Shown here in pieces: positions 1-35,412 of a DNA stretch of 35,412 bases (position 1 is its first letter; each line of letters opens with the position of its first letter). A model generated the notes under the pieces. That model was not told the origin of the DNA and made no database searches. It saw nothing but the letters and a program-made list of their open reading frames with translations. The stretch covers positions 1-35,412 of IMG/VR virus record IMGVR_UViG_3300046170_000094; one strand, given 5' to 3'. The translations under genes and the position numbers were made by a program. The DNA comes from a virus.

Positions 1-290
1 TAAATTTAAAAACAGGAATGGATTTAGAAGATGGTTATAACGCAAAACCATTTGAAGAAGATTCTCCAGAGCAATCTGTAGAAGAACCTACCTACCTTGA
101 TGATGAGGTAAATGTAGAAGATATAATAAAAGATATTTCTGACACAACAACTGCAAGACAATTATCTGCAGTTAAAGATTTGGTTAGAGATCAAGTTATG
201 TATCTTAAAAAAAATAACCTTAAAGCATTCGAGCAAGTTATGAAATATACTCGTGAGCATGAGGTCAAACTAAACAATAATCAATCATAA
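1..290 (+). CDS. erf: ERF-family single-strand annealing protein, C-terminal part (gene wraps round the window ends)
   Basis: The open frame enters from base 3, reading NLKTGMDLEDGYNA and onward for 95 residues. The ATG at 18 lies inside this conserved stretch and is probably not a start. ERF proteins continue after their S-Y-x-R-K-Y-A motif with an A-L-x-x-x-T-G-x-D segment. The gene at 35029-35412 ends in exactly that upstream motif (KYAFLNA), so this is its C-terminus. Adding one base between window end and start gives one 224-residue protein, a normal ERF length. The acidic tail (EEDSPEQ, then a helical segment) is the variable part of the family. ERF anneals complementary single strands in phage recombination and replication. 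No separate RBS precedes ATG 18. Confidence 0.8.
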   Translation, partial: NLKTGMDLEDGYNAKPFEEDSPEQSVEEPTYLDDEVNVEDIIKDISDTTTARQLSAVKDLVRDQVMYLKKNNLKAFEQVMKYTREHEVKLNNNQS

Positions 291-314
291 GATTGATATA
301 ACCAAGGAGTAAAC

Positions 315-620
315 ATGGATAATAAATCCGACAAGATATACATTAACCTAACCAAGAACCCAGATTGGAAGTCACCAGAAGATAAACTTCCTATATATGT
401 TGGTCCAAAAAATATGAAGCATCCAGATAAGAACTGGACCATTGGAGTAAACATTAATGGTAAGTGGTATAACCAGGCTGCCTTTCCGTCTAAAGATCAA
501 GACGGCAAAGTAAAAGCAGGAGAGTTGACTATAATTTTAACACCAAGTGGAGCAGGTAAGTCTACTAATAATAGCTTTGCAAAAGCAGATGATGGTGGTA
601 ATAACGAATATACCTTTTAA
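315..620 (+). CDS. Hypothetical phage protein, 101 aa
   Basis: A good Shine-Dalgarno (AAGGAG, about 304-309) precedes the ATG. The protein is soluble and beta-rich, with pairs such as WTIGVNINGKWYNQAAF, and ends in a Ser/Gly-rich tail (SGAGKS) that looks disordered. SGAGKS resembles a P-loop, but the context and length do not support an NTPase. It follows the recombinase in the same block, 24 bases downstream, which is the usual place for a small replication accessory or a ssDNA-associated protein. I do not recognise a named family. It appears intact. Confidence 0.7.
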   Translation: MDNKSDKIYINLTKNPDWKSPEDKLPIYVGPKNMKHPDKNWTIGVNINGKWYNQAAFPSKDQDGKVKAGELTIILTPSGAGKSTNNSFAKADDGGNNEYTF

Positions 621-638
621 CTTAGGCTAAAGGGTATC

Positions 639-684
639 AAGCAGGGTGGGGTTTTTTTCCCTTTCCGTTTTCCCCACCTTGCTT
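639..684 (+). promoter_or_regulatory. Intergenic stem-loop upstream of the DUF3310 gene
   Basis: AAGCAGGGTGGGG (639-651) can pair with CCCCACCTTGCTT (672-684): 13 positions with one G-T pair and a 20-base pyrimidine-rich loop that starts with seven T. It is one of the few GC-rich spots in this AT-rich genome. The right arm ends 8 bases before the ATG at 693, which has no clear Shine-Dalgarno, so the structure may control translation, stabilise or process the mRNA, or act as a weak attenuator. The T run lies in the loop, not after the stem, so it is not a classic terminator. Confidence 0.5.
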
Positions 685-692
685 ACAAACTT

Positions 693-908
693 ATGACAGA
701 TAATATTAAAGAACCAAAACATTATACTCAATACAAGATTGAGCCTATTGATTTTATTATTTCTAATAATTTAGATTTTTGTACAGGTAATATAATTAAG
801 TATGTTTTAAGATATAATTTAAAAAATGGTGTTGAAGATCTTAAAAAAGCTAAACAGTATATAGATTTTTTGATCGAAAAAAAAGTTGAAAAAGGTACAA
901 AAGTATGA
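693..908 (+). CDS. DUF3310 family protein (nucleotide kinase-like small phage protein)
   Basis: This 71-residue protein shows the DUF3310 pattern. An N-terminal P-x-H-Y stretch is followed by E-P-I-D-F-I (residues 17-22), then IIKYVLRYNLKNG and EDLKKAKQYIDFLIE. Members are common in tailed phages and are often annotated as nucleotide kinase-like, but no reaction is established; this one is near the minimal length. The stop overlaps the start of the next gene (ATGA at 905-908), so the two are translationally coupled. No Shine-Dalgarno is visible; the stem-loop at 639-684 lies just upstream. Confidence 0.85.
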   Translation: MTDNIKEPKHYTQYKIEPIDFIISNNLDFCTGNIIKYVLRYNLKNGVEDLKKAKQYIDFLIEKKVEKGTKV

Positions 909-1159
909 CAAAATTTAAAAGAATTATCAATGGAGAGTGTCATTTTCAAATGATTGAACTCTTTGATGATGTAAAGAAGGCTGCAAACAACTCGAATAGA
1001 GGAGAGTTTGTAGAAGTAAAAATCGACAACTTAAAGTACGATTTTACAACAGTAGCAAAGGAGCATGATGGAACAAATCCGAATGCGTCTGCAAAAGCTA
1101 AAGGATCTTCAAGCGAAGAAACACGAGAAGTATCTGGAAGCGAAGCTAAAAGTAAATAA
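905..1159 (+). CDS. Hypothetical protein, probably frameshifted near its middle
   Basis: The start is coupled to the previous gene by ATGA. Residues 1-55 (through VAKEHD) look like ordinary protein. The remaining 29 residues become Ser/Ala/Glu/Lys low complexity, typical of an out-of-frame reading. In the +1 frame a clean helical sequence continues from the same point: skipping one base around 1069-1072 gives AKEHDEQIRMRLQKLKDL and reads on to a stop at 1232. The intended product is therefore probably about 108 residues (905-1232), an N-terminal domain plus a coiled coil. Alternatively, two real genes overlap. Function unknown. Confidence 0.6.
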   Translation: MTKFKRIINGECHFQMIELFDDVKKAANNSNRGEFVEVKIDNLKYDFTTVAKEHDGTNPNASAKAKGSSSEETREVSGSEAKSK

Positions 1160-1232
1160 GTATCAACAAGATTCTTATAAATTACTTTGGCAAATAGAGC
1201 AGACAAAAGAAAAATTAATGGCTAGTAAATAG
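1068..1232 (+). CDS. Alternate-frame continuation or small overlapping gene, 54 aa, coiled coil
   Basis: An open frame begins ATG-ATG at 1065 and 1068 right after AAAGGAG (1057-1063) and runs without a stop to TAG at 1230-1232. The protein is rich in Lys, Glu, Gln and Leu with heptad-like spacing (RMRLQKLKDLQAKKHEKYLE). It overlaps 92 bases of the 905-1159 gene in the +1 frame. It is either the true C-terminus of that gene after a one-base frame change, or an overprinted gene with its own ribosome site. The sequence alone cannot decide. Confidence 0.55.
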   Translation: MEQIRMRLQKLKDLQAKKHEKYLEAKLKVNKYQQDSYKLLWQIEQTKEKLMASK

Positions 1233-1280
1233 TTATTAAATTAAAAGTTGAAAAAAAAGAAAGGAAACTGTAGGGGATCT

Positions 1281-1805
1281 ATGACCATAAATGTAAGTCA
1301 ACACTATCAAAAGCACATAAAAAACATAAACAACAATCAATTTATATATAAAGTTAAGAAAGCATTTTACCTTCTTACGAGCCAAGAAGAAAGATTATAT
1401 GAGGTAGGGTTCTCGGAAGGATTTTTATATGCAGCAGATCTCCTACAAAAAAACAATCCAATTGTAGACAGTAATTTAAAAAGAAAGGTTGGTATTAAAT
1501 TTAAAAACGCAAACATAGAAGTTGTTTCTAAACTTGTAGATAAAGTGTGTGAAAGATATGCTGTTAGCAAGAACGATGTATTCAGTAAAGGTAGAACTTC
1601 AGATGTAGTTCGAGCAAGAAGCATTGTCTATAATCTTTTACACGAACAATACAATGTAAGTATCTCTTCAATGAGTAGAGTATTTAATCAAGATCATACA
1701 ACAGTAATTAATTCTCTCCGTAATAAACAGGAGAAGAGAAGATACTGGAACCCTGGTAATACTATTTGGGAAGAGTATGAAGAGTTAAGAAAAATTACTT
1801 TTTAA
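1281..1805 (+). CDS. Stand-alone DnaA domain IV (DNA-binding) protein
   Basis: I take the ATG at 1281 with AGGGG 5 bases upstream; a TTG at 1248 would add 11 Lys-rich residues. The 174-residue protein carries the C-terminal DNA-binding domain of DnaA at about residues 79-153. It includes a helix with VVRARSIVYNLL, the helix-turn-helix region SISSMSRVF, and the DnaA signature DHTTV at 138-142. The AAA+ ATPase (domain III) and oligomerisation domain I are absent. The first about 75 residues are unrelated, with a helical segment near EERLYEVGFSEGFLYAAD. Known DnaA domain IV binds TTATNCACA-type boxes; an ATPase-less version could recruit, mimic or titrate host DnaA. It is the last gene of its block and meets the late block tail to tail. 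Confidence 0.85.
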   Translation: MTINVSQHYQKHIKNINNNQFIYKVKKAFYLLTSQEERLYEVGFSEGFLYAADLLQKNNPIVDSNLKRKVGIKFKNANIEVVSKLVDKVCERYAVSKNDVFSKGRTSDVVRARSIVYNLLHEQYNVSISSMSRVFNQDHTTVINSLRNKQEKRRYWNPGNTIWEEYEELRKITF

Positions 1806-1956
1806 ATCCAGACTTCATATTCTTGTAAGCCTTCGCAGAGATTGTAGACTTCTTTTTAGAATTTGAAGTACCAGCTTTTTTTTTCTTATTGATGTTATAG
1901 TAAAGACCCTTCTTTGCGATCTTACCAGATTTAGTTTTGTGATAACCTTTTTTCAT
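1795..1956 (-). CDS. Small lysine-rich basic protein, 53 aa
   Basis: The 53-residue protein starts MKKGYHKTKSGKIAKKG and ends with KNMKSGFKK. It is extremely basic (Lys, Ser, Gly) and has no hydrophobic stretch, so a nucleic-acid-binding or disordered virion-associated role is possible. The start is coupled to the previous gene by TAATG (1954-1958), with weak AGAGAAAA upstream. Its stop lies inside the end of the DnaA-like gene on the other strand, an 11-base convergent overlap with no room for a terminator. Similar short Lys-rich proteins occur in marine phages; function unknown. Confidence 0.7.
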   Translation of the reverse strand: MKKGYHKTKSGKIAKKGLYYNINKKKKAGTSNSKKKSTISAKAYKNMKSGFKK

Positions 1957-2063
1957 TATTTTCTCTTTTTAGATTTAGATTTCATAATCTTTTTTTGTAA
2001 AGATTTTGGTAGAGTTTTTTGTTTAGATGTTAATTTACTTTTACCTTTTGATTTACCATACAT
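1956..2063 (-). CDS. Small lysine/serine-rich basic protein, 35 aa
   Basis: The product begins MYGKSKGKSKLTSKQK and ends KSKSKKRK; almost half the residues are Lys or Ser. I chose the ATG at 2063 because AGGAG (complement of 2071-2075) stands 7 bases before it; an in-frame ATG at 2069 is too close to that site. It overlaps the upstream zinc-type protein by 11 bases and the downstream gene by one (TAATG). Function unknown; probably nucleic-acid-binding or disordered. Confidence 0.6.
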   Translation of the reverse strand: MYGKSKGKSKLTSKQKTLPKSLQKKIMKSKSKKRK

Positions 2064-2268
2064 AACCATACTCCTGTTGTTGTTGTTGTTTAACTTTTAA
2101 CTCACAATAGTTATCAAAGCAAGAACCTTCTTTACCATCATGACAAAAATATTCTTTCTTATGGGTTACTATCCAACCACCTTCATCACTCATTAATTGT
2201 TTGTCACACTCTTTACAATGACCACAAACTAATGATTGAACTTTTGGTTTCTTCCAGGTTTTTTTCAA
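2053..2268 (-). CDS. Small cysteine-rich (zinc-ribbon-like) protein, 71 aa
   Basis: C15-G-H-C18-K-E-C21 forms a C-x2-C-x2-C knuckle, with further Cys at 42, 50 and 55 (FCHDGKEGSCFDNYC), so it probably binds zinc. The start is a TTG at 2268, one base after the stop of the previous gene; GGAAG about 8 bases upstream could be its ribosome site. The C-terminus has five glutamines encoded by a GTT/CAA trinucleotide run (2075-2091), a possible slippage point. No catalytic residues are recognisable. It is part of the tightly packed end of the late block. Confidence 0.65.
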   Translation of the reverse strand: MKKTWKKPKVQSLVCGHCKECDKQLMSDEGGWIVTHKKEYFCHDGKEGSCFDNYCELKVKQQQQQEYGYVW

Positions 2269-2269
2269 A

Positions 2270-2551
2270 CTAACACTTCCATCTTCTTCTAGCTTGTCTT
2301 ATTCTAGAGTTAGGATCGTTCCTTGTTTTAGCAGAAGATCTTTTAAGTTGACCAAGAGATCTTGCGCAATATGATTTTCTTCTTTTAGCTGCCTTTGATC
2401 CAGGTTTAACTTTACCTGTTACTGCAGTTTTTAATTTACTACCAGGATTGGCTCTTCGATATGCTCTTACACCTTTAGCCGTCATACCAGCTCCAGACTT
2501 TGTTGGTCTGTAGTTTGCGTTCTTACCTTTAGTAGTTTTTCTTATAGCCAT
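2270..2551 (-). CDS. DUF5872-like basic protein, 93 aa
   Basis: The sequence has the pattern I associate with DUF5872, found in phages and large algal viruses: TKSGAGMTAKGVRAYRRANPG near residues 17-37, then AAKRRKSYCARSLGQLK, and a C-terminal NDPNSRIRQARRRWKC. Highly basic with conserved Cys and Arg/Trp at the end. Molecular function is not established; DNA binding is plausible from the charge. Starts at ATG 2551. The family name is from memory and should be treated as probable. Confidence 0.7.
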   Translation of the reverse strand: MAIRKTTKGKNANYRPTKSGAGMTAKGVRAYRRANPGSKLKTAVTGKVKPGSKAAKRRKSYCARSLGQLKRSSAKTRNDPNSRIRQARRRWKC

Positions 2552-2555
2552 AATT

Positions 2556-2765
2556 TTATTCTACTATTTTTTTTATAGCTTTACTACCATCAATATTTTC
2601 TTCTAACTCTGCTTTTACCTTACCACATTTATATTCTATATTATCGTTAGCAGATCTTTCGGCAACTCGTTTACCTTTTAAACAATCACTCATTGCAGGT
2701 TGAATACGATGCTCTGTTAGTTCTCCTGCTATGAACATACATAAAGCGACAACAGATTCAATCAT
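2556..2765 (-). CDS. Small protein with N-terminal membrane or signal segment, 69 aa
   Basis: MIESVVALCMFIAGEL at the N-terminus is a short hydrophobic segment followed by a polar body (EHRIQPAMSDCLKGKRVAERSA) with two Cys. This suits a small inner-membrane or exported protein. The ATG overlaps the stop of the upstream gene (ATGA at 2762-2765). Similar small proteins occur near the lysis and tail end of marine podovirus genomes. A lysis-accessory role is possible but unproven. Confidence 0.65.
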   Translation of the reverse strand: MIESVVALCMFIAGELTEHRIQPAMSDCLKGKRVAERSANDNIEYKCGKVKAELEENIDGSKAIKKIVE

Positions 2766-2926
2766 AATACTTTACCTTTATTCTTACCTTCTTTGATAAC
2801 ATATTTTTGTGTACCATGTTTACCTGTTTCTACTTCTTTCTTTAGATGTTTTACAAAGTTCATTTGTTTTGTTTTCTTATCTAGATCACTTAAATATTGA
2901 ACAATTTTTCTAGTAATTCTTTCCAT
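2762..2926 (-). CDS. Small charged helical protein, 54 aa
   Basis: The product begins MERITRKIVQYLSDLDKKTK and ends GKNKGKVL. It is Lys/Glu rich, predicted helical and without a membrane segment. It overlaps the upstream gene by 17 bases and the downstream gene by the ATGA at 2762-2765. No family recognised. Its coupling on both sides and clean codon structure support a real gene. Confidence 0.6.
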   Translation of the reverse strand: MERITRKIVQYLSDLDKKTKQMNFVKHLKKEVETGKHGTQKYVIKEGKNKGKVL

Positions 2927-3278
2927 TGGCTCTTACCTTATCTTTTAACTCTTCAACATCAGCTAATGCTTTATCTAACTGATCTCTTAAAAACTGTATG
3001 TTAACTTTGTTAGTCATATTTTGTTCTTGAGTTAATTCTAGTTTTTCTGTTGTTTTATATAGATCTTCAATCAACATATATTGTTCTTGATCTGTAGGTA
3101 ATTGTTCTGATTTTTTTAATAGATCTGCTTGAAATAATTCTCTTGAAGTTTCCAAGGAAGTAAGTCTAGCAGTAACTTCAGTATATGCGAAAACACCTGC
3201 AGCTACTCCTGCGATAATTGCAAGCATATTTTTGATAGGCATACTAACATTTGTTTTATCTGAAACAGAATATTTCAT
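2910..3278 (-). CDS. Membrane-anchored coiled-coil protein, 122 aa (possible spanin- or holin-associated)
   Basis: There is one transmembrane segment at about residues 17-33 (NMLAIIAGVAAGVFAYT), then a long charged coiled coil to the end (LTQEQNMTNKVNIQFL and LDKALADVEELKDKV). One N-terminal TM plus a long periplasmic coiled coil is the architecture of i-spanins (Rz-like), but no family signature is visible and no Rz1-like lipoprotein is clearly nested in it. Start coupled to the previous small gene by ATGA (3275-3278). Confidence 0.65.
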   Translation of the reverse strand: MKYSVSDKTNVSMPIKNMLAIIAGVAAGVFAYTEVTARLTSLETSRELFQADLLKKSEQLPTDQEQYMLIEDLYKTTEKLELTQEQNMTNKVNIQFLRDQLDKALADVEELKDKVRANGKNY

Positions 3279-3415
3279 TTTCTTTTTCTTTTTTTATGTA
3301 ACAGGTTAACTCTTGAATGCCATAACCATGTAGTAAACTTTATAGAATAAGTCTCAAGCCATGAAAATAAATTATCTAAACCACCAAAAAATTTTAATAA
3401 GAATTTATCGATCAT
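3275..3415 (-). CDS. Small aromatic-rich amphipathic protein, 46 aa
   Basis: The product begins MIDKFLLKFFGGLDNLFSWL, continues with Trp/Phe-rich helix (FTTWLWHS), and ends with Lys/Arg (HKKRKRK). The many aromatic residues and basic tail suggest a membrane-surface amphipathic helix. Both ends are coupled: ATGA with the upstream gene (3412-3415) and ATGA with the downstream gene (3275-3278), which strongly supports translation. Resembles short proteins in marine phage genomes; no function known. Confidence 0.65.
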   Translation of the reverse strand: MIDKFLLKFFGGLDNLFSWLETYSIKFTTWLWHSRVNLLHKKRKRK

Positions 3416-3549
3416 CTTCCTTGACCCTTGTATCTTGTAAGTTTCTGTTGTCTTTTTTCATTTTTATTTTTAGACTTCTTATGCGCTCCTGGTCCACGCT
3501 TCTTTGGTTTATCTCTAGGTATAAAATGTGTAAACTTTTGTTTTGCCAT
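3412..3549 (-). CDS. Small basic protein, 45 aa
   Basis: The product begins MAKQKFTHFIPRDKPKKRG and ends LTRYKGQGR. The FIPRDKPKKR-x-G-x-HKK motif recurs in short proteins of cyanophages and pelagiphages as I remember them. Very basic, no membrane segment. Upstream coupling is TAATG (3547-3551) and downstream coupling ATGA (3412-3415). Function unknown. Confidence 0.7.
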   Translation of the reverse strand: MAKQKFTHFIPRDKPKKRGPGAHKKSKNKNEKRQQKLTRYKGQGR

Positions 3550-3666
3550 TATCTTTTCTTCTTATATTTCTTTTTCTTTTTCTTTTTACCTGTTTGCTGC
3601 GCAAGTAAGTGTAGGTTTCTTTCTACTATACTGCGATACAAACATTGTTGGTGCTTCGTTACTCAT
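3549..3666 (-). pseudogene. Small gene with a one-base (or four-base) frame break
   Basis: From ATG 3666 the frame reads MSNEAPTMFVSQYSRKKPTL and then stops at 3586 after only 26 residues. The +1 frame continues as LAQQTGKKKKKKKYKKKR and ends at a TAA that overlaps the next start (TAATG, 3547-3551). This exact coupling indicates where the gene really ends. At the junction the plus strand has the tandem AAGTAAGT (3603-3610). One four-base repeat too many, or one surplus base, explains the break. The intended protein is about 37-38 residues with a lysine tail; function unknown. Confidence 0.55.
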
Positions 3667-3667
3667 A

Positions 3668-4099
3668 TTATTTCTTTACTAAAGATCCACCAAAATACAA
3701 TCCAATTATTGCAGAAACTAAATTAGTATCTAATGGTGTGATTACAAAACTGTTAGACGATAATGTTATCCATTTCATAACTTCTTTTTCTGGTATAAAA
3801 AAGAATGAAGGTTTAAACTCTAGATAACCTACAATAACACTAGTGTCTGGTGATATTATTGGCATTAATTTTGGCAGCAAGACTATCGCAAAGACAGCAG
3901 TTAATGCTATAATTCTTCTGGTCCATTGGAAACCTTTGTTCTCATATTCCCTTGCTTCTTTAAAACCTTTTTGTTGAACTTCAGCTCTTTGTATAAGCAT
4001 CTTTTGTTCTTCTCTTTTTGCTTTTATACTTTGTGACCAGATACTCATTACTCCACCGAGTACAGTAGAACCTAGCATTGTTATCATTTCAAATGGCAT
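3668..4099 (-). CDS. Putative holin-like membrane protein, 143 aa
   Basis: Three hydrophobic segments: about residues 5-20 (MITMLGSTVLGGVMSI), 63-85 (RIIALTAVFAIVLLPKLMPII) and 125-140 (VSAIIGLYFGGSLV). A charged helical linker (KAKREEQKMLIQRAEVQQK) lies between the first two. This is the layout of a small multi-pass phage membrane protein seen beside lysis genes in marine phages. The holin role is inferred from topology and position; no holin family signature is certain. Its stop is one base from the next start. Confidence 0.6.
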   Translation of the reverse strand: MPFEMITMLGSTVLGGVMSIWSQSIKAKREEQKMLIQRAEVQQKGFKEAREYENKGFQWTRRIIALTAVFAIVLLPKLMPIISPDTSVIVGYLEFKPSFFFIPEKEVMKWITLSSNSFVITPLDTNLVSAIIGLYFGGSLVKK

Positions 4100-4107
4100 T
4101 GTTTCTC

Positions 4108-4410
4108 CTATTCATATATTATTTTTACTTTTAATTTCTTTTGTTCTTTAGTTGCTCCTCTAGAGATAAAGGATCCTTTAAGATTTCTTTTATATCCATC
4201 TGGCGCAGTATAACTGTCAACCTTTCTATAATTTTTAGCCTTAACATCATAAGCATTATACTCACCTGTAGTCATATTTAAAGTAACAATGTCTATTGGT
4301 CCAAGACCACCCAGGGGTGTAAACACTAGTATATTAGGATCTTTTGCAAGACGAAGTTGAGCAGTAAGTTCTGTGGTTAAGCCAACTATAGCTTTTTTTC
4401 TTCTAGCCAT
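4108..4410 (-). CDS. PD-(D/E)XK endonuclease-like small protein, 100 aa
   Basis: The first 60 residues fit a minimal PD-(D/E)XK fold: a helix with G10-L-T-T-E14, then VFTPLGGLGPID40IV, a turn TTGE, and YD55-V-K57-A. The pattern G...E / D / D-x-K with p-x-G-x-x-x-x-D-[IL]-V and V-K matches resolvase-like endonucleases of that superfamily. Predicted catalytic residues are E14, D40, D55 and K57. It sits among lysis and virion-end genes, not with replication genes, so a nicking, packaging or superinfection role is possible. The assignment rests on motif reading only. Confidence 0.5.
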   Translation of the reverse strand: MARRKKAIVGLTTELTAQLRLAKDPNILVFTPLGGLGPIDIVTLNMTTGEYNAYDVKAKNYRKVDSYTAPDGYKRNLKGSFISRGATKEQKKLKVKIIYE

Positions 4411-4648
4411 TATACTTGATGTAGCCTAGCAAGGAAGCTATCGCACCACCAATTAGCAACAAAACTCTAAAACCACCCTTACTTTTATTAACATCACTTT
4501 TTAATTCTTTTATATCTGTACGCATTTCATCAATAGCTTTGAATAAAGTTTTCATTCTTTCTGCGCAAACTTTTTCGTGGTAAGATATTCTTATAGAGTT
4601 GTTATCTTCTATATTTTGTTTTAAAGTTTTTTTTTTACGCACCATCAC
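4403..4648 (-). CDS. Coiled-coil protein with C-terminal membrane anchor, 81 aa
   Basis: Basic N-terminus (MVRKKKTLKQ), a helical coiled-coil middle (IDEMRTDIKELKSDVNK), and one hydrophobic C-terminal segment (VLLLIGGAIASLLGYIKY, about residues 62-79). This resembles tail-anchored or N-in single-TM phage proteins (haemolysin XhlA/holin-like layout). The start is ATG-ATG at 4648/4645 inside the end of the upstream gene; its end overlaps the nuclease-like gene by 8 bases. A lysis role is a guess from topology. Confidence 0.6.
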   Translation of the reverse strand: MMVRKKKTLKQNIEDNNSIRISYHEKVCAERMKTLFKAIDEMRTDIKELKSDVNKSKGGFRVLLLIGGAIASLLGYIKYNG

Positions 4649-4847
4649 CTACCTTGTTACAAAAATAAGTAACATATAATTCTTCTTCGTTAAATATTTT
4701 TGTATTATAATTGATGACTTCTACAGTTGCTAATGCTCCTGCTTTATTACAATCACTCCATGTATAAAATTCCATAGGTGATAATGTTGTGTTGTTACAC
4801 ATACCTGTAATAGCCGAGCAGATAGTGTAAGCCAACACAAATTTCAT
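4635..4847 (-). CDS. Exported cysteine-containing small protein, 70 aa
   Basis: MKFVLAYTICSAITGMC looks like a signal peptide or a lipobox-like leader (not a perfect L-x-G-C). The mature part is short, with further Cys (WSDC, YFC) that could form disulphides in the periplasm. It lies beside the tail-anchored coiled-coil protein. A lipoprotein-like outer-membrane spanin partner is possible but unproven. Coupled to the upstream gene by a one-base overlap at 4847. Confidence 0.55.
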   Translation of the reverse strand: MKFVLAYTICSAITGMCNNTTLSPMEFYTWSDCNKAGALATVEVINYNTKIFNEEELYVTYFCNKVGDGA

Positions 4848-5059
4848 TATGACTCTTTATTTTCTTTTACTTCCTCATCTTTAGGAAGTTCAGCTTTTAA
4901 CAGCTCAGTATATTTACCTTTTAAGATACCTAAATCTTGTGCTTCTAAAGAAAGCTGTTGTTCTTTAGTTCCAATATTTTGTAACTTACCAAGATATAAT
5001 TTGCCATTATCAGATAGCTTATCGCTATCATAGTCTTTATCATCAAACTTAAAGTTCAT
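4847..5059 (-). CDS. DUF6447-like protein, 70 aa
   Basis: The pattern (x-D-K-D-Y-D-x-D-x-L-S-D-x-x-K near residues 7-20, then helix LGKLQNIGTKEQQL, then a helix ending in YTELLKAEL) matches the DUF6447 family of small phage proteins: one beta hairpin and two helices. Acidic C-terminus. Function unknown; members are usually near tail genes, as here. Followed one base after by the next coupled gene. Confidence 0.7.
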   Translation of the reverse strand: MNFKFDDKDYDSDKLSDNGKLYLGKLQNIGTKEQQLSLEAQDLGILKGKYTELLKAELPKDEEVKENKES

Positions 5060-5060
5060 G

Positions 5061-5351
5061 TTACCACTCCTTAGTTTTAGACGTTAAAGTAGGTGCTTTT
5101 TGTGATGCGATTTGTGCATCAAGATTAGCTTTCATATCATCTTCAGTTTTATCTGAATGTTCTAATACACAAGCTATAGCATCTTCTTTAGTCATACTGT
5201 CAAAGTCTTGGTCGTTAGTTTGACCATCAGAACCATACATAGTTGCAGAGTGTTCTCCATCAACTGCTGTGTATCTCCAATGGATAACTTTTACTTTGTT
5301 ATCTGCGTCTGTCTCAAAATTTGGGAAAGACCATTCGTATGTTGTTGCCAT
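5061..5351 (-). CDS. Conserved phage protein of the DUF7936 type, 96 aa
   Basis: The N-terminal ATTYEWSFP, then VKVIHWRYTAVDGEHSATMYG, then an acidic segment and a C-terminal helix with A-N-L-D-A-Q-I, matches a small family I know from tailed phages, always just downstream of tail-fibre genes. Likely a beta-sandwich virion-associated or tail-accessory protein; no activity known. Separate ATG at 5351 with GGAGA upstream (complement of 5360-5364). The family number is from memory. Confidence 0.65.
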   Translation of the reverse strand: MATTYEWSFPNFETDADNKVKVIHWRYTAVDGEHSATMYGSDGQTNDQDFDSMTKEDAIACVLEHSDKTEDDMKANLDAQIASQKAPTLTSKTKEW

Positions 5352-5368
5352 ATTATTTTCTCCTATTA

Positions 5369-5608
5369 TTAATTATTTAACAAGTCATGCCATACAGTTT
5401 TAATTTCATCAGTTGTTGTAGCTGTATCTACTTGACTTGGTAAATCTCTTAATGTTTGTTTATCAGCAACAATAGAAGTAGTGTCTGAACCACTTTCATT
5501 TGCTCTCATATAATCAACATCTAATTTTTCTAATGCTGGTTTTCTTGCTTCTCTTATTTTATTTTTCCAAACATCTTTTGCTTTTGAAATATCTATAGTT
5601 ATAGCCAT
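5369..5608 (-). CDS. Small tail-fibre-associated protein, 79 aa
   Basis: The layout is ISKAKDVWKNKIREARKPALEKLDVDYMRA, then a Thr-rich turn, then KQTLRDLP and a C-terminal IKTVWHDLL. It matches short phage proteins (D-x-x-[KR]-A-x-x-x-x-R-x-x-L-R-x-A-R-x-P-x-L-x-x-L-D) found next to tail fibres and often thought to help fibre assembly. Coupled to the upstream gene by a one-base overlap at 5608. Confidence 0.65.
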   Translation of the reverse strand: MAITIDISKAKDVWKNKIREARKPALEKLDVDYMRANESGSDTTSIVADKQTLRDLPSQVDTATTTDEIKTVWHDLLNN

Positions 5609-5841
5609 TAGTCTCCAACTCCATCTGTTAATTCTGCATCATCTATTGTCCAAGCATTTCTAAAAGTTCTATCTGTAGGAATAAAATTATCATCTACGAT
5701 TTTGTATGGAAAACCAGTAGGTACATCTTTTTTAGCAATTTCATCTACTGTCATTGTTTCCAATGCTTCTGGTGATGGTGTCATTATAGTTATATCACTT
5801 TGAATGTTTGGTGATTGATTTTTAAAAATTATTTTACTCAT
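5608..5841 (-). CDS. Small tail-fibre-associated protein, 77 aa
   Basis: The C-terminal part carries EIAKKDVPTGFPYKIVDD, then IPTDRTFRNAW, a pattern that recurs in small phage proteins always paired with the protein encoded at 5369-5608. The two probably work together in fibre assembly or host-range variation; no activity is known. AAGGAG precedes the ATG at 5841. Confidence 0.7.
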   Translation of the reverse strand: MSKIIFKNQSPNIQSDITIMTPSPEALETMTVDEIAKKDVPTGFPYKIVDDNFIPTDRTFRNAWTIDDAELTDGVGD

Positions 5842-5856
5842 TATTTCTCCTTAATG

Positions 5857-7176
5857 TTATTCAAAGAATGTTGCGTTTACTTCTGGAAAATCAGATAAAT
5901 TTGCAGCATCACTATAAGTTGCTATTTCACATCTTCCAGTTTCTTTAATACTATCTGACCTTCCATAACTAACATCTCCAATTATACTTGTGTTAGTATT
6001 TGGGTCTCTTCCTGCACCTGCCATAGTATAATTTGCACTACTAAGACTACTTGTAAAATTAATCACATATTCTCCAGTTCCATTGTCATTAATACTACTT
6101 ACATTTGCAGTAGATTGAACTGAGTTGTTAGCTCCATTAAACATGGCATAAGCTACAACTGAACCTGCACCAGATGATATTCCTGTTAATGCAGAACCAT
6201 CTCCAGAAAATGATGTAGCTTTTACTGTTCCATTAACATCTAGTTTTTCTGATGGCGATGAAGTTCCGATACCAACTTTTCCATCTGATTTTATAATTAA
6301 TTTTTGGCTTCTTTGAGGAGCAAATATAAAGTCTGGGTTAGAACCACCTGCATTAGACCAAGTTGAGAATACTACATTACTAGCTCCTTGAGCTTCAAAT
6401 AAAGTTACATTGGCGTTTGCTACTCCCCCAAAAGTAGTTCCACTAGTTGATGAACCATAAGAATATATTTTCATATAACCACTAGCATTATTCCACGCTT
6501 CAAAACCACCTAATGCAGTTGATGTTGTAGTTTTTGATTTAATTATAGTATTCTGTGCACCAGAACATTCTAATTCTTCAGATGGCGATGCAGTTCCAAC
6601 ACCAAATCCAACACTTGTTGCTCCAAATGCTACTGTATGAGAACTACCACCTCTATAGAAAACAAAATCATTTGCTACAGCTGATATTAATGGTTTAGCT
6701 GTGCCACTTGTATTATCGCAAAGTTCTATACCACCATAAGTATCAGTAGATTCAAATCTAGCAAGTTGATTGTCACTAGAAACTATATGTAATTTTCTTG
6801 ATGGTGATGAAGTTCCGATACCTAATCCAGTAGAATTTAATCTCATTTTTTCTGAACCTGCTACTGCAATTTGTAAAGCATCTGTATCATGTCTATAATT
6901 TATTTGACCTCTGTAACTTCCTGCTCCTGTTCCATCTGCGAAATGAATTGCTCCTGTATGAGATGTTCCAGTATAAATAGTTAATCCTTGATGTGTTGAA
7001 CCATTACCAACTAATAGAGGTAATCCACCTGCATCAAAGCCAGAAGCACTTGTAGTATTTATTAATACATTCTCTGATGAGTTAATAGTTATAGCAGTAG
7101 CATCAGCATTATCATCTATACCTTTAGATTGAAAATTTAATACTGGTATGTTTGCTTTATCTCTTGCGTTAGTCAT
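5857..7176 (-). CDS. Tail fibre or receptor-binding accessory protein, 439 aa
   Basis: The protein has repeated G-x-G-T-x-S-P-S-x-x-L motifs (GIGTSSPSRKL, GVGTASPSEEL, GIGTSSPSEKL), typical of beta-structured phage fibre shafts and heads. A single motif set is shared with the large tail fibre at 7463-10957, suggesting duplication. It lacks the T7-type N-terminal anchoring domain, so it may bind to the main fibre or be a second tip. There is no Ser/Lys peptidase S74-like chaperone signature that I can see. The C-terminal domain (about 330-439) is unlike the main fibre and may determine receptor choice. Confidence 0.7.
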   Translation of the reverse strand: MTNARDKANIPVLNFQSKGIDDNADATAITINSSENVLINTTSASGFDAGGLPLLVGNGSTHQGLTIYTGTSHTGAIHFADGTGAGSYRGQINYRHDTDALQIAVAGSEKMRLNSTGLGIGTSSPSRKLHIVSSDNQLARFESTDTYGGIELCDNTSGTAKPLISAVANDFVFYRGGSSHTVAFGATSVGFGVGTASPSEELECSGAQNTIIKSKTTTSTALGGFEAWNNASGYMKIYSYGSSTSGTTFGGVANANVTLFEAQGASNVVFSTWSNAGGSNPDFIFAPQRSQKLIIKSDGKVGIGTSSPSEKLDVNGTVKATSFSGDGSALTGISSGAGSVVAYAMFNGANNSVQSTANVSSINDNGTGEYVINFTSSLSSANYTMAGAGRDPNTNTSIIGDVSYGRSDSIKETGRCEIATYSDAANLSDFPEVNATFFE

Positions 7177-7180
7177 TTAA

Positions 7181-7435
7181 TTATAAATCCTCTTGTTCAG
7201 CTTTAAAAGTTGCATAAGCATCTTTAACATCTTGTGTCCAGACTGCGTTGCATACTGCTTGAACCTCTGAGTGTTCATTCGTAATATCTGCATCTGGCAT
7301 TAAAGAATGTCTATGATACTTTCTTGATAATTCTTCATTGTCTTCCATAACTACAGTATCTGTTCTTACTTGAACTGATTTGTATTTTCCGACCACTTCG
7401 ATTTTACCAATCTGTGTCTCTTTAGTTAGTGCCAT
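7181..7435 (-). CDS. Small conserved protein between tail-fibre genes, 84 aa
   Basis: The sequence TKETQIGKIEVVGKYKSVQVRTDT, then LSRKYHRHSL, then AVCNAVWTQDVKDAY recurs in a short phage family next to fibre genes (K-I-E-V-V ... V-R-T ... S-R-x-Y-H-R-H ... A-V-W-T). Likely an all-beta plus helix protein of the tail tip or a fibre assembly factor. No activity known. It lies between the two fibre genes with gaps of 4 and 27 bases and has its own GGAGA ribosome site. Confidence 0.7.
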   Translation of the reverse strand: MALTKETQIGKIEVVGKYKSVQVRTDTVVMEDNEELSRKYHRHSLMPDADITNEHSEVQAVCNAVWTQDVKDAYATFKAEQEDL

Positions 7436-7462
7436 GTGTTGTCTCCTGTGTTGTTGTTAAAA

Positions 7463-10400
7463 TTAAACATGATAAAAACCACCTAAATTAATTTGCATCA
7501 AACCGCTTTCGTCCATTTCTGATGCATCAAGTGTATTATAATTTGCTCCACTACCTGCTTGGTTTATATAAAGTTCTACTCTTGTAGTGTTTGGAGAAAT
7601 TTGACCTTTGATACCTGCATCTCCTAAATTTTGATAACCTTCTATCGGAAAAACACTTATCGCACTTTGAAAATAGTTAGATATATTTGCTGACGTAAAA
7701 GGCAACCCATTTATCCATGCTGTTCCTAAACTAGTTACTGAAGCTGTAGATATTCTAATATTAAAAAATACTATGTTTCCTATTTTAGTGTATCTGCCTT
7801 GCTGACCACCACTAACATAATTAGAAGTTCCTGTACTCCAACTAGGTGTAAAAGTTCCTTCTTCGTAATCGTCTAAATTATTTGCTGAACCTGTGCCACC
7901 AAGACGTACTCCGTCTGATAAATATAATCTTCTAAATCTAACTCCTTGCTCTCCTAAATCTTGGTCAGCATCAGAATTAGAACCATCTGAATTACAAGGA
8001 GTAATACAATTTAAATCATCTCTAAATCTAATTCCAGAATTTCCAGTAGATGCAATATGTAATTTAGAACTTGCTGAACCAATACTACCAACTGATGTTC
8101 CATCTTTTCTAAATTGAACAATATCTCCATCAGAACTTAATCTATTTAATAATGCTGAATAGTTGCCACTAACTGTTGCAATTAAACGACCATCTGATTT
8201 AAATTCTGCTCCTGCTGAACCTATACCTGTAGCAGTTTTTCCCACCATGAAATTTCCAGATGAGTCGATACGCATTTTCTCATTTCCATTAACTCCAAAA
8301 TCTAAATGGTCTCCATTGTGAGTATAATTAATATAACCAATACAATTATTTCCACTATCTCCAAAACATATTGCTCCATTAGATGTATTGCCAGATAGAA
8401 TAGTCATTCCACTATTACCAGAATTTTCTGCTATGACTTGATTGTGACCAGAGTTTGCACTAGCACCACTATCAGCAGATTTAACATGAAGTAATCCTAA
8501 AGGTGATGTTTCTCCGATACCAACAGTTCCACTACCTAAATCAATATTAACGCCATAATTTCCATCTTCACCAATTTTTAAACTTCCTGAAGAACCTATA
8601 CCTTCAATATAAAGTTCATTACCATCTGAGTGAACTTTATAATTTCTACCTGCTCCACTAGTTGCATCAATGCGTATTTCTGGTGTAGCTGATTCAATTT
8701 CTAGTTCTGATGCAGGAGAACTTGTACCAATTCCAACTTTTCCTGCTGATGTGATACGGAGTTTCTCACTATCATCAATTTTAAATTGCATGTAAGTATC
8801 TGCACCACTATTATCTGGGTCTGCATCTATCTGTAAGGAATTAGAACTGCTACCATCATTAGTTATTTGACCAGATTTTTGACCTACATTATCTAAAATA
8901 AATAAACTTCCATTGTTACCTGTTGATATATTACCACCAGTAACTAAATCTCCAGTCATTGTAAGATTAGTGATGCCTGTATAAGCACCAGTAATTCTAG
9001 CATCTGGTACTGTACCACTTGTAAGATTTGATGCGTTCATTGAAGCAATATTAAACGTACCAAAAGTTATAATATCTACGACATCGCCATTTGTTAAAGC
9101 TGAAGCAAAGACAACAGAGTTACCACTTGTTACAGTAACGTCTGTTCCATTTACCATCTTAATTCCATTTAGGAATACGTCTATAAATCCTGCGTCATAA
9201 GTAAGTGAATTTGAATTATCATCATTGCCAGAGACAGTTGTAGGTGTACCAGATATTGTATACTTAAATCTTTCTGAAGTTCCATTTACTGAAGAACCTG
9301 CATTTACCCAACCAGTTGATGAGTAAACTTTTAATTGATTCGAACCTGTATCAAAATACAAATCTCCTAAATCCAATGCTGAACCATCTGGGTCTTGCGT
9401 TGGTGCTGAACTTGATGCACCAAGATAAGTATTTGCAAAACTATTTATTGAAGTTAAATTTGATGCTGCAGTATTTACTGAAGCAATAGAACCACCAACA
9501 TTATTAACATTAGCGATTGAGCCAGATACTGTTCCAATATTATTTGAACCTGTTAAATCTGTAGCTACAGTTCCAATATCACTAGCATCACCTGCCACAG
9601 CATTTATATTTGTGCTATTACCTGCAACTGAATTTATATTGGCACTATTTGAATTTACTGCATTTATATTAACAGAATTTGCATTTACTGCATTTATATT
9701 TGATGAATTATTATTAACATTTGTTATTGCAGTAGAAATTCCAGCTACTGAATTAATATTTGATGCGTTAGAAACTACTGAATTTATATTGGATGCGTTT
9801 GAAACAGCTGCATTAATATTACTTTCATTTGCAACTGCTGCATTAATATTAGATGCGTTTGCAACAGCTGAGTTAATATTGTTTTGATTAGTAACTGTTG
9901 GAGTTAATTGCAACCAAGTTGTAGATGAAAGATTATAAACCTTCATTACATCATTAGTCGTATCAAAATATAATGCTCCATCTTGCAATGCGTTTCCATC
10001 ATTATCTACAGATGGATTAGAAGATTTTGCTCCAAGAAAAGCATCATCAAATAAATCAAAAGTAGCAGCAGCAGCACTAGCAGAGTTAGCCGATGCAGTA
10101 GCAGAATTTGACGCATTAGTAGCATGAGTTCCAGCTCCAACTGCCGAAAGACCAGCTAAGGCTCGAGAATTATCTGCAGCAACTGCCGATGCAGAAGCAT
10201 TTGTTGCAGAGGTAGCAGCAGAAGAAGCAGAGTTTGCAGCAGCAGTTGCCGAACTGGCAGCAGATGTAGAAGATGTTGTTGCAGTAGCAGCATCTACAAG
10301 TAATCCCCATTTTGCACTATCAGTATTAGTAGTTAATGGTTGTGATCCAGATGATGTGTGAGCAGTTAAAGCTATAAAAATATTATTAGTAGATGTATCT

Positions 10401-10957
10401 TTAACAAGATCTCTAACAGCATAAGTTGTACCAGATGACCAGTTACCTTTAAAAGTTCCAAGTTCTTGAGCAACAGTTAATTCACCATTTGCATCAAAAC
10501 CAAATACTTTATTTGCTCTATCAGTATCACCAACAGTAAATTCAGTTGATGTCATTGTGTTTGTTCTTGATAATTTAATTGATCTATCTATTTCTTCTTG
10601 CAACTGTTGAATTGCCATCATAGATCTATCTAATCCTTCTTCATGACTTTCTGCAGGGAATGGATCGTTAGCAATATAATCGATTGCTTGTGTTTGTGGT
10701 GATGCTCTTCTTATAACTACAGTTTCTGTGTTACTTGGAATGTTACCTGTTGTGAATACAATAGTTCCACCATTAGCATTTCCTGCACCCGTTACTGTGT
10801 AATGTGTAGTTAAAGTTTTAACTGTTTCAATAGCTGAAGCATCCCTAATAATAACTTGAAGATCAGTATTTGCGAATACTTTAAATGTATAGTTAAAGGT
10901 ATCTAGAGTACCATTTCCAGAGTATGAATTTTTTACTGTAGTCGATGATATAGTCAT
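7463..10957 (-). CDS. T7-like tail fibre protein, 1164 aa
   Basis: Residues 1 to about 150 are the T7 tail-fibre N-terminal domain that attaches to the tail (starts TISSTTVKNSYSGNGTLDTFNY, with PFPAESHEEGLDR and a following helix). An Ala/Ser/Asn-rich coiled segment follows at about 225-300. Next comes a ten-residue repeat array (about 355-500), then beta-rich shaft with GIGTSSP-type motifs (about 745-840), and a C-terminal domain with the RFRRLYLSDGVRLGG and EEGTFTP motifs seen in phage fibre tips. It recognises the host surface. Longer than T7 gp17 (553 aa), mainly through the repeats. Intact across 3.5 kb. Confidence 0.88.
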   Translation of the reverse strand: MTISSTTVKNSYSGNGTLDTFNYTFKVFANTDLQVIIRDASAIETVKTLTTHYTVTGAGNANGGTIVFTTGNIPSNTETVVIRRASPQTQAIDYIANDPFPAESHEEGLDRSMMAIQQLQEEIDRSIKLSRTNTMTSTEFTVGDTDRANKVFGFDANGELTVAQELGTFKGNWSSGTTYAVRDLVKDTSTNNIFIALTAHTSSGSQPLTTNTDSAKWGLLVDAATATTSSTSAASSATAAANSASSAATSATNASASAVAADNSRALAGLSAVGAGTHATNASNSATASANSASAAAATFDLFDDAFLGAKSSNPSVDNDGNALQDGALYFDTTNDVMKVYNLSSTTWLQLTPTVTNQNNINSAVANASNINAAVANESNINAAVSNASNINSVVSNASNINSVAGISTAITNVNNNSSNINAVNANSVNINAVNSNSANINSVAGNSTNINAVAGDASDIGTVATDLTGSNNIGTVSGSIANVNNVGGSIASVNTAASNLTSINSFANTYLGASSSAPTQDPDGSALDLGDLYFDTGSNQLKVYSSTGWVNAGSSVNGTSERFKYTISGTPTTVSGNDDNSNSLTYDAGFIDVFLNGIKMVNGTDVTVTSGNSVVFASALTNGDVVDIITFGTFNIASMNASNLTSGTVPDARITGAYTGITNLTMTGDLVTGGNISTGNNGSLFILDNVGQKSGQITNDGSSSNSLQIDADPDNSGADTYMQFKIDDSEKLRITSAGKVGIGTSSPASELEIESATPEIRIDATSGAGRNYKVHSDGNELYIEGIGSSGSLKIGEDGNYGVNIDLGSGTVGIGETSPLGLLHVKSADSGASANSGHNQVIAENSGNSGMTILSGNTSNGAICFGDSGNNCIGYINYTHNGDHLDFGVNGNEKMRIDSSGNFMVGKTATGIGSAGAEFKSDGRLIATVSGNYSALLNRLSSDGDIVQFRKDGTSVGSIGSASSKLHIASTGNSGIRFRDDLNCITPCNSDGSNSDADQDLGEQGVRFRRLYLSDGVRLGGTGSANNLDDYEEGTFTPSWSTGTSNYVSGGQQGRYTKIGNIVFFNIRISTASVTSLGTAWINGLPFTSANISNYFQSAISVFPIEGYQNLGDAGIKGQISPNTTRVELYINQAGSGANYNTLDASEMDESGLMQINLGGFYHV
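9435..9895 (-). repeat. Ten-residue (30-base) Asn-rich repeat array inside the tail fibre gene
   Basis: The encoded protein repeats a ten-residue unit of the type N-x-S-N-I-N-x-x-V-x. At least four near-perfect units (around 9750-9890) are followed by more divergent copies with the N-I-N-x-V core and then I-x-x-V-x spacing. Such arrays form a regular beta-solenoid or coiled fibre shaft. The matching DNA repeats allow recombination or slippage to change shaft length. Confidence 0.7.
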
Positions 10958-10960
10958 ATG

Positions 10961-11029
10961 CTAAAAACCTTTAAACATTGATGATGGTTTAGTCAATAAA
11001 TATTCTTGGTTATACTCTTTTTTAATCAT
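10961..11029 (-). CDS. Possible tiny ORF, 22 aa, between ejection and fibre genes
   Basis: ATG 11029 to TAG 10961 reads MIKKEYNQEYLLTKPSSMF, then KGF. It fills the otherwise empty gap between the large internal virion protein and the tail fibre. A weak GAG-type ribosome site is upstream. Too short to judge; real small peptides do occur in this genome, but this could be chance. Confidence 0.3.
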   Translation of the reverse strand: MIKKEYNQEYLLTKPSSMFKGF

Positions 11030-11041
11030 TATTTCTACTCT

Positions 11042-13564
11042 TTATTGGTTAAATTCTGGCACTATTGAACCTGGTTTCATGTAATATGTTTGACCTCTTT
11101 TTTCACTATGATTTGCTTTCATTCTTTCCCAATAACCAGGATCTAAAAATTCTTTAATTTGATAACCAATTAAATAGTCATATGCTGCTTTAGTATAATA
11201 CAAGTTTAAAAAAGGTGTATGACCTTCAACTAATTCGTAAAACTTTTTACCTGCTTTTTTAGGTTCGTTCATAGCTTGAACCATATCAAAGAATTTTTTT
11301 ATATCTCCTGCAGTTGGTCCAAGAGCAGTTTCAAATATACCATTACCATATTCATTTTGAATTTCACTTATTAAGAAATCACCATAAATACCACCACCAC
11401 CACCTTGAGCAAATGATTGTAATATAACACCTTTCTTTTTAGGATCTCTAGGAGATCTACCTCTAATCATATCTTTAGTTGTCATTGCTATATATCCAAA
11501 AATAGTACCCATTATTACAAGACTAGATAAACCTTTTAACATTGGTAAACTACCTTCATCTGCTCCATAAGAATATAATTCTCTACCAATAATTTTTTTC
11601 CACATACTAATAGGGAACCCTTTAAACTGCATAACAAATCTAATGGTTTCTCCCATTGGAGTACCTTTTTCTAAACCTTGGTTCATGATTGCTCTAGTAG
11701 CAGCATCTGGTTCTGGAGATCCATGCATACCTTGATCTACTAAAACATTTCTCCAGGTTAATTCTAAATCTTTTTTAAAGTTTCTTATTTCTCTTTCAGA
11801 TAATTTTCTACCAACATATTTCATTATTGCTTCATCTGCAATTTCATCAACACCTTCTGCAGTTAAATATCTTTTATTATCAACTGCTAAAGTTTCAATT
11901 GAACGAAGCATATCCCATTTACCTTCGTCAATACCATATAAAGTTAAAAAATTTTTTTCTCTTAAATCTAAATCTGCAAACTTTGTGCTAGTCTGCATTC
12001 CATAATGTCTAGATAATCCTAATATCATTGAACTTTTTAATCTTGACACCCAACCATTTAATGAGTTCCATTTAAAGAATGTATTTTGTAATTCACCCAT
12101 TTTACCCCAACTATCATTACCTGCAGCATATACATTACCTCTATAAGCCGTAGCAGAATAAGAGTTACTTACTACTTGCAAGACTTCCATTGCAGCTTTA
12201 TCGTTTGCATTAAATAATCCTGTTAATGCTTCAAATAAACCAGTTAATAATCCTCTACCTTGAAAGTTTGTACTACCCATATATTGAGGTAAGTCACCAA
12301 AAGAAGTAATAGGTGTCATACCTAATCTTGCCATGGCTCCTGTTGATCTAACAACCATACCTACTTTTGCTAAAACATCATTTGATATACCATTAATACT
12401 TCCATCTATTTCTTTAAATTCATTTTCAAAATTTTTAAAAGTTAATTTATTAACTTGTGAAGGATCTTCGCTTTTATATTTTTTTCTTAACAAAGCTAAA
12501 ACTTTTTCTAGAGTATCTTTAGGATTAGTTCCAAGTGTTTGCATTAATGCAATGTTTCTTGTGCTAGTCGTAATAACACCTAATACATTTTCTTTTAAAG
12601 AAGGTTCTCCAAACTTAACACTATATTCTTGTCTACTAGCAGAATTTTTAAAATGTAAAACTCTTGATGCGTTTAGTCTATTAGTTACATTTTTTGTACC
12701 AAAAACACTTCCTGCGCCATCATGTTTTGTATGATCACCAGACATAAGACTATCAAAAATATTATCTAATATTTTATCTATTTCTTTAGGATCATTTACA
12801 TTTGCAAAACTTCTTTTTAAATCTAATCTAGGTTTAATATATTCTCTCCAAGCCACTCTATGATCACCAATAATTTTAGAACCATTTGCAGCTCTAGCCA
12901 TTTTTTCTGTGTTATGAGACATTCTTGTAATCCAATCATCTATCTCACCTATGTTAGCACCAAGATCATTTAACTGACCTCTTAAATCAGATTGTATTCT
13001 CATCAACACTTTTGCAATTTGTTTAGCTTCTGGGTTACCAGAAATTAAACCTTTCATTTCATCCATAATTTCTAAATCCATTTTACCAGAAGTTAAAGCA
13101 TCCCAGGATGTAGGTGATATTTCGTTTATTCCTCTAAAAAAATTATTAATTTCCATTTCCTCTAAAGCAGTTTGTCTTGATCCAATAGAGTCTCTAGCAA
13201 TTTTAGAAAATTTTTGATTACCAACTAATTTAGCTAAAACACCTTCTTCTGGTGTTAATCTAAATTTAACTCCAGACGCAGCAGATAAGTCTACTGCATC
13301 TATAATTTGTTGATAAATATCTATAGCCTTCATATTGTTGTCGGCTAAATTTCTTTTCTTTACTGCTTGTTCATATTCAAATTTGTCTATAACTTCTTTT
13401 GCTAAAATCTCATCTGTTTTAATTTGTGCTTTTTCAAATTTACTTTCATTAATTTTTATTTTAGCTTCATCTAAAATTTCATTAATTTGTTCATCAGATA
13501 TAAGATCACCAGTTAATCTTTTAACTTCTTCAAAACATTTAGATATTTTTTTTATATCTGCCAT
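11042..13564 (-). CDS. Large internal virion (ejection) protein, second half of a gp16-like pair, 840 aa
   Basis: A long helical protein in the position of the T7 internal core/ejection protein gp16. One strong hydrophobic segment near residues 680-705 (LSSLVIMGTIFGYIAMTTKD) could insert in the host membrane during DNA ejection. The C-terminal part (AGDIKKFFDMVQAM, EGHTPFLNLYYTKAAYDY) resembles the C-terminal region of large podovirus internal virion proteins. No peptidoglycan-hydrolase motif is here. The start overlaps the previous gene by one base (TAATG), so the two are coupled; together they are about 1264 residues, near the length of T7 gp16 (about 1300). Confidence 0.75.
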   Translation of the reverse strand: MADIKKISKCFEEVKRLTGDLISDEQINEILDEAKIKINESKFEKAQIKTDEILAKEVIDKFEYEQAVKKRNLADNNMKAIDIYQQIIDAVDLSAASGVKFRLTPEEGVLAKLVGNQKFSKIARDSIGSRQTALEEMEINNFFRGINEISPTSWDALTSGKMDLEIMDEMKGLISGNPEAKQIAKVLMRIQSDLRGQLNDLGANIGEIDDWITRMSHNTEKMARAANGSKIIGDHRVAWREYIKPRLDLKRSFANVNDPKEIDKILDNIFDSLMSGDHTKHDGAGSVFGTKNVTNRLNASRVLHFKNSASRQEYSVKFGEPSLKENVLGVITTSTRNIALMQTLGTNPKDTLEKVLALLRKKYKSEDPSQVNKLTFKNFENEFKEIDGSINGISNDVLAKVGMVVRSTGAMARLGMTPITSFGDLPQYMGSTNFQGRGLLTGLFEALTGLFNANDKAAMEVLQVVSNSYSATAYRGNVYAAGNDSWGKMGELQNTFFKWNSLNGWVSRLKSSMILGLSRHYGMQTSTKFADLDLREKNFLTLYGIDEGKWDMLRSIETLAVDNKRYLTAEGVDEIADEAIMKYVGRKLSEREIRNFKKDLELTWRNVLVDQGMHGSPEPDAATRAIMNQGLEKGTPMGETIRFVMQFKGFPISMWKKIIGRELYSYGADEGSLPMLKGLSSLVIMGTIFGYIAMTTKDMIRGRSPRDPKKKGVILQSFAQGGGGGIYGDFLISEIQNEYGNGIFETALGPTAGDIKKFFDMVQAMNEPKKAGKKFYELVEGHTPFLNLYYTKAAYDYLIGYQIKEFLDPGYWERMKANHSEKRGQTYYMKPGSIVPEFNQ

Positions 13565-14838
13565 TAACTATTCCTTTTAGTACAATAAGTTCCTGCTTCT
13601 ATAGCTTCTCTTATTTTAGTTTTATTTTTTATATTATTATCTATTTTTTCTATTTCAGCTTTGTTTACAGATAATTCTGTAATATCTTCATCTTTAATAT
13701 CTAATTGTTTTTGTCTAACTTTAGTTGATGCATTAATATTTTCTGCTTCTGACTCTAATTCAGAAGTTACTTTTTGTTTTCTTGTTATTTCTTTTTCAGT
13801 AAATAGTTTTTTATTATTAGCATTAATACCTTCTTTTTGTTCTTTTAATTTAGCTTCATCGTTTGCTTTTCTTTTAGCTTCGATTAAATCTCTTTCTGTT
13901 TTTTGTAGGTTTCGCAAGTTTTGCAAGTAAACTTTTGCAGACTTTCTATCATTATTATCTAAAGAATTTTTATATAAACTTTTATATTCTGTAATTTGAT
14001 CTTCTAATTTATTTAATCTTTCATCACCTATTCTAGTTTTTTCAACTATAACATTTCCAGTATCTACTTTCTCTCCTTTTAAAACTTTACCAACAGAATA
14101 TCTTAATAATGCTTGTTGATTTTCTGGAGAGATCGCAGCAAGTTTTTGATAGATATTTGGCTTACCTCTTTTTTCTGCAATAAAATCACCTATTCTTCCA
14201 AAACCAACATGAGCTGCAGAACCTATAAATCCACCTACTGCTATGTTTGCAAAAGAATCATATACATCGTAATTAGCTTGCTCTGATTTAGCCACACCAT
14301 AAACAAGAGGTTCAACTGCAGTATTACCAACAAAACCTTCAACAAAACCTTTTTTCATTCTAGCAACATTTTTACCAGATCTTGCTACCATATTTGCAAA
14401 TCTTGTTTCACGAACAATTGGAACAAAAGATGCTGCAAGATTAATAGGATCTAAAAAACTTGTACCTAAAGATTCTAAAAAGAAAAAACTTCTAGCAAGT
14501 TTACTATCTGGACCTCTAGCAATAACATCTGCTCTTTCATTTTCTAATTTTTTTCTTTCTACCAAGTAGTCAACTAAACCTGCTCTAGTATCTTTTTCAA
14601 AAACTAAACCAAGATCTCCATACTCTTTGTTTAAAAAATCTCTATCTAAATATTCACTACTTGATTGATATGCTTGAGTTTGTTCTACAGATCTAAATAT
14701 AGAAGATGTTGGATTGTAGTTCCAGGCATTCATAAATGTTGCGCCTGCAGTTTCCCAAAAACCACTTTTAGTTTGATTGTATAAAGAACCTATCTCTTGT
14801 TCGGATGTTTCAAAACCACCTAATCCAAAATTTATCAT
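13564..14838 (-). CDS. Internal virion protein, first half of a gp16-like pair, 424 aa
   Basis: The N-terminal half has a segment with small and hydrophobic residues (FLESLGTSFLDPINLAASFV and NIAVGGFIGSAAHVGFGRIG), which is the membrane-active look of ejection proteins. The C-terminal half is a highly charged coiled coil ending CTKRNS. It has no enzyme motif. It lies between the lytic-transglycosylase-containing protein and the large 840-residue protein, with TAATG coupling to the latter. It probably forms part of the internal core and ejection tube. The clean ending makes a natural gene boundary more likely than a broken gp16. Confidence 0.65.
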   Translation of the reverse strand: MINFGLGGFETSEQEIGSLYNQTKSGFWETAGATFMNAWNYNPTSSIFRSVEQTQAYQSSSEYLDRDFLNKEYGDLGLVFEKDTRAGLVDYLVERKKLENERADVIARGPDSKLARSFFFLESLGTSFLDPINLAASFVPIVRETRFANMVARSGKNVARMKKGFVEGFVGNTAVEPLVYGVAKSEQANYDVYDSFANIAVGGFIGSAAHVGFGRIGDFIAEKRGKPNIYQKLAAISPENQQALLRYSVGKVLKGEKVDTGNVIVEKTRIGDERLNKLEDQITEYKSLYKNSLDNNDRKSAKVYLQNLRNLQKTERDLIEAKRKANDEAKLKEQKEGINANNKKLFTEKEITRKQKVTSELESEAENINASTKVRQKQLDIKDEDITELSVNKAEIEKIDNNIKNKTKIREAIEAGTYCTKRNS

Positions 14839-14842
14839 AGTA

Positions 14843-17620
14843 TTAGTCTTTGTATGCTTTTTTAAATTTTTGCTTTATAACTCTGTCATTTAAAACTTTA
14901 ACATTTGTATGATGATATTTTGCATATAGTTGCATTGCTTGTTTCATATTACCACTTAACATTGCTTTTATTAAATCATCAGTTCCTTTTTGTTGTTGTA
15001 AATTAATTAAAAATAATTCTTCTTGTTGTTCATAAGTTAATTTTCTAGGATCATTGTGTTCTTTAGCTGATTTAACCCAACTAGGAATAGTTTGATTTTT
15101 AGCTTCATATAAATTTATAACTCTTTGTAATCCTGTTTGAAAAGCAGAACCTTCTTTATTGCCATCACTTGTCAACATTTTAAATTGAAAATCTCCTGCA
15201 GCAGTAGAGGATTCATTATATAAATTTTTCCCACCACTACTTTCTATATCATGAACAGCACTTATAAATTTTTGTAAATTAGTTTTAGAATCTTCATTAG
15301 TGATATTATCACCTAATATAATTCTTTTTCCAGTAGGAATATTTACTTCTGATGCTTCTGCTTTTGATACAAATAAACTTCCAACAGTATCAATTGCACT
15401 TCCTAATGTAATACTTTCTTCACCTATGTTTTGATTTTCATCTGAAGGTAAATCAATGTTTAAATAATCTAAACCATCACTATCTTCTACTAAAATTATA
15501 TCTTCTCCTGTTACTGGGTATTTTAATTCTGTACTCATGATACCTTTATCATTTTCAGTATCTGTAAAGAAAATTTCTATTTTTTCACCTTTTGCATTTA
15601 CAATAGGATATGTTCCATTTGCAAATTCTGCATAAACAATAGCACCTGTCATATCTCTATTATTTAAAACAATACTATTATTTTTAATAGTTGATAAAAC
15701 TCTATCTCTTACTTGTTCTTCAGTTAAATTTTCTATTCCTGCAAATTTAGCAAAATGCATATATCCATCTTCACCCATAACTTTATCTATATAATCTGTA
15801 GTTTCTATATGTAATAAAGTTGCTTCTAATTTTTGTTCTAATAAAATTCCATTTGTTCTTTTACCATTAACATCTACTGGAATCATGTAAGTTTCAGACG
15901 CAGGTATTTTGTAATCTCTTAAAAATTCTTTTGAAGCAGAATCAACAGCTTCACTTACACCCATTTGTTTATATTTTATTCTATGTAATGCTGATTTATA
16001 AATAGTTTCTTCCATATTCTTAATTAGTTCAGTTTTATCTACTGATCCTTCTGGTTGAACCTCAAGAACATTTTCAAAACTTTCCATGTTTTTAATTACA
16101 CGATTTTTAATAGAATTAAATTTTTCACCTTCACCCAATCTATCTTTAACTAAACTTTCTAATTTTTGTAAATCTTGTGTACTCGAAGAAAATATATCTT
16201 TTTTTAATTCTATACTATTTGTACTTAAAGCAACTATATAATCGCTTGGAAGTTTTACATCTGTTAATTGATTTAAAACTTTACCCATATTTTCATTGCC
16301 GTACATATCTTGTGTAAACATAATAAAATTAATTTTATCTTGAGCTGATGTTTCTGGATCTGTAAGTGTTGTTTTTATTTTATTAATTTCTTCATTACTT
16401 GCAACTCTAATAGAACTTTCTGGTATTTCTAATGCTCTTTGTTTTTCTATAACCATTTCTATTAATGAAGTTTTTTTACTTTTAATAAGATTAGGATCTG
16501 TTTCTGCTTCTAGTTGTTGATAAGCAAGTTCTACTTCTTCATCAAATGTTTTTATAAAACCAACAGGATCTGAATTTAAAGATTCTTTTTTACCTTTAAC
16601 TAATTCTTTAATATATAATTCGTTAGCTTGACCATTTTTTTCTCCATGCATTTCATAACCTTCTGCTATTTGACCATCAGCAACTTCATCTGTCAAAGAT
16701 AAAGGTGTATTAAGAAGTACATTATTATTTGCAGCACGATCTTTATTTAAAGTTTCTTCTGCAATCATTGCATTAACTTTTCTTGTAGGTAAAACTAATG
16801 CAGCAGTATTCATATCAAAAAAACTTTCTTTACCTTTTGCAATTTTAGCAAGATGATCTTCGTATTCAATTTTAATCATAGGTGCTATAGTTATTTTAGC
16901 TTTTTCTATAAGTTTCATTCTTGAATCATAATTCAATCCTACAAAATCTTTTTCATCCATTAACATAGCTAATGCTTCTCTAGGATTGTTAGAGATCATT
17001 TTTTCTGCTTCTAAAAATTTTATTTCATTAGGTATGCCTGCAATCATTCTACCTAAAACTGCATCTGAAACTTTACCTTTATAATTTGTTGTATATAAAT
17101 TTTCTAAATCACTACCTAAAACTGCATAGTCAAATCCCTCATCAGTATCTATGGCAGTTATCATTAACTTTTGTTTTTTTTCATTAACCAAAGTATCTAA
17201 CGCAATTAAAGTATTTTTTTCAACTGCACTAGTTGTTCTAAATATTCCTTTCTGTACTTCAGATAAAGCATACTGATTAAATAAATTTTGAGTTCCTCTA
17301 TTACTTGCAAGACCAGAATATTTTTTCATTAAAATATTTGATTGAGTCTTAACTAAATTTTGTGCTTGATCTTGGTTTTCTAAATTACTTGCTTGATCAT
17401 AAACTGATTGCATATCTCTAACAAAATCATTTTCTAATCTTAATGCTTCTGTTTTGTTTTCAAAATCTTTTTGCTTAACTCTATGTTGTACTATTTCTTT
17501 TGTTACAGGTGCTAAAACATTTCCAATAGTTTGATTAAGACTCATTTGAGTATTAGATTGAACAGATCCAACTTCACCTGTTATTGTTGCTTGAGTTGTA
17601 AATGTAGGTATTTTTGGCAT
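14843..17620 (-). CDS. Internal virion protein with C-terminal lytic transglycosylase-like domain, 925 aa
   Basis: Residues 1 to about 690 are helical, as in T7 gp15-like core proteins. The last about 140 residues carry a lysozyme/transglycosylase-type motif: AVHDIE793SSGG, then STAAGDFQF, with the Glu as the predicted general acid. It would open the peptidoglycan during DNA entry. In T7 this activity sits at the N-terminus of gp16; here it is at the C-terminus of the preceding protein, a different distribution of the same function. Coupled to the gp14-like gene by a one-base overlap. Intact across 2.8 kb. Confidence 0.8.
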   Translation of the reverse strand: MPKIPTFTTQATITGEVGSVQSNTQMSLNQTIGNVLAPVTKEIVQHRVKQKDFENKTEALRLENDFVRDMQSVYDQASNLENQDQAQNLVKTQSNILMKKYSGLASNRGTQNLFNQYALSEVQKGIFRTTSAVEKNTLIALDTLVNEKKQKLMITAIDTDEGFDYAVLGSDLENLYTTNYKGKVSDAVLGRMIAGIPNEIKFLEAEKMISNNPREALAMLMDEKDFVGLNYDSRMKLIEKAKITIAPMIKIEYEDHLAKIAKGKESFFDMNTAALVLPTRKVNAMIAEETLNKDRAANNNVLLNTPLSLTDEVADGQIAEGYEMHGEKNGQANELYIKELVKGKKESLNSDPVGFIKTFDEEVELAYQQLEAETDPNLIKSKKTSLIEMVIEKQRALEIPESSIRVASNEEINKIKTTLTDPETSAQDKINFIMFTQDMYGNENMGKVLNQLTDVKLPSDYIVALSTNSIELKKDIFSSSTQDLQKLESLVKDRLGEGEKFNSIKNRVIKNMESFENVLEVQPEGSVDKTELIKNMEETIYKSALHRIKYKQMGVSEAVDSASKEFLRDYKIPASETYMIPVDVNGKRTNGILLEQKLEATLLHIETTDYIDKVMGEDGYMHFAKFAGIENLTEEQVRDRVLSTIKNNSIVLNNRDMTGAIVYAEFANGTYPIVNAKGEKIEIFFTDTENDKGIMSTELKYPVTGEDIILVEDSDGLDYLNIDLPSDENQNIGEESITLGSAIDTVGSLFVSKAEASEVNIPTGKRIILGDNITNEDSKTNLQKFISAVHDIESSGGKNLYNESSTAAGDFQFKMLTSDGNKEGSAFQTGLQRVINLYEAKNQTIPSWVKSAKEHNDPRKLTYEQQEELFLINLQQQKGTDDLIKAMLSGNMKQAMQLYAKYHHTNVKVLNDRVIKQKFKKAYKD

Positions 17621-18147
17621 TACATTATATCTCCTGGATCTCTACCATATCCACTTTGACCAAAACCAGTATATGTTCTGCTATTAGTTGAAGTTCCAAA
17701 ATTACTCATATTAAGTAGACTTGTTCCTGTAGAAGCAATAGTTTGATATTGAGCCATTCTAGCTTGCTCTCTAGCAAGTTGAGCATTTATTCTTGCAAAG
17801 TTTGCTTGTTCTAATTTTTGAGATTGAGCAACTTTAGAATTGTATCTCATAATGTTTTCTTGCATATACTTCTCTCTAGCATTTGCTGCTGCTATTCTAT
17901 ATGCTGTACCTGTTCCAGAAACTATACCAGATTTAGCAAAAGCTACTTCTGCTTGACCTACTAGTTTTTGATAAGACTCATCAAACCTAGCAATATCAAA
18001 TTCAGTTTTTTTTTCTATTTGAGCTGCTTCAGCTTCAAGAACTTTAGCATTACGATTGCCAACAGCTTCATTAAATTTTCCAATCTTACCTTGTTGTTGA
18101 TATGTTGCTGCTCCTATTGCACCAACTACTGCTGCTTGCCATCCCAT
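17620..18147 (-). CDS. Internal virion protein B, gp14-like, 175 aa
   Basis: The N-terminal glycine/alanine hydrophobic start (GWQAAVVGAIGAATYQQQG) is followed by a long helical stretch with F-x-K-S-G-I-V-S-G-T-G-T (about residues 70-80) and Gln/Ala-rich helix. This matches the small podovirus internal virion proteins like T7 gp14, which form an outer-membrane channel during ejection. Order with the neighbours (gp13-like, gp14-like, gp15/16-like) supports it. One-base overlaps on both sides. Confidence 0.8.
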   Translation of the reverse strand: MGWQAAVVGAIGAATYQQQGKIGKFNEAVGNRNAKVLEAEAAQIEKKTEFDIARFDESYQKLVGQAEVAFAKSGIVSGTGTAYRIAAANAREKYMQENIMRYNSKVAQSQKLEQANFARINAQLAREQARMAQYQTIASTGTSLLNMSNFGTSTNSRTYTGFGQSGYGRDPGDIM

Positions 18148-18599
18148 TAGAATAACCTCGCATACATATATTGATCAGAACCATCAAAACCAAATTTTCT
18201 CATTAAACCTTCTTCTTCCAATCCTAACCATTTAGCAAATTTTAAACCTGTTGTATAGTTTGCTCTTACAGCACTTTGAACTCTATTGATATTATTTTCT
18301 TTAGCAATTCGTGCAAAATCTTTTTTTATTGCTTTTGCAACAGCTATAGGATGATCTAAAACATCTTTAGTAGCTAGTACCCAACCCTCTGCAACACCAT
18401 CCCAAATAATTTTCATACCTGCAGCAAAGATAGGTTTGCCATCAATCATACCTGTGAATGCTAAATTTTCTTGTTCTAAATTCATTGCGTTTCCATTAAA
18501 CTCCATATCTTTATCCATCAAAAGATGATTCATTTGTTGTTTCATAATATATTCACCATGTTCACCTTTGTACTTTACAATATTGATTATTCTATCCAT
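18147..18599 (-). CDS. GNAT-like internal virion protein A, gp13-like, 150 aa
   Basis: Residues 45-95 have the acetyltransferase-like layout of the T7 gp13 / DUF2833 family: LAFTGMIDGKPIFAAGMK, then GVAEGWVLAT, helix, then VRANYTTGLKFAKWLGLEEEG near the end. In T7 gp13 is needed for the internal core to form although it is not kept in the virion in high numbers; enzymatic activity is unproven. It overlaps the tail tubular protein B gene by 8 bases. Confidence 0.75.
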   Translation of the reverse strand: MDRIINIVKYKGEHGEYIMKQQMNHLLMDKDMEFNGNAMNLEQENLAFTGMIDGKPIFAAGMKIIWDGVAEGWVLATKDVLDHPIAVAKAIKKDFARIAKENNINRVQSAVRANYTTGLKFAKWLGLEEEGLMRKFGFDGSDQYMYARLF

Positions 18600-20619
18600 C
18601 GTTTGTTTGAAGTTTAGGATATAATGACAATATCGTCAAAGGTAAAGGTTGAGTTTGTCTAACAAATATAAAACCATCTGTTTCATAGTTTCCTCTAAAT
18701 TCTACTTCTTTATCTCCAGTAAATACATTAACACCACTATTCATTTGATTAGCTGAAGATCTAAAAGGTATTCTTTCCATGTTATCTAGATCTGGACCAA
18801 TCTCCACACCAATACTTTCGTAAAGTCTAGCAGTAATTTCATAAATTCTTTTAGTCTTACTTTGTGATGTACCATTTTGTGCGCCTGCATCTATTCTCAT
18901 TGTTTGTAATAAAGATGTATAACTTAATCCAATTTTAACTTTACTTGCAGATCTATCTAATGTGATCTCTCCAGAATTTACAACTTTATTTGGATGTGTT
19001 GCACCATCTGCCAATATTGAAACAGTTTGACCCTCAAGATGAGAAAGACCAGATAGTGTTGTAACTGCTGATCCACTATAAGATAATTGTGAATCTAAAA
19101 AGTTAAATGAAGTATCGTCTGTTTCATCAAAGTCATATTGATGAAGATATTCTACATATCTTTTTGTAGCACCATTGATTGTTCTTTTTATAATAACCCA
19201 TGTTTGATATTCAGAATCATCTGTAGGAATTGTAGCAACACTATCACAAACTGAATTACCACTTCCGAATACACCACCAAAAATATGTCTATGCCAGGCA
19301 ACTACTTGTTGTTCTCTTTGATAAGTTAAACCAACTAATTGACCATCATTTCTTGCGCACCATATAACTTGATTAGGTTCTTGTTGATATGATAGTTGTT
19401 TAAATCCACCTTCAGAAATATGCTCGGCAAGGATAGTTAAGTCTGGAGCAACATAACCATCAACATCAAAGTTGTAAGCTAGTTCTCTTAACTTTCTTCT
19501 TGCTCTTTGTAAAAATAAAGTTGCGTTACCAACAGCTAAAGCATCTACATTTGCAGCTCCATTGTTAGATTGTTTTTTAATTAATATGTTTGTAGGTGTT
19601 ATTGCAATATCAGTTCCACCACCACTAACTGCAAACTCACCTCCTGCAGTACCAATAATTAAAGTTCTTGTAGCTGTCATAAATCTAATTGCGTTTACTT
19701 GGTTTGATGCAATCGTATAAATAATAGAATCATCATCTGCTACTGTTCCATGATAGTTATCATCCATGTTTTCATAATCACCAGATTTAGAAAAGAATAA
19801 TGTTTGTGGTTGAGATAAGGTTGCTGCAAATACTAATCTTTGTTCAAAGAAAGTTACGCAAGAAGGATAGCCAGTAGTATCTGAAAAAGAACCTAATGCA
19901 AAATCAGTTGTAGCTGAACCACTTGATATATCTGTTAATACTTCCATATTAACAACAGTTGATGATGTGTATCCTGTAATTTTTACATGACCATCAAGTA
20001 CATGAACTAATCTTCCAACATCAGTTGACAACCAACCTTGATTAGAATTAACTCCAGTAGTTGATGATAAAGTTAATGTTCCTGTATGACCAGTATTTGT
20101 ATGTGATGCTGTTATAGTTGTTGTTTCAATATTGTGATCCATAAATGGACCATTCGTAAATTCAACACTTGTTAGTGTCCAGGATGTGTGACCTGTTCTA
20201 GCTAATTTTTTTACTGGATGATTGGGGTGACATAAATACATAACATCAGCACTTTGTGCATATTTAATATCAAATAATTCTGATTCTAAATAAGGTGAAG
20301 GTATTTCATAAGCTGAACCACTAGATAATATTTGACCATTATCTTTATAAAATCTTATGTACTGATTACCAAACTCCAACATATAAGTTTGTGTTGTACT
20401 AAACTCAAAAGGAATTAATCTTGTTTCTTTAGAACTATCTTTTACTTCTGCTACAAACTGTGAGCCAGATCTTCTTGTTGCACTTCCATGAGGAAAAACA
20501 ATCATGTTTTCTAAAGTCTTACATCCTGTAGGGTATTTTTGTAAATCGTTTCTACCATCTAGCCTTGGTGATAATTCTCCACCTGTGAAGTTCGTTAATT
20601 GAACAGCAACTCTAGCCAT
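18592..20619 (-). CDS. Tail tubular protein B, gp12-like nozzle protein, 675 aa
   Basis: The N-terminal TNFTGGELSPRLDGRNDLQKY, then CKTLENMIVFPHGSATRRSG is diagnostic for podovirus tail nozzle proteins (T7 gp12). It continues with beta-propeller-like repeats (for example MYLCHPNHP, WVIIKRTINGATKRYVE). It forms the lower tail tube that closes the portal channel and binds the fibres. Length is near that of T7 gp12 (794), slightly shorter. Intact; 3 bases after the gp11-like gene. Confidence 0.92.
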   Translation of the reverse strand: MARVAVQLTNFTGGELSPRLDGRNDLQKYPTGCKTLENMIVFPHGSATRRSGSQFVAEVKDSSKETRLIPFEFSTTQTYMLEFGNQYIRFYKDNGQILSSGSAYEIPSPYLESELFDIKYAQSADVMYLCHPNHPVKKLARTGHTSWTLTSVEFTNGPFMDHNIETTTITASHTNTGHTGTLTLSSTTGVNSNQGWLSTDVGRLVHVLDGHVKITGYTSSTVVNMEVLTDISSGSATTDFALGSFSDTTGYPSCVTFFEQRLVFAATLSQPQTLFFSKSGDYENMDDNYHGTVADDDSIIYTIASNQVNAIRFMTATRTLIIGTAGGEFAVSGGGTDIAITPTNILIKKQSNNGAANVDALAVGNATLFLQRARRKLRELAYNFDVDGYVAPDLTILAEHISEGGFKQLSYQQEPNQVIWCARNDGQLVGLTYQREQQVVAWHRHIFGGVFGSGNSVCDSVATIPTDDSEYQTWVIIKRTINGATKRYVEYLHQYDFDETDDTSFNFLDSQLSYSGSAVTTLSGLSHLEGQTVSILADGATHPNKVVNSGEITLDRSASKVKIGLSYTSLLQTMRIDAGAQNGTSQSKTKRIYEITARLYESIGVEIGPDLDNMERIPFRSSANQMNSGVNVFTGDKEVEFRGNYETDGFIFVRQTQPLPLTILSLYPKLQTNDG

Positions 20620-20622
20620 AGG

Positions 20623-21204
20623 TTAGTACCTTGCGTTTATAAAAGATGAAGATCCAATAACATCTGATTGACCATTGTCTGGATTAGTATTTTGACCTTC
20701 TGTAGCATCTACAAATCTTGCTTCTCTTAATTTGTCTTGAAATAAATTATACATATTAGAAGCCGTAGGATTAGATGAAGTAACTGCATAAGCAATGTCT
20801 GCTGCTAGTGATGCAGAAATTGTTTCTCTTAATAGTTCATCATATTGATTAGCATCTGTTATTCTTGCAACATATTGAATTTTTACTGTTTCATGATTAG
20901 CTACAATTTTTCTACCTTCAACTTTAAAATCATGATCATAATTTAATATTCCAATAACTCTTAAACAATCAGAAGGTAATGTAAATTGATAACTAAAACC
21001 CCAGGAAGGAGTTGCCGTATCTCTTGCTAGTTCAACTCTTTTAATTAAACAATTCCAAGGATGAGATCTAAACAAACTATCTCTAACTTGTGTGTATCTT
21101 GCGTTGCAAAGTCTTGCGTTTTTTGAATCTTCTGTAAGTGATAATATTGTCGATGCACCAAGTTGGTTTAATGCTCCATTACAAATGTCTACTACTGATG
21201 CCAT
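20623..21204 (-). CDS. Tail tubular protein A, gp11-like adaptor, 193 aa
   Basis: The motifs VDICNGALNQLGA, then CNARYTQVRDSLFRSHPWNC and FTLPSDCLRVIGI match the T7 gp11 / gateway family that joins portal and nozzle. The C-terminal tail (NPDNGQSDV) is normal for the family. Usual length (T7 gp11: 196). Forms the ring between portal and nozzle. Confidence 0.92.
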   Translation of the reverse strand: MASVVDICNGALNQLGASTILSLTEDSKNARLCNARYTQVRDSLFRSHPWNCLIKRVELARDTATPSWGFSYQFTLPSDCLRVIGILNYDHDFKVEGRKIVANHETVKIQYVARITDANQYDELLRETISASLAADIAYAVTSSNPTASNMYNLFQDKLREARFVDATEGQNTNPDNGQSDVIGSSSFINARY

Positions 21205-21205
21205 A

Positions 21206-21406
21206 TTACTTCCTTATAATATACTTTCGCCTTATATGTCTATCTTTTTCTAAAGCGAATATTTCTTCTGTCGTTCTTTCTTGTTTAGTATCAAATCCAT
21301 AATGATTTTTACCATCATTCTTAAATCTATCTACTAAAACATATCTATAAACATGATCTCCTTTTTTAAAATGTAGAACAGTTTGTAGATCTTTAATTTG
21401 TTTCAT
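21206..21406 (-). CDS. Hypothetical protein between capsid and tail genes, 66 aa
   Basis: A basic small protein with paired beta-like strands (TVLHFKKGDHVYRYVLVDRF) and a charged C-terminus (DRHIRRKYIIRK). It resembles an SH3-like barrel fold by eye, not a recognised family. The start has no good ribosome site and lies 6 bases after a GC-rich hairpin, so it may depend on the capsid gene's transcript. Coupled closely (1 base) to the gp11-like gene. Confidence 0.6.
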   Translation of the reverse strand: MKQIKDLQTVLHFKKGDHVYRYVLVDRFKNDGKNHYGFDTKQERTTEEIFALEKDRHIRRKYIIRK

Positions 21407-21412
21407 GCACTC

Positions 21413-21444
21413 TAGGGGGTTTCCACTCTCGCTTCCACCCCCTA
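21413..21444 (-). promoter_or_regulatory. GC-rich hairpin after the major capsid gene
   Basis: On the coding strand TAGGGGGT (complement of 21437-21444) can pair with ACCCCCTA (complement of 21413-21420), with a 16-base purine-rich loop. It sits 12 bases after the capsid stop and 6 bases before the next start. T7 also ends capsid transcription partly just after gene 10. No U run follows, so it is better seen as an mRNA stabiliser, processing site or weak pause element. Confidence 0.55.
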
Positions 21445-21456
21445 AAATTCTATTTA

Positions 21457-22320
21457 TTATGCTTCGTGAGCCTGTACTTCTACAACTTTAGCTTCTTCCA
21501 TTCTAGTTGCACCGAATGCAGCAGAGTAGTAAACTTGAGTTGCGTAGCCTTTGTCAGATCTTTCATCGATTCTAGCAGTAGAGTCTTTACCTACAGCTAA
21601 TGCAACACCATCTTGTACGAAAGCGATACATTTTCTTTTGCTTGAAGCGATTGCTAGTCTGTTAGATACACAGAAATCAAAGCCAAGGAATGTATTAACA
21701 TCTCCTGCAGCTAATGCTTTTACTGTATTGAAGTCACTTGAAGTTACTTCAGTAGTTCCTAATAGATCAGAGATCTGTTTTGGAGATACTACGATGTATC
21801 TTTTTAGTGAAGGATCAACATCAGCAAGATCGATGATTTCTTTTGCTTCTCTTAATTTAGCAATAGTTAAACCAGCAGTTCCAGATTCAACAATCTTTTG
21901 ACCTGCAGGTAAAGCTACTGCAGTACCACCAGCAACACCTGTGTCAGATGAACCGATTGCAGCAGTTAAGATAGCATCATCCATTGCTCTACCCATTGCA
22001 TAAGCAGCAGCTTGTGCATAGCTAGAAGTTGGATCTACTAACATTCTTACTTTATCTAGATCATCAACTAAATCTGCGAACTCATAGTCAACAAGTGAAA
22101 CTCTTCTTCTTGAGTGAGGAGTATCTGCTTGAGGTGTGTTTGAGTGTCTAGTTGATCTTACTGTTGCAGTTACACTTCCGATTTGATCGAAGAATGCATT
22201 TTTTCCTGTAACAGATTCAAGTCTCACTTTATCTCTTAAAAGTGATCCTTTTTGTTGTGATAACATTTGTATGTTTGAACTGTATTGTTCTACAAATGCT
22301 TTTGTTATTTCAGTTGACAT
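21457..22320 (-). CDS. Major capsid protein, 287 aa
   Basis: Small HK97-fold type capsid protein of podoviruses: residues 1-60 (N-arm with FVEQYSSNIQMLSQQKGS), then RRRVSLVDYEFADLVDDLD, P-domain with AYAMGRAMDDAILTAAIG near 110-125, and a C-terminal YYSAAFGATRMEEAKVV. The position between scaffold and tail tubular genes and the codon use (many preferred codons) support it. AAGGAG ribosome site upstream. T7 gp10A is 345 aa; this is a short version. No frameshifted long form is visible. Confidence 0.9.
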   Translation of the reverse strand: MSTEITKAFVEQYSSNIQMLSQQKGSLLRDKVRLESVTGKNAFFDQIGSVTATVRSTRHSNTPQADTPHSRRRVSLVDYEFADLVDDLDKVRMLVDPTSSYAQAAAYAMGRAMDDAILTAAIGSSDTGVAGGTAVALPAGQKIVESGTAGLTIAKLREAKEIIDLADVDPSLKRYIVVSPKQISDLLGTTEVTSSDFNTVKALAAGDVNTFLGFDFCVSNRLAIASSKRKCIAFVQDGVALAVGKDSTARIDERSDKGYATQVYYSAAFGATRMEEAKVVEVQAHEA

Positions 22321-22418
22321 ATTATGTCTCCTTAATTGTTAAGTTAATGTTAAAACAAAACAGAGACGTTATCAGAAATTCTGGCTTCTCTTGCATTTAA
22401 AGTCTGTTAGACTAGAGT

Positions 22419-22601
22419 CTATTCCTTCTTGTCGGTAAGGTTCTTACGAATTGTCTTACTTTTGTTAGGCGAATTTTCACTCGCCTTACAAACCCATGTA
22501 TAATATTCTTCGCAGATTGGCAAGGGATTAGATTTTTGATTCTCTGATCCACTCTCTACAACAATACGAAGTATTTCTAATCTTAATTCTTCTTTATCCA
22601 T
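22419..22601 (-). CDS. Hypothetical small protein between scaffold and capsid genes, 60 aa
   Basis: An acidic N-terminal helix (EELRLEILRIVVESG), a C-E-E-Y-Y-T-W-V-C motif and a basic Ser/Lys-rich tail (NKSKTIRKNLTDKKE). It overlaps the end of the scaffold gene by 8 bases. Similar E-x-Y-x-W-V small proteins lie in this slot in related phages, as I recall. Role unknown. A 98-base non-coding gap follows before the capsid start; it holds the capsid ribosome site and short inverted repeats (around 22404-22422). Confidence 0.55.
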   Translation of the reverse strand: MDKEELRLEILRIVVESGSENQKSNPLPICEEYYTWVCKASENSPNKSKTIRKNLTDKKE

Positions 22602-23445
22602 TAATCATTGTTCTTAAAGTAAATACTTGTTGAACTACTTTGTCATGATCTGGATGAGACTTATTCCAATATGGACCATCCCTATCATTAACAAGTTTAC
22701 TGATTTCAGCTTCATAATCTGTACCTCTATCAACATTCTCACTTTCTGTACTTACTAATTTATCTTCTGACATTAGATTAGCAATGCTTGCAAAACCTTT
22801 AATCACAGAAGGATGATCTCCAATACGAGTACCATCTTTTAATTCCATGTTAAGAATATCTTCACTCATGTTTGCTTTAGCGATAGCACCAGCTTTTTTT
22901 ATATTCTCATCATAAGATCTACCCCACTCTTTACGAAGTTCTTGTTCTGCATTTGCTTGAGCAGTTTCAGTATCTACTCTTGCTTGTTGAATAGAACCTT
23001 CCATAGAATTTTTGTAAAACTCTAGAATACCTTGCGCTTGTTTATTATTTAAACCAAGTTTATGAGCATTCTCTGCAAATTGTTTTATAGCACCTTCATC
23101 CAATGAAGCTGTTTCTGATTGTACTTCTAACTGATATTTGTCTGCAGATTCTGGTCTGCCAAGTTTTCCGTACACTTCATTCCATTGATCGTCTGTTGAG
23201 TTTTCATTTGGTACTGCAACTTTGTCTTGACCAATCATTCTAGTTGCGTTGATATAACTTTTAGCTAACGCATCTATTTCTGTAAACTTAGAAATGTTTG
23301 GATCGTTTCTAAACTCTTCCGAGATTGTTTCTTTCCAAGATTTAGCAACAGTTGAAGGTTGTTCAATTGTTTGAGGAGTGTCTGTAGTAGTTTGTGTTGT
23401 CTCTTCTACAGGCACATCAGTTTGTGTTATCTGTTCATTTGACAT
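22594..23445 (-). CDS. Capsid assembly scaffolding protein, 283 aa
   Basis: The N-terminus is Thr/Gln-rich and disordered (QTDVPVEETTQTTTD). The middle has WKETISEEFRNDPNISKF and MIGQDKVAVP, and the C-terminal part is helical with LRKEWGRSYDENIKKA. This is the standard pattern of podovirus scaffold proteins (T7 gp9-like). Placed between portal and capsid. It would bind capsid subunits during prohead assembly and leave before packaging. Confidence 0.85.
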   Translation of the reverse strand: MSNEQITQTDVPVEETTQTTTDTPQTIEQPSTVAKSWKETISEEFRNDPNISKFTEIDALAKSYINATRMIGQDKVAVPNENSTDDQWNEVYGKLGRPESADKYQLEVQSETASLDEGAIKQFAENAHKLGLNNKQAQGILEFYKNSMEGSIQQARVDTETAQANAEQELRKEWGRSYDENIKKAGAIAKANMSEDILNMELKDGTRIGDHPSVIKGFASIANLMSEDKLVSTESENVDRGTDYEAEISKLVNDRDGPYWNKSHPDHDKVVQQVFTLRTMING

Positions 23446-23671
23446 TTTTATTCTCCTTTTGTAGCATTTGTTTTATAAATAGAAGTACGCTACGTTGACC
23501 TTCCATATATGCACTTTCATGACTATCACCTTTTACATTGGTGGTAGAATGATAATGACATCTTTTTTCTAAATCAGACAAAACCTCTTTGCCTTCGTCT
23601 GTGTTAAAAATATATTGATAGTTATCTTTTAGTTTCTTTATGAAACTTTCCATTTGTTTTTCTGATTGCAT
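23435..23671 (-). CDS. Bbp19-like small head-region protein, 78 aa
   Basis: I choose ATG 23671, one base after the portal stop, over an in-frame start at 23689 inside the portal gene. The pattern YQYIFNTDEGKEVLSDLEKRCHY, then ESAYMEGQRSVLLFIKQML matches the Bbp19-like domain of tailed phages (F-x-T-x-x-G-x-x-V-L-x-D-L, then E-G-x-R-x-V). Such genes lie between portal and scaffold. Function unknown; probably head or portal assembly. Overlaps scaffold by 11 bases. Confidence 0.7.
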   Translation of the reverse strand: MQSEKQMESFIKKLKDNYQYIFNTDEGKEVLSDLEKRCHYHSTTNVKGDSHESAYMEGQRSVLLFIKQMLQKENKNVK

Positions 23672-23672
23672 A

Positions 23673-25298
23673 CTACTCAACATCTGCATTAGCTACTGCT
23701 TGCGCTTCTTCTGGCAATGCTTTTGCTAATGGTGCTACTTTTCCTCCTGCTTCTGCTAATTGTTGTACTTGTTGCATCTGTTGCATTTGTTCTTGTTGTT
23801 GTGCTTGCGCCTGTCTTTCTGCGTCTAATTCAGATTGTGGTTTTAATATTTTTTGAGGTACACCAACAATGCTAGTTAGATGTCTAACTAATTTATCCAT
23901 ATTGATATGATCAAATACTGGAGCAACATTTGATAAGCTACCCATAATTTCTATTGCTCTCATGATAGATGAAAGTTCTGTAGATTTTTGTGCTTTAGCT
24001 AATGGTGATACATATTCAATTTCAATGTCTTGACCAGATAAAAAGTCTGGTGCTTGTGCAAATAAATTTCTTCTCATTAAAATTGCAAATGCTCTATCGA
24101 TTAATGGTTTTAATAATTCAGATTGAAGTCTACCCAAAACTGGTCCAAGTAATCTCATCTTCTCTTCGTTTCTTTGTATAACTTCTGTTGCCGTCATTTG
24201 TGGACCATCTTGCATCATTAATTGATTTACATAGAAAGCATTTCTAATTGAGTTTCTTCTTTGCTCTTCCATGTTTAAACCTAGTGTATTGTTTGCACCA
24301 ATATTTAAAGGTTCAATTCTATCTCTAGTTCCTGCTCTGTAAAAATTTAAACCACCAGGTACTGTTCTTACTGGTAACATAAAACCATCATCTGGAACTA
24401 ATAAAGGTGGATCAACTTGTTTTTGCGCAGACTTGATTATAGTTTTTGACATTTCATTTAGCATCTTAACATCTGGCAAAGCTGTCATTGCAGGAGATCT
24501 ACCATATATTTCGTGTGATGCTTTTAAGTATCTAGGTACTACAAAAGGAAACTCTTTAAATCCAGAAACAGATAATTCATCACCACTATCTGCATCCATG
24601 TAAATAGATTCAAAAGGCATATTTTCTTTATCTTGTTTTGTAGGATTAAAATCTGATCTAGGATAAACTGCGTGAAGTATCTCTACTTCTTCGTAAGGAT
24701 CCTTTTTTGCTGTAACTGCAATGTGAGTTGATACATTGCCAAACTTTTGTATTGCAGCTCTTGCAGATATTCTAAACTTTCTAAATACTGTATCGATTCT
24801 TCCTTTATCATTTTCTGAAATATAAATTTCATTAATGTGTCTTGTAGAAAATTTTAAATTATCTTCATCATCTTCTTCGATAAACATTGCTGCCGTACCA
24901 AATGTAATTAAATCATGATACAGTTCAAAAATTTCTTGTTGAAAGTTTGATTGATTGAATGCAGAGTACATAACTTCAGTAGCAGATTCTAACCATGCTT
25001 TAGCTTCATCTTCTCCTTCCATTCCTTGATCTTTAAATTTTAAAGAAAACCAAGGTGTTGATGGATTAGTTAACATACCATGAAGTGATGCTGATAATAA
25101 TTCTACTGATTGTAATGGCGAACCATCAAAAATAAGTTCTGTTCTTTTATCACCTTTAGATCTTGACTTTGTTACATCTGCTTTTCTTGGTTGCATATAG
25201 TCTGCAACTTCTTGCCAATGACTTTCCCAATTTTGTCTTTGAGTTTTTAGTCTGTCAAATCTTGATAATAAAATTTTTGCTTTTTCTGATTGTGCCAT
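23673..25298 (-). CDS. Portal (head-tail connector) protein, 541 aa
   Basis: The motifs WESHWQEVADYMQPRKAD, then LIFDGSPLQSVELLSASLHG, FYVNQLMMQDGPQMTATEV, and GPVLGRLQSELLKPLIDRAF are the podovirus head-tail connector family (T7 gp8-like). Length is typical (T7: 536). The C-terminus is Gln-rich (EQMQQMQQVQQ). Forms the dodecameric portal ring through which DNA is packaged and ejected. One-base coupling (25298) to the next gene upstream. Intact. Confidence 0.93.
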   Translation of the reverse strand: MAQSEKAKILLSRFDRLKTQRQNWESHWQEVADYMQPRKADVTKSRSKGDKRTELIFDGSPLQSVELLSASLHGMLTNPSTPWFSLKFKDQGMEGEDEAKAWLESATEVMYSAFNQSNFQQEIFELYHDLITFGTAAMFIEEDDEDNLKFSTRHINEIYISENDKGRIDTVFRKFRISARAAIQKFGNVSTHIAVTAKKDPYEEVEILHAVYPRSDFNPTKQDKENMPFESIYMDADSGDELSVSGFKEFPFVVPRYLKASHEIYGRSPAMTALPDVKMLNEMSKTIIKSAQKQVDPPLLVPDDGFMLPVRTVPGGLNFYRAGTRDRIEPLNIGANNTLGLNMEEQRRNSIRNAFYVNQLMMQDGPQMTATEVIQRNEEKMRLLGPVLGRLQSELLKPLIDRAFAILMRRNLFAQAPDFLSGQDIEIEYVSPLAKAQKSTELSSIMRAIEIMGSLSNVAPVFDHINMDKLVRHLTSIVGVPQKILKPQSELDAERQAQAQQQEQMQQMQQVQQLAEAGGKVAPLAKALPEEAQAVANADVE

Positions 25299-25966
25299 TA
25301 TCTACCTAATAAACTTGGTTTACCTAAAGTTAAACTACCAGTTACACCAGTAACACCTGTTAGGATTGTTGGAGATCTTCCTCTAGCTTTTGCTTTTCTT
25401 TTTCTTAATTTAATTGGATCTTCTGCTTCTGTAGCTGTTGCTTGTGAAACTTCAGATTCTGTTGGAGTAGTTTCTACTTTAGGTGCTTGAACTACAACAC
25501 CACTTGATTCTGTTGCACCACCATCATTACCTGTTGATATTATTTCTCTACCATAAGCATCTGTCTTACCAGAACTTCTTCCTGTGATATAACCTTTGTA
25601 CATTGATTCTTGTGCTGTTCTACTCATTCTTTCAAAATCTTGACGACTTGTTCCTTTATATGCACCTTTACCTAACACTTCACTTGTAAAATAATCTCTA
25701 GTTACTTTTGATCCAGCTTGAAATGCTGGTTTCAAAATAGCACCTGCTCCAATCATAGGAGTGTTTTTAATATTTGTTGCACCCTGGTTTTTAAATAAAT
25801 CCATTTTAGCTGCAGTATCATCTTTCTCTCTTGGATCAGATAATGTTCCAGCAGTTACAGATTTTGTTTTTGGTTTTCCATAATTAGGAGTGGTTGTCAT
25901 TAACCTTCTAGCTTTAGCTTGTTGGTTTCCACCTCCACCACCACCAGATGAACTATTAGATCCCAT
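25298..25966 (-). CDS. Hypothetical Gly/Thr-rich protein upstream of portal, 222 aa
   Basis: The Gly-rich N-terminus (GSNSSSGGGGGGNQQAKARR) is followed by a low-complexity and Ser/Thr-rich body, a helical segment near 120-150 (RQDFERMSRTAQESMYKGYI), and a basic C-terminus ending RGRSPTILTGVTGV, SLTLGKPSLLG. The C-terminal motif is shared with the 71-residue protein at 26135-26350 (RGRKSTILTGPLGV) and in part with the 55-residue protein between them. Likely a mostly disordered head-completion or portal-associated protein. Family not recognised. Confidence 0.65.
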   Translation of the reverse strand: MGSNSSSGGGGGGNQQAKARRLMTTTPNYGKPKTKSVTAGTLSDPREKDDTAAKMDLFKNQGATNIKNTPMIGAGAILKPAFQAGSKVTRDYFTSEVLGKGAYKGTSRQDFERMSRTAQESMYKGYITGRSSGKTDAYGREIISTGNDGGATESSGVVVQAPKVETTPTESEVSQATATEAEDPIKLRKRKAKARGRSPTILTGVTGVTGSLTLGKPSLLGR

Positions 25967-26133
25967 TACTTACCAAATGTTAAAGATGATTTAGTTTCAG
26001 ATACAGTTTCAGATTTTGCTTCTCTGTTTACTGCTATACCTTTTTGTAAATCATTCATGTTGTTAAATTTAGGTTCTGCTTTTTTATTTTCAGGTGTTAT
26101 TTTCTTAATAGCTTTTTTAATTTTATCTAACAT
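25966..26133 (-). CDS. Small basic protein between terminase and portal, 55 aa
   Basis: The product begins MLDKIKKAIKKITPENKKA and ends SETKSSLTFGK. An amphipathic basic helix is followed by a polar linker and an S-L-T-F-G-K end that repeats the S-L-T-L-G-K near the end of the next gene's product. Coupled downstream by TAATG (25964-25968), and one base from the upstream stop. Unknown function. Confidence 0.65.
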   Translation of the reverse strand: MLDKIKKAIKKITPENKKAEPKFNNMNDLQKGIAVNREAKSETVSETKSSLTFGK

Positions 26134-26134
26134 A

Positions 26135-26350
26135 TTATTCTCCTAATAAAGTTTTAAGTTTAGTTTCTTCAGATTCTTGAACTCCAAGTGGTCCAGTAAG
26201 TATTGTAGATTTTCTACCTCTTCTTTTTCTTTCTATTGCAGCTTGCTCTTTATCAATCCTTGCTTGTTCCTCTAAAGAAATTTCTGGCACTTCAACAGGA
26301 GCTGGAGGTGGTGGCAATGCTGGTGCTTTTGGTTTTAATATTGAACCCAT
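26135..26350 (-). CDS. Small Pro-rich protein downstream of large terminase, 71 aa
   Basis: The N-terminal half is Pro/Ala-rich (LKPKAPALPPPPAPVEVPE), followed by a charged helix (ISLEEQARIDKEQAAIERK) and the C-terminal motif RKSTILTGPLGV, then ETKLKTLLGE. This combination is a known kind of small protein in marine podoviruses, always between TerL and portal. The Pro-rich part suggests a binding peptide for a head or terminase partner. Role unknown. Confidence 0.65.
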   Translation of the reverse strand: MGSILKPKAPALPPPPAPVEVPEISLEEQARIDKEQAAIERKRRGRKSTILTGPLGVQESEETKLKTLLGE

Positions 26351-26352
26351 AA

Positions 26353-27624
26353 TTATATAATCCTATAGTTATTATCTGCTACACTTTGTGGCGCAGTTTG
26401 TCTAGTATTTAATTCTTGTAAACCTACTGCTAGATACCTCATTGCATCGCAAGCATGACTACTCCAATCATGCACAGGCTTTGATCTAAACATTCTTGAT
26501 TTGTCTACATACTTCCTGTGGTAATGTCTTAACGCATCTATTAACTTTTTGCAATGGTCTGTATCAATCCAACATCTATTCAACAACATTGTTACTGCAT
26601 GAATACCTTCTTCTACTGGTAGCTTCGGTACTACCTTAAACCTAACTCCTAACTGATATGCAATCTCTCTTCTGGTTTTGCCATTGCCGAACTCCTGTAC
26701 ATCAATGTCGTGTGGAGCAAAGTGATCTTTGTAAATGTAAGGTTTTTCGTTTAGCATCTGAATATAGTGAGGTAAGCCATGACCTCTTTCTTCATGGTAA
26801 TCTATTATCTGTACTGCCGTACCTTTTTGTTGAAAAAATATAATACTACTGTGGTCTGCGACACCGAGATCCCAGGCAGTTGAGACAGGCAAAGTAGGAT
26901 CGTAGGGAACTCTAGCTAGTTGTTTCTTGTCATCTAGTTTAGATATTTCTTCTCCATAGATTGCACCTTCTATATTGGCTATCCAATCGCACTCAAATTC
27001 TTGAAGGTACTTCTTCTCACCCATAACTTCTTTTGCTTTATCTAGCTCTTCCTGGTCAACTATTTTTGTCTCACTTGCTTTAGCTTTGTAGTTAAACCAA
27101 TCTTCTGCACCATTTGCGTGTTGGTATAGATCATAGAAGTTATTGTTCATTCCTGCAGGTGTACCAATAAAGACACAGTAGCCTTTACGATCTGATAGAG
27201 CTGGTCTAATTATCTCTGCAAATAGCTTTCCATCGATGTTTGCGTACTCATCTATAACGCAGCCATCCAGGTAGATACCTCTCAATCCATCAGAGTTTTC
27301 TGCTCCGAGTAATGTAATCCTAGCACCATTTGGCAGATCTACTCTTAACTCTGTTTCATTGAACTTTGTTGATGGGATTTTATCAGTAAACTGTTTCATG
27401 TAATCCCAGGCAATACTTTTTGCCTGTTTGAATGTAGGAGCAATATATGCAAATCTTGGGTTCTTATGTGGACACATTAAGGCAGATTTGATTAAATGGT
27501 TGATCATGCATACTGTTTTACCGAACCTTCTGTGGCAAACTAGCACACTCCATCTATGATTGTTAATCTGTTTATGTAAATATGCTTGATGCTTCCTTGG
27601 TGTGTAAGGTATTTTAATATTCAT
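26353..27624 (-). CDS. terL: Terminase large subunit, 423 aa
   Basis: The ATPase is at residues 1 to about 210: Walker A-like HRRFGKTV (31-38) and Walker B with CVIDEY (D125, E126), then GTP motif FIGTPAG. The nuclease is at about 245-400, with the first acid in AWD252LGVADHS and a C-terminal HDWSSHACDAMRYLAVG, which is typical of terminase nuclease ends. This is the headful or pac/cos motor that cuts and packages DNA. Short but complete for small podoviruses. Coupled by one base to the gene upstream. Confidence 0.93.
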   Translation of the reverse strand: MNIKIPYTPRKHQAYLHKQINNHRWSVLVCHRRFGKTVCMINHLIKSALMCPHKNPRFAYIAPTFKQAKSIAWDYMKQFTDKIPSTKFNETELRVDLPNGARITLLGAENSDGLRGIYLDGCVIDEYANIDGKLFAEIIRPALSDRKGYCVFIGTPAGMNNNFYDLYQHANGAEDWFNYKAKASETKIVDQEELDKAKEVMGEKKYLQEFECDWIANIEGAIYGEEISKLDDKKQLARVPYDPTLPVSTAWDLGVADHSSIIFFQQKGTAVQIIDYHEERGHGLPHYIQMLNEKPYIYKDHFAPHDIDVQEFGNGKTRREIAYQLGVRFKVVPKLPVEEGIHAVTMLLNRCWIDTDHCKKLIDALRHYHRKYVDKSRMFRSKPVHDWSSHACDAMRYLAVGLQELNTRQTAPQSVADNNYRII

Positions 27625-27815
27625 TAGTGTATCATATTGGATCTATCACCATGATCTAGTGGTTGATAATCAACACCTAGTGTTACCATGACATAGTTTA
27701 TAAATAAATTTGCAGATTCTTTATTAGGAATACCAATAAATTTAACTGTTACTGAATTAGTTTTCTCATCTATAAAAGCAATACAATCAAAATCGTCTGT
27801 GTCTAGATAAGCCAT
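27624..27815 (-). CDS. Small protein upstream of large terminase, 63 aa
   Basis: The product begins MAYLDTDDFDCIAFIDEKTN; acidic, with a beta-strand pair (SVTVKFIGIPNKESANLFINYVMVTLG). Not a classical small terminase: no HTH is visible. Small proteins with F-D-C-x-A-F-I-D at this position occur in marine podoviruses. First gene of the late block; its start at 27815 faces the divergent region and has no clear Shine-Dalgarno. Function unknown. Confidence 0.6.
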   Translation of the reverse strand: MAYLDTDDFDCIAFIDEKTNSVTVKFIGIPNKESANLFINYVMVTLGVDYQPLDHGDRSNMIH

Positions 27816-27925
27816 ATACCATATGTAGTGGATTTGAAAAAAAATAAAACAAAAAAGTGTTTGTGTATAACTGGCTAGGTGTCTGTGTGTCTGTTGAAAT
27901 TATCCATGTATATATATATAATAAT

Positions 27926-27961
27926 TTGCGCGCATAATCTGGGGTGTACCCCCTCGCGCAA
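27926..27961. other. Nested GC-rich inverted repeat (hairpin/cruciform)
   Basis: TTGCGCG (27926-27932) pairs exactly with CGCGCAA (27955-27961). Inside it GGGG (27941-27944) pairs with CCCC (27949-27952) around a four-base loop. The GC content is far above the surroundings, and a TA-dinucleotide tract lies immediately upstream. It could be a structured origin element, a bidirectional terminator between divergent blocks, or a packaging or recombination site. No T run follows directly on either side, which argues against a simple intrinsic terminator. Confidence 0.7.
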
Positions 27962-28004
27962 TCTCTAAATTTACCAGGAAAAAGACAAATATTTTAAATA
28001 GGTA

Positions 28005-28034
28005 TTGATAACTTTTTCTTATCATTAATAAAAT
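28005..28034 (+). promoter_or_regulatory. Candidate sigma70-type promoter, plus strand
   Basis: TTGATA (28005-28010; 5 of 6 to TTGACA) and TAAAAT (28029-28034; 5 of 6 to TATAAT) are 18 bases apart and point toward the early block starting at 28270. In sequence this AT-rich such matches arise by chance easily, and the leader would be more than 200 bases. Treat as a candidate only. Confidence 0.35.
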
Positions 28035-28165
28035 TTCCTATAACTTTAAATTATCGGAAGCCGTTAGTCTTAATGCGTAAACAGAAAAAAGTTTAGTTGA
28101 TGTTTGGATAGTGACAATCTCTTTTTTATAACCTCAATTCCTGGACCAATAAACAATTGAGCTGT

Positions 28166-28184
28166 GCCACAATCTAGCCACAAT
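28166..28184 (+). repeat. Direct repeat GCCACAAT with 11-base period
   Basis: GCCACAAT occurs at 28166-28173 and again at 28177-28184, exactly 11 bases apart, one helical turn. Each copy contains CCACA, the core of DnaA boxes, with poorer 5' halves. They could be an operator for a dimeric regulator or tandem weak DnaA sites. Position is about 86 bases before the early gene start. Confidence 0.5.
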
Positions 28185-28269
28185 TATTATGCGTCAATCT
28201 GTCATATTCTATTTTTAAATTAGATCTTTAAGTTACCCTATAAAGGCAAATATAAAACGAAAGGAAAAA

Positions 28270-28653
28270 ATGCTTAAATTTACAAAAACAGAAAATGGTG
28301 AAGTAATGGAATTTTTAACCATTAAAACTTCTGGAATTTCATTAAATGATATTACAATGATTTTAATGAATTACGCTCATGATGACAAAGAAATAGATAA
28401 AATGTTAAATTGGTCATATTCAAAATTAATTGCAAAAGCTAAAAATGAAATTCTTTATGAGGGTTTAATGAAATTAGAAAATGATATTAAAGAATATTCT
28501 AATTTTCAAGATTTTGACAGTTCATTTAAATTATTAAAAAGACACATACAAAGAAGTTCTAGAAATGGTTTTTTGGGTAAAACTAAAGAACAAGTGAGAG
28601 AACAACAACAAGCAACAAAAGATATTAAAAACTACTTTAAAGGGGGTAAATAA
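28270..28653 (+). CDS. Hypothetical early protein, 127 aa
   Basis: First gene of the plus-strand early block, with AAAGGA 7 bases before the ATG. N-terminal beta-like segment with FTKTENGEVMEFLTIKTSG, a helical middle (MLNWSYSKLIAKAKNEIL), and a basic Gln-rich C-terminus (KTKEQVREQQQATKD). Soluble; no recognised family. Its stop overlaps the next start (TAATG, 28651-28655). It appears intact, in contrast to most genes that follow. Confidence 0.65.
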   Translation: MLKFTKTENGEVMEFLTIKTSGISLNDITMILMNYAHDDKEIDKMLNWSYSKLIAKAKNEILYEGLMKLENDIKEYSNFQDFDSSFKLLKRHIQRSSRNGFLGKTKEQVREQQQATKDIKNYFKGGK

Positions 28654-28875
28654 TGGAAACAATTAACACAAATACAATTATTGAAGATTTACAGAAAAAT
28701 TTGAAAATAAAAGTATCTATAAAAAATGTTTATGGGGTTGAAAGAATTTATCCACAATGCAAGATCTCTCAACTCATTTTCAAGATTAATGAGAAAAAGA
28801 ACTTTTGACAGGGAAGAGATCCAGGAAATTAAAACAATGGGATATTCTGTCGAAGTTGTTACAGAAACTTTATAA
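28653..28875 (+). pseudogene. Small VYG/IYP-type phage protein gene, frameshifted
   Basis: From ATG 28653 the frame reads to a stop at 28808, with VYGVERIYPQCK (about residues 26-37). The +1 frame from about 28764 onward reads SLNSFSRLMRKRTFD, then IQEIKTMGYSVEVV, and stops at 28875. Together these match a short phage family with pattern V-Y-G ... I-Y-P-x-C ... F-x-R-L ... K-T ... I-K-x-L-G-Y, with correct spacing if one A near 28764 is dropped. The stop codon region overlaps a tiny ATG frame (TAATG at 28873-28877). Function of the family unknown. Confidence 0.6.
28748..28756 (+). other. Perfect DnaA box TTATCCACA
   Basis: TTATCCACA is identical to the strong DnaA consensus. It lies inside the coding sequence of the small gene at 28653, about 480 bases from the divergent intergenic region. 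One such match in 35 kb of AT-rich DNA is not far from chance expectation. It matters only because the phage carries a DnaA domain IV protein and has other box-like sites nearby. Confidence 0.4.
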
Positions 28876-28949
28876 TGCGACAACTTGTCAATTTAAAGAA
28901 AGTAAAAAATAAATAAGATAATAAGAAAACAAAAAAAGGAAAAAATAAA

Positions 28950-29135
28950 ATGGAAAAAATGACAATCGAACAGTTAAGAAATCGACCTTATAAAATACCA
29001 AATAATATTTTAAGAAAGGGGGATAATCCAAAATTATCAAAGCATATAAAAATTGAAGATCTAAAAAAATATTGGGAAATGCATTTGAACTTTAATTCCC
29101 TCTTCTATTTCTGGTTTTCAAGTTTGCGCCAGTGA
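28950..29135 (+). CDS. DUF7227-like protein, N-terminal fragment before a frame break
   Basis: A 61-residue frame from ATG 28950. The reading is good up to about residue 48 (DNPKLSK..., YWEMHLNF) and then turns into Phe/Ser-rich nonsense before TGA 29135. In the +1 frame from 29095 the expected family sequence continues: IPSSISGFQVCASESP. So this is the first part of the gene continued at 29132-29725. Upstream GGA-rich sequence (AAAAGGAAAAA) may serve as ribosome site. One surplus base (an A at 29094/29095) would explain the break. Confidence 0.55.
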   Translation: MEKMTIEQLRNRPYKIPNNILRKGDNPKLSKHIKIEDLKKYWEMHLNFNSLFYFWFSSLRQ

Positions 29136-29725
29136 AAGTCCCAGGATGTTCTAAAGCGTGTTTGCATAGTTCTGGAAATCCTGTTTTTATGAGTCAAAAA
29201 ACATTAGGAAGATTAAATAGAACTTTATTTTATTTTAAAGAAAGAGCAAAATTTTTGCATATGATAACTAAAGAAATAAGAAATCATGAAAAAAATTGCA
29301 AAAAACACGGATTGAAGCCTGTAATTAGATTAAATACAACTAGCGATATTATGTGGGAAAATCATAAAATTATGGAATTATTTCCAAATGTTATTTTCTA
29401 TGATTATTCAAAACATTTTAAAAGAATGATGAAATATTTAAGAGGGGAATTACCAGAAAATTATCATTTAACTTTTTCATTAAACGAAAAAAATTATAAT
29501 GAGGGTTTAGAGGTTTTAAAGTGTGGGGGAAATGTTGCAATGGTTTTCAGAAATACACCCCCAGAAACTTATAAAGGATACAAAGTCATTAATGGTGATC
29601 TTCACGATATGCGTTTTACAGATCCCAAAAATGTGATTGTAGGATTAAAAGAAAAATTACACCTTAACCCAGAAACAGGAAAGAAAGAGCGTGATAATTC
29701 TGGATTTGTAATAGACTTAAATTAA
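29132..29725 (+). CDS. DUF7227-like phage protein, main fragment
   Basis: The frame contains the family landmarks: GCSKACLHSSG near the start, RTLFYFKERAKFL, PVIRLNTTSDIMW, FPNVIFYDYSKH, LPENYHLTFSLNE, NVAMVFRN and a C-terminal GFVIDL. These conserved blocks are those of DUF7227, found in many tailed phages; the Cys pair at the start and the D-Y-x-K and L-T-F-S blocks are its most conserved parts. Activity unknown. The GTG at 29132 is probably not the true start. A second break at about 29143 (CCC-A-GGA) separates this frame from CASESP in the +1 reading. Complete protein would be about 258 residues. Confidence 0.7.
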   Translation: MKVPGCSKACLHSSGNPVFMSQKTLGRLNRTLFYFKERAKFLHMITKEIRNHEKNCKKHGLKPVIRLNTTSDIMWENHKIMELFPNVIFYDYSKHFKRMMKYLRGELPENYHLTFSLNEKNYNEGLEVLKCGGNVAMVFRNTPPETYKGYKVINGDLHDMRFTDPKNVIVGLKEKLHLNPETGKKERDNSGFVIDLN

Positions 29726-30240
29726 CCAAAGAAAGGATAACAAGAAAAACACAATAACACTTAAGAATTAGTAAAAAATACAAACGCAATTGAAAAATAG
29801 AGCTGATTGCGTCAGACTACTTCATGTGAAATTTGGAAAATAATATTATTCAAAGTCTAGGGATTTAAATATTAAATATGGAGATATGCACATGACCATT
29901 TTTTGCGCTCTTTAAGTTTGGAAAAGATAAAAAAAGACACATTATGAGAAGACAAGACATAAATTTAAAACAAAAAAAAATAATAAAGATAGAAAGGTAT
30001 TTGATGAATTGGAAAGATAAAAGGATTAAAGAAATTAATCACGATATTTCGAAACAAAAAAAAAATATAATTTCAATTTACATGGATATTATGTTGAAGA
30101 GTATTGCGATATTTTAAGTTCAAAAGCAAAAAGTTTTGAAGAGTTTAAAAAAGAAAGGGGGGATAATTTGACAGATATAAATTTTTATTTTTCTGTAACA
30201 ATATTATTTTTAATAATAGTTTTAATTATAACAATCTAGA
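29726..30240 (+). pseudogene. Decayed or mis-sequenced early region, remnants of one or two small genes
   Basis: No frame stays open, yet protein-like pieces follow each other in changing frames: ELVKNTNAIEK then, one base on, RADCVRLLHVKFGK, a stop, YYSKSRDLNIKYGDMHMTIF, and after another shift either SLEKIKKDTL (ending on ATGA at 29944) or continuation into the frame at 29944-30117 (57 aa, MRRQDINLKQ...). Past a run of ten A (30056-30065) a further frame reads YNFNLHGYYVEEYCDILSS and ends in a hydrophobic segment (VTILFLIIVLIITI) at 30238. The last part may also be a separate 23-residue membrane peptide from TTG 30168 with strong AAAGGGGGG upstream. Confidence 0.45.
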
Positions 30241-30255
30241 AAGGATATAAAAAAA

Positions 30256-30580
30256 ATGGAAAAGAAAAAAAAAACAATTTGCTTGCGTTCATTATTTTCA
30301 TAAGATCCCCAACTCAAAAGAGGGTTGGGATTTTATAAAAGCAATAAGAAAATTTGTGAATAAAGATCGTTATAAGGTTCGGATATTGGGTCGTGGGTCC
30401 AGAAAGGAATACGGCACGCAATCCTTTATTCCATTAAAACACGCAACAAATTATTCAGTTTATATTGATCATAAAATTATGGATAGAAATCATCCAGACT
30501 TTTTAAGTCGTAAATTTTATGATGTTAGAAGTAAAGTTTATGAATTAAATAATTTTTTAAATCAACCAATTGGAGAGTAA
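30256..30580 (+). CDS. Hypothetical early protein, frameshifted in an A10 run; open part 30356-30580
   Basis: The uninterrupted frame (GTG 30356 to TAA 30580) gives 74 residues: DRYKVRILGRGSRKEYGTQ, then HATNYSVYID. The same frame reads without a stop back to 30275: QFACVHYFHKIPNSKEGWDF, then IKAIRKFVNKD. This connects to ATG 30256 (MEKKKK) if the run of ten A at 30265-30274 is read as nine. The full protein would be about 107 residues. It resembles a phage family with H-x-F/K-x-P-N-x-x-x-G-W-x-F, but its role is unknown. Confidence 0.6.
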
Positions 30581-30587
30581 AAAAAAT

Positions 30588-31205
30588 ATGAAAGTATTAA
30601 TAGCTTGTGAGTATTCTGGGATTGTCAGAGAAGAGTTTAAAAAACTTGGTCATGAAGCCTGGTCATGTGATATTTTGGATACAGAAATTCCAGGAAATCA
30701 TTTTAAAGGGGATGTGTTAGAGCATTTAAATAAAGATTGGGATTTAATAATTGCGCACCCACCTTGCACCTATTTATCAAATGCAGGAGCCTGTCGTTTA
30801 TATCCAGAAAAAGGTAAATTGGATATGGAAAGATACGAAAAAGGGTTGGTAGCAAAGGATTTTTTTATGAAATTCTATAATCATAGTTGTACAAAAATTG
30901 CAATTGAAAACCCTGTATCTTCTCGGATATTTGAATTACCAAAATATTCCCAGGAAATTCAACCATACGAATTTGGTCATCCATACACAAAAAAAACTAG
31001 ATTGTGGTTAAAAGGATTGCCAAAATTAAAACCTACTAACATCATAGATAAATCAGAAGTTAAAACATTTATTGAAAGTGGTACTAGTAGATATAAAAAT
31101 ACAAACAAAAACAAAAACAGATATGTTGCTCGTGGGTCCAAAGACAGATCTAAATTTTGGTCTGGGATTGCTCAAGCAATGGCTCAACAATGGGGTAATG
31201 AATAA
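30588..31205 (+). CDS. Phage DNA cytosine-methyltransferase-like protein, 205 aa
   Basis: I start at ATG 30588 (GGAG at 30572-30575), not at the in-frame TTG 30570. Motif I is ACEYSG (6-11), the catalytic PC motif is HPPC60 with TYLSNAG, and the ENV-like motif is IE107NP. This is the order of C5-cytosine methyltransferases, but the protein is short and lacks a long target-recognition domain. Similar short proteins are common in tailed phages. Possible substrates are phage DNA (restriction protection) or free nucleotide; neither is shown. The end (FWSGIAQAMAQQW) is typical of the family. Intact and coupled downstream by TAATG. Confidence 0.8.
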   Translation: MKVLIACEYSGIVREEFKKLGHEAWSCDILDTEIPGNHFKGDVLEHLNKDWDLIIAHPPCTYLSNAGACRLYPEKGKLDMERYEKGLVAKDFFMKFYNHSCTKIAIENPVSSRIFELPKYSQEIQPYEFGHPYTKKTRLWLKGLPKLKPTNIIDKSEVKTFIESGTSRYKNTNKNKNRYVARGSKDRSKFWSGIAQAMAQQWGNE

Positions 31206-31354
31206 TGCCAGATCAAACATTGGATGAAATAAGAATAGTACAAGAAATAAATAAAGCTAGAAAACATGAAAGGAAAAAAAGAGAAAAAGAAATAGAAGAG
31301 GAAATACAAAAAGAAAACGAAGATTATTTAAAGGAGATACAAAATAAATTATGA
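31205..31354 (+). CDS. Small charged helical protein, 49 aa
   Basis: The product begins MPDQTLDEIRIVQEINKARK and is then Lys/Glu-rich (ERKKREKEIEEEI), ending KEIQNKL. A single charged helix. TAATG coupling to the methyltransferase upstream and ATGA coupling downstream (31351-31354) strongly suggest translation. No family recognised. Confidence 0.65.
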   Translation: MPDQTLDEIRIVQEINKARKHERKKREKEIEEEIQKENEDYLKEIQNKL

Positions 31355-31470
31355 AACAACAAAATTTAGAAGAGTTAAAAAAACAAACTCTAATAAATAT
31401 CTTGAGTGCTAAAGGAATTATTTACACTCATTATAAAAACAAACAACTAAAACAAAGAGGTAAAAAATGA
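31351..31470 (+). CDS. Small basic protein, 39 aa
   Basis: The product begins MKQQNLEELKKQTLINILSA and ends QLKQRGKK, helical and basic. Both ends are ATGA-coupled (31351-31354 and 31467-31470), and AAGGAG (31340-31345) precedes the start. Function unknown. Confidence 0.6.
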   Translation: MKQQNLEELKKQTLINILSAKGIIYTHYKNKQLKQRGKK

Positions 31471-31700
31471 CACTAAGCAAATACGAAGCCTGGCTACAAA
31501 CTGCACAAACTAATGAATCAATAACTTATCATGAGGGGTATCTTGCAAAAGATAGATTTTATGACTACTCCATAAGGGATATAGCAAATTTGTTTATGCG
31601 TGCTTATGAAAGTAAAAGAGTTGTTTTATTTCAAAAACGATTGGAATATGGAAACATAAATCATGATCCTAAATTTCAATACATAGCTAAAAAAATATAG
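31467..31700 (+). CDS. Conserved small early phage protein, 77 aa
   Basis: The sequence YEAWLQTAQTNESITYHEGYLA, then a helix and VVLFQKRLEYG, then FQYIAKK at the end fits a short recurring phage type with the layout ...YH-x-G-x-L-A-x-D-R ... V-x-L-x-Q-K-R ... F-x-Y-I-A-x-[KR], usually in early or replication regions. The fold may be winged-helix-like, a guess. Strong coupling upstream (ATGA; AAAGAGG ribosome site). It appears intact. Confidence 0.65.
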   Translation: MTLSKYEAWLQTAQTNESITYHEGYLAKDRFYDYSIRDIANLFMRAYESKRVVLFQKRLEYGNINHDPKFQYIAKKI

Positions 31701-31711
31701 AAAGGAAAAAT

Positions 31712-31877
31712 ATGCCAAAGATAAACAAACTAACAAAGAAAAAGACAACAAAACATTTTAAAAGGTTAAAAATAAAGTTCTTGCGATATAATTAAAGATA
31801 AGCATGATTTCAAAAGAGTTATTAAGTCAATCTTCTATTCTGAAAAAAAATATCAACTTAAGGTTAATTCTAATTAA
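31712..31877 (+). pseudogene. Small basic protein gene with a one-base frame break
   Basis: ATG 31712 has AAAGGA upstream and reads MPKINKLTKKKTTKHFKRLK, then stops at 31795 (27 aa). The +1 frame continues through IIKDKHDFKRVIKSIFYSEK, then QLKVNSN, to TAA 31875-31877, which overlaps the stop of the converging TerS-like gene by 4 bases. One surplus base between 31773 and 31792 would restore a protein of about 54 residues. Function unknown. The two blocks meet tail to tail here with no room for a terminator. Confidence 0.5.
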
Positions 31878-32347
31878 TCTTTATTGTCTGGGGGTATATC
31901 AGTTATATCCCCAGATACATCAATCAAATCATCAGTATTATCTTCCCAGGATATAGTCATTTTAGTATCAATGTTTTGTTTTATAGGTTTATTATCGCTA
32001 TATAAATCGGATACCTTGCCTGCAATCCATTGGATAAACTTTGTTTTCTCTCGGATAAATAAAATTTCTTGTGGAGATTCAATTTCTTGATAGCTAAAAA
32101 CTTGCAACAGTTTGTCTATTAGAGTTTGGATACCTAATTTTCTTGCTTCAGTTACCTTATGCTCTGCTTCTGGATTTTTTTTTAAGTAGTGATAAAACTT
32201 CGCCAAGCTGTACGGATACTGCTTTTCCTCTAGTATCTCTGTAAGGGTTAAGCCGTTTACCAATTTTTCGCAAATGGTAGATAGACTTTCCTTTGTTATC
32301 AATTCTTGGTTTGGTTTTTGTGTAATAGTATTCTTTGATTTGGTCAT
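31874..32347 (-). CDS. Terminase small subunit-like protein, 157 aa
   Basis: The layout ESLSTICEKLVNGLTLTEIL (helix-turn-helix near residues 20-45), YPYSLAKFYHYLKKNPEAEHK, then ARKLGIQTLIDKLLQVF, then KTKFIQWIAGKV is the Sf6/P22-like small terminase pattern: an N-terminal DNA-binding helix-turn-helix, an oligomerisation helix, and an acidic C-terminal tail (DLIDVSGDITDIPPD). It would recognise the packaging start and recruit TerL, which is encoded in a separate transcription block 4 kb away. Its first 191 bases overlap the upstream gene in a +1 frame. Confidence 0.75.
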   Translation of the reverse strand: MTKSKNTITQKPNQELITKESLSTICEKLVNGLTLTEILEEKQYPYSLAKFYHYLKKNPEAEHKVTEARKLGIQTLIDKLLQVFSYQEIESPQEILFIREKTKFIQWIAGKVSDLYSDNKPIKQNIDTKMTISWEDNTDDLIDVSGDITDIPPDNKD

Positions 32348-32579
32348 CTGTATAGTTCCTAAATTGTATTAGTTTGGATAGTTGTTTTATTCTTGTTTCA
32401 TCTGTGTATTTAGCTTTATTAAATTTATCGTAGTTTTGAAATCCATGGTACTTGCACTTGAATAACTTACCACCAGATAATGGATAACCCTTCATTCTAC
32501 AAGGTATTTTCTTACCTTCTCTTAATCCAGCTCTAGTAAAACCCTGGCAAAAAACTTTCTGCTGCGCTCTTCCAGGCAT
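32157..32579 (-). CDS. Small-terminase-neighbour protein with HGF motif, 140 aa
   Basis: The N-terminal part reads MPGRAQQKVFCQG, then KIPCRMKGYPL, then KLFKCKYHGFQNY, with three Cys (11, 27, 42) and the Y-H-G-F, a zinc-knuckle-like arrangement common in phage packaging neighbourhoods. Then RIKQLSKLIQFRNYTDDQIK. The last 63 residues overlap the TerS-like gene on the same strand. Their basic Arg/Ser-rich reading (LLKKKSRSRA) may be an out-of-frame extension. Role unknown; possibly DNA-binding partner of TerS. No alternative start is better than ATG 32579. Confidence 0.65.
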   Translation of the reverse strand: MPGRAQQKVFCQGFTRAGLREGKKIPCRMKGYPLSGGKLFKCKYHGFQNYDKFNKAKYTDETRIKQLSKLIQFRNYTDDQIKEYYYTKTKPRIDNKGKSIYHLRKIGKRLNPYRDTRGKAVSVQLGEVLSLLKKKSRSRA

Positions 32580-32842
32580 TACTTATTCTCCCATGGTTTG
32601 ATCCCATTTCTTTTATTGTATTCAACTTTCTCTCTGTATCTTGGGTTAGCTTGTTTCTTTATTTTGGACAATGCGCTCAATATTTTATCTGCATTAACAT
32701 AAGTCGCTTTGCTTTCTCGTTCCTTATCTTCCTTTCGTTGAATTGCTTGCTTACATAAATATACATTAACAGTTTCTGCTTTTAATTCATCAAGGGGGAG
32801 TTTAGATAATTCATCTAATATTCTTCTCGGTATCCCCTGCAA
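32579..32842 (-). CDS. Hypothetical protein with unusual TTG start, 87 aa
   Basis: Frame from TTG 32842 (AAGAG 3 bases upstream) to a stop that overlaps the next start by one base at 32579. Helical, charged (RRILDELSKLPLDELKAETV, ESKATYVNADKILSALSKIKK, ending WENK). There is no ATG near the start. The frame is +1 to the upstream HTH gene, which it overlaps by 32 bases. It could be a separate gene with a weak start, or the C-terminal part of that HTH protein after a frame change. Function unknown. Confidence 0.55.
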   Translation of the reverse strand: MQGIPRRILDELSKLPLDELKAETVNVYLCKQAIQRKEDKERESKATYVNADKILSALSKIKKQANPRYREKVEYNKRNGIKPWENK

Positions 32843-33254
32843 AACTCTTAACTATTTTACCTATATTATTAATGGATATTGTTTCTTCTAATGTAGCCGT
32901 AAAACGGCTATCTTGTGTAGGTTTAACGGCTATCTGGGTTGGCTCGTAAAGTTTCTCGGCTCGCAAAAATGTCTCATTAACAAGATAAGTTTTACCAGAT
33001 CTACCCCTAACAGACTTAACAATATTTAATTTATTAAGTGTTTCCAGGCACGATTTAATTGTGGTCCGACAAAGACCTGTATCTTTATGTATTGTTTCAT
33101 GCCTTAATCCAGCTTTATAGCCATTTTTTTTCCAGGCATATTTCATTACAGATAAGAATACATTTAAACAATGTGACTTCCTCTCTCCGTCTACCAGATC
33201 TAAATGGTGGTATAGCTTATAAGTTATGTGTAAAAATCCTCTGCTTACATTCAT
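32811..33254 (-). CDS. HTH_36-type helix-turn-helix (replication/regulatory) protein, 147 aa
   Basis: Residues 25-100 have the winged-helix pattern of phage HTH_36 replication/regulatory proteins: NVFLSVMKYAWKKNGY, then HETIHKDTGLCRTTIKSCLE (recognition helix), TLNKLNIVKSVRGRSGKTYLVN (wing). Such proteins open phage replication modules (O-like) or act as repressors. The C-terminus is unrelated. It is the only HTH protein in this block and the block contains no primase or helicase. Start ATG 33254 coupled by TAATG to the previous gene. Function assigned to fold level only. Confidence 0.7.
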   Translation of the reverse strand: MNVSRGFLHITYKLYHHLDLVDGERKSHCLNVFLSVMKYAWKKNGYKAGLRHETIHKDTGLCRTTIKSCLETLNKLNIVKSVRGRSGKTYLVNETFLRAEKLYEPTQIAVKPTQDSRFTATLEETISINNIGKIVKSFAGDTEKNIR

Positions 33255-33643
33255 TATTTATCCTTTCTTTTTTTAGATTTACATTTTGGTTTATGGTGGT
33301 CGTGCAAGGATCGTAGAATTATGACCCATTCATCTTCACTCATTAGTCTAAACTCTGTCTTACGGCTCTTTATACGCTTGATACGGAAGGTTAGGCTAGT
33401 TGGTGTCAATTCTTTATAGAATACTAAAAAACAAGGGATGTTTAAGCGTTCTGCGATGATCTTTGAGAGGGTTGTAGCCTTCCATTCTTGACCTTTGTCA
33501 TAACAAGTCTCAATGATAGCTAAAGGTTCGTAACAGTATTGGCAGCACTCGACACTATCAACATCTATATAAGCAATGCCGTCATATTTTCTGTGCCAAT
33601 CAGAATACTTTCCATTACTAAAAGCATATACATCACGAGCCAT
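33254..33643 (-). CDS. Hypothetical conserved phage protein, possibly nuclease-fold, 129 aa
   Basis: The conserved-looking core is WHRKYDGIAYIDVDSVECCQYCYEPLAIIET, given here in parts: IAYIDVDSVE (residues 23-32), CCQYC (33-37), PLAIIETCYDKGQEWK (40-55). Then a helix (TTLSKIIAERLNIPCF) and a basic end. D-x-D, E and K in this order are reminiscent of a PD-(D/E)XK fold, but the spacing is not decisive. Cys may bind zinc. Common type of protein in marine podoviruses. One-base coupling to the HTH gene. Confidence 0.55.
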   Translation of the reverse strand: MARDVYAFSNGKYSDWHRKYDGIAYIDVDSVECCQYCYEPLAIIETCYDKGQEWKATTLSKIIAERLNIPCFLVFYKELTPTSLTFRIKRIKSRKTEFRLMSEDEWVIILRSLHDHHKPKCKSKKRKDK

Positions 33644-33788
33644 TTTTTAATATCCTTATCTCGTTTTCTTTCTCTTCAATCTCTTTCTCAAGCGCAAAAA
33701 TTATATTTTCTTGTTTCTTAATAAATTTCTTGGCTCTTTCTAATTCTTTTTTACAATCAGTTTCTTCAAATATTCCAGAATATGTCAT
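33633..33788 (-). CDS. Small coiled-coil protein, 51 aa
   Basis: The product begins MTYSGIFEETDCKKELERAK and ends ENEIRILKNGS; a clear heptad coiled coil runs through the middle (IIFALEKEIEEKENEIRIL). ATGA coupling to the upstream gene (33785-33788), and an 11-base overlap with the next. Too short to assign; probably a dimerising regulator or accessory. Confidence 0.65.
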   Translation of the reverse strand: MTYSGIFEETDCKKELERAKKFIKKQENIIFALEKEIEEKENEIRILKNGS

Positions 33789-34045
33789 TTTTCCTTTATA
33801 ATTTTCTTAACTACAGCTCTAGGATACGCAGTTATATTTCCAATGGATAGTTTATCTTCATCATAAGAAAAAGATGTAAATATTTTTACTACTTTAGAAT
33901 CTTTATAATATAGAAATCCAACATCTTCACACCAGGAGTAACTAAACTTATCAACATCAGATAAATCATCATACCATTGTGAGCTGCTACAAATATCAAC
34001 CCAAATTATTCGAACCTTTTTATAAGGTAGTTTTTTTTTAGTCAT
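33785..34045 (-). CDS. Hypothetical phage protein, 86 aa
   Basis: I start at ATG 34045 because GGAG stands 5 bases before it; the in-frame GTG at 34051 would place the ribosome site inside the gene. Beta-rich with YKKVRIIWVDICSSSQWYD, then GFLYYKDSKVVKIFTSFSYD and ending AYPRAVVKKI. The pattern K-V-x-[IV]-x-W-x-D-x-x-S-S-x-x-W ... E-D-V-G-[FY]-L ... P-R-x-[MV] recurs in small phage proteins. Fold probably SH3-like; function unknown. First gene of this block. Confidence 0.65.
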   Translation of the reverse strand: MTKKKLPYKKVRIIWVDICSSSQWYDDLSDVDKFSYSWCEDVGFLYYKDSKVVKIFTSFSYDEDKLSIGNITAYPRAVVKKIIKEK

Positions 34046-34054
34046 TTTCACTCC

Positions 34055-34105
34055 GTTATATAAATAAAATCTTCCGTTGACAACACATATAAATGCCTGT
34101 ATTAC
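34055..34105. promoter_or_regulatory. Overlapping divergent sigma70-type promoters
   Basis: Plus strand: TTGACA at 34077-34082 (6 of 6), a 17-base spacer, then TATTAC at 34100-34105 (4 of 6). Minus strand: TTGTCA (complement of 34078-34083; 5 of 6), 17-base spacer, TATAAC (complement of 34055-34060; 5 of 6). The two -35 elements overlap, so the promoters would exclude each other. The minus transcript would start about 7 bases beyond its -10, very near ATG 34045, giving an almost leaderless message that would lack the visible GGAG. This is a conflict, so confidence is moderate. Confidence 0.5.
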
Positions 34106-34809
34106 CTACAAAAAAAATGGAAAACAAAAAAATAGAAAAAGCATTTTCAATATTTAATGGTGGTGAAGGATTAGATCATTGGTCTTATTCATCTACAAGT
34201 ACACCCTTTGCAAAAAATATTATTGGTTACAGTTTCCCTCAAGAAGTTAGAAGGAAGTTTCCATTTAGATACAAAGCTAACTTTGGTAACCTAGTTAATA
34301 ATGTGGTCCAGAAACAAATTGCAGATGTAATTTACAAATCAAAAACAATTAAAGAAACAGAATGGGATCGAGATTATAAAGTTTGTTTCGATCAAGAAAA
34401 AGAAATTATAAATTCAAAAGAACCTGTTGACGCAAAAGATAAGTTCGGCAGAGAAGCTATGATTAAGTTTGCAGAAGATTGTATTCCAATCACAAAAAAA
34501 GTTGTGCAGCAGATTGTCGAAAAAGAAAAATTAGTTTGTGAAAGATATGTAGAACTAAAAGAGTTTGGTCAAATTAAACCTACTATTGGTCGTATCGATT
34601 ATGAAACTAAAACAAAATTTATAGAACTTAAAACTAAACCACCTAATTTAAGGAAGGTTAAAGGTAAGGAAGAGTGGAATATGATCACTCAAGATTTACC
34701 TTCAGAGCCTACAATAGAAAACCTTACACAAACTTCGTTCTACTACATGGCAACAAAGAAGATACCTTATCTGGTATATGTTAATGACAAAGACTTATGT
34801 CATCTTTGA
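34093..34809 (+). CDS. PD-(D/E)XK exonuclease (RecB/Cas4-like), N-terminal and catalytic part
   Basis: The motif GRID169YETKTKFIE178LK180 gives the nuclease acids and Lys, and NLTQ213TSFY217 the Q-x-x-x-Y block of RecB/Cas4-type nucleases. N-terminal FNGGEGLDHWSYSSTST is the usual start of phage exonucleases of this type. The partner is the ERF annealing protein just downstream, as in Red-like recombination pairs. The ATG 34117 (MENKK) may be the real start if the promoter at 34077-34105 is used. The frame ends prematurely at 34809 and continues in the +1 frame (next entry). Reading GACTAT for GACTTAT would join them as NDKDYVIFDKSHE. Confidence 0.75.
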   Translation: MPVLPTKKMENKKIEKAFSIFNGGEGLDHWSYSSTSTPFAKNIIGYSFPQEVRRKFPFRYKANFGNLVNNVVQKQIADVIYKSKTIKETEWDRDYKVCFDQEKEIINSKEPVDAKDKFGREAMIKFAEDCIPITKKVVQQIVEKEKLVCERYVELKEFGQIKPTIGRIDYETKTKFIELKTKPPNLRKVKGKEEWNMITQDLPSEPTIENLTQTSFYYMATKKIPYLVYVNDKDLCHL

Positions 34810-35032
34810 TAAGAGCCATGAGTTAATGAAGGCAGATCATTTACAACATCTTTATGATGTCATGGTAGATAAAATTTTAACATGGGAAAAAATGATTATG
34901 TTTTCTGAAGGTAACATCAACAGATTAGCAAGCATGATGGAACCACCAGATCTTAATCATTTCTTTTATTATAAAGATCTAGCAGATGAACAAAAACAAC
35001 TAATAACCAAACTATGGGGAATAAAAATATGA
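34778..35032 (+). CDS. C-terminal part of the exonuclease in the +1 frame
   Basis: This frame begins at ATG 34778 but no ribosome site precedes it. It reads TYVIFDKSHELMKADHLQHL and is helical to its end (DEQKQLITKLWGIKI). It makes sense as continuation of the exonuclease: full length about 310 residues with the expected YVND-x-x-YVIF join. The upstream frame ends CTT-TGA-T. This is the same layout as the release-factor-2 recoding site CTT-TGA, where a +1 slip gives the same downstream frame, but no stimulating Shine-Dalgarno is visible. The stop overlaps the ERF start (ATGA at 35029-35032). Confidence 0.6.
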   Translation: MLMTKTYVIFDKSHELMKADHLQHLYDVMVDKILTWEKMIMFSEGNINRLASMMEPPDLNHFFYYKDLADEQKQLITKLWGIKI

Positions 35033-35412
35033 GTAGTGAAGCTAATGTTTACCAAATAAATAAAAAAAATATGAAAAATATATACGAAAAACTTTACAAT
35101 GCCTGTAATCATGCGAGTGGTGTAAAGAAAGCAAGCAAGGTAAAAGGTATGCCTTTTAATCCTTTATTACATGATGATGTACAAAGAGTTGCAATGGCAG
35201 CTCTATTAGAAAATAGATTATATGCAACTTGTAACTATGTTACAGACATTACACCTAAATGTGTAATTGTAACCTGTACCATGAAGATAACTGACATCGA
35301 TGATCCAAAAAATTTTATTATAGTTGATGGATGTACTGCGATGGGTGGTCTAGATAAATATGGAACAGGTCAAGCAATGTCGTACAGTAGAAAGTATGCG
35401 TTCCTAAATGCG
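35029..35412 (+). CDS. erf: ERF-family single-strand annealing protein, N-terminal part (truncated by window end)
   Basis: ATG 35029 overlaps the exonuclease stop (ATGA). The 128 residues visible show the ERF fold: an N-terminal helix region NMKNIYEKLYNACNHASGV, then VQRVAMAALLENRLYATCNYVTD-type sheet, IIVDGCTAMGGLDKYGTG and the diagnostic QAMSYSRKYAFLNA at the end. ERF binds and anneals single strands and works with the exonuclease. The protein continues in bases 1-290 of this window, which fits a circular or permuted genome; one base is missing at the join. Confidence 0.85.
   Translation, partial: MSSEANVYQINKKNMKNIYEKLYNACNHASGVKKASKVKGMPFNPLLHDDVQRVAMAALLENRLYATCNYVTDITPKCVIVTCTMKITDIDDPKNFIIVDGCTAMGGLDKYGTGQAMSYSRKYAFLNA

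Follow-up and report, generated by a model that had tools for sequence, protein, structure and literature searches.

The window analysed here, a viral DNA record of 35,412 nucleotides, both begins and ends within an open reading frame, which raises the question of whether its two ends are parts of one gene and whether the record represents an entire genome that was cut open at an arbitrary position. On the left, positions 3–290 (plus strand) hold 95 codons open at the 5′ side; on the right, positions 35014–35412 (plus strand) hold 133 codons in a frame that stays open at the 3′ side up to the last base. Both pieces align with gp21 of phage HTVC024P, a protein of 229 amino acids annotated as "putative single strand-annealing protein". 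The right piece matches residues 1–133 at 98.5% identity and the left piece residues 135–228 at 92.6% (window 3–284), so that residue 134 alone is split by the record junction 35412|1 (placed at position 1, no strand). This junction is one base short of closure: abutted directly, the record ends are out of frame, and one extra base brings them into frame. The N-terminal piece matched PHROG 155 (Erf-like ssDNA annealing protein, E 9.7e-6) and scored 16.7 bits against the Pfam ERF family, under the cut-off of 25 bits; the C-terminal piece had no family above the cut-off in Pfam and none in PHROGs. From its sequence, the split gene is that of a predicted Erf-like single-strand annealing protein (SSAP) of an HTVC010P-type pelagiphage.

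The 300 bases at each end of the window were aligned by DNA to 82 other loci, of which 74 matched both ends, one the right end only, five the left end only and two neither. The initial annotation had proposed that the ERF pieces at the two ends fit with exactly one missing base, and all 74 two-end loci agreed, the spacing between the homologues of positions 35412 and 1 being exactly one base in each; these loci belong to one phage group and are not independent, some being near-identical, and most were chosen as the closest relatives of the adjoining nuclease gene. The seam base is T or C in the 74 loci and completes a leucine codon. When the viral collection was scanned with a pattern that left room for zero to four bases at the seam, six contigs matched, all with one T. 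A bigger missing stretch, of 1+3n bases, was ruled out by the one-base spacing in all 74 loci, and such spacing between both ends of a 35.4-kb record can hardly be due to chance.

Two relatives cross the seam at high identity. L004, a natural contig of 6,092 bp, is continuous across it: its bases 1–3014 correspond to window 32397–35412 at 99.3% (3,016 columns) and its sequence from base 3018 onward to the window from position 3 onward, with three pieces downstream of the seam at 95.0, 98.7 and 98.2%. L025 crosses the seam at 98.5% (1.25 kb) and 97.5% (4.85 kb). Since both are continuous there, the two record ends belong to the same lineage.

The right-end region matched 19 phage records corresponding to 18 phages (HTVC010P being present twice), all of them Pelagibacter phages, the best being HTVC024P at 89.8%. 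The terminase large subunit (26353–27624, minus strand) is 95.7% identical to that of HTVC024P over all 423 amino acids and 83.0% identical to that of HTVC010P. The portal, or head-tail connector (23673–25298, minus strand; Pfam PF12236, E 1.3e-159), is 96.1% identical to HTVC024P gp57, and the major capsid protein (21457–22320, minus strand) is 97.2% identical to gp53 over all 287 amino acids. The gene order is colinear with that of HTVC010P-type phages and the unit length falls at about 34–36 kb, as in that group. The G+C content of the window, 31.7%, agrees with the low value (about 32%) of these phages, HTVC010P itself being given as 32% (passage of PMC5332604). The window is thus the genome unit of a pelagiphage of HTVC010P type; by analogy with the isolates, its particle would be that of a podovirus and its host a SAR11 bacterium. 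Phages of this type are reported among the most abundant marine viruses.

We consider it very probable that the window is one complete genome unit of about 35,413 bp whose arbitrary opening point lies in the SSAP gene, one base having been lost there. The proposal of a complete genome of about 35.4 kb, arbitrarily opened, is supported by the relatives that cross the seam and by whole-record alignments in which the window is colinear with HTVC024P and HTVC100P once circular permutation, with one wrap-around, is allowed for. That the genome is "closed", as was also proposed, is borne out at the level of sequence, where closure is demonstrated through the relatives, with the ends one base apart in each of the two-end loci. 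The unit length of 16 of the 18 isolates averaged 35,053 bp (SD 555) after subtraction of 125-bp overlaps, Skadi-3 and Skadi-4 being excluded because of gaps. No exact direct terminal repeat was found in the window, either at 12–399 bp or at 8 bp and above up to 2.5 kb, whereas CheckV asks for one of 20 bp or longer; devoid of end overlap, the window would not be called complete by a terminal-repeat test. The split-gene argument can thus certify a whole genome where such tests miss completeness. We regard the window as a complete, arbitrarily opened phage record whose biology is ordinary.

With a complete unit in hand, one can reason from genes that this record lacks entirely. At E 1e-3 (tblastn), 52 of the 62 HTVC024P proteins were found in the window, among them the annotated capsid, capsid assembly, portal, terminase and tail-tube proteins, and ten had no match at that threshold (gp06–09, gp13 and gp39–43); gene content therefore differs among complete members of the group. 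The idea that completeness would support conclusions drawn from missing genes is reasonable for such wholly absent genes, which make safer evidence than broken ones. It does not extend to genes broken by one-base differences, for which "broken" should not be taken as "lost" because the breaks are one-base differences present in this record only. Because of such differences, several early genes seem interrupted in this record and need to be read with caution.

Some further features of the gene content can be mentioned. Window 4850–9050 forms a variable block amid otherwise colinear genomes, and gp39–43 of HTVC024P were not found in the window. A DNA methyltransferase-like gene is present at 30570–31205 (phrog_757, E 4.7e-55; no Pfam match up to E 0.1). 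The protein encoded at 1248–1805 carries a DnaA C-terminal DNA-binding domain (PF08299, E 1.5e-14), and in HTVC024P the corresponding protein bears the annotation DNA replication initiation.

The record-specific one-base differences were counted in covering alignments that are not independent, some coming from overlapping loci of one contig. The nuclease gene adjoining the seam, a homologue of HTVC024P gp20 (34093–35032, plus strand), is read in two frames (two tblastn segments) with an extra base near 34794–34797; the net gain was one base in 88 of 88 loci, and the insertion lay at 34776–34810 in 86 of 86 covering alignments. Its first piece had no Pfam family above the cut-off, and neither piece had a PHROGs family. 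The gp16 homologue (32579–33254, minus strand) also occupies two frames, with one extra base within 32811–32840 (54/54 covering alignments); gp16 is a "putative transcriptional regulator" in HTVC024P, and the N-terminal part resembles a replication-initiation O-like protein (phrog_678, E 3.1e-4). Three frames were needed for the gp03 homologue (28950–29725, plus strand), with an extra base within 29076–29105 in all 15 covering alignments and a second frame change near 29121–29160 where the indels were mixed. The gp02 homologue (28701–28872, plus strand) is in two frames, with a net gain of one base within 28756–28785 in 12 of 12. The gp05 homologue likewise falls in two frames, its indels being less uniform, and is perhaps broken by one-base differences too. 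Outside genes, the non-coding stretch 3591–3620 has one extra base in all 27 covering alignments.

Elsewhere the picture is less uniform. Between 17.6 and 27.8 kb no indel was unanimous, the largest (22396–22430, between two genes) being present in 48–56 of 77 alignments, and the relatives covering 5–17.6 kb were too few for a judgement. Two stretches were set aside as divergent regions: 29786–29965, with mixed gains and losses in all of its 9–10 alignments, and 13156–13855, with unanimous indels in three of three. Insertions were in excess on the right side (4 in 6,712 vs 1 in 15,400 bases; Fisher p 0.03, for regions chosen afterwards), a clustering that is suggestive only. Homopolymer error was considered as the source of the indels; in the alignments inspected (at most four relatives at each of 13 stretches), the inserted bases lay mostly outside long runs.

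These observations bear on how the seam could have arisen. In the scenario that we favour, a closed assembly of the phage unit of about 35,413 bp would have formed, software would have opened it at an arbitrary point within the Erf-like recombinase gene, and exactly one base would have been lost at the seam through assembly, trimming or consensus error; the seam itself would have no biological role. The loss of the seam base fits such an error, given that early genes are broken by other one-base insertions specific to this record, and it is probably of the same kind as these differences. Against this cause counts the fact that a one-base gap is present in none of the nine near-complete Skadi records. 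One could suppose instead that the record is exactly closed and the phage truly lacks the base, the recombinase then carrying a genuine frameshift like the nuclease and other early genes, which are indeed frame-broken in this record only. We judge this very improbable: the deletion would need to coincide with the arbitrary break point, and the occurrence of several early-gene frameshifts beside head genes free of unanimous indels would be better accounted for by consensus error.

A second alternative, slightly less probable still, is that the seam is a physical genome end, either a terminase cut or the edge of a terminal repeat, within the recombinase gene. The contig does stop at the seam without overlap, as such an end would predict. 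However, the site falls within a conserved gene, some 8 kb away from that of the terminase, and the relatives are continuous across it. Ends were also compared in 31 records, namely the window, the 18 isolates and the 12 contigs of 30–40 kb present in three lists of loci, each limited to the best 80, with approximate positions set by the distance from the terminase. None of the 30 other records ended near the seam, and a packaging end at the seam was rejected on this ground. The nearest starts by terminase distance were those of G008 (about 2.3 kb away) and Skadi-2 (4.0 kb); by direct alignment they were about 2.8 kb and 3.5 kb away, respectively.

The ends of the 31 records are unevenly spread round the map. 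Ten fall at about 27.5–29.8 kb, just past the terminase gene, and eight at about 20.5–24.7 kb. Seven of the ten terminase-side ends belong to HTVC-named isolates (010P, 024P, 034P, 035P, 100P, 203P and 204P), whose opening near the terminase was presumably an editorial choice, and the other three to Skadi-1, G003 and G009. A wider check covered 290 contig ends, 233 of which could be mapped and 57 could not. Broad excesses appeared at 23.5–24.5 kb and 27.5–28.5 kb, partly because the loci were picked by genes nearby. Thirteen ends of the terminase set were spread over 27.5–28.5 kb with no shared base, and no sharp shared end base was found among the relatives in the stretch listed, 27–29 kb. 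A natural genome end may thus lie near the terminase, away from the seam, and the excess at window 27500–28500 might correspond to a variable boundary or to a region used in packaging. Differing contig ends are also expected from the assembly of any closed graph.

Self-overlap at the ends, of 71 bp to 3.3 kb, was found in eight of the 12 contigs and partly in one more (G009), and in none of the three shortest (31.2–33.0 kb). Exact overlaps measured 71, 77 and 107 bp, all odd values. In passages of their paper, the CheckV authors state that many end repeats come in certain odd lengths, which are likely those of the assembler's words, and that such repeats arise on breakage of a circular template at a random location (PMC8116208).

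That the window would come from a larger or chimeric molecule, as a linear piece with ends matching by accident, can be dismissed as extremely improbable: a probable chimeric contig does exist in the group (the 66.6-kb record of L019), but both 300-base ends of the window match L004 and L025 at 97–99%, one base apart, and its length is that of one unit.

Two odd contigs were encountered among the relatives. IMGVR_UViG_3300030202_000274 (66,593 bp; L320–L323) joins about 35 kb of HTVC010P-type sequence to other sequence that, as read from open reading frames, seemingly has its own, different terminase, portal and capsid genes; its first 549 bases recur at 34376–34924 (86%), and it is probably a chimera of two podophages. 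IMGVR_UViG_3300046170_000124 (38,187 bp; L296 and L297) extends 3.3 kb beyond the full circle at 95% identity with one terminase gene copy frame-broken, and looks like an uncorrected long-read contig.

The ends of Polarivirus skadi deserve separate consideration. Direct terminal repeats of 125 bp have been described in four of nine isolates and taken as a sign of pac headful packaging (passage of PMC10504331). We found the exact 125-bp repeat in the deposits of Skadi-1, -5 and -6, and the deposit of Skadi-2 (35,267 bp) is without it. The three repeats lie at 12643–12767, 1–125 and 8979–9103 on Skadi-10, each as a single match there and likewise in Skadi-7 (the ends of Skadi-5, -6 and -1 are loci L266–L269 and L272–L273; L316–L317 are from Skadi-10). 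Because a fixed terminal repeat would occupy a single place within a species, no more than one of the three can be a packaging repeat. The Skadi-2 record is opened elsewhere again, at 24494|24495 on Skadi-10. Of the nine near-complete records, three overlap by 125 bp, four close gaplessly (Skadi-2, -7, -8 and -10) and two are short of bases at their seams relative to Skadi-10 (184 in Skadi-3 and 370 in Skadi-4).

All three Skadi repeats fit assembly overlap. Against this reading, a figure legend reports high coverage at the contig ends of Skadi-1 (PMC10504331), which fall within the terminase gene. The words "SPAdes" and "k-mer" are absent from the main text of that paper, as far as the portion consulted extends, and the passages of PMC10504331, PMC8163748, PMC5332604 and PMC8116208 consulted contained no other statement on HTVC010P-type genome ends. 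We tentatively suggest, at somewhat less than even likelihood, that HTVC010P-type phages are without established genome ends, that the 125-bp repeats are assembly overlaps and that the virion DNA has no fixed terminal repeat there, with probable headful packaging and circular permutation; our confidence in this had been a little closer to even and was lowered because contig ends are in broad excess near the terminase. In this phage group, contig ends and fixed-length end repeats, the published Skadi case among them, are not readable as packaging ends without reads.

Compared with known systems, the window most resembles HTVC024P (MW273920.1) in gene order and length (35,448 vs 35,412 bp). HTVC024P covers 67% of the window at a mean DNA identity of 87.9%, has no DNA match at window 4.85–9.05 kb and weak or no match across most of 11–16.7 kb and, unlike the window, its record is opened past the terminase region (near window 28,270). 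Pelagibacter phage Greip EXVC021P (MT375525.1) likewise has a terminase 95.7% identical to that of the window, whereas at window 33.5–35.4 kb its DNA identity is 77.9%, vs 89.8% for HTVC024P. The Polarivirus skadi isolates belong to the same group, with about 73% DNA identity at window 33.6–35.4 kb, and their records are also opened at differing places; three of the deposits retain a 125-bp end overlap, whereas the window retains none. The assembly-overlap repeats described by the CheckV authors similarly come from a circular template opened at random, but the window, instead of carrying an overlap, is one base short.
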